A DNA stretch of 64,000 bases from an uncultured Subdoligranulum sp. Its GTDB lineage: Bacteria > Bacillota > Clostridia > Oscillospirales > Ruminococcaceae. Made by a program: the position numbers and the translations under genes. Of this stretch, positions 1 through 64,000 are shown piece by piece (position 1 is the stretch's first letter; each line of letters begins with the position of its first letter). The stretch lies in assembly GCA_945830575.1 (NCBI GenBank), contig CALZZE010000011.1, positions 1 to 64,000 on the forward strand, in the 5' to 3' direction. The notes under the pieces are model-generated. The model worked only from the letters and a program-made list of their open reading frames with translations. It made no database searches and was not told the DNA's origin.

Positions 1-1035
1 CGCAGCGCCGAGCACTTTATTTTTATGGAGTACCACGCCATCGAGGATTCCACCGCCTGGCGGGGGCTGGAGGAGATTCTGGCCGCCAAGGCTGCGGCGG
101 GCGTGGATGTGCGGGTGTTCTACGATGACATGGGCAGCATCGGCTTTTTGAGCAAGCCCTTTGCCAGGCGCCTGCAAAGCGAGGGCATCCAGTGCCGGGT
201 GTTCAACCCGCTGCTGCCGGTGCTCAACGTGTTCATGAACAACCGGGATCACCGCAAGATCACCGTGGTGGACGGGCAGGTGGGCTTTACCGGTGGGTAC
301 AATCTGGCGGACGAGTATTTCAACCTCACCCACCCCTACGGCCAGTGGAAGGACACCGGCCTGCGGCTGGAGGGCGGCGCGGTGCGCAGCCTGACGGCGA
401 TTTTTCTGGAAATGTGGAACGCCACCCAGAACACCCCGGACGACCCGGCGGCGTTTCTGGTCCCGGCGGCGGTGCCGGCGGACGCGGCGGGCTTCGTCAT
501 TCCCTACGCCGACAGCCCGCTGGACGGCCAGCCCACCGGCGAGGATGTGTATCTGAACATTCTCAAAAACGCCAAACGGTACGTGTACATCACCACGCCG
601 TATCTCATCATCAACGACGAGATGCAGCGGGAACTGACGCTGGCGGCCCAGCGGGGCGTGGATGTGCGCATCGTCACGCCGGGCATCCCGGACAAAAAGG
701 TGGTTTACCGGGTCACCCGCAGCTACTACGGCGATCTGGCCACGGCGGGGGTGCGCATCTTCGAGTACACGCCGGGCTTTGTCCACGCCAAGCAGTTTGT
801 GGCGGATGACGAGGTGGCCGCCTGCGGCACCATCAACATGGATTACCGCAGCCTGTACCTGCATTTCGAGAACGGCTGTTGGTTCTGCGGCTGTGACGCG
901 GTGGCGGACATGCGCCGGGATTTTGAGGAACTGTTCGCCGTCAGCACCGAGGTGACGGAGCAGTACGCCGGCAAGCGGGAACGGTGCGTGCGGGGCATCA
1001 ACGGCATTTTGCGGCTGTTCGGCCCGCTCATGTAA
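1..1035 (+). CDS. cls: Cardiolipin synthase (phospholipase D superfamily), 5'-truncated
   Basis: The reading frame is open from base 1, so the start lies outside the window; an internal ATG at 25 is not the true start. Two HKD catalytic motifs are present: HRKITVVD near codon 79 of the ATG-numbered frame, followed by GFTGGYN, and HAKQFVADD near codon 255, followed by GTINMDYRS. This paired arrangement is the hallmark of bacterial cardiolipin synthases, membrane enzymes that join two phosphatidylglycerols into cardiolipin and glycerol. The membrane-spanning N-terminus expected of the family must lie upstream. The visible part covers most of both catalytic lobes. The gene converges on the metal-chelate ABC ATPase and shares a terminator hairpin with it. 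Confidence 0.93.
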   Translation, partial: RSAEHFIFMEYHAIEDSTAWRGLEEILAAKAAAGVDVRVFYDDMGSIGFLSKPFARRLQSEGIQCRVFNPLLPVLNVFMNNRDHRKITVVDGQVGFTGGYNLADEYFNLTHPYGQWKDTGLRLEGGAVRSLTAIFLEMWNATQNTPDDPAAFLVPAAVPADAAGFVIPYADSPLDGQPTGEDVYLNILKNAKRYVYITTPYLIINDEMQRELTLAAQRGVDVRIVTPGIPDKKVVYRVTRSYYGDLATAGVRIFEYTPGFVHAKQFVADDEVAACGTINMDYRSLYLHFENGCWFCGCDAVADMRRDFEELFAVSTEVTEQYAGKRERCVRGINGILRLFGPLM

Positions 1036-1039
1036 AAAA

Positions 1040-1063
1040 GACAGGCTCCATCCGGGGCCTGTC
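1040..1063. terminator. Bidirectional intrinsic terminator
   Basis: GACAGGC and GCCTGTC form a perfect 7-bp stem with a run of A on the left and a T-rich right flank. It lies between the convergent cardiolipin synthase (ends 1035) and ABC ATPase (ends 1068). Confidence 0.7.
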
Positions 1064-1067
1064 TCTG

Positions 1068-1814
1068 TTATTGTCCGCCCGGCGTAAAGCAGCAGCCGAA
1101 GGGCGTTTCGTGGGCCGTCACGCCGAACACCCGGTCCAGTGTGCCGCTGCGCAGCACCGCCTGCGGCGCGTCAAAGGCCGCCAGACGGCCCTGCTCCAGC
1201 ACCGCCAGCCGGTCGCAGTAGCGCAGTGCCAGCGCCAGGTCGTGCAGCACCAGTAAAACGGTTTTGCCGGTCAGACTGCGCACCAGCTCCAGCAGCTCAA
1301 ACTGGCGGCCAAGGTCCAGATAGGTGGTCGGCTCGTCCAGCAATATCACCGGGGTGTCCTGCGCCAGCGCCATGGCAATGTATACCCGCTGCCGCTCCCC
1401 GCCGGACAGCGTGCGCAGATCCCGCCCCGCCCAGCGGTCCACCCCGGTCAGCGCCATGGCCCGGGCCACCGCCTGCCGGTCCTCGGGGCGCATCCGGCGG
1501 GACAGCCCCAGATAGGGGAACCGCCCGTGCCCCACCAGCGTTTCCACCGTGATGGCGGGCACGCTGCGGGTCTGGGGCAGGTAGGCCGCCACCCGGGCAA
1601 AGGCGCGGCGGTTTTCGGCGGCGGTGCGCCCGTTCACCGAAATGCTGCCCCCCGTCAGCGGCAGCTGCCCCGCAATGGCGCGCAGCAGCGTGGTTTTCCC
1701 GCTGCCGTTGGGGCCGACCAGCGCCGTCACCTGCCCGTCGGGGGCGGTCAGGCTCACCTCATGCAGGACGGCGCGTCCGCCGTACCCGGCGCAGACCTTT
1801 TGCAGCTCAATCAT
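1068..1814 (-). CDS. Metal-chelate (siderophore/heme/cobalamin-type) ABC transporter ATPase
   Basis: A 248-residue nucleotide-binding subunit of the FepC/FhuC/BtuD class. It shows Walker A GPNGSGKTT, signature LSGGERQR, Walker B VILLDEPT and an H-loop His in LVLHDLA. The ATG at 1814 is chosen over longer in-frame extension because AAAGGAG sits just upstream and the family begins at this point. The start lies inside the last codons of the permease gene (8-bp overlap), implying translational coupling. It energises the permease encoded upstream and works with the divergently encoded lipoprotein at 2895. The substrate cannot be read from the sequence; ferric siderophore, heme and cobalamin are all possible. 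Confidence 0.9.
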   Translation of the reverse strand: MIELQKVCAGYGGRAVLHEVSLTAPDGQVTALVGPNGSGKTTLLRAIAGQLPLTGGSISVNGRTAAENRRAFARVAAYLPQTRSVPAITVETLVGHGRFPYLGLSRRMRPEDRQAVARAMALTGVDRWAGRDLRTLSGGERQRVYIAMALAQDTPVILLDEPTTYLDLGRQFELLELVRSLTGKTVLLVLHDLALALRYCDRLAVLEQGRLAAFDAPQAVLRSGTLDRVFGVTAHETPFGCCFTPGGQ

Positions 1815-2796
1815 ACAGACGGCTCCTTTTGCGGCGCAGCAGCAGAAACAGAAAAAACGGCCCGCCCACCAGCGAGAGCAGCACCCCCACCGGCAGCTCA
1901 AAGGGCGCAAACAGCACCCGCGCCGCCACATCGCACAGCAGCATCAAGTCGGCGCTGGCAAGGGCGGTCACCGGCAGCAGGCGGCGGTTGTCCCCGCCCA
2001 CCAGACGCCGGGCAATGTGCGGGGCCAGCAGCCCCACAAAGCCCAAAAGCCCCGCAAAGCTCACCGCCGCGCCCGCCAGCAGCGCCGCCGTCAGCAGCGC
2101 CGCAAACCGCACCCGCGCCACCGGCAGACCCAGCCCGGCGGCCATGTCCTCGCCCAGCTGCAAGACGTTCAGGTCCGCCGCCAGCAGCGCCGCCAGCACA
2201 AACCCCGCCGCCAGCCAGGGCAGCGCCCGCTGCACCTGTGCGGTGGTCACGCCGGACAGCGTGCCCAGCAGAAACGCCATGCTGCCCACCGCCACGTCGG
2301 GAAACAGCAGCTTCAGCGTGTTCATGCAGGCGGTCAGGATACTGCTGACCGTCACGCCGGCCAGAATCAGCGTGGTGCGGGACAGCCCCGCCACCGCCGC
2401 CAGCATCCAGATGAACAGCGCCGCCGCCAGCGCCCCCGCAAAGGCGGCCCCCGGCAGCAGCGCCGCCGCGCCGGGAACAAGGGACGCCGCCAGCAGCGCG
2501 CCCAGCCCCGCCCCGGCGTTCACGCCGATGACGTTGGGGCTGGCCATGGCGTTGTTCAGCACCGACTGAATGAGCGCCCCGGCCACCCCCAGCGCCGCGC
2601 CCGCCAGCACCGCCGCTGCGGTGCGGGGCAGCCGCACAAAGCATAAAATGCGCCACACCGGGTCGGCGGCATCGGCGGCGCACAGCGCCTGCCACAGCCG
2701 GGCGGGGGTGTACCACTGGCTGCCGCAGCCCACGCTCAGCAGCAGCGCCGCCGCCAGCAGCGCGCCCAGCGCCGCCGCACTGCGTTTGGTGCCCAT
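1807..2796 (-). CDS. Metal-chelate ABC transporter permease, FecCD family
   Basis: A 329-residue, very hydrophobic protein with about nine to ten membrane segments, the usual size for FecCD/BtuC permeases. The family-typical stretch GVNAGAGLGALLAA and the coupling-loop region GFVGLLAPHIARRLVG are both visible. Start ATG at 2796 is preceded by AAGGAGG. Its promoter overlaps that of the binding protein on the other strand, so the three importer subunits form a divergent unit: permease and ATPase leftward, binding protein rightward. Confidence 0.9.
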   Translation of the reverse strand: MGTKRSAAALGALLAAALLLSVGCGSQWYTPARLWQALCAADAADPVWRILCFVRLPRTAAAVLAGAALGVAGALIQSVLNNAMASPNVIGVNAGAGLGALLAASLVPGAAALLPGAAFAGALAAALFIWMLAAVAGLSRTTLILAGVTVSSILTACMNTLKLLFPDVAVGSMAFLLGTLSGVTTAQVQRALPWLAAGFVLAALLAADLNVLQLGEDMAAGLGLPVARVRFAALLTAALLAGAAVSFAGLLGFVGLLAPHIARRLVGGDNRRLLPVTALASADLMLLCDVAARVLFAPFELPVGVLLSLVGGPFFLFLLLRRKRSRLYD

Positions 2797-2820
2797 GGAC
2801 CCTCGCCTCCTTTTTATAGC

Positions 2821-2849
2821 ATTATACCCGCAAAACCGGCGGTTGACAA
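2821..2849 (-). promoter_or_regulatory. Promoter of the ABC permease-ATPase operon
   Basis: On the minus strand, TTGTCA (2844-2849) and TATAAT (2821-2826) are separated by 17 bp. The -35 shares five bases with the -35 of the divergent promoter. Confidence 0.75.
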
Positions 2850-2872
2850 GCCTGCCGCCCGCTGATTATACT
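2843..2872 (+). promoter_or_regulatory. Promoter of the ABC substrate-binding lipoprotein
   Basis: TTGACA (2843-2848) and TATACT (2867-2872) are separated by 18 bp. The hexamer TTGACA is on top of the opposing -35, so the two polymerases cannot bind at once and a single repressor could switch both. Confidence 0.75.
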
Positions 2873-2894
2873 TGGTAGGAAGGGAGAGAACGAC

Positions 2895-3854
2895 ATGAGC
2901 GATTGGAAACGGTTACTCTGCGGGCTGCTGGCGGCGCTGCTGCTGGCCGCCTGCGCCGCGCCCGCCCCAAGTGCGGCGGCACAGGACAGCGCGGTGGAAT
3001 TTGTGGACGCACAGGGCGCACAGGTGGCCCTGCAAAGCTGGGACCGGGTGGTATCGCTGTACGGCTCCTTTGCGGAGCTGTGGCTGCTGGCGGGCGGCAC
3101 GCTGGTGGGGGCCACCACCGACGCGGTGGAGGAGCGTGGCCTTGTCCTTGGCGAGGATGTGGCGCTGGTGGGCAATGTGAAAACCCCCAGCCTGGAGGAG
3201 GTGCTGGCGCTGGAGCCGGACTTCGTCATTCTGTCCGCCGACATTGAGGGACATGTGGCGCTGGACGAATCGCTCACCGACGTCGGGGTGCCCCACGCCT
3301 ATTTCCGGGTGGACAATTTCGAGGATTATTGCACGGTGCTGCGTCAGTTCTGCCGGATGACCGGCCGGGACGACCTGTTTGAGGAGTACGGCGCCGCCCA
3401 GCAGCAGCGGGTGGAGCGCATCAAAGCCGCAGCGGCGCAGATGCAGGACGCCGCGCCCACCGTGCTGCTCATCCGGGCCTACTCCACGGGGGCGAAGGCC
3501 AAGGGCACCGACATTTTTGCCGGGGCCATGCTGGCGGAACTGGGCGCCGACAACATCGTGACCCGCTACGACAGCCTGCTGGAGGACCTGAGCATGGAGA
3601 CCATCATTGCCGCCGACCCGGACATGATCCTGATGGTGCCCATGGGCGCCAACGAGGACGCGGCGGCGGCCTATATGGCGGAGCATTTTGAGGCAAACCC
3701 GGCGTGGGCGGGGCTGACGGCGGTGCAGAATGGCTGCTATGCCATGTTGCCCAAGGAGCTGTTCCACTACAAGCCCAACGCCCGCTGGGCGGACAGCTAC
3801 GCCTATCTGGCAAAAATCCTGTACCCACAGCTGACCGACGAACAGCTGGCATAA
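2895..3854 (+). CDS. Metal-chelate ABC transporter substrate-binding lipoprotein
   Basis: A 319-residue lipoprotein of the periplasmic-binding-protein class III (PF01497 type). A short hydrophobic signal ends in lipobox LLAAC with Cys20. The two-lobed fold is suggested by VVSLYGSFAELWLLAGG near the start of lobe one and the conserved EEVLALEPDFVI motif. Start ATG at 2895 follows GGAAGGGAG. It captures the chelate outside the membrane and hands it to the FecCD-type permease encoded divergently. The neighbouring CobW-like GTPases make a metal-related substrate plausible but do not identify the metal. Confidence 0.88.
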   Translation: MSDWKRLLCGLLAALLLAACAAPAPSAAAQDSAVEFVDAQGAQVALQSWDRVVSLYGSFAELWLLAGGTLVGATTDAVEERGLVLGEDVALVGNVKTPSLEEVLALEPDFVILSADIEGHVALDESLTDVGVPHAYFRVDNFEDYCTVLRQFCRMTGRDDLFEEYGAAQQQRVERIKAAAAQMQDAAPTVLLIRAYSTGAKAKGTDIFAGAMLAELGADNIVTRYDSLLEDLSMETIIAADPDMILMVPMGANEDAAAAYMAEHFEANPAWAGLTAVQNGCYAMLPKELFHYKPNARWADSYAYLAKILYPQLTDEQLA

Positions 3855-3859
3855 AAAAC

Positions 3860-3883
3860 GTGCCGTGGTGAAAACCACGGCAC
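3860..3883. terminator. Strong bidirectional terminator with GAAA loop
   Basis: GTGCCGTGGT and ACCACGGCAC form a perfect 10-bp stem closed by a GAAA tetraloop, with a run of A on the left and a run of T on the right. It serves the binding-protein gene (ends 3854) and the convergent GTPase (ends 3891). Confidence 0.9.
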
Positions 3884-3890
3884 ACATTTT

Positions 3891-4868
3891 TTAACTGAAC
3901 GTCACCACATCATCCACGGGGGCCTCAGCGGGGGCAACCTCCAGCGCGGTGAGCACCGGCCCGGCGGAATCCGGCATCTGGCCCTTGTAGATGGGATGGT
4001 ATTTCACCCGCACCTTGGCGGTGAGGGTGATCCAGGAGCGCTGCTCCAGTGTTTTGTACGCGGGGTATTTGCAGGGGAAACCCACAAACTGGATGTCCTG
4101 CACGCAGCAGGTCATGGCGAACCGCCCGGGCACGAAGGCGTCCTTGCCGGCACGGGAGGTCTGGCAGACCTGCGCCAGAAATTTCACCGTCTTGCCGTCA
4201 TATTTCTGCGGGTCATCCATGCAGTCCATATACCACACGCCGAAAAATTCGTCGGGAATCTCAATCACCGGCGCGTTCACGTCAAAGGGCAGCGGGTCGG
4301 GGATGTCGTCGTAGGCCACGCTGCCGTCCGCGAATTCGTAGGCAATGTCGCACCGGCGGCTGGCCTGACGCACCAGCTTGTGGATGAGCTGGCGGCTCTC
4401 GTCATCGTTGACCTTTTCCGCCCGGTTCACCACCAGCAGCTCGCTGATGCGCAGCTTGTCCAGCAGCAGGGCGCGCATGGCGTTGTCCCCGGCGTAGGTC
4501 TTGATGGTGGAGCCGTCCGCGGTGGCAAGGCACTGGTACACCACCCAGTTGTCCGGCATGGCGTCCATCAGGTCCTGATACAGCCACATGCCGTTGTACT
4601 CGATGATGACCCGCCCGCAGCCGGACTTTTCCTCCAGCATCTCGAGATTTTCCCGGGTCAGCTCGGATTTGTCCTCGATCTGCGCCACATGCACGCCGCC
4701 GAAGGCGAACCGCTCGGGGGCGTATTCCTCCTCGCCCTCCTCGCAGACCACCAGCAGCGTCTTGTCGCCGGAATCAAACTGCGGGTCCTCCATGGTTTCC
4801 TGAATGAAGGTGGTCTTGCCGCTTTCCAGCTGCCCCACAAACAGGTAAACGGGAATCTGTTGCTTCAT
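3891..4868 (-). CDS. P-loop GTPase related to CobW, with TIGR03943/YcgQ-like C-terminus
   Basis: A 325-residue protein opening with the P-loop GQLESGKTT (about residues 12-20) and a switch-like segment VIIEYNGMW. It looks like a divergent COG0523/CobW relative: it lacks the CxCC metal motif of its partner upstream. The C-terminal third, with a TCCVQD motif and VGFP, resembles the domain found in TIGR03943/YcgQ proteins; this assignment is by eye. It starts 12 bp after the His-rich CobW gene and is clearly co-transcribed with it. A role in delivering or sensing a metal together with that GTPase is an inference from context. Start ATG at 4868. Confidence 0.65.
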   Translation of the reverse strand: MKQQIPVYLFVGQLESGKTTFIQETMEDPQFDSGDKTLLVVCEEGEEEYAPERFAFGGVHVAQIEDKSELTRENLEMLEEKSGCGRVIIEYNGMWLYQDLMDAMPDNWVVYQCLATADGSTIKTYAGDNAMRALLLDKLRISELLVVNRAEKVNDDESRQLIHKLVRQASRRCDIAYEFADGSVAYDDIPDPLPFDVNAPVIEIPDEFFGVWYMDCMDDPQKYDGKTVKFLAQVCQTSRAGKDAFVPGRFAMTCCVQDIQFVGFPCKYPAYKTLEQRSWITLTAKVRVKYHPIYKGQMPDSAGPVLTALEVAPAEAPVDDVVTFS

Positions 4869-4880
4869 ACACGCCTCCGC

Positions 4881-6008
4881 TTACACGCCGAACAGCGCGG
4901 CCACCTTGGCCTCGTCCATCTGGCTGCCGATGACGCACAGCTTGCCGGTCACATCGGGAGTGCAGGGGCGCAGCTCCTGCTCGCCGGGGACCATGTCGAA
5001 TTCGTACCAGCTGTCGCCGCCGTCCACGATGCCCTTGGCGCGCAGAATCTGGCCGTACTCGCCGCTGTCCAGCGCGGTGAGCGCCTGTGCCAGCTGCTCT
5101 TTGGAGAACTTCTTGGCGGTCTCGCGGCCCCAGCTGGTGAAAATTTCGTCTGCGTCATGGTCGTGGTGATGGTGCCCGCAGCTGCACACGCCGTGCTCAT
5201 CGTAGTGATGCTCATGGTGGTGCTCGTGGTCGTGGTGGCAGCACTCGTCCTCATGGTCGTGATGGTGGTGCTCATGCTCCTCATGGTCGTGATGGTGGTG
5301 CTCGTGCTCCTCATGGTCGTGGTGATGATGGTGGTGATGCTCCTCCTCATCGCCATGCTCGGCGTTGGCTTTGCTGGCCTCGGCCAGCAGCTCCGCCACC
5401 AGATCCCGCTTGCCGTCCATCACCGACACGATCTGTGCGCCGGTCAGGGCGGTCCAGTCGGTGGTGACGATGGTGGCGGTGGGGTTCTTTTCGCTGAGCA
5501 GCGCCACGGCCTTGGCGATTTTCTCCTCGCTGGCGGAGCCGGTGCGGCTGAGAATGATGCAGGAGGCATGGCTCACCTGATCGTCATAGAACTCCCCGAA
5601 GTTCTTCATATACAGCTTGACCTTGTTCACATCGGCCACCGTCACAAAGCTGTTCAGCTCCACGGGCAGCGTCTCGGCCACGCCCTCCACGGCGCGGGTC
5701 ACATCGCTGAGCTTGCCCACGCCGGACGGCTCGATGAGGATGCGGTCGGGGTGGTAGGTGTCCACCACCTGCTTGAGCGCCTCCCGGAAATCTCCCACCA
5801 GAGAGCAGCAGATGCAGCCGGAGTTCAGCTCGTTCACCTGCACGCCGGCCTCGCGCATAAAGCCGCCGTCAATGCCGATCTCACCGAATTCGTTCTCGAT
5901 GAGCACCAGCTTTTCACCGGCGAAGGCCTCCTGGATCAGCTTTTTGATGAGCGTGGTCTTGCCGGCGCCCAGAAATCCGGAAAAAATATCGATTTTGGTC
6001 TTATTCAT
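4881..6008 (-). CDS. COG0523/CobW-family metallochaperone GTPase with histidine-rich insert
   Basis: A 375-residue GTPase. Walker A is GFLGAGKTT (residues 11-19), and the diagnostic metal motif GCICC follows with Cys65, Cys67 and Cys68. A His/Asp/Glu-rich stretch at about residues 220-290, built from near-repeats of HDHEEHEHHHH plus a Cys pair, probably chelates Zn, Co or Ni. The C-terminal CobW domain follows it. Families of this kind insert or store metals, often under zinc limitation. The usual NKxD guanine-specificity motif reads LSRTG here, a replacement seen in some subgroups. Start ATG at 6008 has GGGAGG upstream. A TATAAT at 6038-6043 lacks a convincing -35, so activator control is possible. 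Confidence 0.88.
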   Translation of the reverse strand: MNKTKIDIFSGFLGAGKTTLIKKLIQEAFAGEKLVLIENEFGEIGIDGGFMREAGVQVNELNSGCICCSLVGDFREALKQVVDTYHPDRILIEPSGVGKLSDVTRAVEGVAETLPVELNSFVTVADVNKVKLYMKNFGEFYDDQVSHASCIILSRTGSASEEKIAKAVALLSEKNPTATIVTTDWTALTGAQIVSVMDGKRDLVAELLAEASKANAEHGDEEEHHHHHHHDHEEHEHHHHDHEEHEHHHHDHEDECCHHDHEHHHEHHYDEHGVCSCGHHHHDHDADEIFTSWGRETAKKFSKEQLAQALTALDSGEYGQILRAKGIVDGGDSWYEFDMVPGEQELRPCTPDVTGKLCVIGSQMDEAKVAALFGV

Positions 6009-6076
6009 AGTTTGAACCTCCCTTGTTTCACAAACCTATTATAGCACCCTCGTCAAGAGTTTTTTCCCTGTAAATG

Positions 6077-7393
6077 TTATTTTTTTCTAAATTTATAAAG
6101 ATACAGCGGCACTTCAAAGGCCAGCATGGCGCTCCAGCCCGCCGCGCAGGCGAAGGCGATGCCCGGCAGACCCAGACGCGGCGCCAGCAGCGCCGTGCCG
6201 ATGACCCGCAGGCAGGTCTGCACAAAGGTGCCCAGCAGCGTGATGCGCAGCCGACCCATGCCCCGGTAAAAGCCCTGGAACCCGTTGGTCATGGCGGGCA
6301 GCAGATAAAACGCCGCCATCAGGCCCAGATACCCGCTGCCAAGGGCCACCACCTGCGCCGCGCCCTCGCCGGTGACGAACAGCGACAGCAGCCCCCGGCG
6401 GGTCAGCAGCACCGCGCTGCCCAGCACCAGCCAGTACCCGGCCTCCAGCCGCAGCCCGGCGGCAAAGCCCTGCCGGATGCGCTCCGGCCTGCCCGCGCCC
6501 CGGTTCTGCGCCACATAGGTGGTGATGCCCTGCGCGATGCTCTGCTCGGGGGTGAAGGCGAAATCGTCCACCCGGGTCACCGCGTTGAACGCCGCAATGG
6601 AGGACACCCCGAGCGCGTTCACCTGCCCCTGAATCAGCACCTTGCCGATGGGCTGGATGGCCTGCTGCAAGGCGGTGACACTGCCGTAGCGCAGAATGTC
6701 CCCCAGCAGCGCCCGGTCGATGCGCCAGCGGTCGGGGCAAAGGGGCTTGACCCGCGCTGTCAGATACCACCAGGCCAGCGCGGCGCTGGCCCCCTCCGCC
6801 GCCACGGTGGTGAGGGCGGAGCAGACGATGCCGAAGCCCAGCCCGCCGATGAACACAAGGTCAAGCCCGGCGTTGAGCAGCGCCGAGAAGGCGAGGAATT
6901 TCAGCGGCGTTTTGGCGTCCCCCACCGCCTTGAACCCGGCGGCGAGAGCATTGTAGAAAAAGGTGAAGGGCGCGCCCAGAAAGGTGATGCGCAGATACAC
7001 CGTGGTGATGCCGAAAATGTCGGCGGGCACCGCCAGCGCCCGCAGCAGCAGCGGCGCGGCCAGCACGCCCAGCGCCGCCACGGCGCAGCAAAGCCCCGCG
7101 CCGAACAGCAGCGTGGTGGCCAGCACCGACCGCAGCCGGGGCTGGTCTTTGGCGCCGAAGGACTCGCTCATCAGCACCCCCGCGCCGATGCACAGCCCGG
7201 AAATGGCGAGGATCACCAGATTCATCACCGGCCCGGCGATGCCCTCGGCGGCCAGCGCCTCCTGCCCGATGAACCGCCCCGCAATGATGGAATCCACCGC
7301 GTTGTAGGCCAGCTGCAGCCAGTTGCCCAGCATCAGCGGCAGGGCATAACGCCACAGCAGCGGCCCGGGACGGCCGGTGGTCATGTCAGTCAC
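6077..7393 (-). CDS. MATE-family multidrug/lipid exporter
   Basis: A 438-residue, 12-segment membrane protein of normal MATE length. The N-terminal half carries the typical PLMLGNWLQLAYNAVDS pattern and the second half repeats the fold. MATE proteins export drugs or metabolites using Na+ or H+ gradients. GTG at 7393 is preferred over the ATG three codons later because AAGGGGG sits seven bases before the GTG but too far from the ATG. It starts 12 bp after the GtrII-like gene, so it is the last gene of the 9887-6077 operon. Cargo linked to those glycosyltransferases is possible but unproven. Confidence 0.88.
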   Translation of the reverse strand: MTDMTTGRPGPLLWRYALPLMLGNWLQLAYNAVDSIIAGRFIGQEALAAEGIAGPVMNLVILAISGLCIGAGVLMSESFGAKDQPRLRSVLATTLLFGAGLCCAVAALGVLAAPLLLRALAVPADIFGITTVYLRITFLGAPFTFFYNALAAGFKAVGDAKTPLKFLAFSALLNAGLDLVFIGGLGFGIVCSALTTVAAEGASAALAWWYLTARVKPLCPDRWRIDRALLGDILRYGSVTALQQAIQPIGKVLIQGQVNALGVSSIAAFNAVTRVDDFAFTPEQSIAQGITTYVAQNRGAGRPERIRQGFAAGLRLEAGYWLVLGSAVLLTRRGLLSLFVTGEGAAQVVALGSGYLGLMAAFYLLPAMTNGFQGFYRGMGRLRITLLGTFVQTCLRVIGTALLAPRLGLPGIAFACAAGWSAMLAFEVPLYLYKFRKK

Positions 7394-7405
7394 GGAAAAG
7401 CCCCC

Positions 7406-8944
7406 TTACCATTGCACCACAAGACAGTTTTCCAGCGCCGTCACGGTGCCGGGGGCAAGCTCTGCCGCGTCGGCGGCGGCCTGCTGCTCCGGCGTGCAGC
7501 GCACGCAGGGGCGGCCGATGTAGTCCATTAACAGGTACATCTGCTCATGCCCGCCGAAAGCGCTCTGCGCCCACTCAATGACCGAGTGGGTCACCTCCTC
7601 GTAAGGGTACAGATCGCCCATGGGCATGCCCAGCGTTACCGAAAGCACCCACTCCGCCTTGTAGGCGGGGTGGCCCTCCGGCAGGCGGCAGGTCACTTCA
7701 TAGGGCAGTTCCGGCACGCCCGCAAAGGCCACCGGCAGGGTGCGGTCCGGGTTCAGCGCGTCCAGCTGTGCGGCGGTGGTGCGCAGCAGCGTTTCCTCAT
7801 ACTGCCACCGCACCCGGTCGGCGCGGAAGGCGGCGTTCAGCGCAAGGCACTCCACCGCCAGCAGCGCCGCGGCCAGTGCGGCGGCGGGCAGCCGGGGACG
7901 GTTTTGCACCGCCAGCCAGCACACAAAGGGCACAAACACCGCAAAGCTCTGGCTGGCGCGGGCCATCTGGCTGCCGGTGCCCTGCAAAATGCCCATGGCG
8001 AACACCGTCAGCAGCAGTCCTGCCGCCAGCACGCCGCAGCCGTTGCCCCGGCGGCGGACAGCCGTCCACACCACCAGCCCCAGACAGGCCAGCAGCACAA
8101 GCGCCAGCGCCGGCACCGCCAGCGCCCGCGCCCCGTAATAGCACAGAAATTCCCGCAGAAAGATGCGCAGCGCCTCGGCCGCACTGCCCCGGCGGGTCCA
8201 GTAAATGGTCTTGGCGGCGGCGCCGTCGCTGCCGGTGACGCCCAGTGCAAGGCACAGCGCTTTGGACAGCCCCGCCCGCAGCACAAGCCCCGCGGCCAGC
8301 GGCCACAGCCCCCGCACCAGCGGCAGCGCCCACCAGTGCCAGCGGCGGCTGGCCTTGGGGGCAAAGGCGGCATCGGTGAACAGCAGCACTGCCACAAGGG
8401 TCAGCCATGCCTGCGCCATGGATTCGTAGCAGCCCAGCGAGAACGCCAGACACACGCACCCCGCCAGCGCGGACGGCATGCCGCCGCCCTGCAAAATATG
8501 CCGCATACACAGCGCAAGGGCTGCCGCGGCCAGCAGCAGCCCGAAGGCGGTGGCGATCTGATTGGAATAGGCGAAGGTCTCCCCATGGAAGGGAAACAGC
8601 AGCAGCCCGCCCGCCAGCAGCAGCGCCCCGCCGGTGGAGGGGGCGCGGTGCGCGGCGGCGTACACCGCCGCGGCCAGCACCATCCCCGCCAGCGCAAGGC
8701 AGACGGCGGCGAACAGCTCCGGCCAGAGGGGCTGGCAGTTCAGAATACCGGTCAGGCCCAGCAGGTACTGGGTCACCCGGTTTTGCAACAGAAAGACCCC
8801 GCCCATGTAGGTGTCGATGGCGAGGTCGTCAATGCCCACCGCGCAGCGGGACATGGCATACCCGTACCCGCATGCCGCCAATGCAGCAAGCCCCGCCCAC
8901 AGGGCGGGGCGCTTTGCCAGCGTGCGCAGCTCGTCAGCGGGCAT
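7406..8944 (-). CDS. Polytopic membrane protein, probable GtrII-type glucosyltransferase
   Basis: A 512-residue protein with about ten membrane segments and a soluble C-terminal region of roughly 120 residues. Segments such as DLAIDTYMGGVF and GETFAYSNQIA match my recollection of the PF14264 (glucosyltransferase GtrII) family, which moves a sugar from an undecaprenyl carrier to a surface acceptor. The pairing with a GtrB-type transferase immediately upstream (11-bp overlap at 8934-8944) strongly supports this. The open frame runs upstream to 9316, but that part is out-of-frame sequence of the upstream gene. ATG 8944 is the sensible start. Confidence 0.65.
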   Translation of the reverse strand: MPADELRTLAKRPALWAGLAALAACGYGYAMSRCAVGIDDLAIDTYMGGVFLLQNRVTQYLLGLTGILNCQPLWPELFAAVCLALAGMVLAAAVYAAAHRAPSTGGALLLAGGLLLFPFHGETFAYSNQIATAFGLLLAAAALALCMRHILQGGGMPSALAGCVCLAFSLGCYESMAQAWLTLVAVLLFTDAAFAPKASRRWHWWALPLVRGLWPLAAGLVLRAGLSKALCLALGVTGSDGAAAKTIYWTRRGSAAEALRIFLREFLCYYGARALAVPALALVLLACLGLVVWTAVRRRGNGCGVLAAGLLLTVFAMGILQGTGSQMARASQSFAVFVPFVCWLAVQNRPRLPAAALAAALLAVECLALNAAFRADRVRWQYEETLLRTTAAQLDALNPDRTLPVAFAGVPELPYEVTCRLPEGHPAYKAEWVLSVTLGMPMGDLYPYEEVTHSVIEWAQSAFGGHEQMYLLMDYIGRPCVRCTPEQQAAADAAELAPGTVTALENCLVVQW

Positions 8945-9887
8945 GGGGGCGGTCCTCCTCGGTCTCGGCCACAATGTAGATGGGGCGGTGCTTGACCTCC
9001 AGATAGGTTTTGGCCAGATACTCGCCCACGATGCCGGTGCAGAACAGCTGTACGCCGCTGCACAGCAGAATGATGCACACAAGGCTGGGCCAGCCGGAGG
9101 TGGGGTCACCGAACACCAGCGCCCGCACCACCACGAACAGGATGCCGATGAAGGCGGCAATGCAGAACAGCACGCCCGCGCCCGCCGCCACCAGCAGCGG
9201 CGTGGTGGAAAAGCCCACGATGCCCTCGATGGAATACTTGAACAGGCTCCAGAAATTCCATTTGGTGGCGCCGGCCACCCGTTCCACGTTCTCGTACTCA
9301 AACCATTTGGTCTCAAAGCCCACCCAGCTGAAAATGCCCTTGCTGAACCGGTTGTACTCCGCCATGGACAGCACCGCGTCCACCATTTTGCGGCTCATCA
9401 GCCGGAAATCCCGGGCGCCGTCCACGATCTCGGTGTCGGACATCTTGTTGATGATTTTATAAAACATCCGGGCAAACCAGCTGCGGATGGGCGGCTCGCC
9501 CTTGCGGGTGGTGCGGCGGGTGGCGGCGCAGTCGTAGTCCCCGGTGAGCAGCGTGTCCAGCATGGAGGGCAGCAGGGCGGGCGGGTCCTGCAAATCGGCG
9601 TCCAGGGTGGCAACGTAGTCGCCTTTGGCGGCCTGCAGGCCCGCGTAGATGCCCGCCTCCTTGCCGAAGTTGCGGCTGAAGGAGACATACCGCACCCGGC
9701 TGTCCTGCTCATGCAGTGCCCGCGCCGTGCGCAGCGTGCCGTCTTTGGAACCGTCGTTCACAAAGATGAACTCAAAGTCCGCGCCGTGGCTTTGTTTCAT
9801 TTCCTCCGCCACCCGGTTGGCCTCCTGATAGAACAGCGGCATGGCCTCCTCTTCGTTATAGCAGGGTACAACAAGGCTGATGAGCAT
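8934..9887 (-). CDS. Family 2 glycosyltransferase, GtrB/DPM1-like
   Basis: A 317-residue membrane-anchored family-2 glycosyltransferase. The N-terminus LISLVVPCYNEEEA is the nucleotide-sugar binding strand. The DADLQDPP motif at about residue 95 supplies the metal-binding Asp residues, and two C-terminal membrane helices anchor the enzyme. GtrB-type enzymes load a sugar onto undecaprenyl phosphate on the cytoplasmic face; the GtrII-like protein downstream would use it outside. ATG 9887 is preferred because AGAGGA lies directly upstream. The further upstream frame has no ribosome site. Confidence 0.88.
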   Translation of the reverse strand: MLISLVVPCYNEEEAMPLFYQEANRVAEEMKQSHGADFEFIFVNDGSKDGTLRTARALHEQDSRVRYVSFSRNFGKEAGIYAGLQAAKGDYVATLDADLQDPPALLPSMLDTLLTGDYDCAATRRTTRKGEPPIRSWFARMFYKIINKMSDTEIVDGARDFRLMSRKMVDAVLSMAEYNRFSKGIFSWVGFETKWFEYENVERVAGATKWNFWSLFKYSIEGIVGFSTTPLLVAAGAGVLFCIAAFIGILFVVVRALVFGDPTSGWPSLVCIILLCSGVQLFCTGIVGEYLAKTYLEVKHRPIYIVAETEEDRPHAR

Positions 9888-9957
9888 GGAAAATTCCTCT
9901 TTTCGTTGGTATCTTACTATATTACCATAAATTGCGGCAATGCGCAACGGCTCCCCG

Positions 9958-11703
9958 CTATTTCACCTGCTGCAAAATGCGGCGCATCAGCGCCACACGG
10001 CGGAAGGGGGTCATCAGGTAAAGACCGTCGGTGTACGGTTCAATTTCCCGGGCAATGCGCACCGAGATGCGCACCGCCAGCTCCTCGGCGGCCGCCCGGT
10101 CAAGGTCTTTGTACAGGTCACAGATTTCTTGGCACACGTCCATGCCGCTCACCTCGTTGTTGAGGAAGCAGGCGTTTTTGTAGCTCACCACCGGGAAAAT
10201 GCCGCCCAGAATCCTGCCGTGCAGTTCCCGGCGGGCGGTTTTCAGGTTTTCCAGTGCCCGGGCGGACAGCACCGGCTGGGTCAGAAACCCGCACACGCCG
10301 TTCTGCTCCTTCTCCTTGGCAAGGCGCAGCTGCACCTCAAAATTGCGGGCGTTCAGATTCAGCGCCCCGAAGATGTGAAACGGGGTGGTCAGGGTGGTTT
10401 CGTTCAGACCGGAGATGTACCGCGCCAGCTTGCGGGAGTTAAAGTTGAAGACCCCCTTCACCTCGTCCCGGGCCTCGGTGGGGATGGGGTCGCCGGTGAT
10501 GACCAGCACATTGTGTACGTCCTGCATGGACAGGCCCAGCAGCAGCGCCTTGGTGGCGTTCAGGTTGCGGTCCCGGCAGGTCATGTGGGGCAGCGGCTCG
10601 ATGCCCAGCTCGGTTTTCAGCTTGCAGGCCAGCAGGCTGCTGTCCGCCCGGGGACGGCCGATGGGGCAGTCCGCAATGGTGATGGCGTCCGCGCCTGCGG
10701 CGTGCAGCGCCTGCACGCCCTCCACAAAGGGGGCTAAATTGTCGTCCCCCGGCGGGTCCAGCTCCACGGCCACCACGCGGCGGCCGCTTTCCAGCGCCTC
10801 CCACAGAGGGTTGGGCCGGGGCGCGGGTCTGGACACGGCAGGCGGCTGGGGTGCGGCCTGCTCGGGCAGAAATTCCGGCAGCAGAGCGGCGGCCGCCGCC
10901 AGATGCGCCGGGGTGGTGCCGCAGCAGCCGCCCACCATGGCGGCCCCCGCCTGCACCAGCTGGGCCAGCTTTTGGGCAAAGTATTCCGGCTTGCCCTGAT
11001 ACACGGTGCGCCGTCCCAGTACCGCCGGATACCCCGCGTTGGGCATCACCGACAGCGGCTTGTCCAGCGGCGGCAGGCTTTGGGTCAGTGCCAGCAGCGC
11101 CCCGGGGCCGGACATGCAGTTGAAGCCCACCGCGTCCACCGCGTCCAGCGCGGCGGTGCGCAGCAGCAGGTCTTTGCCGTTCTGTCCCAGCCGGGTGGAG
11201 CCGGAGGCGTCCACCGCAAAGCTCACCAGCAGAAACGCGTCGGGGCAGCGCTGCTTCAGCCACGCTGCCGCCTCGGCCACGCCGTCCTCGCCGGGCAGCG
11301 TTTCCAGCAGGAAATTCGTCACCCCCTGCTGCAAAAACAGCTCCATCTGCACCTGCCACGTTTCCGCGGGGGTGCGCCGGGTCTGCAGCGGCGCGGGGCC
11401 AAGGTCGGCAAACACCGCCGCGTCAAAGGGGGCGGCCTCCGCCAGCGCAAGGCGGCAGGCGGCCTCAATGTACGCGGCGGCTCTGGCGGTGTCGCCAAAG
11501 GCGGCGTCCACCCCCGCCGAAAAGGTGTTGGTCTTGATGGCCCGGCAGCCCGCCTGCAAATACGCCCGGTGGATGGCCGCAATGGCCTCCGGGTGGTCGA
11601 TGCCGGCCTGCTCCACCCGCTGGTCGGGATGGCCGTAATAGGTGCCCATGGCGCCGTCAAACAGCAGCGGACGGCGACGGGCCAGATGTTCCCGAATGTT
11701 CAT
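9958..11703 (-). CDS. Bifunctional homocysteine S-methyltransferase / methylenetetrahydrofolate reductase
   Basis: A 581-residue fusion like Bacillus YitJ. Residues 1 to about 290 form the homocysteine methyltransferase barrel, with zinc ligands in GFNCMSG and GGCCGTTP. From about residue 300 a MetF-type flavin domain follows, with VAVELDPP, an HMTCRDRN motif and LVITGDP. The protein would reduce methylene-tetrahydrofolate and provide or use methyl groups for methionine synthesis. Start ATG 11703 has a purine-rich AAGGAAGAGGAAGG upstream. It is a single-gene unit, divergent from the aldose epimerase. Confidence 0.92.
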   Translation of the reverse strand: MNIREHLARRRPLLFDGAMGTYYGHPDQRVEQAGIDHPEAIAAIHRAYLQAGCRAIKTNTFSAGVDAAFGDTARAAAYIEAACRLALAEAAPFDAAVFADLGPAPLQTRRTPAETWQVQMELFLQQGVTNFLLETLPGEDGVAEAAAWLKQRCPDAFLLVSFAVDASGSTRLGQNGKDLLLRTAALDAVDAVGFNCMSGPGALLALTQSLPPLDKPLSVMPNAGYPAVLGRRTVYQGKPEYFAQKLAQLVQAGAAMVGGCCGTTPAHLAAAAALLPEFLPEQAAPQPPAVSRPAPRPNPLWEALESGRRVVAVELDPPGDDNLAPFVEGVQALHAAGADAITIADCPIGRPRADSSLLACKLKTELGIEPLPHMTCRDRNLNATKALLLGLSMQDVHNVLVITGDPIPTEARDEVKGVFNFNSRKLARYISGLNETTLTTPFHIFGALNLNARNFEVQLRLAKEKEQNGVCGFLTQPVLSARALENLKTARRELHGRILGGIFPVVSYKNACFLNNEVSGMDVCQEICDLYKDLDRAAAEELAVRISVRIAREIEPYTDGLYLMTPFRRVALMRRILQQVK

Positions 11704-11777
11704 ATTCCTTCCTCTTCCTTCACAGGGTTCGTGACTTTATCATACACGTTTTTTCTGCAAAAGTACAGCGTTTTCCC

Positions 11778-11806
11778 TTGCAGGTACTGCAAAAATGCGC
11801 TATACT
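11778..11806 (+). promoter_or_regulatory. Promoter of the aldose epimerase gene
   Basis: TTGCAG (11778-11783) and TATACT (11801-11806) with a 17-bp spacer, about 30 bp before the ATG. Confidence 0.7.
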
Positions 11807-11838
11807 GAAGGAAAAGAAAACCACGGGAGGAACCCCCT

Positions 11839-12720
11839 ATGCGGTATACCATTGAAAACGAATCCATCCGCCTGACGGTGGACAGCCACGGCGCCGAGGC
11901 GGTGAGCGTCATCAACGTACACAACGGCGCGGAGATGCTGTGGCGGGGCGACGCGGCGGTGTGGGGCCGTCATGCGCCCATCCTGTTTCCCTACTGCGGC
12001 AAGCTGACCGAAGGCAAAATGATCGCCAAGGGCGTGGAGTACGCGGGCGGCCAGCACGGCTTTGCCCGGGACGTGGAGCACACCATGGTGCGCCAGACGG
12101 CGGATTCGCTGGTGTTTGAGCTGCACGCCAACGCCGAGACGCTGCAAAAATGGCCCTACGCCTTTGTACTGCGCTCCACCTTCACCATCGAAGGCCCCAC
12201 GGTCCACCACACGCTGACGGTGGAAAACCCCTGCGAGGAGCAGCTGCGGTTCGGCATCGGCTATCACCCGGCCTTCGCCATTCCCTTTGACGACAGGCAC
12301 GACACCGAGGATTATGAGTTCCGGTTCGAGGAGCTGGAGTCCCCCCTGTGCGTCAGCGCGCTGCCCCATGGCCTGCTCAGCGGGCAGAGCTACTATCTGG
12401 CCCGCAACACCCGGCGCATCCCGCTCACCGACGACCTGTTCCAGAACGACAGCTTCTGCATGGTGAACCTGAAAAGCCAGTCGCTGGCCATCGTGGAGAA
12501 GGACACCGGCCGCCGCATCAGCTGCGACATTCAGGGCTTCCCCTACACGCTGATCTGGTCGGCCAAGGCCAAGCCGGTGCAGTTTGTCTGTATCGAGCCG
12601 TGGCACAGCCTGCCCAGCGAGGAAAACGGCCCGCTGGAGTGGGACAAAAAGCCCTGCGCCGCCAGCCTGCGGCAGGGCGAGAGCTGGTCCTGCACGCTGT
12701 CCACTACATTTGACCGATAA
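11839..12720 (+). CDS. Aldose 1-epimerase family protein (LacX-like)
   Basis: A 293-residue soluble beta-sandwich enzyme of the GalM/LacX superfamily. Visible active-site features are the His in QHGFARD, the HPAF segment in GYHPAF, and the C-terminal SEENGPLEWDKK stretch supplying the acidic residue. These enzymes interconvert alpha and beta anomers of aldoses. The substrate is not evident, and no sugar-utilisation genes adjoin. Start ATG 11839 is preceded by GGGAGG. Confidence 0.85.
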   Translation: MRYTIENESIRLTVDSHGAEAVSVINVHNGAEMLWRGDAAVWGRHAPILFPYCGKLTEGKMIAKGVEYAGGQHGFARDVEHTMVRQTADSLVFELHANAETLQKWPYAFVLRSTFTIEGPTVHHTLTVENPCEEQLRFGIGYHPAFAIPFDDRHDTEDYEFRFEELESPLCVSALPHGLLSGQSYYLARNTRRIPLTDDLFQNDSFCMVNLKSQSLAIVEKDTGRRISCDIQGFPYTLIWSAKAKPVQFVCIEPWHSLPSEENGPLEWDKKPCAASLRQGESWSCTLSTTFDR

Positions 12721-12727
12721 CTGCAAC

Positions 12728-12755
12728 AAGGGCCTTCCCGGATGGGAAGGCCCTC
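12728..12755 (+). repeat. Left copy of a 28-bp direct repeat containing a terminator hairpin
   Basis: The 28 bases are identical to 12930-12957. They hold a 10-bp stem (GGGCCTTCCC / GGGAAGGCCC, loop GGAT, 12730-12753) that ends the epimerase transcript. This copy is followed by CAG and the end of the miniature element, so it lacks a U-tract. The right copy keeps AATTTTT after the stem, as an intact terminator would. Confidence 0.85.
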
Positions 12756-12929
12756 CAGTTTGTCGAAAAAACTATATTTTCACTTGTAGGGGGCGGCGTC
12801 CTCGACGCCCCGTGGTACGCTGTTAAACAAGAAACCTCGTTGTAAGGCCACCTTTTGCGGGCGGGACATGTCCCGCCCCTACGGATGATGGTAAGGTTTC
12901 TCGTGATGATTGACCTTTTTGACAGTCTG
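12756..12929 (-). mobile_element. Miniature inverted-repeat element, copy A (174 bp)
   Basis: It begins CAGTTTGTCGAAAAAAC and ends TTTTTGACAGTCTG, giving imperfect terminal inverted repeats. It sits flush between 28-bp direct repeats. Inside are two GC-rich palindromes, GGGGGCGGCGTCCTCGACG... near 12790 and GGGCGGGACATGTCCCGCCC near 12860. Read on the minus strand it aligns along its length with copy B at 15475. It has no coding capacity. Confidence 0.8.
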
Positions 12930-12957
12930 AAGGGCCTTCCCGGATGGGAAGGCCCTC
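12930..12957 (+). repeat. Right copy of the 28-bp direct repeat with terminator hairpin
   Basis: An exact duplicate of 12728-12755. Its hairpin (12932-12955) is followed by AATTTTT, so this copy probably retains the ancestral terminator geometry. It lies just beyond the end of the ABC ATPase gene on the other strand. Confidence 0.85.
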
Positions 12958-12971
12958 AATTTTTACAAATT

Positions 12972-13718
12972 TTACAAAACCTTGCTCAGGAAATCGATGG
13001 TGCGGGGCTGCTTGGGGTGGTTGATGACCTCGTCGGGGGTGCCCTCCTCCACGATGTAGCCGCCCTCCATGAAGATGACCCGCGTGGCCACCTCCCGGGC
13101 AAAGCCGATCTCGTGGGTGACCACCACCATGGTCATGCCCTCGGCGGCCAGCTGCTTCATGACCTGCAAAACCTCGCCCACCATCTCGGGGTCAAGGGCG
13201 GAGGTAGGCTCGTCAAACAGCATGATGTCGGGGTCCATGGCCAGTGCGCGGGCGATGGCCACGCGCTGCTTCTGGCCGCCGGACAGCTGCGCGGGGAAGG
13301 CCTCCGCCTTGTCCAGCAGACCCACCCGGTCCAGCAGGCGCATGGCCTTTTCCCGGGCCTCGGGCTTGGTGGCCTTTTTCAGCTCGGTGGGGGCCAGCGT
13401 CATGTTGCCCATCACGTTCAGATTGTTGAACAGGTTAAAGTGCTGGAACACCATGCCCACATTCTCCCGCACCTTGTTCAGGTCGGTGCGCTTGTCGGTC
13501 AGGTCGTGACCGTCCACGATGACCTCGCCCGCGGTGATGTCCTCCAGCCGGTTCAGGCACCGCAGAAAGGTGGATTTGCCGCTGCCGGAGGGGCCGAGCA
13601 CCACCACCACTTCGCCCTCGTAAATATCGGTGGTCACGTCCTTGAGGACTTCCAGCCTGCCGAAATTTTTCTTGAGGTGCGACACATGGATCTTCACATT
13701 GTCCTTATTCACGCCCAC
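12972..13718 (-). CDS. Polar amino-acid ABC transporter ATPase (GlnQ-like)
   Basis: A 248-residue ATPase with Walker A GPSGSGKS, signature LSGGQKQR, Walker [16 protein letters not shown] and VVTHEIGF, all in the form typical of polar amino-acid importers. Start is GTG 13718, eight bases after GGAG. It overlaps the end of the permease gene by 14 bp, as in the paralogous operon at 62.5 kb. It is the last gene of the operon binding protein, permease, ATPase. Substrate unknown; cystine, glutamine or other polar amino acids are typical. Confidence 0.92.
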
Positions 13719-14382
13719 GGTTCAGTCTCCTTTCCAGCTGCTTGGCCAGACGGGACAGCAGCGTGATGACGATGAGATACATAACGCCCACGATGGCCCA
13801 CACCTGAAAGGAGCTCATCGTGTTGGCGACCACGTTCTTGGCGGTGTTGACCAGCTCGGGGAAGCCGATGACCGACAGGATGGAGGTATCCTTCAGCGTG
13901 ATGATGAACTGGTTGATGATGCTGGGGATCATGGTGCGGATGGCCTGCGGCAGCACCACCCGGGCCATGGCCCGCCAGTAGGGCAGGCCAAGACTGCGGG
14001 CGGCCTCCATCTGGCCGGGGTCCACGCTCTGGATGCCTGCCCGGATGATCTCCGCCATGTATGCGCCGCAGTTCAGCGCCAGCGCGATGGTGCCGGCCTG
14101 CAGGGCGGTGAGGGTGAACTTGGTGCCCGCGGGCATGAACCCGTTGACGAACTGGGGAATGCCGAAATAGATCATATAAGCCAGAACGATCATGGGCACG
14201 CCGCGGATGACATCCACGAAGATGGTGGAAATGATGTTGCAGACGCGGTTTTTCAGCACGCTGAGCAAACCGAAAATGAGGCCCAGAATACAGGCGAAAA
14301 ACAGGCCGCAGAGCGCCAGCAGCAGCGTCTGACCCATTGCGCGCAGCAGCAGGCCGCCGTAGACGGAGAGGATGCGAAACAC
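13705..14382 (-). CDS. Polar amino-acid ABC transporter permease (HisM/GlnP-like)
   Basis: A 225-residue permease with about five membrane helices and the coupling motif region [16 protein letters not shown]. The frame extends to a TTG at 14400, but AAAGGAG lies inside that extension, eight bases before GTG 14382. GTG 14382 is therefore taken as the start. It is separated from the binding protein by a hairpin that should lower its expression relative to the binding protein. Confidence 0.9.
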
Positions 14383-14405
14383 GGGCAGGACTCCTTTCAA
14401 AAAGA

Positions 14406-14427
14406 GGGGACGCCCAAAGGCGTCCCC
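14406..14427 (-). terminator. Intercistronic hairpin between binding protein and permease
   Basis: GGGGACGCC and GGCGTCCCC form a 9-bp stem, followed on the minus strand by CTCTTTTTG. It fits a partial terminator or a 3' stabilising stem that yields more binding protein than permease. Confidence 0.7.
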
Positions 14428-14442
14428 TTGGGACAGTGTAAA

Positions 14443-15267
14443 TTAGCCCAGATAGGCGGCGAGGATCTCGTCATACTTGCCGTTGGCCTTGATGTTGGCC
14501 AGACCGGCGTTGAACATATCCAGCAGCTCCTGGTTGTCGGTGTTGAAGATGGCGAAGCCGTAGTCGCCGCCCTCGTTGGCGGTGTTCTCCAGCACCTTCA
14601 GGGCCAGACCGTTGTCCTTGATGGAGGCCTGCATGATGGGGGTATCCTCAAAGCAGGCAACGCACTGGCCGCCCAGAACGGCCTGGTACATGGTGGGGGA
14701 ATCCTCGAAGGAAACGATGTTGAAGCCGTACTCGTCCTTCAGGCTCTCGGCGTAAGCGGCGCCCTGGGTGCCGATCTTGACGGCGACGTCCTTGCCGGAC
14801 AGGTCCTCAAAGCCGGCAATGTCGGAATCCTCGGCCACGGTCATGCTCTGGGTGGCGGTGTAGTAGCCGTCAGAGAAGGTCCAGCCGGCAGCCTTGCGCT
14901 CCTCAGTGATGGACGCGCCGGCGATCATGCCGTCGGCCTGACCGGCCTGGCAGGCGGCGATGGCGGCATCCCAGCCCAGGCTGTTCAGCTCGTACGCAAA
15001 GCCCTGATCCTCGGCGATGGCGGCGAGGATGTCCACGTCGATGCCGACGAAGTTGCCGGAGGCGTCGGTGTACTCGAAGGGCTTGAAGACGGTGTCGGTG
15101 GCGATGACCCAGGTCTTGCCGGTGGTCTCGGCAGCGGCGGCCTCAGAAGAAGCGGCCTCGGAGGAGGCAGCCGCGCTGGAGGCAGCGGTGGAGGAGGCAG
15201 CGCCGCCGCAGGCGGCGAGGGACAGGGCCATCATGGCGGCCATGCCCAGTGCAACATACTTTTTCAT
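14443..15267 (-). CDS. Polar amino-acid ABC transporter substrate-binding lipoprotein
   Basis: A 274-residue lipoprotein. The signal ends in lipobox SLAAC with Cys20, followed by a Ser/Ala/Glu tether of about 25 residues and then a family-3 solute-binding fold (PBPb). Typical features are KTWVIATDTVFKPFEYTD at the start of lobe one and DVDILAAIAEDQG. Start ATG 15267 has AGGAAAGGA upstream. The first gene of the operon; its long leader contains a terminator-like hairpin. Confidence 0.92.
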   Translation of the reverse strand: MKKYVALGMAAMMALSLAACGGAASSTAASSAAASSEAASSEAAAAETTGKTWVIATDTVFKPFEYTDASGNFVGIDVDILAAIAEDQGFAYELNSLGWDAAIAACQAGQADGMIAGASITEERKAAGWTFSDGYYTATQSMTVAEDSDIAGFEDLSGKDVAVKIGTQGAAYAESLKDEYGFNIVSFEDSPTMYQAVLGGQCVACFEDTPIMQASIKDNGLALKVLENTANEGGDYGFAIFNTDNQELLDMFNAGLANIKANGKYDEILAAYLG

Positions 15268-15335
15268 GGTGAATTGTCCTTTCCTCTATGTGCAGAATGG
15301 CTTCCCGCCGCCGCGCGGCGGGGAATGAACGGGAA

Positions 15336-15375
15336 AAAGGCGACAGCCAGCAATGAGATCGCCGCTATCGCCTTT
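15336..15375 (-). terminator. Leader terminator/attenuator upstream of the amino-acid importer
   Basis: On the minus strand AAAGGCGATAGC pairs with GCTGTCGCCTTT (one mismatch), followed by more T. It lies about 25-60 nt into the leader of the binding-protein gene, after the promoter at 15398-15426 and before the ATG. A second GC-rich hairpin follows at 15304-15322. No T-box or known riboswitch consensus was recognised. Confidence 0.6.
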
Positions 15376-15397
15376 GATACCGTACATCCTGATGAAT

Positions 15398-15426
15398 ATT
15401 TTAACACTTCACCGCGCAAAAGTCAA
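15398..15426 (-). promoter_or_regulatory. Promoter of the amino-acid importer operon
   Basis: On the minus strand, TTGACT (15421-15426) and TAAAAT (15398-15403) with a 17-bp spacer. It leaves a leader of about 125 nt. Confidence 0.7.
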
Positions 15427-15474
15427 TACAATGCGGGGCTGCCGGGGCGGAATTAAGAAAATTGTAAATTTTAT

Positions 15475-15649
15475 CAGACTGTCAAAAAAGGTCAATCATT
15501 ACGAGAAACCTTGCCATCATTCGTAGGGGCCGGATATATCCGGCCCGAGGTACATTACGTCATTACGATGTTTTTTGTTTAGCAACGTACCACGGGGCGT
15601 CGAGGACGCCGCCCCCTACAAGTACATATGCAGGTTTTTCGAGAAGCTG
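15475..15649 (+). mobile_element. Miniature inverted-repeat element, copy B (175 bp)
   Basis: It starts CAGACTGTCAAAAAAGG and ends TTTTTCGAGAAGCTG, giving the same terminal inverted repeats as copy A but in the opposite orientation. Internal palindromes are GGCCGGATATATCCGGCC (15528-15545) and a GGCGTCGAGGACGCC-type stem near 15600. The flanking direct repeats share 15 identical bases (AATTGTAAATTTTAT, 15460-15474 and 15653-15667). With the importer leader it fills the 403-bp gap 15268-15670. Confidence 0.8.
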
Positions 15650-15670
15650 AATAATTGTAAATTTTATACC

Positions 15671-16261
15671 TCATAATTCCTCGGCGGCGGCCTTCAGCAG
15701 GGCATACGCCTTCTCGATGCCAAGGGTGCTGGTGCACAGCGTCAGGTCAAAATTGCGGCTGTCGCCGTAGGTGCGCCCCGTCATCTTCTCGCAATAGGTG
15801 CGGCGGGCGCGGTCGGCGGTGTCCATGTCGCTCTCCAGCTGGTCAAAGGGGGTATCCGGCATTAAGTCCCGCATGCGCAGAAGCCGCCAGCTGCGGTCGG
15901 CATGGATGAACACCCGCAGGCAGTGGTCGAACTCCCGCAGGATGTAGTCCGCGTTGCGTCCCACAATGACGCAGCTCTCCTTGTCGGCAATGTCCCGGAT
16001 GGCGCGCATCTGGGCGTCCCACAGCTCCTCGCTCAGGGGGCGGCTGTAAAAGTTGAACAGGCTTTGGGTAAAGCCGAATTCATGGGGCACCCGCTCGTCC
16101 CAGCGGCGCACCTGCTCGGGGCTTAAATGGGCGCTGGCTTTGGCGGTGCGCAGGATGATGTCACGGTCATAGTAGGCGATGCCCAGGTCCCGGGCCAGAC
16201 GCCGCCCCAGTTCGCCGCCGCCCGCGCCGAACTCCCGGCCGATGGTGATGATGCGCTTCAT
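15671..16261 (-). CDS. Cytidylate kinase-like family protein
   Basis: A 196-residue P-loop protein of the PF13189 type. The N-terminus RIITIGREFGAGGGELGRRL is the nucleotide-binding loop, and VIVGRNADYIL is a typical second motif. The family is related to CMP kinase, but its substrate is not established. Start ATG 16261 follows a strong AGGAGGTG. A promoter lies at 16294-16321, so it is independent of the pilT gene upstream. Confidence 0.8.
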   Translation of the reverse strand: MKRIITIGREFGAGGGELGRRLARDLGIAYYDRDIILRTAKASAHLSPEQVRRWDERVPHEFGFTQSLFNFYSRPLSEELWDAQMRAIRDIADKESCVIVGRNADYILREFDHCLRVFIHADRSWRLLRMRDLMPDTPFDQLESDMDTADRARRTYCEKMTGRTYGDSRNFDLTLCTSTLGIEKAYALLKAAAEEL

Positions 16262-16293
16262 AAAGGAAACACCTCCTGTTGGTTCTTGTCTTT

Positions 16294-16321
16294 ATTGTAT
16301 CAGATTCCGGCGCAAATGCAA
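16294..16321 (-). promoter_or_regulatory. Promoter of the cytidylate kinase-like gene
   Basis: On the minus strand, TTGCAT (16316-16321) and TACAAT (16294-16299) with a 16-bp spacer. Confidence 0.6.
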
Positions 16322-16332
16322 GCCCTGCCGGT

Positions 16333-17382
16333 TTACAAAAACTGTTTCAGGTCGCTCTTGTTGGGGGAGCAGCGCAGAGCGGCCTCGGCGGTGATGCGGC
16401 CGGTCATCACCAGCCGGGACAGGTCGCCGTTGAGGGTGTGCATGCCCATGGCCGCGCCGGACTGCATGACGGTGCCCACCTGATAGCACTTGTCCTCCCG
16501 GATGAGGTTGGCCACCGCGTCGGTGCCCACCAGAATTTCGGTGGCGGCGCAGCGGCCCTGCCCGGCGGCCAGCGGCAGCAGCTGCTGGGTGATGACGCCC
16601 CGCAAAACACTGGCCAGCTGGCTGCGGATCTGGTTCTGCGCCCCGGCGGGGCAGACGTCAATGATGCGGTCGATGGTCTGCGCCGCGCCGATGGTGTGCA
16701 GCGTGCTCATGACAAGGTGCCCCGTCTCGGCGGCGGTGACGGCAGCGGAGATGGTCTCGTAGTCCCGCATCTCGCCCACCAGAATCACGTCCGGGTCCTC
16801 CCGCAGGGCGCTGCGCAGCGCGGCGGCAAAGCTGGGCACATCCCGGCCCACCTCCCGCTGGTGGATGATGGACTGTTTGCCGGTGTAGACATACTCGATG
16901 GGGTCCTCGATGGTGAGGATATGGTCGGGGCGGGTGGCGTTGATGTGGTCGATCATCGCCGCCAGCGTGGTGGATTTGCCGCTGCCGGTGGGGCCGGTGA
17001 GCAGGATCAGCCCGCGGGGCTCCTCCGCCAGCTTTTCCAGCACGGGGGGGGGCAGGCCCAGCTGTGCCAGCGTGGGGATGCTGTCATTCAGCAGCCGCAG
17101 CGTGGCCGCCGCCCTGCCCTGCTGGCAGAACACGTTGACCCGCTGGCGCAGTCCGTCCGGCGTGGCGAGGGCAAAATCCGAGTCGATGCCCTGCGCCAGC
17201 TTTTCCCGCCCGGCGTCATCCAGCATGCCCAGAATCAGGGCGCGGCTCTCGGCGGCGGAGGGCTGCACCGGGGCAGGCTCCAGCCGGCCATGGATGCGGA
17301 ACGCCAGCGGCAGCCCCTCGGAAATATGGATGTCGCTGGCCTGCATCTGCCGTGCCAGCGCGGTCAGTTCAGCAATGTGCAT
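16333..17382 (-). CDS. pilT: Type IV pilus retraction ATPase PilT
   Basis: A 349-residue hexameric ATPase. Walker A is GPTGSGKS, the Asp box is TIEDPIEY, Walker B is VILVGEMRD and the His box is MSTLHT. This is the PilT pattern, with no Zn-finger region and the correct length. PilT powers pilus retraction and twitching. ATG 17382 is chosen over TTG 17388 because GAGGA lies seven bases upstream. The start is two bases from the pilB stop codon, so translation is coupled. Last gene of the pilus assembly operon. Confidence 0.93.
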   Translation of the reverse strand: MHIAELTALARQMQASDIHISEGLPLAFRIHGRLEPAPVQPSAAESRALILGMLDDAGREKLAQGIDSDFALATPDGLRQRVNVFCQQGRAAATLRLLNDSIPTLAQLGLPPPVLEKLAEEPRGLILLTGPTGSGKSTTLAAMIDHINATRPDHILTIEDPIEYVYTGKQSIIHQREVGRDVPSFAAALRSALREDPDVILVGEMRDYETISAAVTAAETGHLVMSTLHTIGAAQTIDRIIDVCPAGAQNQIRSQLASVLRGVITQQLLPLAAGQGRCAATEILVGTDAVANLIREDKCYQVGTVMQSGAAMGMHTLNGDLSRLVMTGRITAEAALRCSPNKSDLKQFL

Positions 17383-17384
17383 AC

Positions 17385-19070
17385 TCAATCCTCGTAATAG
17401 GTGATTTTCAGCAGCTCCTCCGGGGTGGTCACGCCGTCGCGCACCAGCTGGACGGCGCTCTGGCGCAGACTGCGCATGTTCTGGGTCTTGCGGGCGTAGG
17501 CGGTCATTTCCTCCTGTGTCGCGCCGGACACGATCATGCGGCGCATCTGCTTGTCGATGACCACCAGCTCATGGATGGCAATGCGTCCCCGGTAGCCGGT
17601 GCCGCTGCACTTGGGGCAGCCCGCGCCGCGGCGCACAAAGGGAACGTCCTCTCCCAGCAGGGTGCGCTCCGCGTCGGTGGCGGGCACCTGCCGGGCGCAG
17701 TGGGGGCAGACCTGCCGCATCAGGCGCTGGGCCACCAGACCCACCACCGAGTTGGCGATCATGTACGGCTCCACCCCCATGTCCTTGAGGCGCACGATGG
17801 AGGAAAGCGCGTCGTTGGTGTGCAGCGTGGAGAACACCATGTGTCCCGTGATGGCGGCGCGCACCGAGATGGACGCCGTCTCGGCGTCGCGGGTCTCGCC
17901 CACCATGATGATGTCGGGGTCCTGCCGAAGCAAAGCGCGCAGGCCGCTCTCAAAGGTCAGCCCGGCGATGGGGTTGACCTGCGTCTGGTTGATGTGCTGC
18001 AAATTCCGTTCCACCGGGTCCTCGACGGTGGAGATGTTCACCATCCGCTGGGACAGCGATTCCAGCACCATGTACAGCGTGGTGGTCTTGCCGCTGCCGG
18101 TGGGGCCGGTGAGGTAGATGATGCCGTTGGGCCGGTCCAGCAGCGGCAGAAAGCGGCGGAAGGTCTCGTCGTCCATGCCGAACTGCCCGGCGTGCTGGAT
18201 GCGGGCGTTGCTGGCCAAAAGACGCAGCACCGCCTTTTCCCCGAACACGGTGGGCAGGATGGACACGCGCACGTTCACGTCCAGACCGTTGTCCAGCCGG
18301 GCGCGGAAATGCCCGTCCTGCGGGATGCGGTGCTCCGCGATGTCCAGATTGGACATGATTTTGATGCGGGCGATGAGGGGCTGATGCGCCGCGCGCTGCA
18401 AATCGGTGCATTTCACCATCACGCCGTCCACACGCATGCGCACCACGGTGCCCTGCTCAAACGGCTCGATGTGGATGTCCGACGCGCCGGTGGTGGAGGC
18501 CCGCTGCACCAGCGAGTTGAGCAGCCGGATGATGGGGGCATCGTCGTCCCCGGCCACCGTCATGTCGATGGCAAGCTCGTCCCCGGCGGCGGTGCCGGTA
18601 AAGGTGTCGTTGGCGGAGCGGGCGGCTCTGCGGGCGGAAATTTCCGCGTAGTAGTAGCTGATGGCCCGTTTCAGCGGCTCCTCCTCCGCCAGAACAATTT
18701 CCAGATCCCGCCCGGTCAGCTGGCGGATGTCCTCGATGCCGTAGTAGTTCAGCGGGTCATTCACCGCCAGCGTCAGCAGCGGGCCGTTCTCCCCGATGAC
18801 CAGCATGGTGTATTTCACGGCCAGTTCCCGGGGCAGCTTTTCCACCGCCCGGTCGTCCACCGTCAGCGCGGCAAAATCCACCATCCGCAGGCCCAGACGC
18901 TTGGCCAGCGCCTCCAGCACCTGCTTTTCCGACACAAAGCCCAGCGCCTGCAGGGCCTGCCCGATGCGCAGCTCCCGGTGTTCCTTCTGGTAGGCCAGCG
19001 CCTTGTCCAGCTGGTCGGCGGTGATGTAGCCGTATTCGATCAAAATGTCACCGATGCGGACATTTTTCAA
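17385..19070 (-). CDS. pilB: Type IV pilus extension ATPase PilB (GspE family)
   Basis: A 561-residue ATPase. The N-terminal GspE domain begins RIGDILIEYGYITADQLDKA. The core carries Walker A GPTGSGKTT, Asp box STVEDPVE, Walker B IIMVGETRD and His box FSTLHTND. A tetra-Cys zinc motif (CPHC, then CPKC) near residue 460 is typical of PilB. It energises pilin polymerisation. The start appears to be TTG 19070, overlapping the pilO stop by TTGA, with AAGGAG 11 bases upstream; no better start exists nearby. Confidence 0.94.
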   Translation of the reverse strand: MKNVRIGDILIEYGYITADQLDKALAYQKEHRELRIGQALQALGFVSEKQVLEALAKRLGLRMVDFAALTVDDRAVEKLPRELAVKYTMLVIGENGPLLTLAVNDPLNYYGIEDIRQLTGRDLEIVLAEEEPLKRAISYYYAEISARRAARSANDTFTGTAAGDELAIDMTVAGDDDAPIIRLLNSLVQRASTTGASDIHIEPFEQGTVVRMRVDGVMVKCTDLQRAAHQPLIARIKIMSNLDIAEHRIPQDGHFRARLDNGLDVNVRVSILPTVFGEKAVLRLLASNARIQHAGQFGMDDETFRRFLPLLDRPNGIIYLTGPTGSGKTTTLYMVLESLSQRMVNISTVEDPVERNLQHINQTQVNPIAGLTFESGLRALLRQDPDIIMVGETRDAETASISVRAAITGHMVFSTLHTNDALSSIVRLKDMGVEPYMIANSVVGLVAQRLMRQVCPHCARQVPATDAERTLLGEDVPFVRRGAGCPKCSGTGYRGRIAIHELVVIDKQMRRMIVSGATQEEMTAYARKTQNMRSLRQSAVQLVRDGVTTPEELLKITYYED

Positions 19071-19732
19071 TTCAGCTCACGCTCCTTGTCGCACAGATAC
19101 ACATTGACCACACAGTCAAAGGTGGAGGTGGCGGCGGTCTCTCCGTCCTGATTCATGGTGGTGGAATCCGAGATGGCGAACCGCCGCAGCTCGATGGCCG
19201 GGTAGTTGGCGGCCAGATCGTCCAGAAGGGCGGCAAAGTCGGCGCGGCTGCCCTGCGCCCGGAAGCTTACCGCCGCGCTGCACAGGTACTCCGCGTCGGC
19301 GGCGCTGTCCCACACAGGGGGCTGCATGGGCGCCAGAATGTCGTTCCAGTGGAAGGCGTCCGCGCCACCGCCGCCGCCCGACACCGGCACCGGCGCGCTG
19401 ATGGTGAGGGAGAGCGGCGTCAGATGATGGTTCAGCTCGATGCCGGTGATGAGCGCGTCCAGCGCATCGCTTTTCAGCGCGGGGTAAAAGGCGGCAGCGG
19501 CGCTGCGCAGCGCCTCTTCGCTCTGCTGCACCTGCAGCGCGGCGGCGGGGGACTGCACGATGGTCAGCTCCATCTCGCTGCGGGCCTCCTCGGCGGTCTG
19601 CAGGGATTCCTCCGCCCGCTGCATCGAGTCGAGGGCGGGCAGGAACAGAAAGCGGATAAAAAAGAATAAAAATACCGCGATGCCGCAGAAATACAGCAGT
19701 TTTTTGTCCCGCTCGGTGATGGTGGTGGTCAT
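19067..19732 (-). CDS. PilO-like pilus assembly protein
   Basis: A 221-residue bitopic protein with a cytoplasmic N-terminus, one membrane helix (about residues 12-34), an Ala/Glu-rich coiled coil (40-85) and a small periplasm-type ferredoxin-like domain. This architecture and its place after the PilM- and PilN-like genes identify it as the PilO equivalent that forms the assembly platform with PilN. Sequence similarity alone is weak. ATG 19732 overlaps the upstream stop by four bases. Confidence 0.7.
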   Translation of the reverse strand: MTTTITERDKKLLYFCGIAVFLFFFIRFLFLPALDSMQRAEESLQTAEEARSEMELTIVQSPAAALQVQQSEEALRSAAAAFYPALKSDALDALITGIELNHHLTPLSLTISAPVPVSGGGGGADAFHWNDILAPMQPPVWDSAADAEYLCSAAVSFRAQGSRADFAALLDDLAANYPAIELRRFAISDSTTMNQDGETAATSTFDCVVNVYLCDKERELN

Positions 19733-20319
19733 TGGACGGCCTCCTTTTCCGCGGGCAGCGCCACGATGCAGCTCAGATGGATGGTATACAGATCGTTCTG
19801 GGCGCTGTAGCCAGTGTAGGTCACCTGACTGAACACGCCGCAGCCCTCCAGCGCCCGGATGTAGGCGGGAATGTCGATGACCTGCGAGGAGCGGGCGTCA
19901 AACACCAGCTGCCGGTTGTCGGCGTCGTAGCTTTTGAACACCACCGTGATGCTGGCGCTGGAGGCGGCCCGCACCCGGTTCAGCAGGCCGGAGGTGATGT
20001 CGGTCTGGCTGTCCAGCGCGGCCCACACGCCGTTGGCCCGGCCCAGACGGTCTTTCAGCGCCTGTACGCGCTGCTGGTCGGTGACGGTCTGCACATAAGG
20101 CTCGGCCTGGGCGGGGGCGTAACACCAGTCCTCCAACGATGCGGCGCGGTGCTCCAGCAGCGCGGTGCGCACCGCCACAACGGCCCACGCGGCAAGGCAC
20201 ACCGTCACCAGCGCCGCCGCCGGAGCGACCCACCGCAGGCGCGTCTGCCGGACAGCGTGCTTTTCCGCCCGCTGCGCCTCCTGCCAGCGCAGATAAAAAT
20301 TGATTTGCTTGATGGCCAT
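19729..20319 (-). CDS. PilN-like pilus assembly protein
   Basis: A 196-residue bitopic protein. The N-terminus MAIKQINFY resembles the conserved INLLP-type stretch by which PilN binds PilM. One membrane helix follows (about residues 30-52), then a coiled coil and a compact domain. It sits between the PilM- and PilO-like genes, as in classical pil operons. Start ATG 20319 has GAGGGA upstream. Confidence 0.72.
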   Translation of the reverse strand: MAIKQINFYLRWQEAQRAEKHAVRQTRLRWVAPAAALVTVCLAAWAVVAVRTALLEHRAASLEDWCYAPAQAEPYVQTVTDQQRVQALKDRLGRANGVWAALDSQTDITSGLLNRVRAASSASITVVFKSYDADNRQLVFDARSSQVIDIPAYIRALEGCGVFSQVTYTGYSAQNDLYTIHLSCIVALPAEKEAVQ

Positions 20320-20346
20320 GGAGATTCCCTCTTTAATGAAGATTGG

Positions 20347-21234
20347 TTACCGTCCGACGAAGCTGCCCGCCGCAAACACCGCGTCGGCGGCACAGCAGCC
20401 GGAGGGCAGGCGCAGGCCGGGAACGTCCGGCAGCATGGAGACAGTCAGACCCAGCGCCTCGGCGCCGGGGCGGCAGCTTTCCAGTTCCCCGGCCCCGCAC
20501 TTGGCAAAATACACATCGGTGATGCGGTGGTCGCTCTTGTTGGTCAGGTGGAACTGCAAAATGCCGGACAGCTTCTGGGCAATTTCCGCGGCGGCCTCGG
20601 GGGTGCCGCGGGTGTTGAACAGCCGGCTGCGGGTGGAGTAGCTGTACTGTCCCTGCACGAACAGCAGGGCGGCCAGATTCTCCCCGTCAAAGGCCAGCAG
20701 GATAAAGGTTCTGCCGGCAAGCGCGGGGATGGCCCGCACCAGCTTGATGAGGCAGGAAAGCCCGGTGTCGATGCAGCAAAGCGTCAGCCCCGCGCCCTTC
20801 GCCGCCGAAAGCAGCCCCTCAATGACGGAGCGCTCCACCCGGGTGGCCAGCACGGTCTGGCTGTGGGCCTTCATGTCCCGGCGCAGCAGCATCCAGTCGT
20901 CCAGCGTCTGGCTCCCGGCGCCCATGCCCAGCTCCTTTGTGACGATGGAACGCAGCTTTTTGTCCGGAAGATCGGGCAGCGTCAGCACCTTGTGCTGGAA
21001 CTGGCTGCCGCCCAGCACCAGCGCCACCCGCTTGGCGGGCAGGGCGTTGGCGGAAAAAAACTCCTTCAGTGCGGCGGTGAGCGCCGCCTCGTTGGTGATG
21101 ATGCCGTTGATGAGGCAGCCCTCCGGCAGCTCCGCCTGACACACCACGGACAGCGCCGCGCCGCCCCGGGCGGGGGACCCCACCGCCGCGTAGACGGTGC
21201 GGTTGCATAAGTACAGGGAAGTCATGGATGCCAT
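20347..21234 (-). CDS. PilM-like actin-fold pilus assembly protein
   Basis: A 295-residue cytoplasmic protein with the pattern of PilM: an N-terminal strand, the LTLPDLPDKKLRSIV segment, and CCIDTGLSCLIKL followed by FILLAFDGENLAALL, resembling ATPase phosphate loops of the actin/FtsA fold. It probably couples PilN/PilO to PilB. ATG 21234 is chosen over the longer frame because GGAGG lies seven bases upstream. Confidence 0.7.
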   Translation of the reverse strand: MASMTSLYLCNRTVYAAVGSPARGGAALSVVCQAELPEGCLINGIITNEAALTAALKEFFSANALPAKRVALVLGGSQFQHKVLTLPDLPDKKLRSIVTKELGMGAGSQTLDDWMLLRRDMKAHSQTVLATRVERSVIEGLLSAAKGAGLTLCCIDTGLSCLIKLVRAIPALAGRTFILLAFDGENLAALLFVQGQYSYSTRSRLFNTRGTPEAAAEIAQKLSGILQFHLTNKSDHRITDVYFAKCGAGELESCRPGAEALGLTVSMLPDVPGLRLPSGCCAADAVFAAGSFVGR

Positions 21235-21250
21235 GCAAAAACCTCCAAAA

Positions 21251-22453
21251 TCAATAAGAGCCGCCGATGGTGCCGTAGGACAGGTAGATGGGCAGAATGA
21301 CCGCGATGATGACAAAGGCGACTATCACCGCCATCACCACGATCATCACCGGCTCAATGAGGGTCATCAGCTTTTTGGTGGCCATCTCGGCTTCGTAGTC
21401 CATGGTCTCGGAGGTGGTGGCCAGCATGCTGTCCAGCTTGCCGGTCTCCTCGCCCACCATCACGGTGCTGGACAGCTTGCGTTCAAAGCCGTCCACCTCT
21501 TTCAGGGATTCCGACAGCGGATGCCCCGCCCGCACCGAGGTGAGCACCCCGTCAAACTGGCTGGCGATCCAGCGGTTGCCCACCGTCTGCTGGCCGCTTT
21601 GCAGCGCCATCACGATGGGCACGCCGCTGGAATACAGGTTGGACAGCGTTCTGGCGAACCGGGCGGTGCAGATTTTGCGGTTCAGCCTGCCCACCACCGG
21701 GGCGTGGAGAATGAACCGGTCCCATTGTAAGCGCACGGCGGGCAAAAGAAACAGCGAGCGCACGCCCACCGCCAGAACCGCCGCCCCCAGCGCCACCAGC
21801 AGCCAGTTGGCTTTCAGAAAATCGCTGATGCCCAGCAGAATGACGGTGGGCAGCGGCAGCGTTTCCATCTGGGCAAACATTTCCTCAAACTGGGGCACCA
21901 CGTAGCCCATCAGAATCAGCAGCACCGCCACGATGAGCACCCCCAGAATGGCCGGGTACATCAGGCTGTTGCCCACCTCTTGGTCCAGCTTGTGCTCTTT
22001 TTCGTAGTGGTTCGCCATGCGCAGGCAGGCCTTGTCGATGCTGCCGGTGCTCTCGGCACTGCACAGCATGGCCACCAGCAGGGTGGGAAAGGCGGGGGCC
22101 TGCGCCTCCATGGCGTCGGACAGCGGCACGCCCTTGCGCAGCTCGGTGCGCACCGCCTCGTACACGGCTTTGGCCTTGGGGTCAAGGCCCTCCTCCTCGC
22201 CCAGAATGGCGAAGGCCCGCACCAGCGGCACGCCCGCCGCCAGCAGCGTGCCCAGACTGCGGCAGAAATCCGCCACCTGCGCGGTTTTCAGCGGCCGGAC
22301 GCTGCTTTTCCCGGCGCCGGCCTCCCGCTGATCCATAAGGTACAGCCCCTCGGTGCGCAGCTGGGCGTACAGGGCCTCCGGACTGGGCGCGGAGGCCGTG
22401 CCCCGCACCGTCTTGCCCTTTTCATTTTTGGCAGTGTATTGATAACTCGGCAT
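21251..22453 (-). CDS. pilC: Type IV pilus inner-membrane platform protein PilC (GspF family)
   Basis: A 400-residue protein with two T2SSF repeats. The first runs about residues 65-190 (FCRSLGTLLAAGVPLVRA) and the second about 265-390 (FARTLSNLYSSGVPIVMAL). Each ends in membrane helices, with conserved GEETGKLD in the second. It is the rotating platform that receives pilins from the membrane during assembly. Start ATG 22453, 12 bp after the prepilin peptidase stop. Confidence 0.93.
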   Translation of the reverse strand: MPSYQYTAKNEKGKTVRGTASAPSPEALYAQLRTEGLYLMDQREAGAGKSSVRPLKTAQVADFCRSLGTLLAAGVPLVRAFAILGEEEGLDPKAKAVYEAVRTELRKGVPLSDAMEAQAPAFPTLLVAMLCSAESTGSIDKACLRMANHYEKEHKLDQEVGNSLMYPAILGVLIVAVLLILMGYVVPQFEEMFAQMETLPLPTVILLGISDFLKANWLLVALGAAVLAVGVRSLFLLPAVRLQWDRFILHAPVVGRLNRKICTARFARTLSNLYSSGVPIVMALQSGQQTVGNRWIASQFDGVLTSVRAGHPLSESLKEVDGFERKLSSTVMVGEETGKLDSMLATTSETMDYEAEMATKKLMTLIEPVMIVVMAVIVAFVIIAVILPIYLSYGTIGGSY

Positions 22454-22465
22454 GAAAACATCCTC

Positions 22466-23302
22466 TTATAAGAATGAGAAGTACCAGCGCAGAAGCTCCT
22501 CCCCGAACAGCAGCGCGATCACCAGCCCGGCGCACAGAAACGGCCCGAAGGCAAAGTGGTCGCGGCGGCCTGCCCGGCGGGCGGCCAGCAGCCAGATGCC
22601 GTAGGCGCCGCCCCCCACAAGGGCCAGAAACCCCGCCAGCAGCGTGCGCTGCCAGCCCAGAAACAGCCCGGCGGCGGCCATGAGCTTGATATCCCCGCCG
22701 CCGAAGCCGCCGGGGATGGCCAGACACAGCAGCAGCATGGGCACGCTGACGCACAGCGCCCCCAGCAGACGGTTGGCCCACAGGCCGGGGTGCAGCAGCA
22801 GCCCGAGCAGCCCCGCCGCCGCCAGCAGCGCGTTGAGCCGGTCGGGGATGGTCATGGTATCCGCGTCAATGAGGGTCACCGCCCCCAAAAGCCCGCACCA
22901 GACAAGGGCCAGCAGCCCCTCCCAGCGCAGGCCGAACAGCCCCTCCGCCAGCGTCAGGGCCGGGCCGAACCGCTGCAGACAGCCCACGCCCAGCGCCCCG
23001 CCCACAAGCTCCACCAGCAGATACCGCACCGGGATGGGGCTGCCGCAGTACCGGCAGCGCCCGCGCAGGGCCAGCCAGCCCAGCACCGGCACCAGATCCG
23101 CCGCGCCCAGCACATGGCCGCAGGCGGGGCAGGCGCTGCGCCCGTCCAGCGGGTTTTGCCCGCGGGGCAGCCGCCACGCCGCCACATTCATAAAACTGAA
23201 CAGCGCGGCCCCCGCGAAAAAGGGGACAAGCGCCTGCAAACAGAACAACAAGATGAAACCTCTTTCAGATGCGCGCCCCGGCACACCCGCATTTTTTGAC
23301 AT
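22466..23302 (-). CDS. pilD: Prepilin peptidase (leader peptidase/methyltransferase), PilD
   Basis: A polytopic aspartic peptidase. The cytoplasmic zinc loop has CPAC and CRYC, and the two catalytic Asp residues are in TLIDADTMTIPD and the GxGD motif GFGGGDIKLM. It removes the short basic leader from all prepilins in this window and methylates the new N-terminus. Start choice is open. ATG 23302 would leave only about five leader nucleotides after the promoter. TTG 23251 has AAAGAGG seven bases upstream and would begin directly at the first helix. Confidence 0.92.
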   Translation of the reverse strand: MSKNAGVPGRASERGFILLFCLQALVPFFAGAALFSFMNVAAWRLPRGQNPLDGRSACPACGHVLGAADLVPVLGWLALRGRCRYCGSPIPVRYLLVELVGGALGVGCLQRFGPALTLAEGLFGLRWEGLLALVWCGLLGAVTLIDADTMTIPDRLNALLAAAGLLGLLLHPGLWANRLLGALCVSVPMLLLCLAIPGGFGGGDIKLMAAAGLFLGWQRTLLAGFLALVGGGAYGIWLLAARRAGRRDHFAFGPFLCAGLVIALLFGEELLRWYFSFL

Positions 23303-23314
23303 CGTAGCAAACCT

Positions 23315-23343
23315 ATTATATCGTCCAAAGGGTGTTTTGGCAA
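23315..23343 (-). promoter_or_regulatory. Promoter of the pilus assembly operon
   Basis: On the minus strand, TTGCCA (23338-23343) and TATAAT (23315-23320) with a 17-bp spacer. Predicted transcription starts near 23308. Confidence 0.75.
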
Positions 23344-23412
23344 GCTGTTTCCCTGGCGTTCGGACAGGGAAATTTTTTGCAGCAAGGTTATTTTTTCACT
23401 CCTATAGTAACC

Positions 23413-23441
23413 TTGCGGATTCTGTCGAAATGCGCTATAAT
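23413..23441 (+). promoter_or_regulatory. Promoter of the giant pilin-like gene
   Basis: TTGCGG (23413-23418) and TATAAT (23436-23441) with a 17-bp spacer, about 50 bp before the ATG. Confidence 0.72.
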
Positions 23442-23490
23442 AAATTGTTATGATGAAATAATGTACCCGTTTCCCGGGGAAAGGGTTCTA

Positions 23491-26400
23491 ATGCTGTCAT
23501 TTCGCCGTTCAGACAATCGAAAAGGGTTCACGCTGGTGGAGCTGACCGTGGTGCTGGCCATCCTTGCCATTCTGGCAGCGATGATCGGCGGCGCGCTGAC
23601 CGCCTGGGTACGGCTGTCCCGTTTCGAGAAAAACGAGGCCAACGCCCGCACGGTGTACCAGGCGGCCCAGATCGCGCTGACCCGGCGGCAGGCGGCGGGC
23701 ACGCTGGAGGACTGGCTGGAACGCGCCGCCGCCGAGGGCGTGCTGGGCGCGGGCTACGGCGGGCAGGACCAGCAGGTGCAAAAGCGGGTGCGGGCGCTGT
23801 TCTATGACCGGCAGAACCCCGACACCGCCGCGGGGCGGCTGGTGCGGGAGCTGCTGGAGGATTACACCTACGATGACTCGCTGTGGGAGGCCTCGCTGTG
23901 CGTGGAGGTGGATGTGACCTCGGGGCGGGTGTACGCGGTGTTTTATGCCTCCGGAGAGGAGCGCCTGCGCTTCGGTGAGCCGCTGGACATCACCGACCGC
24001 AGCTACGAACACCGGCGCGGCGAGTCGCTGGTGGGATACTACGGCACCGGGCTGGTGGATGTGGTGAGCCTGAAGCAGATCAAGCTGAAGGTGCGCAGCC
24101 AGCAGCTGGTGAACGGCGAAACGCTGACCATGAACTGGAGCGGCAACTCCCGCGGGCAGGACATGGACGTGACCTACGAGGTGGTGTTCTACAGCGCGGA
24201 CGATGGCCGGAAGCTGTTCAGCGTGCAGGTGGACCTGCTGACCCAGAGCCTTGACCCCGCGGTGCAGTTCAGCCGCAGTAACCCCATGGCGATGCTGCCC
24301 GTGACGCTGTACAACGCGGACGGCTCGGCGGCGGGGGAGGGGAACTACCTTTTCCCGCTGAGCTATGAGGGCGGCCGCTTTACCCTGACGCTGGACGCCA
24401 TGATGAGCGCCGGGATTCTGGAAAACGCCGGGGAGGAGGGCATCCGCACCGGCAGCCTGTTCAGCATCACCCGGTTCGTGGACGGCCCGGTGCAGCTGGA
24501 GGCCACCGTGCAGGCCTTCCCCAACGAGCAGGGAGAGCAGGAGTACACCCCCAGCAAGGTCAGCAGCCGCTCCAATCAGGAAAACGCCCTGTTCGGGAGC
24601 ATGAACGGCAGCAAGGCCACGCTGTCCGCCTTCCGGCACCTGTACAACCTGCGCTTTGCGGGGGAGGGGCAGCTGACGGCGGTGTTCGGCAAAAAGCGGC
24701 TGGACTGGACGGACGGCAGCGTGGTGGTGTATCAGCCCTCCGAATTGGGCAAACCGCCGCAGGCGTCCATTCCCAGCGCCGACAAGGCGGTGGCGTTCCC
24801 CGCCATCCCCGAATGGAAACAGAACCAGACGCTCTCGGGCGGCGGCACCGTGCTGCGCAATGTGCAGCTGCGCACCGAGAGCGTGGCGGGCGAGGCTCTC
24901 TACGCGGGTCTGTTCGGCGTCAACCGGGGCGCGATTACAAATCTCACGCTGGAAAACCCCGATATGGCGGTGAATCTGGCGAAGGCCTACGCGGACAAAG
25001 CCGCCGTGGACGCCGCCGTGAACGCCGCGGCGCAGGGCAGCGGCGCGGCAAAGAAACAGGACATGTTCCTGCCGCGGCTGCGGGGCGCGGGGGCGCTCTG
25101 CGGCCTGAACACCGGCACCGTCACCGGCTGCAGGCTGGATCTGACGGGCGCCGGCGCCCGTGTGGCGGCCGCGGTGGCCTTTGGCGAAAATCCCACGGCG
25201 GATGACGCCGCCGCGGACAGGCAGGTGCTCTATCAGGAGGGAACCAACACCGTGCAGGTGGGCGAGGTGCGCGGCGTGGGCGGTCTTGTGGGCATTGTGC
25301 GCAGGGCCGTCACCGGCGAGGACAGAGGGGCCTGCGCCGTCACCAATCTGACCGTCACCGGCAAGGCGGACAGCACCGGCGTCATCGGCCTGCTGGTTCC
25401 CTTGCAGGCGGAAGCCGCCGCCGACACAGCGGAGCGCGCCCATTACGACAAAGCCAGCACAGGATACCTGCCCGTCGGCTGCGGCGGCGCGGCGGGTGTG
25501 GTCGCTGTGCCCCAAAATGCCTTCGGCACCGTCGGCTGCGGCGTCAACGTCACCGGCAACGGCTACACCGGCGGCGTGGCGGGCAGCATGCTGGGTCTGG
25601 AGGAGGCCGTGTCCTTCTCCGGGCTGGAGGTCACCGGCAGCGGGTCGGTCACCGCCAGCCGCGGCTGGACAGGCGGCAAACTGGGCCAGTTCTTCGGCGG
25701 CATCACCGGCTATCTCAACCATGCCGCGCTGGACGGGGCTGTTTCCGCCGCCGGCGCGGGCCGTTACAGTCTGGAAGTGGACCATGCCACCTCCGGCACC
25801 CAGATCACCGAGACCCTTCTGCCCGGCCTGCTCAAGGGTGATTTCGTGGGCGGCATCGCGGGCTTTGCCCGCAACGCCACCCTGCAGCAGTGCCGCACCG
25901 CGCTGGGGCGGGTCACCGGCAGCGACGGCGCCAGCATCACAGCGCGGGGCTTTGTGCTGGGGCAGCGCTTTGTGGGCGGCCTGCTGGGCGGCTCCTCCGC
26001 CAGCAGCTTCACGCTGGCCAGCGGCACCAACAACAGCCATGTGTTCGGCCAGCGGTATGTGGGCGGCATCGTGGCAGTGAACGGCGGCGGCTGCACCGTG
26101 TCCGGCGCGGTCAACAACGGCCTTGTGGCGGGCATTGGCGACAGCGCCGCCTACGTGGGCGGCATTGCGGGCACCAATGACGCCAGCTGGGGCGAAACCG
26201 GCTCCGCCGTGCTGGAAAAATGCTCGGTTGTCTGGAATCAGGAATTCCTCACCGGCGAGGAACGTCTGGAAACCTACTATAATCTGCTGGCGCGGCTGGG
26301 TGCCGACAAGGCGGATTTTGTGGGCGGTCTGGCCGGATATGTGGGCACAGACGGCAGCATCCAGGCCCCCGGCACCATGACGGTGGTGCTGGTGGGTCGG

Positions 26401-29400
26401 GACTTTGTGGGCGGCCTTGCGGGCTGCTTTGCTAAAGATGCCGGCACGCTGGAAACCACCGCCGTGGAGGGCCGCGTGCTTGGCCGGGACTGCGTGGGCG
26501 GTCTGCTGGGCTTCAGCGGCAGCCGGAACCTGCCAAACGGCATGACCAGCGCTGTGGTGAGCGTGCGGGGCCGTCACTTTGTGGGCGGCGTGCTGGGCGC
26601 CAGCGTCACCGCCGAAGCCATGGATCTCTCCAACGCCAGAACCACCCGGGCGGTGGGCACCGTTTCCGGCGACAGCATGGTGGGCGGCGTGGCAGGTTAT
26701 CTGCGCAGTACGGCCACCGTGGAGGGAACCGGCGAAGACGAAGCCGCAAAGCTGCTTGGCCTGCTGCCAAAATTTAACAATGGTGTGCCGTCCTTTACCA
26801 CAGAGGACGACGGCGGCCCGGCGGTCATGCTGTCCGGCTTTTCCAACCAGTGCGCCGTCAGCGGCGGCTCCTACACCGGCGGCGTGGCGGGCGTCTGCGA
26901 GGGCAGCATCACCCTGTCGGACGCCTCCAACAGCGGCAGGCTCCAGTGCGCCGTCACCGGGGCCTTTCCCGGGGAAACCGCCAACGCGGTGCCCGTGCGG
27001 AATCAGCTGGAAGACCCGTTCTTTGCGGACACCGACCGGGCGGCTTTCCTCGGCGGCGTCATCGGTCTTTGCGGCCAACAGGCCGCCCTCACCGGCTGCA
27101 CCAACAGCGGCACCGTCTACGGCACCGCCAACGGCGTGGGCGGCATCGCCGGTCTGAATCTGGGCACCCTGTCGGGGTGCAGCAATCTGGCCAATCAGGG
27201 CGACAGCTTCAAAAATATGGTGGGCGGCATCGCGGGCGTCAACGGCGGCTCTGTGAAGGACTGCGCCGCCGGTGCGGGCTGCGCCATCTCTGCGGTGGAG
27301 CACGCGGGCGGCGCGGCAGGCGTCAACCTGAAAAACGGCACGCTGGCGCTGTCGGCGGGCGATCTGCTGTCCTCCGTCAGCGCCCTCTCCCGGTACGCGG
27401 GCGGCGCGGCGGGCACCAATCTGGGCACCATCACGGCGGCGGAGGTCGGCTCGCAGAGCGGCACCCTCACGGTGTCCGCCGTGGACAGCGCGGGCGGCGT
27501 GGCCGGCGACAACCGGGGCGCCATCCGGGGAGCACTGACCGTCCATCCCGGCGTGTCGGTGACGGCCCGGCGCAACAGCGCGGGCGGCGTGGTCGGCCTC
27601 AACAGCGGCAGCATTTTCCATGACGGCAAGACCCTGCAAAGCAGCGCCTCTGTGCGCGCCAACGGCAGCGATGCGGGCGGCATTGCGGGTTTCAACACCG
27701 GCACCATCACCGGCGCACAGGGCGGTGGCACCATCAACGCCGCACGGAACGCGGGCGGCATCGCGGGCCGCAGCGAGGGCACCATCCAGAACGGCCTCGG
27801 CGGCGGCACTGTCACGGCGCTGGGCGGCGCGGCAGGCGGCGTCACCGCCGTCAACACCGGCACGGTGAACGGCACGGCGGTGGAAAGCGCGGTGGTACAC
27901 GGCTATGACGAGGCCATCGGCCTTGTGGCCGCCGTCAATGGGCAGAGCGGCATCATCACCGGCGTGACCGTCACCGGCGGCACCCTCCGGGGCAAGGCCT
28001 CGGCGGCGGGCGGCATCGCCGGGCGCAATCAGGGCAGGGTGGAGAACAGCACCGTCACGGCCATCACCGGCCTGACCGGCCTTGGCGCCCGCAGCGGCAG
28101 CCTGACGTTGGGCGGCGCGGTGGGCCGCAATGAGAGCGGCACGGTCAGCGGCATCCACAGCACGGTCTCGCTGAAGGATTACAGCGGAAATTATCAACAT
28201 CTGGGCGGCGTTGCAGGCGAAAACAACGGCACCCTGCTTTCCTGTACCTGGACGGGCACGCTGGACGCCGCTGCCAGCCGGGACAGGTGTACCCTTGGCG
28301 GCATCGTGGGCCTGAACACCGGCACCGCCTCCGGCTGTGCGGTGGGCGGCAGCGGCATCGTGCAGGCGGCGGGCAGCTTCAACGGGGACGAAAGCTACAG
28401 CCCCGAACAGATGCTTGTCTCCGCCAGCCATGTGGGCGGCATCGCCGGACAGAACACCGGCACGCTGGAAAACTGCCTGCTGGGCACCGCCGGCGGCCTG
28501 ACCAAAGTGAGCGCCAAATACGGCTTCGTGGGCGGCGTGGCAGGCTCCAACAGCGGCAGCATCACGGGCTGCGGCGGCATCTCGGAGCCTGTGCAGACCC
28601 TGCTGAACACGCTGGATACCCGGTACGCCGACGCCATCGCTCAGATGAAAACCGGCAGCTGCGATTCCCTGTGCGGCACCGATGTGGTCATGCGGGACGA
28701 AAAAGCCGCCAATGTGTACACCGACGCCGTCAACCACTGCGTGGTGGCGCTGCGCGGCGGCACCGGCGCCGACCGGGGCGAAGGGTATCTGGGCGGCATC
28801 ACCGGCTACAACACCGACACCGGCCTTCTGACCGGGTGCGCCACCGGAAAATGGATGGTCTACGGCGACAACGTGACCCAGCCCTCCGCGGTGGGCGGTC
28901 TCATCGGCCGCAACGAATCCAACCGGGACAACCGCGTGCTGATGAACCTTGCCGCCGTGCGCCGCTACACCGCCGGATGGAACGACCGTACCGATGCGGC
29001 GCAGGACCGGGATAACCTGTACAACGAGGCCTGCGTGGTCTACGCGGGCACGGGCACCTACTCCACGAAGAACGGCTACAATGACTACACCGAGAACGAG
29101 TGCTTTGTGGGCGGCGTCATCGGCGTGCAGGAAAACCGTACCGGCACCGACTGGACGCTGTCCGAGATCGTCAACGCGGGCAGCGTGTTCAACAGCCGCT
29201 CCAACTATCAGGGCGGCATTATCGCCCACTGGAAGGGCAACAGCGGCACGCTGAAAAATGCCGCCAACTTCGGCGGCATCTACACCAACGCCAACACCCG
29301 GATGTACCAGACAGACGACAAGCGCTGGCCCAGCAACGGCTCGGCGGGCGGCATTGTCAGCTATGTGTACAACCCCAGCAACGGCGCGTCCATGAACATC

Positions 29401-32400
29401 GTGAGCTGTGAGAACCACGGAACCATCCGGGCCTTCACCAAAAAATGGGTGGACGGCGTTCTTGTGGACGGCGTCGGCGGCGCCAACGAGTGCGCGGGCA
29501 TTGTGGGCAAGGCCTCGATGCTCACCGCCGCCGATGCGCTGACCATCAACCTTGTGGACTGCGTCAACACCGGGGCCATCGATTCCCGGTCGCTGGCGGT
29601 GGGTATCTTCGGCTGGCTGGGCGGCGGCAGTGTGGACGGCGTCAGCCTCAACTTTGTGCGCTGCCGCAATTTCGGCACGGATTTCCGCATCGGCAACTGG
29701 GATAACAACAACCGCTACGCAGGCATTCTTGGCGCACGGCAGTACAACAACACGGGCACGCCCGGGCCCACCACCTTCACCGACTGCTTCACCCTCTATG
29801 ACCACAGGGGCGAGGGCGGCGATGATTGGCGGCTGATGGGCAATCCGGAAAACAATACCCGCAATTTCACCGTGACCAACTGCTATTACATGGACGCCGC
29901 CAGCTTCAAAAACAACACGCTCCTCAACGGCCTGCGCTGGAGCGAGGGTACGGCCGCCGAAGCGCCCTATGTCACCTCCTTCACCCTGCTGGACCGCTCC
30001 AGTGACCCGGCGGGCGTGGATGTGACCGACCGCACCGGCAAGCCGGATTTCCGGGGCTGGGTCTATTCCCTGCTGGACGGCAGCGAAGCAAGGGTCGATT
30101 TCCAGAATACCACCGTAGACCTGAACAGCGGCAAGCATGCCAGCTACACCCTCACGCTGCAGTTCTCCCGCCCGGTGACCATCGCCTCGGTGAGCGCGGT
30201 GCAGCGGGTCGGCAATAACTATCCCATGAAGCACCGGTTCACCGTGTACGCGGGGGAGGACACGGTCACGACCACCACCGAGGAAGTGAGAAACGTCATC
30301 AGGACGGCCGCGCTGTATACCGGCAGCTGCACCGCCGACAGCCTTACCATCGATCTGACAAATGTGAGTGACTGGGCCGGCTCGGATGCCGACCGGAACT
30401 ATGCACAAGCCTGGGGCCGGGAACATATCGGCATTGCGGAGCTGGTCATCACCACCGCGGAGGGCTACAAGCTGCACATGGAACCCACAGCCCCCGGCAG
30501 CGTGCAGGGCATGCGCCTGTACGCCGGAACAGGAACCGATGCGCCCGCCTCGGAGCCGTCCTTCTTTGCGGCCCGGCTGGACAGCAGCAGCCTCTCCGAC
30601 ATCACATCGTCCTGCACCATCACGGCGGACGGTTCCCGGAAGTTCATACGGGACGAGAGCAGGGGAGCCGCGCTGGCCTCGCTGCTGCTGCAATTCTCCA
30701 GCAGAACCGGCGGCACAAAGCCCGTCATGGCGGATGTGACCGACGAGGCCTTGCAGGCGTACTATGCCCTTCTGGACGAGCGGGAGCTTGGCGCGCCGCG
30801 GAACATTCAGGTGCGCCGCAGCGAGGAGACCGCCAACATCTACGGCCGCTACGAGGCCAGCTGGCAGCCGCCGGACAAGGGCAGCGCCACCAGCTATGTG
30901 GTCACCCTCTACCACGGCGAGCACGGGGCGGACCCCGCCACCTTCCGGCAGCTGGGAGAACCCTTCACCGTCTATGAGACGCGGGCTACCTTTGCCTCCA
31001 GCGCCGAGCTGTGCGGCCAGGACGCCTACGTGAAGGTGCTGGCCGTCAACGGCTCCGACACCGCGCCGGCGGCGGAGCCTTCGGCCTGCTCCGCCGTGTT
31101 CACCTTTGCGCAGGCTATGCCCACGCCGAAGGTCACCATCCGTCTGGAGGGGAACGACCAATACCTGACGCTGGAGCCGGAGACCGTCCAGTGGCTGGAA
31201 GACAACGCGGACGCGCTGGGCGACTGGAAGGTGGTGGCGCAGCTGCCGCCCACCAGCCAGTCGTACACCTTCACGGCCACCACCCAAAAGCTGGCCAACG
31301 GCGGGATGCGCATCAAACTGAACAACCTGAACAACGCCAGCACCGCCACGGCGCTGCGGGCCTGGGCGGAACCGGGCGAGGGGCTGCGCTCCTGGTACCG
31401 TTCCGAACAGCTGAACGAGCCTGTCAGCCTGCCCAAAAAATACCCGGCGGGCACCCTCACCGCTGCGGCCGCGGTCACCGGCGATTCCGACCGGACGCTT
31501 GCTGTGCAGGTGGACTTCGCCTTTGCCCGCACCGGCGTCGTACCGCCGGTGTATCAGGCGCTGCTGCTGGCAAAATGCACCGATGCATCTCTGAAAATAG
31601 GCGATGCCTCGCTTGAAAACGAATATGTGGTGGTGGCGCAGTCTGAGCCGGCCGCCATGCAGGAGGCGCGGCACGCGGTGTTTGATGACCTGCCCACCAC
31701 GCTGTGGCAGAGCTATGACATCAGCACCCTCACGGCGGTGGTGCTGCCGGTTTCCTCCGGCAGCGGCCCGGTATACACCTGGCGCACCGCCGCGCAGGAC
31801 GAGGTGGCCGCCGCCATGAAAAAGTACGCCGACCCGGTGTGGAAACAGGGCTGGCAGATCATCGCCGGCGAGGACGGCTTTACCTTCCGCCACTCCACGC
31901 CGCTGAAGGAGGCGGCTGCCTCCGGCACGGCGGAATCGCTGTGGCGCTCCGGCGGCTTTGGCCTGCACCTTCTGGACGCGGTGACCATCGAAGAGTACAC
32001 CGCCGGGGTGGAAAACGGCGCGCTGCAATACCATTTCAGCTGGAGCGCTGCGGACAGCGCGGACAGCTACAAAGTGACGCTGGAAGGAAAAATTTCTGAA
32101 GACGATGCGATCTGGGAGACCATCGCCGTCCCGCCGGTCAGCGGCACCACGCTCAGCGGCGTGGCCGCGGACGGCTGGCAGTACAACGCTGTGCGCCTCA
32201 CCGTCACCGCGATGGGCAGCGGCAGTCTGGGCCGCACCACCGTCAGAACCTTTGACAAACTGGTGCAGCGCCTGCCTGCGGTGGCTGCGCCCTCCGCGGC
32301 GCTGGACGAGCAGCGCAGCAAGCTGGAATACACCATCCGCTGGCTGCCGGTGGAGGAATTCCCCGACGGGGCGCTGGAGTGCTATCAGGTGTGGGCCGTG

Positions 32401-33546
32401 CAGGAGGGCGAAAGCACCGCGGTTCTGCTGGGCAGCACCACAGACACCGAACTGAAGGTGGATTTGGAGCAGTACGCCGGCACCACGCTGAACCTGTCCG
32501 TGACGGCGAAAGCCGCCCCCGGCCAGACCAGTTACGTGGATTCGCTGCCCGGCGGCGTGACCCCGCTGCCGGTGGCCAACCGTCTGGCAGCGCCGGTCAT
32601 CCAAAGCATGACGCTGACGGTGGACGGCAGTGCCGTCACCGCAGACACCACGGTATCCACCGAACAGCTGTACAACGGGATGCTGCTGGATGTGGCTGTG
32701 GACGGCTCGGCAGCCAACGTGGGCTGCAAGGTGCAGGTCTGGTATTATGATACCCGCGATGCCGCCGATGCCGCTGCGGCCGAAGGGCCGTCCGGGCCGG
32801 GCAGGCTGCGGGATGATGTGGGCCTGAGCCGGACGCTGGCGGCCACCTGGGAGGATGCCGGCAGGTACATGGTGGTGGGCGTGCAGTCCTTCAACCAGAG
32901 CGATGTATCCTCCTTCTGGTCGTACAAGGTGTACCCTGTGCGGCTGCCTGCCATGCAGCTGGCTCCCTGTGACCCGGAGATCGACATTGTGACGCAGCCG
33001 GTGACCATCACGGTGGGCGGCGGCAGTGACACGCTGTCCGCCATGCAGCTCAGAGCGGTGGAGTGGAACCGTCCCGCCATCGCGGCGGAAGCCGTTGAGA
33101 CCTATACCGTCACGCTGACCCATGCGGGAACCGGCGTCCAGCCGCTTACCATCACCATCAAAGTGAACCGGGACGGCAGCATTGAGGAGGTCACCCAGAC
33201 CGACACCGCCGGATGGACTGAAACCATCAACGGCCAGTACAAGGCCGGCGACGGTTCGGTGCGCGACTTCGTGATGACGCTGTCGCCCGCCGTGTCGGAG
33301 CAGCGGGAGCCCACCGCGGACGGCGGAAGCCGGGTCACCGGCTACCGGGTCACGCTGGCGGATATTGCCGGCTTTGACCAGGCTGTCAAGGATGCCATGC
33401 CGAACTGGCAGAATCTGAACCGGACGTTCACCGACAAGGCGGCGGTCACCGCCGTCCCGGCAGCTGGGACGACCCCCGGCGCACCGCCGCTGCTGGTCAG
33501 CTCTGCCACAGGCGAAGTGGCTGTGCTGCCAGGCGCCAACAACTGA
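23491..33546 (+). CDS. Giant prepilin-like adhesin with GLUG-type repeats (3351 aa)
   Basis: ATG 23491 follows GGGGAAAGGG. Residues 1-12 form a basic leader ending in Gly12. Mature FTLVELTVVLAILAILA is a textbook type IV pilin N-terminus with Glu at mature position 5. A pilin-like region follows to about residue 450. From about 470 to 2090 come dozens of repeats built on (V/A)GGIAG..N.G.I..C, matching the GLUG motif of surface adhesins. Residues 2150-2340 resemble a carbohydrate-binding jelly roll, and about 2435 to the end looks like fibronectin-III-type sandwiches. There is no LPxTG or C-terminal membrane helix, so anchoring would be through the pilin helix, most likely at the pilus tip. 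First gene of a four-gene pseudopilin operon. Confidence 0.85.
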   Translation: MLSFRRSDNRKGFTLVELTVVLAILAILAAMIGGALTAWVRLSRFEKNEANARTVYQAAQIALTRRQAAGTLEDWLERAAAEGVLGAGYGGQDQQVQKRVRALFYDRQNPDTAAGRLVRELLEDYTYDDSLWEASLCVEVDVTSGRVYAVFYASGEERLRFGEPLDITDRSYEHRRGESLVGYYGTGLVDVVSLKQIKLKVRSQQLVNGETLTMNWSGNSRGQDMDVTYEVVFYSADDGRKLFSVQVDLLTQSLDPAVQFSRSNPMAMLPVTLYNADGSAAGEGNYLFPLSYEGGRFTLTLDAMMSAGILENAGEEGIRTGSLFSITRFVDGPVQLEATVQAFPNEQGEQEYTPSKVSSRSNQENALFGSMNGSKATLSAFRHLYNLRFAGEGQLTAVFGKKRLDWTDGSVVVYQPSELGKPPQASIPSADKAVAFPAIPEWKQNQTLSGGGTVLRNVQLRTESVAGEALYAGLFGVNRGAITNLTLENPDMAVNLAKAYADKAAVDAAVNAAAQGSGAAKKQDMFLPRLRGAGALCGLNTGTVTGCRLDLTGAGARVAAAVAFGENPTADDAAADRQVLYQEGTNTVQVGEVRGVGGLVGIVRRAVTGEDRGACAVTNLTVTGKADSTGVIGLLVPLQAEAAADTAERAHYDKASTGYLPVGCGGAAGVVAVPQNAFGTVGCGVNVTGNGYTGGVAGSMLGLEEAVSFSGLEVTGSGSVTASRGWTGGKLGQFFGGITGYLNHAALDGAVSAAGAGRYSLEVDHATSGTQITETLLPGLLKGDFVGGIAGFARNATLQQCRTALGRVTGSDGASITARGFVLGQRFVGGLLGGSSASSFTLASGTNNSHVFGQRYVGGIVAVNGGGCTVSGAVNNGLVAGIGDSAAYVGGIAGTNDASWGETGSAVLEKCSVVWNQEFLTGEERLETYYNLLARLGADKADFVGGLAGYVGTDGSIQAPGTMTVVLVGRDFVGGLAGCFAKDAGTLETTAVEGRVLGRDCVGGLLGFSGSRNLPNGMTSAVVSVRGRHFVGGVLGASVTAEAMDLSNARTTRAVGTVSGDSMVGGVAGYLRSTATVEGTGEDEAAKLLGLLPKFNNGVPSFTTEDDGGPAVMLSGFSNQCAVSGGSYTGGVAGVCEGSITLSDASNSGRLQCAVTGAFPGETANAVPVRNQLEDPFFADTDRAAFLGGVIGLCGQQAALTGCTNSGTVYGTANGVGGIAGLNLGTLSGCSNLANQGDSFKNMVGGIAGVNGGSVKDCAAGAGCAISAVEHAGGAAGVNLKNGTLALSAGDLLSSVSALSRYAGGAAGTNLGTITAAEVGSQSGTLTVSAVDSAGGVAGDNRGAIRGALTVHPGVSVTARRNSAGGVVGLNSGSIFHDGKTLQSSASVRANGSDAGGIAGFNTGTITGAQGGGTINAARNAGGIAGRSEGTIQNGLGGGTVTALGGAAGGVTAVNTGTVNGTAVESAVVHGYDEAIGLVAAVNGQSGIITGVTVTGGTLRGKASAAGGIAGRNQGRVENSTVTAITGLTGLGARSGSLTLGGAVGRNESGTVSGIHSTVSLKDYSGNYQHLGGVAGENNGTLLSCTWTGTLDAAASRDRCTLGGIVGLNTGTASGCAVGGSGIVQAAGSFNGDESYSPEQMLVSASHVGGIAGQNTGTLENCLLGTAGGLTKVSAKYGFVGGVAGSNSGSITGCGGISEPVQTLLNTLDTRYADAIAQMKTGSCDSLCGTDVVMRDEKAANVYTDAVNHCVVALRGGTGADRGEGYLGGITGYNTDTGLLTGCATGKWMVYGDNVTQPSAVGGLIGRNESNRDNRVLMNLAAVRRYTAGWNDRTDAAQDRDNLYNEACVVYAGTGTYSTKNGYNDYTENECFVGGVIGVQENRTGTDWTLSEIVNAGSVFNSRSNYQGGIIAHWKGNSGTLKNAANFGGIYTNANTRMYQTDDKRWPSNGSAGGIVSYVYNPSNGASMNIVSCENHGTIRAFTKKWVDGVLVDGVGGANECAGIVGKASMLTAADALTINLVDCVNTGAIDSRSLAVGIFGWLGGGSVDGVSLNFVRCRNFGTDFRIGNWDNNNRYAGILGARQYNNTGTPGPTTFTDCFTLYDHRGEGGDDWRLMGNPENNTRNFTVTNCYYMDAASFKNNTLLNGLRWSEGTAAEAPYVTSFTLLDRSSDPAGVDVTDRTGKPDFRGWVYSLLDGSEARVDFQNTTVDLNSGKHASYTLTLQFSRPVTIASVSAVQRVGNNYPMKHRFTVYAGEDTVTTTTEEVRNVIRTAALYTGSCTADSLTIDLTNVSDWAGSDADRNYAQAWGREHIGIAELVITTAEGYKLHMEPTAPGSVQGMRLYAGTGTDAPASEPSFFAARLDSSSLSDITSSCTITADGSRKFIRDESRGAALASLLLQFSSRTGGTKPVMADVTDEALQAYYALLDERELGAPRNIQVRRSEETANIYGRYEASWQPPDKGSATSYVVTLYHGEHGADPATFRQLGEPFTVYETRATFASSAELCGQDAYVKVLAVNGSDTAPAAEPSACSAVFTFAQAMPTPKVTIRLEGNDQYLTLEPETVQWLEDNADALGDWKVVAQLPPTSQSYTFTATTQKLANGGMRIKLNNLNNASTATALRAWAEPGEGLRSWYRSEQLNEPVSLPKKYPAGTLTAAAAVTGDSDRTLAVQVDFAFARTGVVPPVYQALLLAKCTDASLKIGDASLENEYVVVAQSEPAAMQEARHAVFDDLPTTLWQSYDISTLTAVVLPVSSGSGPVYTWRTAAQDEVAAAMKKYADPVWKQGWQIIAGEDGFTFRHSTPLKEAAASGTAESLWRSGGFGLHLLDAVTIEEYTAGVENGALQYHFSWSAADSADSYKVTLEGKISEDDAIWETIAVPPVSGTTLSGVAADGWQYNAVRLTVTAMGSGSLGRTTVRTFDKLVQRLPAVAAPSAALDEQRSKLEYTIRWLPVEEFPDGALECYQVWAVQEGESTAVLLGSTTDTELKVDLEQYAGTTLNLSVTAKAAPGQTSYVDSLPGGVTPLPVANRLAAPVIQSMTLTVDGSAVTADTTVSTEQLYNGMLLDVAVDGSAANVGCKVQVWYYDTRDAADAAAAEGPSGPGRLRDDVGLSRTLAATWEDAGRYMVVGVQSFNQSDVSSFWSYKVYPVRLPAMQLAPCDPEIDIVTQPVTITVGGGSDTLSAMQLRAVEWNRPAIAAEAVETYTVTLTHAGTGVQPLTITIKVNRDGSIEEVTQTDTAGWTETINGQYKAGDGSVRDFVMTLSPAVSEQREPTADGGSRVTGYRVTLADIAGFDQAVKDAMPNWQNLNRTFTDKAAVTAVPAAGTTPGAPPLLVSSATGEVAVLPGANN
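24897..29740 (+). repeat. Coding repeat region: GGIAG/GLUG-like motifs in the giant pilin
   Basis: Irregular units of about 25-60 codons, each centred on Gly-Gly-(Ile/Val/Leu)-Ala/Val/Leu-Gly, usually followed by Asn-x-Gly-x-(Ile/Leu) and a Cys. DNA copies of the core are GC-rich variants of ggcggcatcgcgggc. Unit spacing and flanks vary, so this is protein-level repetition rather than a tandem DNA satellite. Confidence 0.8.
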
Positions 33547-33568
33547 ACCGAAGAAAGGAGGCGGGCCT

Positions 33569-34309
33569 GTGAGCCGCAAACTGAAAGAAACCGGCGGCGC
33601 AGCGCTGCTGCTGGTGCTGTGCGTGGGGGCGCTGTTCGTCAGCCTGTCTGCCGCCATGGTCTACGCGGCGGGTCAGCTGACGGCCTCCGCCAACCGGCTG
33701 TACTGGGAGCAGGACGCTTACCGGCAGGCCCGCAGCTTCGGCGAATGTATGGAGCAGGAGCTGTGCGCCAGCGGGGACACCGCCCTGAAAAGCTTTGTCA
33801 ACAATACCTTTTTAAGGGGGCTTTCCTACGCGGAAAACACCGCCTACCCCTTTGCTCAGACCGGGGAGCCTTCGCCGGGCTTTGCCCCGCTGACGGTGAC
33901 CCTTTCCAAGGAGATCCTGCTGGCCACCGGCGACAACCGGGGCGCCATCAGCTTTGAGACCACCGACGCCGCCCTGCAATGGGCGAAAAGCTACGCCGCC
34001 GTGCCGGTGAATGACTGTGCCGTGACGGTGCAGGTCACCGCGCAGGGCGAGGAGGCAGCCTGCACCTACACCCAAATTTATCTGCGCACCGGCATTTTTC
34101 CGCTGGTGTTCCTTGTGGACGGCACCGAGTATCAGGCGGGGGCGGACGGCAAGCTGTACCGGCGGGGCGTCACCAACCCCGGAACCCGTCCGTGGGAGGA
34201 GCTGCTGAACCAGGAACTGACCTACTATTTCGACACCAACATGGGGAGCGAACTGAAATTTGAGAGGGAAGGAGGCCCCGAGGATGAAGACAAAACCGCT
34301 GGCCAATGA
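33569..34309 (+). CDS. PilX-like minor pilus assembly protein
   Basis: A 246-residue protein with one N-terminal hydrophobic helix (about residues 9-35) and a 210-residue extracytoplasmic domain containing three Cys residues (C54, C61 and one later). GTG 33569 is set by AAAGGAGG eight bases upstream. The N-terminus RKLKETGGAALLLVL resembles PilX/GspK-type minor pilins, which lack the canonical FTLVE helix; no Glu5 is present. It lies 22 bp after the giant pilin and overlaps the next gene by 26 bp, so co-assembly is likely. Confidence 0.6.
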   Translation: MSRKLKETGGAALLLVLCVGALFVSLSAAMVYAAGQLTASANRLYWEQDAYRQARSFGECMEQELCASGDTALKSFVNNTFLRGLSYAENTAYPFAQTGEPSPGFAPLTVTLSKEILLATGDNRGAISFETTDAALQWAKSYAAVPVNDCAVTVQVTAQGEEAACTYTQIYLRTGIFPLVFLVDGTEYQAGADGKLYRRGVTNPGTRPWEELLNQELTYYFDTNMGSELKFEREGGPEDEDKTAGQ

Positions 34310-34634
34310 CCGTGGCGAGACCATCGTGGAGGTGGTGGCGGCGTTCCTGCTGCTGCTCCTCTTCATCGGGATGTTCAACATGGCCATCAGCTTTTCCCGG
34401 GCCATGATGAACCGGGCCAACCTCCTGCGGGAGACCATGTACCAGTCCGAGACCGGGCTGCGCCGGCCGGGCGAGGCCGACCCCGCCGTGACGGCGGATA
34501 CGCTGGACGGCGAGACCGACCAGACCCTCACCTTTCAGGGGGATCGGAGCAGCTTTTCGCTGACCGTGCAGCGGGGAACCTCCAAAGCCGGGGACTATAC
34601 CTATCACCAGTACGCGCCAAAGGAGGCACCATGA
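34284..34634 (+). CDS. Small minor prepilin (116 aa)
   Basis: N-terminus ends NDRG with predicted cleavage after Gly11; the mature protein starts ETIVEVVAAFLLLLLF, with Glu at position 5 and an unusual charged residue at position 1. A short globular part follows. AAGGAGG lies eight bases before ATG 34284, and that ATG lies inside the upstream gene. The four-base ATGA overlap with the next gene shows coupling. Confidence 0.7.
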   Translation: MKTKPLANDRGETIVEVVAAFLLLLLFIGMFNMAISFSRAMMNRANLLRETMYQSETGLRRPGEADPAVTADTLDGETDQTLTFQGDRSSFSLTVQRGTSKAGDYTYHQYAPKEAP

Positions 34635-35443
34635 TCCGAACGCTGCGGGAGCGCCGGGGCACCACGCTGGTGGAGCTGGTGGTGTGCATGCTGCTGCTGT
34701 CCATCTTTCTGCTGGCAGCGACCTCCCTCATCCGTCCCTGCGCCGAAATTTTTCTGCGGATGCAGAACCTCAGCCGCGCCCAGATGATCAGCGACACGAT
34801 GGTGGACTACCTGCAGGGGCAGCTGCTCCACGCGCAGGGCACCCTGCGCCTGTGCGATACCGGCTACGACGAGGACAGCGCCGGCGCCGTGTTTCAGACT
34901 GCCGCCGCGGCAAACGGCAGCAGGGGCACGGCGGTGGAGTTTCAGGTCTCCACCAACGTGGACCGGGACGAAAACGACGTGGGCCGGGGCGACCGCGCCG
35001 CCGCCTACAAGCTCATCGACGGCGGTTATGTGCCCCGCACCGCGGGAACCCGCGCCGCGCCGGGCGGCGTCCCTGCCCCGGTGTTCGAGACGCCGCTGGC
35101 GGCGGGCACCCTCCATGAGCGGTATTATATGCCCGGCAAAAACGGCGAATATCTGTACAAAAACGACACGGGAGACTACTGTGCCTACGCGGGCACCGAC
35201 GCTTTCCCGGAAGGCTTCTATATGGGCATGGCGGTGCGGCTGGAGTTCACCGTATACAGCTGGATGCCCCGCAAAACCACCGACCCGGTGCGGGTCACGG
35301 CGCTGGACGTGAAGGTGGAGGTGTACGCCAGCGAGCAGGACGCGGAGAACGGCGCCGCGCCGCTGCACAGCCGCCGCGCCATTCTGGATCTGGCGGACGC
35401 ACCCCGGCTGGTACAGGGCAGCAGCCCCGCCGCAGCGGCCTGA
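34631..35443 (+). CDS. Minor prepilin, PilW/PilJ-like (270 aa)
   Basis: The leader ends RERRG (cleavage after Gly10) and the mature N-terminus TTLVELVVCMLLLSIF has Glu at position 5. The C-terminal domain of about 220 residues is rich in Tyr, Gly and Asp. Larger minor pilins of this kind usually prime the pilus tip. Last gene of the 23491-35443 operon; I see only a weak T-rich stretch after it. Confidence 0.75.
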   Translation: MIRTLRERRGTTLVELVVCMLLLSIFLLAATSLIRPCAEIFLRMQNLSRAQMISDTMVDYLQGQLLHAQGTLRLCDTGYDEDSAGAVFQTAAAANGSRGTAVEFQVSTNVDRDENDVGRGDRAAAYKLIDGGYVPRTAGTRAAPGGVPAPVFETPLAAGTLHERYYMPGKNGEYLYKNDTGDYCAYAGTDAFPEGFYMGMAVRLEFTVYSWMPRKTTDPVRVTALDVKVEVYASEQDAENGAAPLHSRRAILDLADAPRLVQGSSPAAAA

Positions 35444-35470
35444 CAGGCGGTTCTTTTTTGAAAAAAGCTA

Positions 35471-35499
35471 TGGACAAGGCCGGTGCAGTTTGTTATAAT
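35471..35499 (+). promoter_or_regulatory. Promoter of the BTAD-type regulator
   Basis: TGGACA (35471-35476) and TATAAT (35494-35499) with a 17-bp spacer. Confidence 0.6.
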
Positions 35500-35545
35500 T
35501 GGCACAGGAACGTGACAACACATAACATGAGCGGAGTGTGAGACC

Positions 35546-36751
35546 ATGTCGCTTATCGAAATTACCATGCTGGGCGGATTTCAGATCACGGTGGACGGCA
35601 AACCCGTGCTGACCCAGCTGGGCCAGTCCCGCAAGGCCACTGCGCTGGTGCAGTATCTGCTGCTGCAAAACGGCCGGAAGGTCCCCCACAAGGAACTGAC
35701 CGACGCGCTGTGGGCCAGCGAGTCCACCACCAATCCGGACATGGCCCTGCGGGCCATCCTGCACCGGTTCCGCAACATGGTGGAGGAGGAGGGCGTCCGT
35801 GCCCTTGAGGACTGCATCATCACCAACCGCGGCTCCTATCAGTGGAACACCGCGCTGAACTGTGATGTGGATGTGAATCAGGTGCAGCTTCTCTCCGAGG
35901 AGCTGCATGTGGAAACCGACCCCGGCCAGCGGGAAATGCTCTGCGCCAATCTGGTGGAGCTGTACAAGGGCCGTCTGCTGCCCGGCTCCGCCAGCGAAAC
36001 CTGGGTGGAGCGCCGCAGCATCCAGCTGCACAGCCGGTATCAGTCCGCCCTGTATGAGGTGCTGGACGCCTGCAAGCAGCGGGGCGAGTGGGAGCGGGCC
36101 AACAAGCTGTACACCCGCGCACTGGAGATGGACCCCTTTGACGAACAGCTGTATCTGGGCCGTATTCTGGTGCTGCAGCACCTGGGCCGCGCCGACGATG
36201 CGCGGGCGCTGGTGGAGCAGGGCGCCGAGCGCGGCTGCCTGAGCGAGGCATCCCGCCTGCGGGCCAGCGATTCGCTGTTCCGTCAGCTGGAGCAGGCCGA
36301 CAAGCACAGCCGCGCCGACATTCAGGCGGTGGGCGCCGAGATGGACTGCGAGATGTTCCCCCAGGGGGCGTATCTGTGCAGCTATGAGGTGTTCAGCGGC
36401 ATCTATCAGGTGCTGCGCCGCATCGAGGCCCGCCACGGGTTCACCTCCTTTATGGCGCTCATCACCCTTATCCCGCAGGAGGAGGTCTCCGAAAAGGAAC
36501 TGCGCAGCGCCATGCATACGCTGCGGCGGGTGGTCTGCCGCACACTGCGCAGCTGCGATGTGGTGGCGGAATACAGCAGCACCCAGTATCTGGTGCTGCT
36601 GTGCGGCAGCGGCGAGGGCTGTGCCTCCAAGCCCATGGAGCGCATCAAGACCGCCTTCTATGCCGAAGACCTGCCCGGCGGGTTCCTCATCGGCTACAAC
36701 CTCCACGCGCCGGAGGTGCACCGTTCCTCGCCCGCCAGCCGCCGCCGGTGA
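35546..36751 (+). CDS. SARP/BTAD-type transcriptional regulator with degenerate cyclase-like C-terminus
   Basis: A 401-residue protein. Residues 1-100 form an OmpR-like winged helix opening LIEITMLGGFQITVDG. Residues about 105-250 form the helical bacterial transcriptional activation domain with TPR-like pairs (ERANKLYTRALEMDPFDEQLY). Residues about 285-395 (VVCRTLRSCDVVAEYSSTQY followed by LVLL) look like a GGDEF/nucleotide-cyclase fold without an intact GGDEF motif. Such regulators usually activate adjacent clusters. Its position right after the pilin operon makes pilus control the first hypothesis. The start has GGAG ten bases upstream. Confidence 0.8.
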   Translation: MSLIEITMLGGFQITVDGKPVLTQLGQSRKATALVQYLLLQNGRKVPHKELTDALWASESTTNPDMALRAILHRFRNMVEEEGVRALEDCIITNRGSYQWNTALNCDVDVNQVQLLSEELHVETDPGQREMLCANLVELYKGRLLPGSASETWVERRSIQLHSRYQSALYEVLDACKQRGEWERANKLYTRALEMDPFDEQLYLGRILVLQHLGRADDARALVEQGAERGCLSEASRLRASDSLFRQLEQADKHSRADIQAVGAEMDCEMFPQGAYLCSYEVFSGIYQVLRRIEARHGFTSFMALITLIPQEEVSEKELRSAMHTLRRVVCRTLRSCDVVAEYSSTQYLVLLCGSGEGCASKPMERIKTAFYAEDLPGGFLIGYNLHAPEVHRSSPASRRR

Positions 36752-36775
36752 ACGTATCCCACACAGAAAATTCAG

Positions 36776-36813
36776 ACGCGGGACCGTAGGAACCGGCCCC
36801 GCGTTGATTTTTT
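36776..36813 (+). terminator. Intrinsic terminator after the BTAD regulator
   Basis: ACGCGGG pairs with CCCGCGT, with an inner CCG/CGG extension, followed by TTGATTTTTT. Confidence 0.8.
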
Positions 36814-36826
36814 ACATAAAAACCTC

Positions 36827-36855
36827 TGGCAATCGTCAGACAGGTGTGCTATAAT
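36827..36855 (+). promoter_or_regulatory. Promoter of the 171-residue hypothetical protein
   Basis: TGGCAA (36827-36832) and TATAAT (36850-36855) with a 17-bp spacer. Confidence 0.6.
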
Positions 36856-36890
36856 AACAGGACAGAGAACACTGCGGAAGGAGGCGCCCC

Positions 36891-37406
36891 ATGGGCCTGC
36901 TGAACACGTTACAAACCAAAACCAGCGAGGCACGCGCCAAAGAGCGCATCCGCCCGCTGCTGGAAAGCCGCATGATGCGGGACATCCTGCTGGAGATTGG
37001 CCAGCGGGGCACTGAAAAGCTGGACCCCCAGTCGGTGCCGGTGGCCCAGCGGGAACGGGCCGCCGCGCTGGCGGCCGAGTGCGGCACCGCCGGCCTGCGT
37101 CAGTCCGCCATCGGGGAAGTGGTGCTGGACGAGGAAGGCATCATCCTCTGCACCGCCGACGACCGCATCGCGTTCCTCTACGCGGACTACAACTACGAAA
37201 ACATCCAGAACACCGACTGCCTGCCCGCCGTGGCGGAGTATCTGGTGCAGCATCTGCGCGGCTATTACAGCATCAGCCGCACCTTCACCACCGTTACCAA
37301 CGAGAAGGGCAAGCGCCACGAAAAGACCCGGCAGGTGTTCATCCGCCGCCATCACGAGGATACCCCCTTCAACCCCCAGCCCACCCGCAAACAGCGCCTG
37401 TTTTAG
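36891..37406 (+). CDS. Hypothetical cytoplasmic protein (171 aa)
   Basis: I do not recognise a family. The protein has no signal or membrane helix. It has a charged helical N-terminus (residues 1-65), then an alternating beta pattern (GEVVLDEEGIILCTADDRIAFLY) and a basic C-terminus ending RKQRLF. Start ATG 36891 follows AAGGAGG, and a promoter and an upstream terminator make it monocistronic. Its TAG stop ends at the first base of a miniature element, so the original 3' end may have been altered by insertion. Confidence 0.75.
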   Translation: MGLLNTLQTKTSEARAKERIRPLLESRMMRDILLEIGQRGTEKLDPQSVPVAQRERAAALAAECGTAGLRQSAIGEVVLDEEGIILCTADDRIAFLYADYNYENIQNTDCLPAVAEYLVQHLRGYYSISRTFTTVTNEKGKRHEKTRQVFIRRHHEDTPFNPQPTRKQRLF

Positions 37407-37577
37407 GCAACACCGCATAATTCTACGTGCCGATACGGCGAGCGAGGTGCGCCAGCTGCTAAGCAAAAAGCGCAGATAATACTTTGTGTATTATCGAGCA
37501 TTTTTGCGACGCAGATGGTGTGCCGCAGCCGTCGGAGCGGTGCGTAAGGCGTCAGCCGGGAATTTTGCGGTATTGCC
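37406..37577 (+). mobile_element. Second type of miniature inverted-repeat element (172 bp)
   Basis: Ends are inverted repeats: GGCAACACCGCATAATTC on the left and GAATTTTGCGGTATTGCC on the right, matching at 16 of 18 positions. An internal hairpin GATAATAC/GTATTATC lies near 37465. It is non-coding. It resembles short elements common in Faecalibacterium-like genomes, as I recall them. It fills most of the gap between the hypothetical gene and the tRNA. Confidence 0.75.
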
Positions 37578-37592
37578 TTAAGTCCGCCCCGC

Positions 37593-37621
37593 TTGACGGC
37601 CCGCCCCCGCCGTGATATAAT
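37593..37621 (+). promoter_or_regulatory. tRNA-Ser promoter
   Basis: TTGACG (37593-37598) and TATAAT (37616-37621) with a 17-bp spacer, 12 bp before the tRNA. Confidence 0.85.
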
Positions 37622-37633
37622 TAGGGGTACTGT

Positions 37634-37725
37634 GGAGCATTACTCAAGAGGTCGAAGAGGTCGCACTCGAAATGCGATAGGGCGTTAACAGCGCCGCCAG
37701 GGTTCAAATCCCTGATGCTCCGCCA
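37634..37725 (+). tRNA. tRNA-Ser, anticodon CGA, with encoded CCA
   Basis: The acceptor stem GGAGCAT pairs with ATGCTCC (37715-37721), followed by discriminator G and CCA. The anticodon arm TCGCA-CTCGAAA-TGCGA gives anticodon CGA (reads UCG). A long variable arm typical of class II serine tRNA and a T-arm with GTTCAAATC are present. It has its own promoter and terminator. Confidence 0.96.
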
Positions 37726-37770
37726 AAACCGGCACAGCGTTCTTTTTTGGGAGCGCTGTGCCGGTTTTTT
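37726..37770 (+). terminator. tRNA-Ser terminator
   Basis: AAACCGGCACAGCG pairs with CGCTGTGCCGGTTT (14 bp), ending in a run of T. Confidence 0.92.
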
Positions 37771-37794
37771 GTACAAAATCGCTTCAGAGAATGG

Positions 37795-38568
37795 TCAGCC
37801 GTCCGGACCCGCCCAGGGGTACGGCTCCATGATGCCGGGGGTGCCCCGTGCTGAGCCGGTCAAGGGTGCGTCCCAGTCGCAGTCAAGAAGCTCCATTCTC
37901 ACAGCCATATAGTTGTAGTGCTTGCTGATGACCTCTGCCGCGCCGACCCGGCGCAGGTCTGCCATCAGCGTGGAGGAGATGCGCTGCAAATACCGGCAGG
38001 TTTTTTGGTCATAGGGGGCGTCCCCGAACAGGGCCGCAGCCATTTCCCGTGCGGTGCAGCTGGAGCCGCGCCGGAAGATGAGATAGGCGAACAGCTCTTT
38101 GGATTTGCTGCGCCGGAACTGGACGGGCTGCCCGTTTAGCAGAAAGACCTCAAACGGCCCCCGGCATTGAACGTGCAGGACAACGCGGGGGACCGGGTGG
38201 CGAAGGTCGGCAAGCTCACGGGAAAGGGCGCTGCGGGTGAGGGGAACCGTCAGATACCCGCTGGCATGCAGATCGAACGCCAGCAGGGCGTAACGGTTGC
38301 TGTCGGCAAGGAAAATCAGATTGCATTGGGGGCAAGCCGACTGAAACTGCGCAGCGGATGCCCCGCCGGACCGGACATCCAAAAACAGAATGTGACAGGT
38401 GTGGAGCTGCAAAAATCCAAGGGCAGCCGGGGCGTTTTCAAACACCGACAGACTGGCCTGCGGAAGTTCCTGCCGCAGAAGGTCTGCAAGCTGCTGGATG
38501 GTCTGCTCATCGCTGCTGACGATGACGGCCTGGATTCTGGCCCGGTTTGTGAGTGCAGTCATATTCAT
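37795..38568 (-). CDS. Atypical response-regulator-like protein with receiver and winged-helix domains
   Basis: A 257-residue protein. Residues about 11-120 have a receiver-like pattern (AVIVSSDEQ, then ILFLDVRSG with Asp64 as possible acceptor). The usual conserved Lys-Pro near the end is replaced by TVPLT, so normal phosphorylation is doubtful. Residues about 130-225 form a SARP/OmpR-like winged helix (SKSKELFAYLIFRRGSS). ATG 38568 follows AAGG nine bases upstream. It is the last gene of the 39544-37795 peptide operon, so it is the best local candidate to act on the palindromic promoter elements. Confidence 0.72.
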   Translation of the reverse strand: MNMTALTNRARIQAVIVSSDEQTIQQLADLLRQELPQASLSVFENAPAALGFLQLHTCHILFLDVRSGGASAAQFQSACPQCNLIFLADSNRYALLAFDLHASGYLTVPLTRSALSRELADLRHPVPRVVLHVQCRGPFEVFLLNGQPVQFRRSKSKELFAYLIFRRGSSCTAREMAAALFGDAPYDQKTCRYLQRISSTLMADLRRVGAAEVISKHYNYMAVRMELLDCDWDAPLTGSARGTPGIMEPYPWAGPDG

Positions 38569-38579
38569 AGGAAAATGCC

Positions 38580-38846
38580 TTACACAGGGGTCGTCTGCAC
38601 GGTGCGCAGAATTGCCCCGGTGGGGCAGTGCTTCTCGCACCAGCCGCAGTCATTGCACAGGCAGGCGTCAATGACCGGGCGGTTACGATGAACAAAAATT
38701 GCCTTGGTGGGGCAGCCTTCGAGGCAGATGCCGCAGTTCAGGCAGGCGGACTCCTGACAAAGGTACACCGTCCTGCGAACAAAGGCGCTCCGCCCGCCGG
38801 TCACGCCGCCGAGGCCCGAATCCTCCAGCGGACGCTGGTTGTCCAT
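38580..38846 (-). CDS. Dicluster [4Fe-4S] ferredoxin with a leader-like N-terminus
   Basis: 88 residues. Cluster one uses C35, C38, C41 and C45 (CLNCGICLEGCP) and cluster two C64, C67, C70 and C74 (CNDCGWCEKHCP), giving two ferredoxin-type [4Fe-4S] sites. The N-terminal LEDSGLGGVTGG ends in a double glycine, like the leaders of the two genes just upstream. It could be an electron donor for the radical SAM enzyme nearby, or a leader-tagged protein itself. Start ATG 38846 has AAAGGAG; 11 bp separate it from the regulator gene. Confidence 0.85.
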   Translation of the reverse strand: MDNQRPLEDSGLGGVTGGRSAFVRRTVYLCQESACLNCGICLEGCPTKAIFVHRNRPVIDACLCNDCGWCEKHCPTGAILRTVQTTPV

Positions 38847-38878
38847 AAGGGCTCCTTTCTTCCCGCTTTGCAGGTGCG

Positions 38879-39238
38879 TCAGATGTACAGGCGGTGCTGG
38901 TCATACCACTTGTCATAGGTGGAATCATAGCCATCGAAATGGATCCGATACATGACACAGTGGCGCAGGCCGACCCGAATCAGATCTTTGGATTCGATTG
39001 TCCGGTCGATGATGGTGCCGCTCCAGGAGGACCATGTGTTTTCATTGCGCGTCACCTGCACCCGTGTGCCGACCTCGAAATCAAACTTTGCATCTTCCGG
39101 ATTCTCATACCAGCCTCTGCTGCCGCAGACATGCCCGCCCTGCACATAGGAGCCGCCGGCCACATCCGCCAGTTCCGCATCGGACAGGGAGGCGTCCTGT
39201 TTGGGGTCAATGTTGGTCAAATCAAGTTTCTGTTCCAT
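38879..39238 (-). CDS. Double-glycine-leader protein with Tudor/chromo-barrel-like domain
   Basis: 119 residues. The leader LSDAELADVAGG (residues 18-29) has the double-glycine form of Nif11/bacteriocin-type precursors. The remaining 90 residues are large for a modified peptide. FEVGTRVQVTRN, the WSGTIIDR strand and FDGYDSTYDKWYD look like a small SH3/Tudor-knot barrel; this is pattern recognition only. Cys38 and Cys94 are the only cysteines. Start ATG 39238 has AAAAGGAGGAG upstream. Second gene of its operon. A degraded relative of its C-terminus is found at 41133. Confidence 0.75.
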   Translation of the reverse strand: MEQKLDLTNIDPKQDASLSDAELADVAGGSYVQGGHVCGSRGWYENPEDAKFDFEVGTRVQVTRNENTWSSWSGTIIDRTIESKDLIRVGLRHCVMYRIHFDGYDSTYDKWYDQHRLYI

Positions 39239-39253
39239 GGGATGCTCCTCCTT

Positions 39254-39544
39254 TTATTTGTCGGGATAGAAGCCGTAGCATTTTTTGGCAAAAATCAGAG
39301 GAATGTTCCTGCCGCAGCGGGTACACGTAAACCCGCCATTTCTTGTTTCGTAGGCCGCCAGCCCCCCGCAGTCTTTGCAGTAGTAATGGAACCGCTTACC
39401 GGTGGACAATTCGATCCAGCGGATGGGGCGGCCCCAGCAGTCCCGCTTGGAGGGGATACACCCTTTGCCGACGTCAGCCCCGCCGGCGGCCTGTTCCAGT
39501 TGTTCCTCGTTCAGTTGAGCATCGCGTTTGAGTTCGTCCGTCAT
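39254..39544 (-). CDS. Double-glycine-leader protein with zinc-ribbon-like domain
   Basis: 96 residues. The leader LNEEQLEQAAGG ends at Gly22. The rest carries CKDCGG (C56, C59) and CTRCGR (C74, C77), the spacing of a zinc ribbon, plus C29, C36 and C89. It shares GKRFHYYCKDCGGL with GRIFHYECPRCGGL of the protein at 41201, so they are paralogues. It may be a secreted metalloprotein or a modified-peptide substrate; no C39-peptidase transporter is in the window. ATG 39544 follows AAGGAGG. First gene of the operon, directly under palindromic element 1. Confidence 0.75.
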   Translation of the reverse strand: MTDELKRDAQLNEEQLEQAAGGADVGKGCIPSKRDCWGRPIRWIELSTGKRFHYYCKDCGGLAAYETRNGGFTCTRCGRNIPLIFAKKCYGFYPDK

Positions 39545-39577
39545 GGCAGTTGCCTCCTTGTTTTTTGTTGTGACCTC

Positions 39578-39669
39578 AGTATACCAAACAAATGGATGCA
39601 AAAGAGATACACAAAACGGGAAATTTTTTGCGGAGTGTGTCTCTTTTGCATCCATCCGGGTGGTATTCT
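39578..39669. promoter_or_regulatory. Palindromic divergent promoter element, copy 1
   Basis: Two facing arms. On the minus strand TTTTGCA (39597-39603) lies 13 bp before TATACT (39578-39583). On the plus strand TTTTGCA (39644-39650) lies 13 bp before TATTCT (39664-39669). The arms extend to TCTCTTTTGCA and TGTGTCTCTTTTGCA and are inverted repeats around a conserved AT-rich centre. No sigma-A -35 is present. It serves the peptide operon leftward and guanine deaminase rightward. Confidence 0.75.
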
Positions 39670-39713
39670 GTAAGCCGGGAAGATCGGATTCGACAAAAGG
39701 AAAGGAGATACCA

Positions 39714-40982
39714 GTGAGAAGCTATCTACTGCAAGGGAACATTTGTTACAGCAAATCCAGCGATGAAATCTGTATTGCAGAGGACGGGTATGTTGTATGT
39801 GAAGAAAACAAATGTGCAGGAGTTTTTAGAGAAATACCGGAAAAGTATCAATCACTCCCATTGTACAATTATCAAAACAGGCTGATCATACCGGGGCTGG
39901 TGGATTTACATGTACATGCGCCACAATATCCATTCCGTGGAATGGCAATGGATCTGGAGCTGATTGACTGGCTCAACACCTATACGTTTGCGGAAGAAGC
40001 AAAATATAGGAATCTGGACTATGCAGAGAAGGCTTATGAGATTTTTGTGCAGGACCTGAAAGAAAGCGCAACAACACGGGCCTGCATCTTTGGCACCATT
40101 CATACCGATGCAACCTTATTGCTGATGAGCAAGCTGGAACAGGCCGGAATCAAAGCCTATGTGGGAAAAGTCAATATGGATAGAAACAGCCCGGATGATT
40201 TGTGTGAGGAGAGTGCGGAACAGGCTGCCGCAGATACAGAAAAGTGGATTCAGGAAAGTGAGAAGTTTGTCAATGTAAAACCGATTCTTACACCAAGATT
40301 TACCCTGTCCTGTACCGATGCGCTGTTTGAGAAATTGTCCGGGTTACAGAAAAAGTATCATGTTCCGGTTCAGTCACATCTGTCGGAAAATCTGGATGAA
40401 ATTGAGTGGGTCAAGAGGCTTTGTCCGGGAACAAGGAATTATGGAGAAACCTACGACAGATATGATCTGTTTGGAAACGACTGTCCCACCATTATGGCCC
40501 ACTGTGTTTATAGTGATGAGAATGAAGTGGAGATGATGAGAAAACAACAGGTGTTTGTGGCGCATTGCCCGGAATCCAACGCGAATTTATCATCAGGCGT
40601 GGCGCCTGTGAAGAACTATCTCAAGAAAGGCATGAAAGTGGGTCTGGGCAGTGATCTTGCGGCGGGCACCACCTTGTCAATGTTCAAAGCGATGTCGATG
40701 GCCGTTCAATGTTCAAAGCTTCGGTGGAGGCTGTATGACCAGTCGGTTGAACCGCTTACCATGGAAGAGGCGTTTTATATGGCAACAAAAGGCGGCGGAG
40801 AATTCTTCGGAAAGGTGGGCAGTTTTGAAAAGGGGTATGAATTTGATGCGGTTGTTGTTGATGATACCTCCATTCGGACTCCGCAGAAAGTAAGCGTAAA
40901 AGAACGTCTGGAACGATTGATGTATTTTGCCGACCATCCTGCGATTGCCGCGAAGTTTATCAACGGCGTGAAAGTACTATGA
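39714..40982 (+). CDS. guaD: Guanine deaminase
   Basis: A 422-residue zinc amidohydrolase. Metal ligands are in PGLVDLHVHAPQY, the His of QSHLSEN, HCVYSDEN and the Asp of GSDLAAG; PRFTLSCTDALF is typical of guanine deaminases. It converts guanine to xanthine and ammonia in the cytoplasm. GTG 39714 follows AAAGGAG by seven bases; the longer frame runs through the promoter element. The gene is visibly richer in A+T than its neighbours, with many AAA, GAA and TAT codons, suggesting transfer. It ends with a clear terminator. Confidence 0.92.
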   Translation: MRSYLLQGNICYSKSSDEICIAEDGYVVCEENKCAGVFREIPEKYQSLPLYNYQNRLIIPGLVDLHVHAPQYPFRGMAMDLELIDWLNTYTFAEEAKYRNLDYAEKAYEIFVQDLKESATTRACIFGTIHTDATLLLMSKLEQAGIKAYVGKVNMDRNSPDDLCEESAEQAAADTEKWIQESEKFVNVKPILTPRFTLSCTDALFEKLSGLQKKYHVPVQSHLSENLDEIEWVKRLCPGTRNYGETYDRYDLFGNDCPTIMAHCVYSDENEVEMMRKQQVFVAHCPESNANLSSGVAPVKNYLKKGMKVGLGSDLAAGTTLSMFKAMSMAVQCSKLRWRLYDQSVEPLTMEEAFYMATKGGGEFFGKVGSFEKGYEFDAVVVDDTSIRTPQKVSVKERLERLMYFADHPAIAAKFINGVKVL

Positions 40983-41048
40983 TACAGCGTGCCTTTTTAT
41001 GGAAGTCTGGGCGTTCCGGCTGAAGGCGTCAGAAGGGCTTTAAAAAGA

Positions 41049-41092
41049 GCGCAGCATGGTCTTTTGTAAGAAAAGACTGTGCTGCGCGTTTT
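41049..41092 (+). terminator. Terminator after guanine deaminase
   Basis: GCGCAGCA pairs with TGCTGCGC, with an inner GTCTTTT/AAAAGAC stem, followed by GTTTTT. Confidence 0.85.
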
Positions 41093-41132
41093 TCAGACAG
41101 GGGGACTCTGCACAGGGCGCCTGCGCTGCCGC

Positions 41133-41200
41133 TCAGATGTACAGAAGCGACTGCTCAACCCAGTCGTCATAGCTGTCATCGTAGCCTTGTTGGGTTCTCC
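41133..41200 (-). pseudogene. Remnant C-terminus of a Tudor-like leader protein
   Basis: In the frame ending with TGA at 41133, the codons read GYDDSYDDWVEQSLLYI and stop. This matches the last residues of the protein at 38879 (GYDSTYDKWYDQHRLYI). It directly follows, out of frame, the stop of the zinc-ribbon protein at 41201 and has no start or leader. It is best read as the tail of a deleted paralogue. Confidence 0.7.
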
Positions 41201-41599
41201 TCAGGACTTTGCGCCGTACCAGCCGGTCACTTCTTTGGCGTAGCTGACCCAGCCGCCCCAGTACCAGGTGTTGCAGGGGTCGCAATATAAGACGCCCAGG
41301 GTGCCCAGATGCAGCAGCCCTCCGCAGCGGGGACATTCATAGTGAAAGATTCGCCCGGTTTTCTTCTCTCTCCAATGGGTGACGCGGCCACGGTTATCGT
41401 GGCCACAGACCTCGCAGTTGCCCTCGTTGGAGTCGGACTGGAATTCGATGCCTCCGGCCACCAGCGCCAACTCCTCATCGGTCAGGTCTACGGACTGCGC
41501 CGCCAGCTTCTGCATGGCCTGCTCCGGGGTGATGGTATGCAGCGTTTCGGGCAGGCCTTTTTCTCCCTCATGGGCAGTCAGGTATTCTTTCAACGTCAT
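41201..41599 (-). CDS. Double-glycine-leader protein with zinc-ribbon-like domain, second copy
   Basis: 132 residues. The longer leader (residues 1-50) ends DLTDEELALVAGG. After it come CEVCGH (C62, C65), CPRCGG (C89, C92) and CDPC (C106, C109): three Cys pairs in zinc-ribbon spacing. Similar to the protein at 39254. Start ATG 41599 has AAAGGAG upstream. The C-terminus (WYGAKS) abuts the remnant of another paralogue, so its end may have been changed by deletion. Driven by palindromic element 2. Confidence 0.75.
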   Translation of the reverse strand: MTLKEYLTAHEGEKGLPETLHTITPEQAMQKLAAQSVDLTDEELALVAGGIEFQSDSNEGNCEVCGHDNRGRVTHWREKKTGRIFHYECPRCGGLLHLGTLGVLYCDPCNTWYWGGWVSYAKEVTGWYGAKS

Positions 41600-41640
41600 T
41601 AGAATCGCTCCTTTCACAGATTGGTGTCTGTCATACCTGT

Positions 41641-41699
41641 ATGATAGCAGACAAATGGATGCAAAAGAGATACACAAAACGGGAAATTTTTTGCAGGGT
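41641..41699 (-). promoter_or_regulatory. Palindromic promoter element, copy 2 (one arm lost)
   Basis: On the minus strand TTTTGCA (41660-41666) lies 13 bp before TATCAT (41641-41646). The conserved centre follows to GCAGGGTGT, but the plus-strand arm is replaced by unrelated sequence. The only gene it can serve is the leader protein at 41201. Confidence 0.7.
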
Positions 41700-41854
41700 G
41701 TATTACTGTAGAAAAGAAAACATCCCCGGCGCAGAACAAGGCCAAGGATGTTTTCTGAAAGTGTTCGCAAGGACAAGCAGACCTCGGTATCGCAGATGCT
41801 GTTTCACAACGGCAAAGCATACAGATGATTTCTCGTGCTCTCTGCGTTCATCTT

Positions 41855-43264
41855 TTATGACAATTCCGCAATTCCGCTCAGTTTTTCCCGGAGCTTCCGG
41901 TCGTAATGCCCGCCGAAATAGAGACAAGCCGCCCGGTCGCAGCCCATGAGGTCGTTTCCGGGCGTACAAAGCGCACTTGCACGGCAGCTTCCTCCGCAGC
42001 GTGTGCGGTACTGGCAGGAACCACAGGTTTTGTTGACTTCCCAGAGCTCCTCAAGCCTTGTGTCAATGAGCTTCATGTAGCTGCTGTCGGTAAGACCCAT
42101 TTTCAATCCAATTTCCGTGACAAGGGGGAAATCCTTCTGGATCTCGTCGAAGGAGGACAGCGAAAGGCAGGGCAGCATTCGTCCCTCCGGGGATAGGTAG
42201 AGGGTGTTCCGGGCGTGACCGCACAGCGTCATGCGGGAGCAGTCCACGTCTGCGGGGTACTTTTCAAAGGGAATGCGGTATTCACGCCGGCCCTTGCCGC
42301 CCCAGAAAAATCCGCCCAGCATGAGGGAAAGAGGCATTCCGTCCTCAAAAAAGTGGGGAACATAATCAAGATAAATTTCGAACAGTTCCTCGATCTCGAT
42401 GCTGGCGTGTTCCCCCGTGGTGCGAAGCCACAGCTCTGTTTCGGAAACGGGATTTACCTTGCAGCTTGAAACGCTGTGGGCTCCCAGCGTGTTGATGCTC
42501 TGACGAAGCAAGTGCTTATTTCTCTGATGAAGGCACAGCTCGCTGCCCGTGGGAAAGCCCCGCTGGGCGCACAAATCAAAGGCTTTCAGCACGATCTCGC
42601 CGGCCCTGTCGATTCCACGCAGCCAGTCGTGCATTCCCTCGTCTCCGTCGTAGCTCATGTTGAACTCAGGCTTCTGCCCGTACCCTTCCAGCATATCCAG
42701 CAGCTTTTCGTTCACCAGAAAGCCGTTGGAGTAAATCTGGGTAATCCGGATCTTCCGACGGGAAAGCTCCCGGACGATATCCTCGAAATCGCTGCGGACA
42801 AGGGGCTCGCCGCCGGTCAGCGAAACCTGGGTGATGCCGCATTCGTCGATCTGCCGGATGAGATCCATGATGGTTTCATGGGAAAGCTCCCCCAGCTTTG
42901 CTTCCGGCGCGGACATATAGCAATGGCGGCAGCGGTAGTTGCACTTGCCGGTGATCGACCAGTGCGCGGTGCGGATATAGCGGTTTTCGTATTTCCGGTA
43001 CTGCTGGTCGGCAGTCAGCGCCGCGCCGTACTCGCAGACACGAGCAATGCCTTTTTTCACAAGCTCCGGGAGGATACTGCGCACCTTTTCCGGGAAGATC
43101 GGCAGGGAACAGTCAGTTTTTCCATCACAGAGCGACAGCGCCCAGAACGTGTCCTTATCCACGAACCCAATGGAATTGTCCGGGCGGTGCAGCAATCCGT
43201 AGGGCAGCATCTCATACCCGCGGAGGCAGAAGGGTTCATTCAATAGGTAGTACTGTCTGCTCAT
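41855..43264 (-). CDS. Radical SAM/SPASM peptide maturase
   Basis: 469 residues. Residues about 1-85 look like a PqqD-like winged recognition domain for leader peptides (ILPELVKKGIARVC). The radical SAM motif is C108-x3-C112-x2-C115 (CNYRCRHC), with a GGEPL motif about 45 residues later. A C-terminal SPASM region has Cys at about 414, 417, 423, 427, 433, 442 and 447, binding auxiliary clusters. Such enzymes make thioether or C-C links in ribosomal peptides. ATG 43264 is preferred (GGAG five bases upstream) over GTG 43297. It starts 50 bp after the CxC precursor gene and must be its partner. Confidence 0.85.
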   Translation of the reverse strand: MSRQYYLLNEPFCLRGYEMLPYGLLHRPDNSIGFVDKDTFWALSLCDGKTDCSLPIFPEKVRSILPELVKKGIARVCEYGAALTADQQYRKYENRYIRTAHWSITGKCNYRCRHCYMSAPEAKLGELSHETIMDLIRQIDECGITQVSLTGGEPLVRSDFEDIVRELSRRKIRITQIYSNGFLVNEKLLDMLEGYGQKPEFNMSYDGDEGMHDWLRGIDRAGEIVLKAFDLCAQRGFPTGSELCLHQRNKHLLRQSINTLGAHSVSSCKVNPVSETELWLRTTGEHASIEIEELFEIYLDYVPHFFEDGMPLSLMLGGFFWGGKGRREYRIPFEKYPADVDCSRMTLCGHARNTLYLSPEGRMLPCLSLSSFDEIQKDFPLVTEIGLKMGLTDSSYMKLIDTRLEELWEVNKTCGSCQYRTRCGGSCRASALCTPGNDLMGCDRAACLYFGGHYDRKLREKLSGIAELS

Positions 43265-43314
43265 TGGTTCTCCAATCACCTGGTTGTTTTTGTTCACTGT
43301 TCAGAATTCATTCT

Positions 43315-43665
43315 TCAGGTTGCACCGTCTCCCCAAAGTACACAAACGCAGGGAATCGCGTTATGGGCGCCGCCTATTCCTCCTCCAGTACAAGCGCATA
43401 CAAGACCTTCTCCGCTTCCGCCGCCGACGAGTGGACACATGCAGATACCGCCGCCGGCTACCACTTCAAGCTCGTCATCGCTGAGCTCGCCTTCGGGCGC
43501 TTTGAAATCCTCTGCGGTAAGCACCACACCGTATTCCTTCAGCAGTTCAATCATCTTCTCCTGCAATTCGGTCTGGCTGTCAGCGGTAATCGCTTTCAGT
43601 CTGTCGTTTAGCTCCGGGTGTTCCTGCAATACCTTTTGCAGCTGTTCCTGTTTCTGCTCGTTCAT
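43315..43665 (-). CDS. Nif11-type RiPP precursor with six-Cys CxC core
   Basis: 116 residues. A helical leader of the Nif11/NHLP type (LKEYGVVLTAEDF, then LSDDELEVVAGG) ends at Gly71-Gly72. The core of about 44 residues is Gly-rich, with cysteines only as CxC pairs: C75/C77, C90/C92 and C106/C108. Regular spacing and Gly linkers fit a substrate for thioether cross-linking (sacti- or ranthipeptide-like) by the radical SAM enzyme downstream. ATG 43665 has GGAGG upstream. First gene of a two-gene operon under palindromic element 3. Confidence 0.85.
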   Translation of the reverse strand: MNEQKQEQLQKVLQEHPELNDRLKAITADSQTELQEKMIELLKEYGVVLTAEDFKAPEGELSDDELEVVAGGGICMCPLVGGGSGEGLVCACTGGGIGGAHNAIPCVCVLWGDGAT

Positions 43666-43731
43666 TGTGATACCTCCATAAGATAAAATCACTTATGGAC
43701 ATGACGGCCAAACCGTATATCCATTGGTTAT

Positions 43732-43823
43732 AATATATCATGCAAATGGATGCAAAAGAGATACACAAAACGGGATTTTTTTTGCAGAGTGTGTCTCTTT
43801 TGCACCTGTTTCTGTGCTATACT
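43732..43823. promoter_or_regulatory. Palindromic divergent promoter element, copy 3
   Basis: Minus arm: TTTTGCA (43751-43757), 13 bp, TATATT (43732-43737). Plus arm: TTTTGCA (43798-43804), 13 bp, TATACT (43818-43823). The arms are inverted repeats TCTCTTTTGCA around the conserved centre. It serves the RiPP precursor-maturase operon and the lipoprotein at 43854. Confidence 0.75.
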
Positions 43824-43853
43824 GGAACAAACGTAAAAAAGGAGAGGAACCCG

Positions 43854-44828
43854 ATGAAAGGAAAACTTCTGATGATGTTGGCAGGTGCGGCTCTGCTGGC
43901 GGGGTGCGGCACGGCCGTGTCCGCCGCTGCACCGCAGCCCACCGAGCAGCCCGCCGCCGAGGTGAAAGCCCCCGCGCCCGCGCCGGTGACGGTGATGGGC
44001 CGCCCGGAGGAGACCATGGCGGAAATCACCCCCGGCTTCCGGTATACGCTGGCGGACGTCCGGCAGGTGGGCGGCCGGCAGGGCATCGCGGCGGATGAGC
44101 GCTATTATTACGTCAGCGGCAGCACCACCCTGCAAAAGTTTGACAAGGACTGGAATCTGGTGGCGGAAAACAACGACCCCTTTGCAAAGTTTGAAATCAA
44201 GGTCAACCATCTGGGCGACATTGACGTGTACAACGGAGAAATCTACGCGGGAGCGGAAAATTTCAACGATGGAGCGGCCACCGATATTCAAATCGCCGTG
44301 TATGACGCCGAAACGCTTGCATTGAAACGGACCTTCCTGTTTGAACCCTCCAGCGGTCAGCTGGAGTGCTCGGGTGTGGCCGTGGACCCCGACCACAACG
44401 CGGTGTGGATGTGCTCCTGGGTGGGGGAGGAGAGCGGGCGGTATCTCTATCGCTACGACCTGACCACCGGCGAATACGTGGGCAAGGTGCATCTGCAATG
44501 CCCGCCCCAGTGGCTGCAGGGCATCGCCTACGACAAGGGCTATCTGTACATGACCGCCGATGACGGCACCGCCGATCTGGGCGAGCCGGACCACGTTTAC
44601 CGCTGCTTCATCGACCCGGAGGCCACTACCGCCACGGTGACGCTGGAACGCACGCTGGACGATGTGACGCTGCAAGGGGAAATTGAGGGCATCTCCATCG
44701 ATCGGGACAAAAATCAGATGCTCATTTCCTACAACCGCGGCTCCCAGATCGTGCTGGGCATGGTGCGCGGATTCTATGAAGGGTATGAGGAGGAAATTCA
44801 CGAGATTTTCGTGTATGACCGTTCCTGA
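43854..44828 (+). CDS. Secreted lipoprotein, probable beta-propeller
   Basis: 324 residues. The signal ends in lipobox LLAGC with Cys18, then an Ala/Pro tether. The rest has a recurring pattern of strands with Asp/Tyr turns (YYYVSGSTTLQKFDKDW; GVAVDPDHNAVWMCSW; GISIDRDKNQMLISY), suggesting a propeller of the SMP-30/NHL type. No catalytic residues are obvious. ATG 43854 has GGAGAGG upstream. It shares a divergent element with the RiPP operon, so it may be an immunity, receptor or surface component of that system. Confidence 0.7.
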   Translation: MKGKLLMMLAGAALLAGCGTAVSAAAPQPTEQPAAEVKAPAPAPVTVMGRPEETMAEITPGFRYTLADVRQVGGRQGIAADERYYYVSGSTTLQKFDKDWNLVAENNDPFAKFEIKVNHLGDIDVYNGEIYAGAENFNDGAATDIQIAVYDAETLALKRTFLFEPSSGQLECSGVAVDPDHNAVWMCSWVGEESGRYLYRYDLTTGEYVGKVHLQCPPQWLQGIAYDKGYLYMTADDGTADLGEPDHVYRCFIDPEATTATVTLERTLDDVTLQGEIEGISIDRDKNQMLISYNRGSQIVLGMVRGFYEGYEEEIHEIFVYDRS

Positions 44829-44835
44829 CAACCAA

Positions 44836-44867
44836 AACGACCCTGCCGCATTTGCGGCAGGGTCGTT
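44836..44867 (+). terminator. Perfect hairpin after the lipoprotein gene
   Basis: AACGACCCTGCCGCA pairs perfectly with TGCGGCAGGGTCGTT. There is no long U-tract; it is followed at once by a miniature element. Confidence 0.7.
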
Positions 44868-44868
44868 G

Positions 44869-44958
44869 CAGCGTGTCGAAAAAACTCATTTCGCGTTTGT
44901 AGGGGGCGTCGAGGACGCCGCCCCCTACAAGTGCAAATACAGGTTTTTCGACAAGCGG
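44869..44958. mobile_element. Short derivative of the miniature element, copy C (90 bp)
   Basis: It starts CAGCGTGTCGAAAAAACT and ends GGTTTTTCGACAAGCGG, around a GGGGGCGTCGAGGACGCC core. It has the terminal repeats and one palindrome of copies A and B but lacks the second palindrome. It lies between two hairpins, flush with the one on the left. Confidence 0.7.
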
Positions 44959-44987
44959 AACCGCCAGCGGAAACCGGCGGTTCCGCC
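44955..44987 (-). terminator. Hairpin after the PAP2 phosphatase gene
   Basis: GCGGAACCGCC pairs with GGCGGTTCCGC (11 bp). It overlaps the end of element copy C and probably terminates the leftward phosphatase gene, though no strong U-tract follows on that strand. Confidence 0.5.
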
Positions 44988-45017
44988 TTGAAAAATGGTT
45001 TTTCTCCCTTCGGAACC

Positions 45018-45935
45018 TCAGCGCCTTCCTTTTGCCGCGAGCCACCGGAAGCTCATCGGATAGCAGCTGCCAACGATGGCGATGGTGAGAAAATAGGTAA
45101 GCCCCGCCCTGTACAGCGCATGGCCTGCCAGCCGGGAAACAACCGCGTTGATCCCCGCCTGCACCGCCAGCAGCAAACCGACCCCGGCCGCGACCTTGAT
45201 GACCTGTACCCACCAGACGGCCCTGGTGTCGTAATGGGTATACAGCCTGTCGGTGAGGTAGCTGACCGACACGCCCGCCATACACCCCAGCGCGACCCAC
45301 GTCTTTTTGATGCAGGATTCCTGCGCATAGTCCACGTAGTGCGCGGAGTGCGGCGCAAACGTGAGAAGCGCAATGACTGCCGCCATCCCTGCCATCATCA
45401 AAAGGGTCAGCAGCGTCAGCCTGTTCAAATCTCCGTGGATGCGGTCATACACGGCGTTCAGAATCAGAATGACCCCAAAGCCCAGACCAATCCCGGCGAT
45501 GCAGTCCGTCAGGGTATGGACGCCAAGCTCCATCCGCGCAAAGGCTACGCCGGCGATCGCAAGCACACACAGAGCGCGGAACCACCACCGTTTCGCCATG
45601 CACAGGGGAATGCCGAACACCGTTGCGGCGGTCATGCTGTGTCCGCTGGGCAGTGAATACCCCGGAGCGCCGTCCTCCGCCGCCGACACAAAGGAGAAGG
45701 ACGGGTCCGCTGTGAAGGGCCTTGGCACCTGAAGGGTCCCTTTCAGCAGCCGGGAAAGGCCGGAGCTGAAAAAGCCGCACATCATATACCGGTAGCCCCA
45801 CTTTTTATCCACGCACCATAATAGAATCAGGCCCACCGTCAGAAATACCGTTTCCTCGCCCAGCATGGAGAGAAGGATGCAGAGTCTGTCCAACACCGGG
45901 CTGCGCAGTTTTTCGAGAAAATATAAGAGTTCCAT
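45018..45935 (-). CDS. PAP2-family membrane phosphatase
   Basis: A 305-residue protein with about seven membrane helices. The three PAP2 motifs are KGTLQVPRP, the PSGHS motif and the third-motif His/Asp in MELGVHTLTD. The enzyme removes phosphate from a lipid such as phosphatidic acid or undecaprenyl pyrophosphate outside the membrane. The C-terminal half adds further helices beyond the usual core. Start ATG 45935. It converges on the lipoprotein gene, and its start faces away from the end of the surface protein. Confidence 0.88.
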   Translation of the reverse strand: MELLYFLEKLRSPVLDRLCILLSMLGEETVFLTVGLILLWCVDKKWGYRYMMCGFFSSGLSRLLKGTLQVPRPFTADPSFSFVSAAEDGAPGYSLPSGHSMTAATVFGIPLCMAKRWWFRALCVLAIAGVAFARMELGVHTLTDCIAGIGLGFGVILILNAVYDRIHGDLNRLTLLTLLMMAGMAAVIALLTFAPHSAHYVDYAQESCIKKTWVALGCMAGVSVSYLTDRLYTHYDTRAVWWVQVIKVAAGVGLLLAVQAGINAVVSRLAGHALYRAGLTYFLTIAIVGSCYPMSFRWLAAKGRR

Positions 45936-46012
45936 ACAGTATTGCCGTCCTTTCTAATCTGTGTGTATCAGCATAGCACAGCTTCCCGGAAGCTGCAATG
46001 CGGGAAACGGCA

Positions 46013-49000
46013 TCATTTTTTGCGCTTGCGGAACAGCATCCAGCCCGCAAAGGCCAGTCCGCCAAGACCCAGCCCGCCGGCCAGCAGCAGAAGGGCCAGC
46101 GGCGGCCGGGGAGCCGGTTCCGTCCCGGTCAGCTCCGGGGCCGGTGTGGGCGCAGGGGCGGCCGGGGCCTCGGTGCTTTCCGGGGCGGCCTGCGGCAGGT
46201 CAGTGGGAGCCGCTGCGGAAGCTGGTGCGGCGGTGGGGGAGGGAACCGCGGTGGCCTTCGGCCTTGCGGTGGGGCTGGCGGCTGCCGGTGCGCCGGGCAC
46301 TGCCGGGGCGGCAGGAGCCTCCTCTTTGCCCCAGGTGCCGTCCGCAATGGCCTGCCCGATTTCCGGGTGCTCGCTTTCCGGGGCGGCGGTCGTGCCGCCC
46401 GTCCAGCCCAGCAGCACCACGGCGCTGCCCCGCAGCGTCAGCTGCGCGGTATGGGGGCCGGTCACGGTGAAGGCGGTGCCGCCCGCCGTCTGGCCGTTTT
46501 GCAGCACCAGCACCTCCCCGGCGGCGTGGCCGTCCACCGCGTCCTGATACAGCACGGCGGCGGCAGGCTGGGCGGTGCGGGCGTCCACATTGTCCGGCAG
46601 GGACAGAACCGCGGCGGCGGTTTCGGTGCCGGGCAGCACGTCATAGCTGCGCCAGTGCTCGCCGTCCACGCTGCGCTGGGCGATGACCTCCGCAGCGGCG
46701 GACACCGTCTTGCCCGGCAGCGCGGTTTGCAGGGCCGTCAGGGCCTGCGCGGCGGTGGTGACCCCGGCGTCCCGTAAGGCAAAGCTTAAATCGGCGGTCT
46801 CGGCGTCGTCTGTCTCGGCGCGCAGAAGGGTGGGGGCCTGCCCGGCGGTAAACCGGGCCTCCAGCGTGCGGCTGGCGGAGAGGGTCAGCGTCAGCGTGGG
46901 TTCGGTGCCCAACAGCACGCCGTTTTCGTACCAGCCCGCGAACCGGAACCCTTCATAGGCATCGGCGGTCAGCGTCAGCGCGGCGCCGTCCCACGCCGTG
47001 GCGGCCAGCACCCCGTCCACATTGCTCTTGCGCAGGAAGTCCCCCTCCAACAGCACCTGGCCGTCCTCCACTGCGGTCTGGAATCCGTTTTCCATGGATT
47101 CGCTGGGGAACACCGTCAGGGTGTGTGCGCCGTCATCGGCAAATTCAGCGGTATAGAGCTGATGTTCGCTGCCGGTATGGTCCGTTGTGCAGGTCCATGT
47201 GGGGGCGTCCGATACCGTCTGCCCGTTTCCGTCGACCCACCGCACAAAGCGGAACCCTTCGCCGGCTTCGGCGGTGAGGGTCAGGCTGTCCCGTTCTCCT
47301 GCAACCAAGCTTCTGTCGCCGGCGGTGGTGCCGGTGAGCGGCCGGGAAGTGTCGGTGCCCACATGGACGTAGACGTCCGGCGTGGGGACCTCCAGAATGG
47401 TCATGGTGCGCAGCGCGATGGAGGGATTCCCGTTATAATCCAGATACAGACCGATATAGTCGTTGTTTTCCCACTTTCCGGTCAGGTCTACCGTCAGGCT
47501 GTAGCTGTGCTCCACCCAGGTGTCACCCTGTCGTCCCTCGGTCAGTTCTCCGGCGTGGGCGGCAAAATTGTACAGCGTCACCGCTTCGGTCTGGCCCTCC
47601 GTATTCAGGCGGGTCATCATCAGTTTCAGGTTGGAGAAATCCACGGCGTTCATGGACTCGTTGGTGATGGTGATGTGGCCGTTGATTTGGTTGTCCGGAT
47701 AGGTCAGATCCACCTGCATGGACAGGGTCTCTGTCTCGTTGATATCCAGCGAGGTCAGGCTGAACCAGCCCTCCCCGGCGGCGCGGCTGTTGGTCTGCCC
47801 GGCTACGCTGGCCTGTAAGGTGACCCGGTGCGCGCCCAGCTCCCAGTTGTCGGGAATCTTCAAGGCCAGCTCCAGCGTTTCCGCCATGCCGGGGAAAATT
47901 TCCCGGATCACGGTGGGGCTGTCCACAAACTCCATGACCTGATTCTTTTCGTCCACCGCACGCAGTTCCAGAAGATGGGTCTTGCGGCCGCCGGTGGTGT
48001 TGCGCACCGTCAGCTGAACGGGGAAGGCTCCGTCGGATTTGGAGATCAGCGTTCTGGGCAGCGTCACGCTTTCCGCCTCCACGCCGTCGGTCAGCGTATG
48101 CTGCCACAGGCGGATGTCGCAGCGGCGCACGTTTTCGGGGGCGTCCATGTCCGGCACGGTGTAGATCAGATTGACGGTTTTCAGTCCCTGCCCGCCGTCC
48201 TGATAAGAGCCGTATTCGGTGGTGGCGCAGAACGCGCCGATGGGCTCCGGCTCGTCCAGTTCATAGGTCTGCGGCTCCGCCACCAGCAGATATCGGAAGG
48301 TCTCGTAGCGGTCCATCGTGTAAAAATAGTGGATGACCTGATAGCCGGTCTGCACCATCTGACCGTTTTCGTCCGGCTCCATGCGGGGCGTCAGCTGGAG
48401 GAGACTGCCGTACTGGGGCTGGATCACCAGCTGGCAGGCATCGGTGCCGCCGATGCCGTCAAAGGCCTCGCCCTGACCGTTCATCCACTTGGCCTCCATG
48501 GCGGTGCCGTCGGGGTAATAGACAAAGAAGTGATTGCCAATGATGAAATACACGTACCCGTCCTGCACGCAGTAGGTGGTGATGAGCGGGCCGTTCCAGT
48601 ACAGGGTGCTGTCCACCGGGATGGTGACCATCTCCTGCGTGGGCTGGCCTTTCAGATCCACGCCGCGCATCTGCACAGTGGCGCCGTTGGCCCGCACCAT
48701 GAAGAACATGGCCTTGCCCTCCTCCACGCGGCCGGTGGGCAGAATGTAGTGGGTGCCCATGCGGCGCACCGTCTGCGCTTCGTAGTCATACCAGCAGACG
48801 CCCACCTTTTTCTCCTTCCACAGGGGGACGCAGTGGCCGTCCTGCCCGGTGACCATCGGCTCGGTGATCTCGTTGGCATTGCTCTTGGGCACAAGGGTGC
48901 TTTCGGCGGCCTTGTGGGCGTACAGATCCCAGGTCAGGCCGGTGATGCGGGTGGAGGCGGCCCGCTGTTCATAGGTTTCGGTGCCGTCAAAGTCCGCGGT

Positions 49001-51643
49001 GACCAGCGCGATGTACACCCGGTCAGCGCCCTGCTGGTCGGCCATCACGGCATACCGCATGGCGTCCGCGCCGCCCTCCGAAGGCTCCACGATATGGACG
49101 AGGCCGGTGTTGTCCAGTGCCTGATACACCAGCCGGGGGTGACCGCCCACCGAGGCGATGCGGAACAGGTAATCGGTGCCGTTGACGCTGACCACCTGCA
49201 TCTGGGTATCCCCCTGCACATCGGCCAGCAGGGTGGTGCCGGCGCTGTTCGCGGCTCTGGCCAGCAGGGGATTGGGGAGATAGGAATCCCCGGCGGCGCC
49301 GGTCTCGGAGACCGCCTCTAAATCCAGCGCGGTCAGCGGACCGGTATCGGCAGGCTCCTCCCCGCTGGCGGCAAGCAGCATCCGCGGCTGGGTGATGCCG
49401 CTCCAGTTGGTCCATGCGTCCGCAGCCCACTGCTTTTTGATGGTGTAGGACACCGAGAAAAACAGCGCGGTGGCCGACAGGGTCAGCCCCGCCCCGAAAA
49501 CACCCGACCAATGGGGATAGGTGTATCCCACCGGCGCAGGCTGGGCGTTGTTGGAGATGCAGACCGAAATATTCACCCACAGGTTGCCGCAGACTTCGGC
49601 GCAAAGCACCTTGCGGATGCCCACGCCCACATACAGCGCAAAGCCCATGCCGTAGCCCACCGTCACGCTGCCGCCGGTGCTGGAGACCTGCTCCGGGTTG
49701 GAGATGGCCTTGACCATGGCGGTGTTGTCGGGCTGATCCACGGGGACCTTGGTCTGATAGTACACCGAGGTGTCCAGACTGCCGCTGGCGCTCACCTCAA
49801 AGCCCCAGTACCAGGGCACCGGGACGGGGCCGACCATCAGCACCGAGCTGTAGGTGTTGCCGAACCGCCCGGTGATGGACACATAAATGCGGCCGCCGGT
49901 CTGTTCCATGCCGGTGTTTTTGTTGTAGCCGCCCAGAAAGCCGAACATGACCCCCACCAGCAGGGACTGGTCCGGGTCACCCCAGGCGCCCTTCTGTTTG
50001 GTGCCGTCCATCATGCCGGTGTAGTTGGCAACGCCCTTTTCCAGCTTGTCCAGCTTGTCGTTCATCATGTTCTGGAGGGACTGCATGCCGTCACGGGCCT
50101 TGTCCTGCTGGCGGGGGGTCAGGGTGCCCTTGGCCCACTTGGCAAGGTCTTCCGCCGGAACGCCCAGCGACGCGCCCGCAAACACGGTGCCGTCGGGCAG
50201 CACCATCACCGCCACCGGCAGGGCGGGAATCTCAATACCCAGTTCAAGGCCCTCCAGACCGGGAATGGTGGTGGACAGCTTGCTGGTCTGTTTCAGGGCG
50301 GACAGCTTGAATTTGTACTTGGAATAGCTGGCCTCCGGGCAGATGGCCCGCTGCACCGTCAGGCCCAGCGCCGTGCCGATGCTGCCGTCCGAGAGTGCCA
50401 CCTGCGTGGTGTCGCCGGGGTTCAGCAGGCCGCTGCCGGCCTGTCCCCAGCGGGTGGTCTGGCTGTAAATGGCGGTCAGGGCATCCGGCCCGGCAGAACG
50501 GGTCAGGCCGCCCGGCGCGCTGGTGACGGTGCGGGTCACGCCCTTGTTTTCTGCTGTCAGGGTCAGAACCGGCGTGTTTTGACCGTCCCCCGGCCAGTCC
50601 AAGCTGGCGTTGGCACGGCACAGCATGACGGTGAAGGTCATATCCTTGGACACATTCACCAGATCAAGGCTGGTTTTGTTGTGCAGAATGTCCGCACCCG
50701 CCAGATCGACACAGCGCAGATAGTAGGTTTTGTCATCGATAGGCTCCATCTGGAGGGTCTGCATTTTGCCGCCGGACAGATCGGCGTCCAGCAGCGTGAT
50801 GGAGCAGTAGTCCGCACACTGAATGTCCAGCACGCCGTAGCAGTTCCCCTCCTGCGTTTCAAACACGGCGGTGCCGCCGGTGCCCTCGATTTCATGGCCT
50901 TCGCTGTCTTTGCGGGATTCGGTCCGCTTGGTGACAGGGCTGCCGATCAGATTGCCGTTTTCATCCTTCATCTGGATGGTCACGGTGGCCCCGTTCAGCG
51001 GTTCGCCGTTTTCATTCACCACCCGGATGAGGGTGTGGGTGGTGTCGATCATGTACAGCACGGCGGAAACGCCCGCGGCGCGGCTGCTGACCATATCGGC
51101 GCTGCTCTCCACGATTTCCACGGCGGACCAGTCGTTTTCCGTGACCGGCAGCACAGCGGCGGCGTCAGCGCTTTCCTCCGACAGCAGGAGAGGAGCGTTC
51201 AGTGCGGCATGGGTGGCGTCGGCGGCCTGCACCAGCGCGGCCAGATCCTCCGGGTCCACGCCGGTCTCGCTGGTCACGGCCTGTCCCAGAGCGTCCCACC
51301 CTGCCTCGTAGTCGCTCATGTCCAGCGGCTGGGCATCCTCGTTGGGAGTGATCTCCTGCACGGTGAAGGCGTCCTCCAGCTCGCTGCCGCCCCGCAGGGA
51401 AAGGGCGGCGGTCTCCTCGCCGTTTTCGTCCTGCCCGATGGTATAGGTGCCCTGCTCTCCGGGCAAAAGCTCGGAAAGCTGGCCGGTGACGTTCTCACTG
51501 GCTTCACTGGTCTCCGGCGGCGCGGCGGCCGTTTCCGGCGTGGCGGGAATCTCCTCGGCGCAGACCGCCAGCGCACTGCCGGGGCCGCACAGCATCGCGG
51601 CCGCCAGCAAAGCGGCGATGCACCGTTTTGTCATGTTGTTCAT
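46013..51643 (-). CDS. Large cell-surface protein (1876 aa) with C-terminal membrane anchor
   Basis: A signal peptide covers residues 1 to about 28. The middle contains a hydrophobic, Gly-rich region (about 560-740) and long beta-rich parts. Two bacterial-repeat (InlB-like) units lie near 1470 and 1570 (FRFVRWVDGNG; FRFAGWYENG). A Pro/Ala/Thr-rich wall-spanning stretch (about 1775-1842) is followed by one helix and FRKRKK, so it is membrane-anchored without LPxTG. I cannot assign a function. ATG 51643 has AGAGGAG. It is driven by the leftward arm of palindromic element 4. Confidence 0.82.
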   Translation of the reverse strand: MNNMTKRCIAALLAAAMLCGPGSALAVCAEEIPATPETAAAPPETSEASENVTGQLSELLPGEQGTYTIGQDENGEETAALSLRGGSELEDAFTVQEITPNEDAQPLDMSDYEAGWDALGQAVTSETGVDPEDLAALVQAADATHAALNAPLLLSEESADAAAVLPVTENDWSAVEIVESSADMVSSRAAGVSAVLYMIDTTHTLIRVVNENGEPLNGATVTIQMKDENGNLIGSPVTKRTESRKDSEGHEIEGTGGTAVFETQEGNCYGVLDIQCADYCSITLLDADLSGGKMQTLQMEPIDDKTYYLRCVDLAGADILHNKTSLDLVNVSKDMTFTVMLCRANASLDWPGDGQNTPVLTLTAENKGVTRTVTSAPGGLTRSAGPDALTAIYSQTTRWGQAGSGLLNPGDTTQVALSDGSIGTALGLTVQRAICPEASYSKYKFKLSALKQTSKLSTTIPGLEGLELGIEIPALPVAVMVLPDGTVFAGASLGVPAEDLAKWAKGTLTPRQQDKARDGMQSLQNMMNDKLDKLEKGVANYTGMMDGTKQKGAWGDPDQSLLVGVMFGFLGGYNKNTGMEQTGGRIYVSITGRFGNTYSSVLMVGPVPVPWYWGFEVSASGSLDTSVYYQTKVPVDQPDNTAMVKAISNPEQVSSTGGSVTVGYGMGFALYVGVGIRKVLCAEVCGNLWVNISVCISNNAQPAPVGYTYPHWSGVFGAGLTLSATALFFSVSYTIKKQWAADAWTNWSGITQPRMLLAASGEEPADTGPLTALDLEAVSETGAAGDSYLPNPLLARAANSAGTTLLADVQGDTQMQVVSVNGTDYLFRIASVGGHPRLVYQALDNTGLVHIVEPSEGGADAMRYAVMADQQGADRVYIALVTADFDGTETYEQRAASTRITGLTWDLYAHKAAESTLVPKSNANEITEPMVTGQDGHCVPLWKEKKVGVCWYDYEAQTVRRMGTHYILPTGRVEEGKAMFFMVRANGATVQMRGVDLKGQPTQEMVTIPVDSTLYWNGPLITTYCVQDGYVYFIIGNHFFVYYPDGTAMEAKWMNGQGEAFDGIGGTDACQLVIQPQYGSLLQLTPRMEPDENGQMVQTGYQVIHYFYTMDRYETFRYLLVAEPQTYELDEPEPIGAFCATTEYGSYQDGGQGLKTVNLIYTVPDMDAPENVRRCDIRLWQHTLTDGVEAESVTLPRTLISKSDGAFPVQLTVRNTTGGRKTHLLELRAVDEKNQVMEFVDSPTVIREIFPGMAETLELALKIPDNWELGAHRVTLQASVAGQTNSRAAGEGWFSLTSLDINETETLSMQVDLTYPDNQINGHITITNESMNAVDFSNLKLMMTRLNTEGQTEAVTLYNFAAHAGELTEGRQGDTWVEHSYSLTVDLTGKWENNDYIGLYLDYNGNPSIALRTMTILEVPTPDVYVHVGTDTSRPLTGTTAGDRSLVAGERDSLTLTAEAGEGFRFVRWVDGNGQTVSDAPTWTCTTDHTGSEHQLYTAEFADDGAHTLTVFPSESMENGFQTAVEDGQVLLEGDFLRKSNVDGVLAATAWDGAALTLTADAYEGFRFAGWYENGVLLGTEPTLTLTLSASRTLEARFTAGQAPTLLRAETDDAETADLSFALRDAGVTTAAQALTALQTALPGKTVSAAAEVIAQRSVDGEHWRSYDVLPGTETAAAVLSLPDNVDARTAQPAAAVLYQDAVDGHAAGEVLVLQNGQTAGGTAFTVTGPHTAQLTLRGSAVVLLGWTGGTTAAPESEHPEIGQAIADGTWGKEEAPAAPAVPGAPAAASPTARPKATAVPSPTAAPASAAAPTDLPQAAPESTEAPAAPAPTPAPELTGTEPAPRPPLALLLLAGGLGLGGLAFAGWMLFRKRKK

Positions 51644-51681
51644 AGGGCGTTCTCCTCTTTCTGCTGCCTCATTGTATCTGC

Positions 51682-51773
51682 ATTATATCATAAAAAGGGA
51701 TGCAAAAGGGATACAAAAAACGACAAATTCTTTGCAGAGTGTGTCCCTTTTGCACCCGTTTGTATGCTATGAT
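51682..51773. promoter_or_regulatory. Palindromic divergent promoter element, copy 4 (covarying arms)
   Basis: Minus arm: TTTTGCA (51701-51707), 13 bp, TATAAT (51682-51687). Plus arm: TTTTGCA (51748-51754), 13 bp, TATGAT (about 51768-51773). Here both arms read CCCTTTTGCA where the other copies read CTCTTTTGCA, a matched change in the two half-sites. It serves the 1876-residue surface protein and the lipoprotein at 51811. Confidence 0.75.
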
Positions 51774-51810
51774 TAAATCAAAACAACAGAGAAAGAAAGG
51801 AATCTTCCCG

Positions 51811-53307
51811 ATGAAATGGAACAAACTCGCAGCAGCGGTGCTTTCGGTTTTTCTGGGACTTGTCCTTGCGGGCTGTCTCCAGACCGCAGAGCCGCAGTAT
51901 ACGCTGATTTTGACAAGCCCCAGCGATGAAAATGAACCCATGCCGCAGGGGCGGCACTTTTATGTCTCGGGCGCCATCGAAACGCAGGGCGGCAGCGGCG
52001 TTCCTGAGGATGCGCAGATGCTCGTCCGCCTGCTGGACGAAACCGGGCAGGCCGTGCGCACCGTCCGCAGCGTGGGGAAAGGCACCTCCTGCCTCTGGGC
52101 GTTCCATGAAAACTATGTGTACGATGTGCCGGATGACCCGGAACGCGCAGACTGCGTGGCCGGGTATGACCCCGTCCTTGTGGTGGAGGACGTAACCCGC
52201 CCCATGGAGTCCTTTGCCAATGCGGAAATCAAATGCGCGTTCAGCGATGACCAGTTCCGTGCCCTCATCGTCTGTGCCACCGATGCCGCCCACGGGCTTT
52301 TGCAGGATGACGGGGTGGGCTTTGTCAACGGGGACGGCACGGCCATCGAGGGACTGCCGGCGGGGGACTATTCGGTGCAGGTGACGCTGCTGGACGGCAG
52401 GGAACGGGTGCTCGCGTCTGCGGAAAAAGAACTGACCATCGGCAATCCCACCGACTCGGTGATTGGGCGGTTCCACCCGCAGGAGCACTATGAGCGGCTT
52501 CTTGACTGGTACAGCCAGCAGGGCTGGGCCATCAACATTGACTGGATCCCCGGATTTATGCCCACCTCCAACGGCGTTGTCAGCGGATTCCCCGCCATGT
52601 TTGCCAACAACGACCTTGCGGTGTACAGCGTTTCCAAGGCGCACATGCTGATGTACCTCATCGAGCCTTCCAGCAGCTCCAACCGTCTGGAGCTGGCGTA
52701 TCTGCAATATGCGGGGCGGGTCGGCAGTCCCGAAACCTTCGCGGCCTATCATTACGACATCGGGGAGCCGGTGGTGTACCTTCCGGACGGCGAAGTGTTG
52801 GAGGGAACCATCGTGCCCTTTGCGGAACAGGATTATCTGGATCTGTGCCGGGTGGATGAAGTGACCGACGAGGCGGTGGACAACATCTATCCCTTTGAGG
52901 GCAATTATAATGTAAAGTCCAACACCCGGCTGGACGGAACTGTCGTGGTGGACGCCTCCCGGAAATTTGCGGTATCGGGTGCGCTGGCGCCCTTTCAGGT
53001 GGAGCCGGAGGATGTGTCCCAAACCGAAGGCGGCCTGTACGAGCTGCGCAACAAATTCGATACCGTGACCTATACCTTTGACGATGGTACGTCCAGCCGG
53101 ACATACCGGAAATCCGCTGTGATGACACGGTACAATTACGCGATGCGTGCGAATGCCTACGTCTGCTATTATGAATTTTACAATGTGTTTGACGGCGCGG
53201 AGGTGCTGGAGCCGGGGAAAACCTACACCGTCACGGTGCAGGGGTATGACAATCATGGAACCCCGGTAGAGGGCGCACAGGAAACCATGACCATCCGTGC
53301 GGAATAA
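51811..53307 (+). CDS. Secreted lipoprotein of unknown function (498 aa)
   Basis: The signal ends in lipobox LVLAGC with Cys at about residue 22. Early beta-sandwich-like sequence (residues 30-210) is followed by an alpha/beta part (about 215-340, FHPQEHYERLLDWYSQQGW) and a C-terminal sandwich ending in KTYTVTVQGYDNHGTP. No catalytic motif is recognised. ATG 51811 has GAAAGGAA upstream. It shares element 4 with the large surface protein and is likely produced with it. Confidence 0.75.
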   Translation: MKWNKLAAAVLSVFLGLVLAGCLQTAEPQYTLILTSPSDENEPMPQGRHFYVSGAIETQGGSGVPEDAQMLVRLLDETGQAVRTVRSVGKGTSCLWAFHENYVYDVPDDPERADCVAGYDPVLVVEDVTRPMESFANAEIKCAFSDDQFRALIVCATDAAHGLLQDDGVGFVNGDGTAIEGLPAGDYSVQVTLLDGRERVLASAEKELTIGNPTDSVIGRFHPQEHYERLLDWYSQQGWAINIDWIPGFMPTSNGVVSGFPAMFANNDLAVYSVSKAHMLMYLIEPSSSSNRLELAYLQYAGRVGSPETFAAYHYDIGEPVVYLPDGEVLEGTIVPFAEQDYLDLCRVDEVTDEAVDNIYPFEGNYNVKSNTRLDGTVVVDASRKFAVSGALAPFQVEPEDVSQTEGGLYELRNKFDTVTYTFDDGTSSRTYRKSAVMTRYNYAMRANAYVCYYEFYNVFDGAEVLEPGKTYTVTVQGYDNHGTPVEGAQETMTIRAE

Positions 53308-53367
53308 AAACCGAAGACACCGTCTGGCTGAATCTGGCGGCAGGCAGCAAAAAACTGTCAGAAGATG

Positions 53368-53396
53368 TTGTCATGGGCCGGAAAATGTGTTATAAT
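53368..53396 (+). promoter_or_regulatory. Promoter of the major pilin gene
   Basis: TTGTCA (53368-53373) and TATAAT (53391-53396) with a 17-bp spacer; about 45 bp before the ATG. Confidence 0.78.
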
Positions 53397-53441
53397 CAAA
53401 CAAATGACTTTTACGGAAACCGTATGAAAAGAGGAACCCCC

Positions 53442-53924
53442 ATGAAGAAAAAAGGTTTTACGCTTGTGGAACTCATCGTTGTACTGGTCATTCTGGCGAT
53501 TCTTGCGGCGCTGCTCGTTCCCGCGCTGACAGGCTATATTGACAGGGCCAATGAAGAAAAACTGCAGGCGACCACCCGGCAGGTGGTCGTGGCGGCCCAG
53601 TCGGTGGTGTCGGAGGCGTATGCGGAGAATCCGGAACTTAAAAAGGGCAATTTGCAAGCGAGTACATTGGGAAATGACAATGTCGCTGTTTTTGGAGAAG
53701 ATATAAACCATATTAAACTGAGTGATATATGCGAGCTGGCGGAGATCGCGCAGGATATTACCAAGGTCGGAGATGCCTATCAAGGCAAGTTCAAAAACGG
53801 AATTTCGTGGGTCGGTATCGACTACGGAAATGACGGAAAGCTGATTCAGGTCCTTGTGAGCGATGGCACCCAAACCTGCACCTATGACGGAAAGACCGGA
53901 GACTATACAGTGGTGAAATACTGA
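53442..53924 (+). CDS. Type IV major pilin candidate
   Basis: 160 residues. A short leader MKKKG is cleaved after Gly5; mature FTLVELIVVLVILAILAALLVPAL has Glu5 and Pro22 as in major pilins, followed by a 120-residue globular domain. Its size, near-consensus N-terminus and strong own promoter make it the likely shaft subunit for the machinery at 16-23 kb, although it lies about 30 kb away. ATG 53442 has AGAGGA upstream. Composition in the second half is richer in A+T than its neighbours. Confidence 0.88.
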   Translation: MKKKGFTLVELIVVLVILAILAALLVPALTGYIDRANEEKLQATTRQVVVAAQSVVSEAYAENPELKKGNLQASTLGNDNVAVFGEDINHIKLSDICELAEIAQDITKVGDAYQGKFKNGISWVGIDYGNDGKLIQVLVSDGTQTCTYDGKTGDYTVVKY

Positions 53925-53944
53925 CCCCTTTTCTCCATACAGAA

Positions 53945-53986
53945 CGCTCCCTGCCCGGCGGCCTGCCGGACAGGGAGCGTGTTTTT
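53945..53986 (+). terminator. Terminator after the pilin gene
   Basis: CGCTCCCTG pairs with CAGGGAGCG, with an inner CCGGC/GCCGG stem, followed by TGTTTTT. Confidence 0.9.
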
Positions 53987-53994
53987 ATTTCCGT

Positions 53995-55560
53995 TTACGC
54001 CAGAAATTCCGCGGCGACCGCGTCAATGGCGGCGGGGTCGTTGGCAGCCCACGCGGCGTAGGTCAGGCCGGAATCCGCCACGGTGCGGCCCAGCTTCACA
54101 AGAAACTCCGGCACGCGGCTCTCCAGAATGACGCCCAGTTCCCGGCCCATGGCCTCCTGACCCTGCGCGTCGCAGCCGTTCACATACAGCGTGAAGGCGG
54201 ACAGGGGCTTCTTGTCCACCACCTTGGCCGCGCCCCGGAATCCGATGGCGCCGGTCTGGTGGGTGCCGCAGCTGGAGGGACAGCCGGAAATATGCACCTG
54301 CGGCAGCGCGGCGCAGGGAATGCCCGCCTGCCGCACCGCGTCCACGCTGGCGCGCAGCAGCGCCTGGGAATCCCGCACGCCTACCTGACAGATGGACGCG
54401 CCGATGCAGCTCACCGAAGTTTCAAACAGGCTGTGGGCGGTGTCGCCGTCCGTCAGCGCCAGCAGTTCGGCGGCCTGCGTTCCGGTCAGATTGACGAAAT
54501 ACGCCGTCTCATCGGGGGCCAGACGCATCTCCACCGGCGCGCCCATGCGGGCCACCGCGTCCGCCGCGGCGCAGAACACCCCCGCATCCGGCTGGCCGCC
54601 GATGGGGTGCCACGCCACTGCGTACAGGCCGGGCTGCTTCTGTGCCAGCACCCGGCGGCTGTCCGGCGGGGTGCTGCCGTCCCCCTGCAAGGCGGGCGCG
54701 GCGGCAGGCGCGGGCAGCGTCAGCTCCTCGCCGGAGGCGAACACCTCGTTCAGCTTTTGCAGATAGGCGGCCTTGTAGCCCTCCGGCCCGCCGCAAACCT
54801 CCTGCATATAGCGGGTGCGGGCCTTGGCCCGGTTGTCGTAGTTGCCGTAGGCGCGGAAGGTCAGCCACATGGCCTTGATATAGTACAGGATTTTCTGCGG
54901 CTCCACGCCCTCCGCCACCAGCACGCCGAAACGGGGGTTGTTGCCAAGGCCGCCGGCGCTGTACACATCAAACAGACCATCGGGGCGGGCGGCAAAGCCC
55001 AAATCCCGGTAGGTGGCGTGGGTCAGGTTTTTGGGGGAGTTGGAAAAGCCCACCTTCAGCTTGCGGGGCATCTTTTCCGCCTTCACAAAATGCATCAGAT
55101 AGTCCGCGGCGGCCTCGGCCCAGGGGGTCACATCAAAATACTCGCCCTCCTCCAGGCCGGACAGCGGGGAGCACATCACGTTGCGGGGGAAATCTCCGCC
55201 GCCGCCCATGGTGACGATGCCCGCGTCCAGTGCGTCTTCCATGATGCCGATGACCGCGTCGGGGCCAAGGTCATGCAGCTGGATGGTCTGGCAGGTGGTG
55301 AAGTGCAGGCGTTTGACCTGCCAGCGGCGCAGCGCATCGGCGGTAAAAGCCAGCTTTTCCCGGGTCACGCGGCCGGCGGTCATGCGCAGGCGCAGCATGC
55401 TGGCGGTGCCGCCCTTCTGGGCGTAGCTGCCATACAGGCCGGAAAAGCCCTTGTAGGCCATTTTGTCCACCTCGCCCGCGTAAAAAGCGCGGGTCTTTTC
55501 CGCAAAAGCGGGCAGGTCGGCTTTCCAGCTCTGGGGGGCAATTTTGTTGGGTACTGCCAT
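53995..55560 (-). CDS. Siroheme-type nitrite/sulfite reductase
   Basis: 521 residues. An N-terminal half-domain (LRLRMTAGRVTREKL) and a C-terminal catalytic half supply the siroheme/[4Fe-4S] ligands CIGASIC (C-x5-C) and GCPSSCG (C-x3-C). The enzyme performs six-electron reduction of sulfite or nitrite; which one cannot be told from the motifs alone. ATG 55560 is preferred, with GGAAGG upstream; the frame extends further without a ribosome site. Confidence 0.88.
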   Translation of the reverse strand: MAVPNKIAPQSWKADLPAFAEKTRAFYAGEVDKMAYKGFSGLYGSYAQKGGTASMLRLRMTAGRVTREKLAFTADALRRWQVKRLHFTTCQTIQLHDLGPDAVIGIMEDALDAGIVTMGGGGDFPRNVMCSPLSGLEEGEYFDVTPWAEAAADYLMHFVKAEKMPRKLKVGFSNSPKNLTHATYRDLGFAARPDGLFDVYSAGGLGNNPRFGVLVAEGVEPQKILYYIKAMWLTFRAYGNYDNRAKARTRYMQEVCGGPEGYKAAYLQKLNEVFASGEELTLPAPAAAPALQGDGSTPPDSRRVLAQKQPGLYAVAWHPIGGQPDAGVFCAAADAVARMGAPVEMRLAPDETAYFVNLTGTQAAELLALTDGDTAHSLFETSVSCIGASICQVGVRDSQALLRASVDAVRQAGIPCAALPQVHISGCPSSCGTHQTGAIGFRGAAKVVDKKPLSAFTLYVNGCDAQGQEAMGRELGVILESRVPEFLVKLGRTVADSGLTYAAWAANDPAAIDAVAAEFLA

Positions 55561-55598
55561 ATTCGGCACTTCCTTCCTGATGCTTGTTTTTTGTATTG

Positions 55599-56081
55599 TT
55601 ACCGGGTCTGCTCCCAGTATTCTCCCATGGAGGCTCCCGGTTTGCCGGTACATTCGTCATTCAGATACGCCGCCAGCCCCACTGCCGCCGGATTCCAGGC
55701 AAGGGCGGCTTCGGTGGTGGGGTACTCCACCTCGGCATACCAGAACCCGGTGGGCAGCGCCGGGTCCACACAGTTCACCTCCAGCGTCAGGCCGTCCGGC
55801 AGCGCGTAGCTGCGCCGCTCCTTTTCAATGAGCGGTTTGCCGATGAGATGCTCCAGCTTGCCGAACAGCGCCGCATCGATTTCTGTCTCGATTTCCTCCC
55901 GCGCCAGCGTGCCCGCGCCCTTGAAGCACAGCACCAGCGCGGTGCGCCCGCCCAGCTGGGCCTCCCGCCGGATGCGCACCGTGGGCCGCACGCTGATGTA
56001 GCCCTGGGCCATCTGGTGGGTTTCGGTCAGCGGCAGGCCCTCCGGCCAGCCTTTCACCATCCATTTGCGCTCAATTTCCAT
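55599..56081 (-). CDS. CYTH-domain phosphohydrolase
   Basis: 160 residues. The diagnostic ExExK motif is EIERK at residues 2-6, and alternating charged strands (VRIRRE, EIETEID, EVEYP) line the tunnel. CYTH proteins are triphosphate tunnel enzymes, commonly inorganic triphosphatases. ATG 56081 has AAGGAGG and lies 11 bp inside the end of the upstream membrane protein gene. Confidence 0.88.
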   Translation of the reverse strand: MEIERKWMVKGWPEGLPLTETHQMAQGYISVRPTVRIRREAQLGGRTALVLCFKGAGTLAREEIETEIDAALFGKLEHLIGKPLIEKERRSYALPDGLTLEVNCVDPALPTGFWYAEVEYPTTEAALAWNPAAVGLAAYLNDECTGKPGASMGEYWEQTR

Positions 56082-58296
56082 GGGATGTGCCCTCCTTTTT
56101 GCGGCGGCGCAGTTCCAGCGCCGCCAGTGCCGCCGCGGTGGCCAGCGAGGCAAGCTCGCCCAGACGGAACCGCATCGGCTCATGAACCTGCACCGTGACA
56201 GTCCCCCCGGACACCGGCGTCGTTACCTGCAACAGCTGCCAGTCACTCAGCGACAGCGGCAGGACCTCGCCAGTGTCCGCCAGCGTGGCCCGGTACAGAT
56301 TGAAATACCCGTACAACGGCAGCTGGATGCGTTCTCCCGGCTGTAGCCCCGCAAAGGAGAAGGTCAGCGTGCCGCCGCGGCGGCTCCAGTCCAGCGCCTC
56401 GCTGGTATCCGCCGAAACCACGCCCCGGCGGGCTTCCTCCCCCGCCTTTTCCAGGTCCACCTCGGTGAGAAGATACTGCCCCTCGTACAGCATGTCGTGA
56501 ATCCAGTTGTCGTTGGACCCCCGCAGAGCGGTTTCATTGACGTTCAGGTAGCCAGAGGAGGCGTTCAGGCCGCTGAGCATGGCCATGGACAGCACCACGC
56601 CCGCAACTGTGCGGTAATTCTGCTGCCACAGCGCTTCCATGGCGATGGCGGCGGTCACCGTCCAGCAGACACAGACAATGATGAGCATGCGCCAGGAAAA
56701 CTGCATCTTGCCGAACAGGTCATAGACGGCGGGAAGGGTCTCCTGGATCCTGCCCCAGGGGAACAGGTCGGAGCAGAAGAACAGCGCCAATGCGCCCATG
56801 CCCAGACAGCCAAGGCCGATGGAACGCCTGGACTTTTCCATGCGGGGGAGCAGCAGCACAAACAAAAGCAGGCACAGCAACAGCGCGAATCCCACCGACA
56901 GCGTCATGTCTCCCTGCGTTTCCAGGGTGTGCAGTTCCCCGTTGGTGCTGTAGGTTTCCATGAAAACCTGGGGCAGATACACCCATGCGGTGGTGAGTTT
57001 GACCAGAGGGTTCTGATAGATGTTCAGGTCCCACCGGGAAAAGTGCAGGAAGGGCACCAGATACCACAGGTTCAGCCCCACGGTGGCCGCTGCGGCACCC
57101 AGCAGCGTCAGGGGGCGGCGCCTGTCCGCAAAGAACCGGCGTCCGTCCGCCAGCAGCACCGCCGCACCGTACACCACCCCGAACACCACCACCAGAAAGG
57201 TGGAAATGATGTGGGACTGCAGCACCCCCGTGATGCCCAGCGAGGCCATCCAGAACCCCTTGCGATCATCCGCCTGCAGCAGGTTCCACAGACCCGCCAG
57301 CACCAACGGCAGGAACACCATGGCCAGCCCCTCACCGATGGCGGCGCGGATGTAAAATTCATTCATCCGGTAGGGGTTCAGAAGATACAGCACCGTGAAA
57401 AACACCGCGCCCCGGTCGCCCAGCATCTTTCGCATGGCGTAGTACGCCACAAACACTGTGGCAAAGGTCGCGCCAATCATCAGCATCTTGAAGGCCAGCA
57501 TCACCGAGGAACCCAGCGCGCACATGATGCCGGAGGGATATAAAAACAGCTCCGGGTACATGATGGGGCTGATATAACCAAGCCCGTCCCAGAAATCCCA
57601 GTTGAGCCGTACCGGGAACTGCCCGCTCAGCAGCGCCAGCCCCAGCCCGTAAATGCGGGAAAGGTGAAAGAAAACGTCATGCCCGTTGGGCAGATGCGCC
57701 GTCACAAAGGGCAGACTGGCCGCCGAGGCCAGCAGGTACAGCTGAAATGGCCGGGCGCTGCCTGCGCGGTATCTGCGCCACAAAAGCCAGCCCACCGCCG
57801 CAAACAGAACGGTAAAGCCCGCGATCCACCAGGTATCGGTGTACACCGGGCCGGTGCTTCGCAGACTGTAATTTACGATATCCAGCCACCCGTCCTCCCC
57901 GGCGTAGCAGCGGAGAACCAGCTCGTTGACGTGGTGGTCCAGCCGGAAGGTCAGATCGGTATGCCGGGCGTTGGGGTCGATGCCGGTGTCGGCCAGCACC
58001 AGATTGTTCATGGTATCCACCACTTCGAACCGGCTGCCCGCCGCGGCGTACCCGTACTGCACCGAAACCGTATACTCGCCGGGGCAGACGGCCTCGGCAT
58101 GCAGGCCCGCGCTGACCATTTCCCCGGCAAAGGCGGCGGTATCTCCGCTGGAAGCTGCCTCCGTGTAGGCTGCGGTATAGCCCGGTTCGGCTGTGGAGGT
58201 CCAGCGGACGTCCCTGCTCCGCAGGCCCCACACGGTCACGGCCGCCAGACACAGCATGGCCGCGGCCAGCAGCAGCCGGTTTTTGGAACACTTCAT
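56071..58296 (-). CDS. Large polytopic membrane protein, GT-C-like (YfhO/PTPS-related type)
   Basis: 741 residues. One N-terminal helix, an extracytoplasmic beta domain (about 30-160), then about eleven membrane helices and a C-terminal beta domain. HDVFFHLSRIYGLGLALLSGQFPVR is characteristic of the 6-pyruvoyl-tetrahydropterin-synthase-related membrane family; Asp in HD and Arg residues resemble GT-C catalytic loops. It may transfer sugars to surface polymers. ATG 58296 has AGAGGTGA upstream. The paralogue at 58390 is encoded divergently. Confidence 0.7.
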   Translation of the reverse strand: MKCSKNRLLLAAAMLCLAAVTVWGLRSRDVRWTSTAEPGYTAAYTEAASSGDTAAFAGEMVSAGLHAEAVCPGEYTVSVQYGYAAAGSRFEVVDTMNNLVLADTGIDPNARHTDLTFRLDHHVNELVLRCYAGEDGWLDIVNYSLRSTGPVYTDTWWIAGFTVLFAAVGWLLWRRYRAGSARPFQLYLLASAASLPFVTAHLPNGHDVFFHLSRIYGLGLALLSGQFPVRLNWDFWDGLGYISPIMYPELFLYPSGIMCALGSSVMLAFKMLMIGATFATVFVAYYAMRKMLGDRGAVFFTVLYLLNPYRMNEFYIRAAIGEGLAMVFLPLVLAGLWNLLQADDRKGFWMASLGITGVLQSHIISTFLVVVFGVVYGAAVLLADGRRFFADRRRPLTLLGAAAATVGLNLWYLVPFLHFSRWDLNIYQNPLVKLTTAWVYLPQVFMETYSTNGELHTLETQGDMTLSVGFALLLCLLLFVLLLPRMEKSRRSIGLGCLGMGALALFFCSDLFPWGRIQETLPAVYDLFGKMQFSWRMLIIVCVCWTVTAAIAMEALWQQNYRTVAGVVLSMAMLSGLNASSGYLNVNETALRGSNDNWIHDMLYEGQYLLTEVDLEKAGEEARRGVVSADTSEALDWSRRGGTLTFSFAGLQPGERIQLPLYGYFNLYRATLADTGEVLPLSLSDWQLLQVTTPVSGGTVTVQVHEPMRFRLGELASLATAAALAALELRRRKKEGTSHGN

Positions 58297-58316
58297 GGGA
58301 TCACCTCTTTGGAAAC

Positions 58317-58346
58317 AGTATATCACACTTGCACGGGCAACTGCAA
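58317..58346 (-). promoter_or_regulatory. Promoter of the leftward GT-C-like gene
   Basis: On the minus strand, TTGCAG (58341-58346) and TATACT (58317-58322) with an 18-bp spacer. It overlaps the rightward promoter. Confidence 0.65.
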
Positions 58347-58357
58347 TCGTGTATACT
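58329..58357 (+). promoter_or_regulatory. Promoter of the rightward GT-C-like gene
   Basis: TTGCAC (58329-58334) and TATACT (58352-58357) with a 17-bp spacer; overlaps the leftward promoter. Confidence 0.7.
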
Positions 58358-58389
58358 AAAAATATCTTTTTGTTCGGGAGGCTCATCGT

Positions 58390-60732
58390 ATGGAGTGGAT
58401 TCGCCGTCTGGCACAGCGCAAAAACCGGGTGTTTCTGGTGCTGGCTGCCGCGGAATTGGTGTTTCTGGGGTGGCGGTTGATCGGGGATTACCGTGTGCCG
58501 GAGCCGATCGTGTTGGGCGCTGCGGACCTGCGCACCTACAGCGACAGCTGTGTGCAGGATGAATACGGCGTCTGGGTGGAGAATTTCACCGGAACCTTTG
58601 CCATCACCCGATGGGCGGATGTGCCCGCCGGCAGCTATCGAATGGATGTGTATTATGAGAACACCGGCAGTCCGGGCAGCGTGTCCCTTGTCCATGAGGT
58701 CATTCCCAAAGCGCGGCTTGACACCGCCAGTCTGCCCACCGGCGGCGGCAGGGTGAGTTTTTCCCTGTGGATGCCGTACGGCAGTGATATCACACAGGTA
58801 AAAATCGACGCCGACTGCGCCGAGGGGGAGGTCATGCGGGTCACCGAGGTGCAGCTCATCCCCACCCACGCCTGGGCGTACACCCGGTTTCTCAGCCTGC
58901 TGGTGTTTTTTGTGCTGGCGGACTGGGCGCTGCTGCTTGCCACGCGGCGGCTGCCGCTGCCCATCCGCAGCGTGAAGGGCCGGTACAGCGCGATGGCGGT
59001 GCTGGCCATCACGGCCTTTGCCTGCCTGCCGCTGGGGATGGAGTATCTCCCCTATGCCCATGACCTGTCCATCCACCTCACCCGCATCGAGGGCCTTGCG
59101 GCGGGGCTGCGGGCCGGGCAGTTCCCGGTGCGCATGGACCCGGAAATCGTGCAGGGCGGGGGCTATCCCTTCAGCCTGATGTATTCCGACCTGTTCCTCT
59201 ATCCGTCGGCGGTGCTGCGGATTCTGGGGTATCCGCTGCAAACGGCGTATCGGCTGTATGCGGCGGCGGTGACGCTGGCCACCGCCTGCATCACCCGGTT
59301 CGTGCTGCGCCGCATGCTGGGCAGCGAAAGCATGGCCCTGCTGGGCACCGGGCTGTATGTGCTGTCCTATTACCGGCTGTCCAACGTTTTTGTGCGCGGC
59401 GCGGTGGGGGAGTACACCGCCATGATGTTTCTGCCGCTGGTGGTGTACGGGCTGTGGCGCATCTTTAACGAGGTCCGCCCCGGCACCGGTTGGCTTTGGC
59501 TGGCGCTGGGCTTTACCGGTATTTTGCAGAGCCATCTGCTCACCGCCGAGATGGCCGGTCTGTTCACGCTGCTGTTCTGTCTGGCCCTGTGGCGCAAAAC
59601 CTTTACAAAGCCGGTGTTCACCGCCCTGTGCAAGGCGGCGGGAACGGCGGTTCTGTGGAATCTCTGGTTTCTGGTGCCGCTGCTGCAATACATGGCGGGC
59701 GGCGTGTGCAAGGTCAAGTACGCCAACGACATGACCATGATGGTGGATAAGGCGGTTTACCCCACGCAGATCTTGATGATGTTTGGCCGCGGCGGCGGCT
59801 ACGCGGAATCCCTCACCTACGGCATGGGGCGGGAGATGCCCGCCACTGTGGGCACGGTGCTGGCCTTCGGGGCGCTGCTGCTGCCGCTGGCGCTGCTGGA
59901 CCCGGCGGTGCGGCGTCAGAACCGGACGCTGGCCGGAGCGGGAACACTGGTTTTTTGCTTCGCGGCGCTGGCTCTTTGGATGTCCACCGACGCCTTCCCC
60001 TGGTATGACCTGTTCCGTCTGGGCGGCCCCCTGGCCTCGCTGGCGGCAAAGCTGCAATTCCCGTGGCGGTTCCTGAGTCTGGCAACGCTGCTGCTGGTGG
60101 TGTGCATCCTGTGCGCGCTGGTGCTGTTCCGCCATGCCCGGCCGGAGCTATTCCGTATGGCGGTGCCGCTGCTGCTGGTGTGTACGCTGATCCCCGCCGG
60201 GCAGCTTTTGTATGAGGTGTGCGCTTACAGCGAGGTCAACCGCTACAACGGCATGCACCGGGAGGAAGCCGTCATGGAGCAGAGCGCGGGCCGCAGCGAT
60301 GTGGTATACTACATGAGCCTTGGCTCCATCTCCACGCTGTCGGAACAGGTGGGCGGCGGCGAATACCTGCCCACCGATATACAAAACAACGGCAGCATTC
60401 TCACGGAGCCCCGCATCCCCGAGGATGTGGAGGTGTCGTATCAGAAGGACGGGCTGACCGTCACCCTGTCCGGCGTCAACCACGGCGGGGATGCCGTGGT
60501 GACGCTGCCGCTGCTGGCCTATCCGGGCTACACGCTGTCCGGGGAGGGCGCGGCGCTGTCCCGGCAGGACGGCTATCTGACCGTGCTGCTGCCTGCCGGC
60601 TGGCAGGGCACCCTGACGGTGCGCTGGACGGGGCTGTGGTACTGGCGTCTGGCCGATGCCATCAGCCTTGCCGCCATCGCGGCCACCGCGGTGCTGGTTC
60701 GGCGCAAATTGCACAAAAAGTCTGCTTTGTGA
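58390..60732 (+). CDS. Large polytopic membrane protein, GT-C-like, paralogue of the gene at 56071
   Basis: 780 residues with the same plan as its divergent neighbour: N-terminal helix, extracytoplasmic beta domain (about 30-170), about eleven helices, C-terminal beta domain, final helix and basic tail. AHDLSIHLTRIEGLAAGLRAG corresponds to the HD-x-HL motif of the partner, and GQFPVR is shared. Start ATG 58390 has GGGAGG upstream. Probably a gene duplication with inversion. The sugar or lipid substrate is unknown. Confidence 0.7.
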   Translation: MEWIRRLAQRKNRVFLVLAAAELVFLGWRLIGDYRVPEPIVLGAADLRTYSDSCVQDEYGVWVENFTGTFAITRWADVPAGSYRMDVYYENTGSPGSVSLVHEVIPKARLDTASLPTGGGRVSFSLWMPYGSDITQVKIDADCAEGEVMRVTEVQLIPTHAWAYTRFLSLLVFFVLADWALLLATRRLPLPIRSVKGRYSAMAVLAITAFACLPLGMEYLPYAHDLSIHLTRIEGLAAGLRAGQFPVRMDPEIVQGGGYPFSLMYSDLFLYPSAVLRILGYPLQTAYRLYAAAVTLATACITRFVLRRMLGSESMALLGTGLYVLSYYRLSNVFVRGAVGEYTAMMFLPLVVYGLWRIFNEVRPGTGWLWLALGFTGILQSHLLTAEMAGLFTLLFCLALWRKTFTKPVFTALCKAAGTAVLWNLWFLVPLLQYMAGGVCKVKYANDMTMMVDKAVYPTQILMMFGRGGGYAESLTYGMGREMPATVGTVLAFGALLLPLALLDPAVRRQNRTLAGAGTLVFCFAALALWMSTDAFPWYDLFRLGGPLASLAAKLQFPWRFLSLATLLLVVCILCALVLFRHARPELFRMAVPLLLVCTLIPAGQLLYEVCAYSEVNRYNGMHREEAVMEQSAGRSDVVYYMSLGSISTLSEQVGGGEYLPTDIQNNGSILTEPRIPEDVEVSYQKDGLTVTLSGVNHGGDAVVTLPLLAYPGYTLSGEGAALSRQDGYLTVLLPAGWQGTLTVRWTGLWYWRLADAISLAAIAATAVLVRRKLHKKSAL

Positions 60733-60773
60733 CGATGGCGCGCATGCGAAATGCCGAAAATTGTATTTATGCA

Positions 60774-60802
60774 TTGACTTTGAATATTTATACGGTTATA
60801 CT
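60774..60802 (+). promoter_or_regulatory. Promoter of the second amino-acid importer operon
   Basis: TTGACT (60774-60779) and TATACT (60797-60802) with a 17-bp spacer. Confidence 0.78.
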
Positions 60803-60857
60803 GAATTCCATCCTTATTTAGTAAGGAACATATGAAAAAGGATTAGAGGGAACATTT

Positions 60858-61694
60858 ATGAAAAAAATCACTGCTTTGCTGCTTGGCGCCGTCATGGCGC
60901 TGAGCCTGGCCGCCTGCGGCGGCAGCGCATCTTCCGCCGCTGCGTCCTCTGCCGCCTCCTCCGAGGCTGCGTCTTCTGAGGCCGCTGCCTCCGAGACCAC
61001 CGAGGCTGCCGCCCTGACCACCGTCAACGCCGGCAAGCTCACCATGTCCACCAACGCCGCCTTCCCCCCGTACGAGATGACCACCGATGCCGGTGAGCTC
61101 GAGGGCATCGACGTGGAGATCGCGGGCGCCATCGCGGACAAGCTGGGCCTGGAGCTGCAGATCGATGACATGGACTTTGATGCCGCGCTGCTGGCTGCCC
61201 AGCAGGGCAAGAGCGATATGGTCATGGCCGGCGTCACCGTCAACGAGGAGCGCAAGCAGGTCATGGACTTCTCCAACACCTACGCCTCCGGCGTGCAGGT
61301 GGTCATCGTCAAGGAAGGCTCTGACATCGCCACCGTGGACGATCTGGCCGGTCACATGATCGGCACCCAGCGCGGCACCACCGGTTACATCTACTGCTCC
61401 GACGATTTCGGTGAGGACAGCGTCACCGCCTACGACGACGGCCTCACCGCCGTGCAGGCGCTGAACAACGGTCAGGTGGACTGCGTCGTCATCGACAGCG
61501 CTCCCGCCAAGGAGTTCGTGGCCGCCAACGAGGGTCTGGTCATTCTGGACACCGAGTACGCCGTCGAGGACTACGCCATCGGCATGGCCAAGGGCAACAC
61601 CGCTCTGGTGGAGGCCGTCAACGGCGCTCTGGCTGAGCTGAAGGCGGACGGCACCATCGATGCCATCCTCGCCAAGTACATCAAGGCCGAGTAA
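60858..61694 (+). CDS. Polar amino-acid ABC transporter substrate-binding lipoprotein, second operon
   Basis: 278 residues. Lipobox SLAAC with Cys19-20, then a Ser/Ala/Glu tether nearly identical in style to the paralogue at 14443, then a family-3 binding domain (AAFPPYEMTTDAG; DVEIAGAIADKLGLELQ; a PAKEFV motif late in the protein). ATG 60858 has GAGGGA upstream. First gene of a binding protein, permease, ATPase operon; codon use is strongly biased to GCC/CTG/GAG, suggesting high expression. Confidence 0.92.
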   Translation: MKKITALLLGAVMALSLAACGGSASSAAASSAASSEAASSEAAASETTEAAALTTVNAGKLTMSTNAAFPPYEMTTDAGELEGIDVEIAGAIADKLGLELQIDDMDFDAALLAAQQGKSDMVMAGVTVNEERKQVMDFSNTYASGVQVVIVKEGSDIATVDDLAGHMIGTQRGTTGYIYCSDDFGEDSVTAYDDGLTAVQALNNGQVDCVVIDSAPAKEFVAANEGLVILDTEYAVEDYAIGMAKGNTALVEAVNGALAELKADGTIDAILAKYIKAE

Positions 61695-61707
61695 TTGCTT
61701 TTGAACG

Positions 61708-61759
61708 GGAGGGCGGCTCCTGCGGCGCACTGACGCGCCGGAACGGGGCCGTCCTTCCT
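61708..61759 (+). terminator. Intercistronic stem after the binding protein
   Basis: A long GC-rich imperfect hairpin: GGGAGGGCGGCTCC on the left with GGGGCCGTCCTTCC on the right. As in the other operon, it sits between binding protein and permease and probably stabilises or partly terminates the first message. Confidence 0.6.
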
Positions 61760-61790
61760 TCTGTTTCTACAACCGAAAGGCGGGACAAAC

Positions 61791-62510
61791 GTGCAGGCTT
61801 TTTTCTCTGACTTTGCCAGTAAATTCTATGCCGCATTCCTTTTCAAAGACCGCTGGCTCCAGTATATCGAGGGCGTGGGCACCACGCTGCTGGTCACCGC
61901 TGCATCGCTGGCCATGGGCATCGCGCTGGGCGCACTGGTGGCCATGATCCGGGTGGGCCATGCCCAGCAGCGTCCCGGCCACCACAACCCGCTGCTGGGG
62001 CTCATCAACGCCGTGTGCAAGGTGTATGTCACGGTCATCCGCGGCACCCCCATGATGGTGCAGCTGCTCATCATGAGCATGGTCATCTTCAAATCCAGCC
62101 GCAACTTCACCATGGTGGGCGCGCTGACGCTGGGCATCAACTCCGGCGCGTATGTGTCGGAGATCATCCGCGGCGGCCTGATGGCCGTTGACCCCGGCCA
62201 GATGGAGGCCGGGCGCAGTCTGGGCCTCAACTACATCACCACCATGATGGAAATTGTGGTGCCGCAGGCCATCAAGTCAGTGCTGCCGGCGCTGGGCAAC
62301 GAGTTCATCATCCTGCTCAAGGATACCTCGCTCATCACCGTCATCGGTGGCAAGGAGCTGCTGTACGCCGCGCAGGGCATCATGAACCGCACCTACGAGG
62401 CCATGTTCCCGCTGCTGGGCACCGCGGCCATCTATCTGGTGCTGGTCATGCTGTTCAGCGCCCTGCTGGGGAAATTTGAGAGGAGGCTGCGTCAGAGTGA
62501 TCGAGGTTAA
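61791..62510 (+). CDS. Polar amino-acid ABC transporter permease, second operon
   Basis: 239 residues, about five helices, HisM family, with the coupling segment PGQMEAGRSLGLNYITT. Start GTG 61791 with a weak AAAGG-type site. An insert of charged residues (about 60-70, HAQQRPGHH) distinguishes it from the permease at 13705. It overlaps the ATPase gene by 14 bp, the same overlap length as in the first operon. Confidence 0.92.
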   Translation: MQAFFSDFASKFYAAFLFKDRWLQYIEGVGTTLLVTAASLAMGIALGALVAMIRVGHAQQRPGHHNPLLGLINAVCKVYVTVIRGTPMMVQLLIMSMVIFKSSRNFTMVGALTLGINSGAYVSEIIRGGLMAVDPGQMEAGRSLGLNYITTMMEIVVPQAIKSVLPALGNEFIILLKDTSLITVIGGKELLYAAQGIMNRTYEAMFPLLGTAAIYLVLVMLFSALLGKFERRLRQSDRG

Positions 62511-63213
62511 GCATCTGAAAAAACAGTTCGGCGGCCTGACGGTCCTCCGGGATGTGAACCTGACGGTGAACAAGGGGGATGTGGTGGTGCTGGTGGGGCC
62601 TTCCGGCTGCGGAAAGTCCACCTTCCTGCGCTGCCTCAACCGTCTGGAGGAGCCCACCAGCGGCGAGGTGCTGTTCATGGGCCAGCCCGTCAACGACAAG
62701 GACATCGACAAGGTCCGCGCCAAGATGGGCATGGTGTTCCAGCACTTCAACCTGTTCCCCCACCTGACGGTGAAAAAGAACATCACACTGGCCCCCGTCA
62801 AGCTGGGCCTGATGAAGCAGGAGGAGGCGGACGCCCGCGCACTGGAGCTGCTGGGCCGCATCGGTCTGGCCGACAAGGCGGACACCTACCCCAACATGCT
62901 GTCCGGCGGTCAGAAACAGCGCATCGCCATCGTGCGGGCGCTGGCGATGAACCCCGAGGCGCTGCTGTTTGACGAGCCCACCTCCGCGCTGGACCCCGAG
63001 ATGGTGGGCGAGGTGCTGGAGCTGATGAAGGAGCTGGCCCAATCCGGCATGACGATGGTGTGCGTCACCCACGAGATGGGCTTTGCCCGGGAGGTGGCCA
63101 ACCGCATCATCTTCATCGATGAGGGCGAGGTCAAGGTGGACAAACCCCCCAAGGAGTTTTTCGAAAATCCGGAAAACGAGCGCCTGCGCAGCTTCCTGTC
63201 CAAAGTGCTGTAA
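62497..63213 (+). CDS. Polar amino-acid ABC transporter ATPase, second operon
   Basis: 238 residues. Walker A GPSGCGKS, signature LSGGQKQR, Walker [15 protein letters not shown] and CVTHEMGF. GTG 62497 is set by AGGAGG ten bases upstream; a longer in-frame ATG has no ribosome site. Last gene of the operon, followed by a very strong terminator. Confidence 0.93.
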   Translation: MIEVKHLKKQFGGLTVLRDVNLTVNKGDVVVLVGPSGCGKSTFLRCLNRLEEPTSGEVLFMGQPVNDKDIDKVRAKMGMVFQHFNLFPHLTVKKNITLAPVKLGLMKQEEADARALELLGRIGLADKADTYPNMLSGGQKQRIAIVRALAMNPEALLFDEPTSALDPEMVGEVLELMKELAQSGMTMVCVTHEMGFAREVANRIIFIDEGEVKVDKPPKEFFENPENERLRSFLSKVL

Positions 63214-63217
63214 AAAG

Positions 63218-63249
63218 ATTCCCGCCGCCCGGTGCCGGGCGGCGGGAAT
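63218..63249. terminator. Strong bidirectional terminator
   Basis: ATTCCCGCCGCCCGG pairs perfectly with CCGGGCGGCGGGAAT (15 bp, two-base loop), with A-run left and T-run right. Shared by the ABC operon and the convergent STAS gene. Confidence 0.93.
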
Positions 63250-63269
63250 TTTTGCTTGTGTGAGGGCGG

Positions 63270-63566
63270 TCATTCCACGGTCAGAATGTCGGAAAAACCG
63301 GTGATGTCAAACACCTCGGCCACTTCCTCGTTCACGTGGATGAGCTTCATGCTGCCCTGCTTGTTCATCACCTTCTGGGCCTTCAGCAGCACCCGCAGAC
63401 CCGCCGAGGAAATGTACGCCATGTTGGCGCAGTCCAGCGTCACATCGGTCATGCCGGGCAGAGCTTCGTCCAGAACGGTGTCCAGCTGGGGCGCGGTGGT
63501 GGTGTCCAGCCGCCCGTTGATTTTTATGGTAAGGACAGTGCCTTCACAGAGTTTGTCAATGGTCAT
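63270..63566 (-). CDS. STAS-domain anti-sigma factor antagonist (SpoIIAA-like)
   Basis: 98 residues forming a single STAS domain. The phosphorylatable Ser lies in the conserved NMAYISSAGLRVLL motif near residue 54-55. Such proteins bind an anti-sigma kinase and release the sigma factor when unphosphorylated. No partner kinase or sigma gene is in the window. ATG 63566 has GGGAGG upstream; the longer frame lacks one. Confidence 0.88.
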   Translation of the reverse strand: MTIDKLCEGTVLTIKINGRLDTTTAPQLDTVLDEALPGMTDVTLDCANMAYISSAGLRVLLKAQKVMNKQGSMKLIHVNEEVAEVFDITGFSDILTVE

Positions 63567-63651
63567 TGGTGGGGCCTCCCTTGTTTTGGTACTTCTATTA
63601 TAAACGAAGAAACGACAGGGTTCAACCGTTGTTTTCAAAAAAAGTACAAGG

Positions 63652-64000
63652 CTATCGCGCTGCCATCCAGTCCAGCACCGCCCGCAGCACCGACGCGGCG
63701 TTGGCGCCGCCGCCTCCGTATTCCAGCACCACCGCCACGGCGATTTCCGGGTCGTCCGCGGGGGCGTAGCCGATCAGCACTGAGTTGGTGTAATGCTCGC
63801 CGTTTGCCATCACGGCGGGCAGCTGGGGACTGCCGGTCTTGGCCGCGCAGGGGATGGGGGCTTCCCGCAGCACCCGCAGCGTCTGCGCCATCCGCGTCAT
63901 GCCGTCCCGGATGGGGCCGAACACTGGCTCGCCGCCCTCCACGGTGGTGAACCGTTCCTCATTTTTCCACACCACGGTGCCGTCCGCCGCCACCGCCTGC
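63652..64000 (-). CDS. Penicillin-binding protein transpeptidase C-terminus, 5'-truncated
   Basis: The frame is open to the window edge; the GTG at 63993 is not the true start. The visible 116 or so residues contain the KTG active-site triad element (AAKTGSPQ) and a typical C-terminal strand/helix (IAVAVVLEYGGGGANAASVLRAV). This matches the end of a class B peptidoglycan transpeptidase of the PBP2/FtsI group. Which subclass cannot be judged without the N-terminus. Confidence 0.82.
   Translation of the reverse strand, partial: QAVAADGTVVWKNEERFTTVEGGEPVFGPIRDGMTRMAQTLRVLREAPIPCAAKTGSPQLPAVMANGEHYTNSVLIGYAPADDPEIAVAVVLEYGGGGANAASVLRAVLDWMAAR

Follow-up and report, generated by a model that had tools for sequence, protein, structure and literature searches.

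The 64,000-nt stretch of DNA analysed here (in the following, the window) contains a recurring inverted repeat, and the question arises whether its outward-facing arms are promoters and, if so, which protein acts on them. An earlier note on this DNA had located such elements at 39578, 41641, 43732, and 51682, and all four were recovered, i.e. element 1 at 39578..39669, element 2 at 41641..41700, element 3 at 43732..43823, and element 4, the most diverged of the window copies, at 51682..51773. Elements 1, 3, and 4 face both strands, element 3 with two intact arms. Element 2 has an intact left arm on the minus strand (TGCTATCAT), and its right arm is destroyed, the one exception that had been claimed among the eight window arms. 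The other seven carry TTTTGCA exactly 13 bp before a -10 hexamer of the form TAnnnT, as proposed, and no -35 hexamer of the sigma-A type is visible by eye in the window elements. The count of four is correct for the window, but the genome total is six, with two more elements on another contig (C5). At C5:25048-25101 the right arm conforms and the left arm is defective, and at C5:30216-30260 the left arm conforms and the right arm is defective.

The seven occurrences of TTTTGCA-N13-TAnnnT in the window compare with a mean of 0.04 and a maximum of 1 in 200 dinucleotide shuffles. Three inverted pairs of the form TGCAAAA...TTTTGCA, with an interval of 25-60 bp, are present, versus 0.025 in the shuffles. 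Among spacings from 8 to 19, the value of 13 accounts for the seven window sites, and the next best spacing (8) for three. The whole genome (2.88 Mb, 69 contigs) was searched with CTTTTGCA-N13-TAnnnT, which yielded ten sites, nine of them inside the six elements, and none for the reversed control. The exact palindrome pattern had no match in 149 relatives, including 34 of the same genus, and the element had no match in a plasmid collection.

Read outward, an arm is composed of two 11-mers, the first for example TTGTGTATCTC and the second TTTTGCATCCA, then six bases and TGnTATnnT. In element 1, the left arm on the minus strand reads TTGTGTATCTC TTTTGCATCCA ... TGGTATACT, and the right arm on the plus strand reads GAGTGTGTCTC TTTTGCATCCA ... 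TGGTATTCT. All nine conforming arms carry a TG two bases ahead of the -10 hexamer, i.e. an extended -10 element. As this extended -10 is of the housekeeping type, an alternative sigma factor is not needed; the housekeeping sigma factor would suffice, and the missing -35 points to an activator. The two 11-mers form a near-perfect direct repeat in the left arm of element 4 (TTTTGTATCCC TTTTGCATCCC, 10 of 11 positions). For the conforming left arms, the matches are 6, 7, 7, 7, and 10 of 11 positions. The conforming right arms have 3 or 4 of 11 and would fail a formal repeat score, and an arm in a related genome (G482, see below) has 5 of 11. The subsites are mostly imperfect repeats, which counts against reading them as a direct-repeat operator. 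A Shine-Dalgarno-like motif and a start codon follow 24-60 nt past the inferred start site in all nine conforming arms. A loose Shine-Dalgarno motif is also present after both non-conforming arms given to the same search, so that this evidence is a consistency check only.

The genes behind the window arms are of several kinds. The left arm of element 1 faces a presumed operon on the minus strand, which begins with a double-glycine leader peptide with a Cys-rich core (39254..39544, ..NEEQLEQAAGG; no family over the cut-off). It continues with a second leader-type peptide (38879..39238, ..LSDAELADVAGG) and a 4Fe-4S ferredoxin-like protein (38580..38846, Pfam Fer4), and ends with a protein composed of a degenerate receiver and a SARP-like DNA-binding part (37795..38640). 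The right arm of element 1 faces an amidohydrolase gene on the plus strand (39714..40982). Its earlier identification as guanine deaminase is backed by a TIGR02967 match of 366.1 bits, which is just under the curated cut-off of 375.4, and we call it guanine deaminase-like. The left arm of element 2 faces a leader peptide with a CxxC-rich core (41201..41599, minus strand, ..LTDEELALVAGG). The left arm of element 3 faces a Nif11-like leader peptide (43315..43665, minus strand; TIGR03798 26.2 bits, cut-off 32.3), behind which a radical SAM maturase-like protein is encoded (41855..43297, minus strand, Pfam Radical_SAM). The leader peptides at 39254-39544, 41201-41599, and 43315-43665 all have a double-glycine motif. 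To the right of element 3 lies a lipoprotein gene (43854..44828, plus strand, signal sequence by eye) without a family match in family profile searches. Element 4 has a 1876-aa surface protein on its left (46013..51643, minus strand) and on its right a further lipoprotein (51811..53307, plus strand, signal sequence by eye), for which family searches gave nothing over the cut-off. The cores of the leader peptides at 39254-39544 and 41201-41599 contain CxxC pairs resembling zinc ribbons, with no family over the cut-off, which seems unusual among RiPP precursors. Genome-wide, a single match over the cut-off was found for an NHLP-type exporter, on a contig without an element (C4).

The two elements on C5 bring in a candidate activator. 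The conforming left arm faces a gene for a SpoIIE-type phosphatase with a 5TMR-LYT sensor. Behind the conforming right arm begins an operon for a LytS-like kinase and, just downstream, a response regulator (L018:10955-11728). The kinase gene product has His_kinase (76.7 bits) and HATPase_c (50.8 bits) matches and the regulator a Response_reg match (64.7 bits), so that a receiver protein and an adjacent kinase gene are both present, as in a two-component system. The C-terminal DNA-binding part of the regulator has no recognised Pfam domain; neither Trans_reg_C nor LytTR is among its Pfam matches. BTAD gave no match at E values up to 10 in this regulator or its orthologue, and because of this lack of BTAD by Pfam we do not file the protein as a SARP. 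When a profile of the DNA-binding part alone (built from 21 homologues) was compared with the PDB, the top two matches, both weak, were the SARPs EmbR (E 0.0033) and AfsR (E 0.0054), with the OmpR-type chain 1p2f close behind (E 0.0086). The whole-protein profile aligns along the OmpR-type regulators 1kgs, 3r0j, and 4b09, i.e. receiver plus winged helix as in the OmpR/PhoB family, from which the protein differs by the slightly better rank of the SARPs and by the lack of Trans_reg_C. In a structure model of the orthologue, the order of helices and strands is consistent with a winged helix. A structure comparison with this model (locus L083) returned receiver domains nearly throughout, and EmbR and AfsR are absent among the 50 matches listed. 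All in all, the C5 regulator seems to be a two-component protein acting in the manner of a SARP.

The orthologue, in genome G482, is 88% identical, and the kinase-side arm is kept there before the kinase gene with identical spacing (TTTTGCGTCCATTTCTGTGCTATACT), suggesting that the ancestral element stood before the kinase gene. The other side of this element has no intact arm. Each of the two arm patterns matches in G482 at the kinase gene and at one other place. One of the arm-pattern searches covered the genomes of L083, L039, L042, and L076, which had been chosen partly for half-sites already seen, and is for this reason not independent evidence.

Homologues of the C5 regulator allow a broader comparison. 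From named genomes, 79 loci were obtained (best 80 of 127 matches), mostly from Clostridia, with some from Erysipelotrichaceae and Treponema. Of 396 genomes of the family, including the own genome, 46 had a match at E 1e-35. The list comprised 118 loci. Six were left out, three as short copies (L026, L027, and L030, of L034, L035, and L033) and three that match the DNA-binding part only (L028, L029, and L031), and two of the remaining 112 had less than 150 bp downstream, so that 110 were used, near-identical regulators among them. In 48 of the 110 loci, a same-strand 11-bp direct-repeat promoter with the geometry of the arms lies no more than 450 bp behind the regulator gene. The reverse strand has one such locus, and shuffles have 0.0; the remaining 62 loci have none at the threshold. 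The two own-genome loci, L018 and L033, are included in the 110, and neither is among the 48. After clustering of the regulators at 95% identity, in which operator-bearing members were kept first (L089 is absent from the alignment), the value is 42 of 98. The 450-bp region is a post hoc choice because it was picked after hits had been seen there; shuffles, the reverse strand, and a control region at +2000, with at most three of 76 loci, served as safeguards. The search also gave a bonus to TTTTG, which was derived from the window. In a search without these letters, only a period of 11 was enriched on the same strand, with 31 of 110 loci at a gap of 8, compared with 0-3 for other periods and a mild period-11 enrichment (4-8 loci) on the reverse strand. 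The best distance between the 3′ repeat and the -10 is 8 bp at the homologue loci and 9 bp in the register of the arms, an overlap with the -35 region in either case. A loose direct-repeat test of the 3.5 kb upstream of the 112 regulators showed no peak. An operator upstream of the kinase gene as a general rule found no support, as only three of 63 loci scored 13 or more, versus two on the reverse strand and 0.1 in shuffles.

The letters of the operators vary with the regulator (TTTTGCAACRC, TTTTGGCGC, TTTGTTGCGC, TTTGATGGA, and others), and the -10 stays sigma-A-like, with the qualification that the TAnnnT core was required by the search. The pattern TTKTGYNYCC fits three of the 48 operators (L068, L069, and L071), and their regulators are the three nearest to the C5 regulator among the 48 (65, 64, and 62%) and share with it the helix HE[SA]YxKSLRRDL. 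L067, equally close, has no operator in the 196 bp downstream examined, L070 (57%) has TTTTGCATACT, and L075, whose helix is similar, carries TTTTGTGTCCA ahead of the kinase gene. The distances between operators and between regulator helices correlate (Mantel p 0.0005; 48 loci thinned to 39). Once the remainder of the protein is corrected for, the correlation is no longer significant (partial r 0.08, p 0.10). The idea that the recognition helix alone drives changes of the operator is thus not supported; operators track the regulator phylogeny, not provably the helix.

Taken together, comparative sequence evidence argues, with a probability of about 75%, that the arms are promoters of the SARP-like activator class and that the C5 regulator is their activator. 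An arm would be a promoter read by sigma-A, having an extended -10 but no -35; in place of the -35 region there would be an operator of two subsites, bound by a response regulator whose winged helix is SARP-like. The subsites, approximately TTGTGTRTCTC and TTTTGCAYCC, would be 11 bp apart, i.e. one helical turn, with the downstream one ending about 9 bp before the -10, and two such promoters back to back would make up the palindrome. The LytS-like kinase would phosphorylate the C5 regulator, a dimer of which would recruit RNA polymerase at each operator and hence in both directions. The kinase-regulator pair, located behind the right arm of an element, would be autoregulated. Predicted outputs are the RiPP-like peptides and the maturase, the lipoproteins, the giant surface protein, and the guanine deaminase-like enzyme, and in addition the SpoIIE-type phosphatase and the second, degenerate regulator. 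The cassettes are probably paralogues, and a ready-made divergent promoter may have been copied before new genes.

PMC10936776 describes SARP operators as direct repeats with a period of 11 or 22 bp, of which the last lies 8 bp from the -10, and AfsR as engaging sigma region 4 over the -35 region; 22-nt boxes are also given in PMC5930380. In the same two papers, AfsR binds as a side-by-side dimer, and the main operator of PimR is said not to overlap the -35. The Streptomyces promoters (AfsR/afsS and PimR), with 11-bp direct repeats over the -35 region that end 8 bp before the -10, resemble the operators at the homologue loci and, less clearly because of their mostly imperfect repeats, the arms. 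In contrast to them, the promoters described here have extended -10s, stand back to back, and form a cassette that has been copied; likewise, their presumed regulators, found mostly in Clostridia, combine the DNA-binding part with a receiver in one protein and have a LytS-like kinase gene as neighbour. The agr system has divergent activator-dependent promoters. The LytTR systems with LytS-type kinases (agr P2/P3 and VirSR) share the kinase type with the C5 pair, but differ by the LytTR domain. In the open-licence PMC literature, as far as its text was accessible, no description of SARP-type operators for two-component systems of Clostridia was found. The earlier remark that no description was known is therefore upheld for the two-component version and the copied divergent cassette within that literature, but not for the operator logic, which is known from the Streptomyces SARPs.

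The same promoter class could be served by another activator, i.e. the regulator at 37795, a paralogue on contig C3, or the BTAD-type SARP at 35546, which we consider unlikely. The earlier note had put forward the regulator at 37795, which is 38% identical to the C5 regulator and lies within the presumed operon behind element 1, a position that can be set on either side of the case. Further 37795-like regulators exist in G482 and G483 beside the C5-type one. In contrast, in the operator-bearing genomes G484, G485, and G486 the only match to 37795 is the C5-type regulator. As main activator, 37795 is unlikely, since its putative recognition helix is far from those of regulators with this operator. 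The same distance applies to the C3 regulator, and its own upstream region has a different repeat, by eye TGTCAC-N5-TGTACT-N11-TATAAT. Other SARP or receiver proteins had also been suggested as candidates. The protein at 35546-36751 is encoded 3 kb from element 1, but is disfavoured as well, since orthologues with 52-63% identity occur in five of seven same-genus genomes tested, all without the element, and no match was found in G482, G485, and G486. As judged from these genomes, its phyletic pattern appears opposite to that of the element and the C5-type regulator.

Two observations concern the surroundings of these regulators. The BTAD-type SARP (35546-36751, plus strand; Pfam BTAD 28.4 bits) is located beside large pseudopilin-like ORFs, one of which (23332-33546) has GFTLVEL near its start. 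The C3 pair (L033:6073-13960) is a divergent paralogous kinase-regulator pair that adjoins a surface protein of at least 1570 aa, which, along most of its length, shares 31% identity with the 1876-aa window protein.

Extended -10 promoters are able to work without a -35. The arms could thus be on by default and be turned off by a protein sitting on the -35 region, where the operator would block polymerase. We regard such repressor sites as quite improbable, as the geometry is that of SARP activator sites.

It is highly improbable that the elements are a dispersed repeat or a small mobile element that does not serve as a promoter. Between the arms, five of the six have the same centre with few changes, which marks these as duplicates of one sequence and shows that at least five of the six go back to one ancestor. 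Many copies in random orientation would be expected of a plain repeat, but there are only six, and a single one of the ten strict half-sites lies outside them. The copy at C5:30216 retains its arms, but not the centre, which differs, and has a core of 45 rather than 54 bp. Ahead of the kinase gene of G482, a one-sided version has been preserved. In addition, arms that face a gene have retained their sequence and spacing, and arms that face none have lost them. Of the 12 arms, nine conform, and the three defective ones face no intact gene, a split with a chance of 1 in 220, where "intact gene" was judged after the fact. The right arm at 41641 is followed by nothing but the 3′ terminus of a convergent gene, and beyond the right arm at C5:30216 there are a terminator-like hairpin and, on the opposite strand, a tRNA. 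At C5:25048, the left arm has TACACA as -10, and the frame beyond it is a relic. This frame (L018:8729-9103, minus strand) fuses the start of a leader peptide to the tail of a 37795-like regulator, as if an operon had been duplicated and had lost its middle.

An alternative sigma factor that recognises TTTTGCA as its -35, to which the fixed spacing and the lack of a sigma-A -35 had pointed, has a next to negligible probability in view of the TGnTATnnT in nine of nine conforming arms and of relatives in which the repeat letters vary next to a sigma-A-like -10 (its TAnnnT core required by the search). Of the earlier reading, the activator-dependent class of divergent promoters and the regulon are retained on the comparative evidence, but the alternative sigma factor is not.

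With the SARP-like activator reading, an unnamed palindrome is linked to a specific regulator family. With moderate confidence, we propose that a widespread, undescribed class of receiver-SARP two-component systems exists in Clostridia, Erysipelotrichaceae, and some Treponema, with 11-bp repeats that diversified regulator by regulator, and that in this species the regulator's promoter became a palindromic cassette working both ways, copies of which recruited new genes. The copies suggest duplication of a ready-made divergent promoter as a way for a regulon to expand. The sequence rule, i.e. an 11-bp repeat at a fixed distance to the -10, often just downstream of the regulator gene, could be used to predict the regulons of many uncharacterised two-component systems of gut Clostridia, including RiPP-like peptides and surface proteins.

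The particular operator of this genome is rare. TTTTGCAYCC-N7-TGnTAnnnT occurs eight times here and once each in seven of the 395 other genomes of the family, in one of which (G281) the site adjoins that genome's regulator homologue. Among the 34 genomes of the same genus that were examined, none carries the element, and none has a C5-type regulator at E 1e-20. A relaxed operator pattern exceeded its reversed control in G485 (12 versus 5) and G482 (2 versus 1), but not in G483, G484, and G486 (1, 3, and 3 versus 1, 4, and 5). In G485, four of the 12 relaxed sites are on the regulator's own 63-kb contig, and one site precedes a fragment of an NHLP secretion protein (34.7 bits, cut-off 156.2).

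Nine proteins encoded downstream of operators at the homologue loci, not all of them in the first reading frame after the promoter, comprise four GGDEF proteins, three S-layer or Cna_B surface proteins, one M13 peptidase, and one without a match. The GGDEF proteins, at L099, L102, L104, and L117, have Cache-type sensors and are located behind the direct-repeat promoter, which suggests a c-di-GMP output in that branch. Small receiver-like proteins of about 120 aa, as estimated by eye, are encoded behind operator sites at L186 (contig C130 of G485) and L176 (G486), and they recall the degenerate receiver at 37795.
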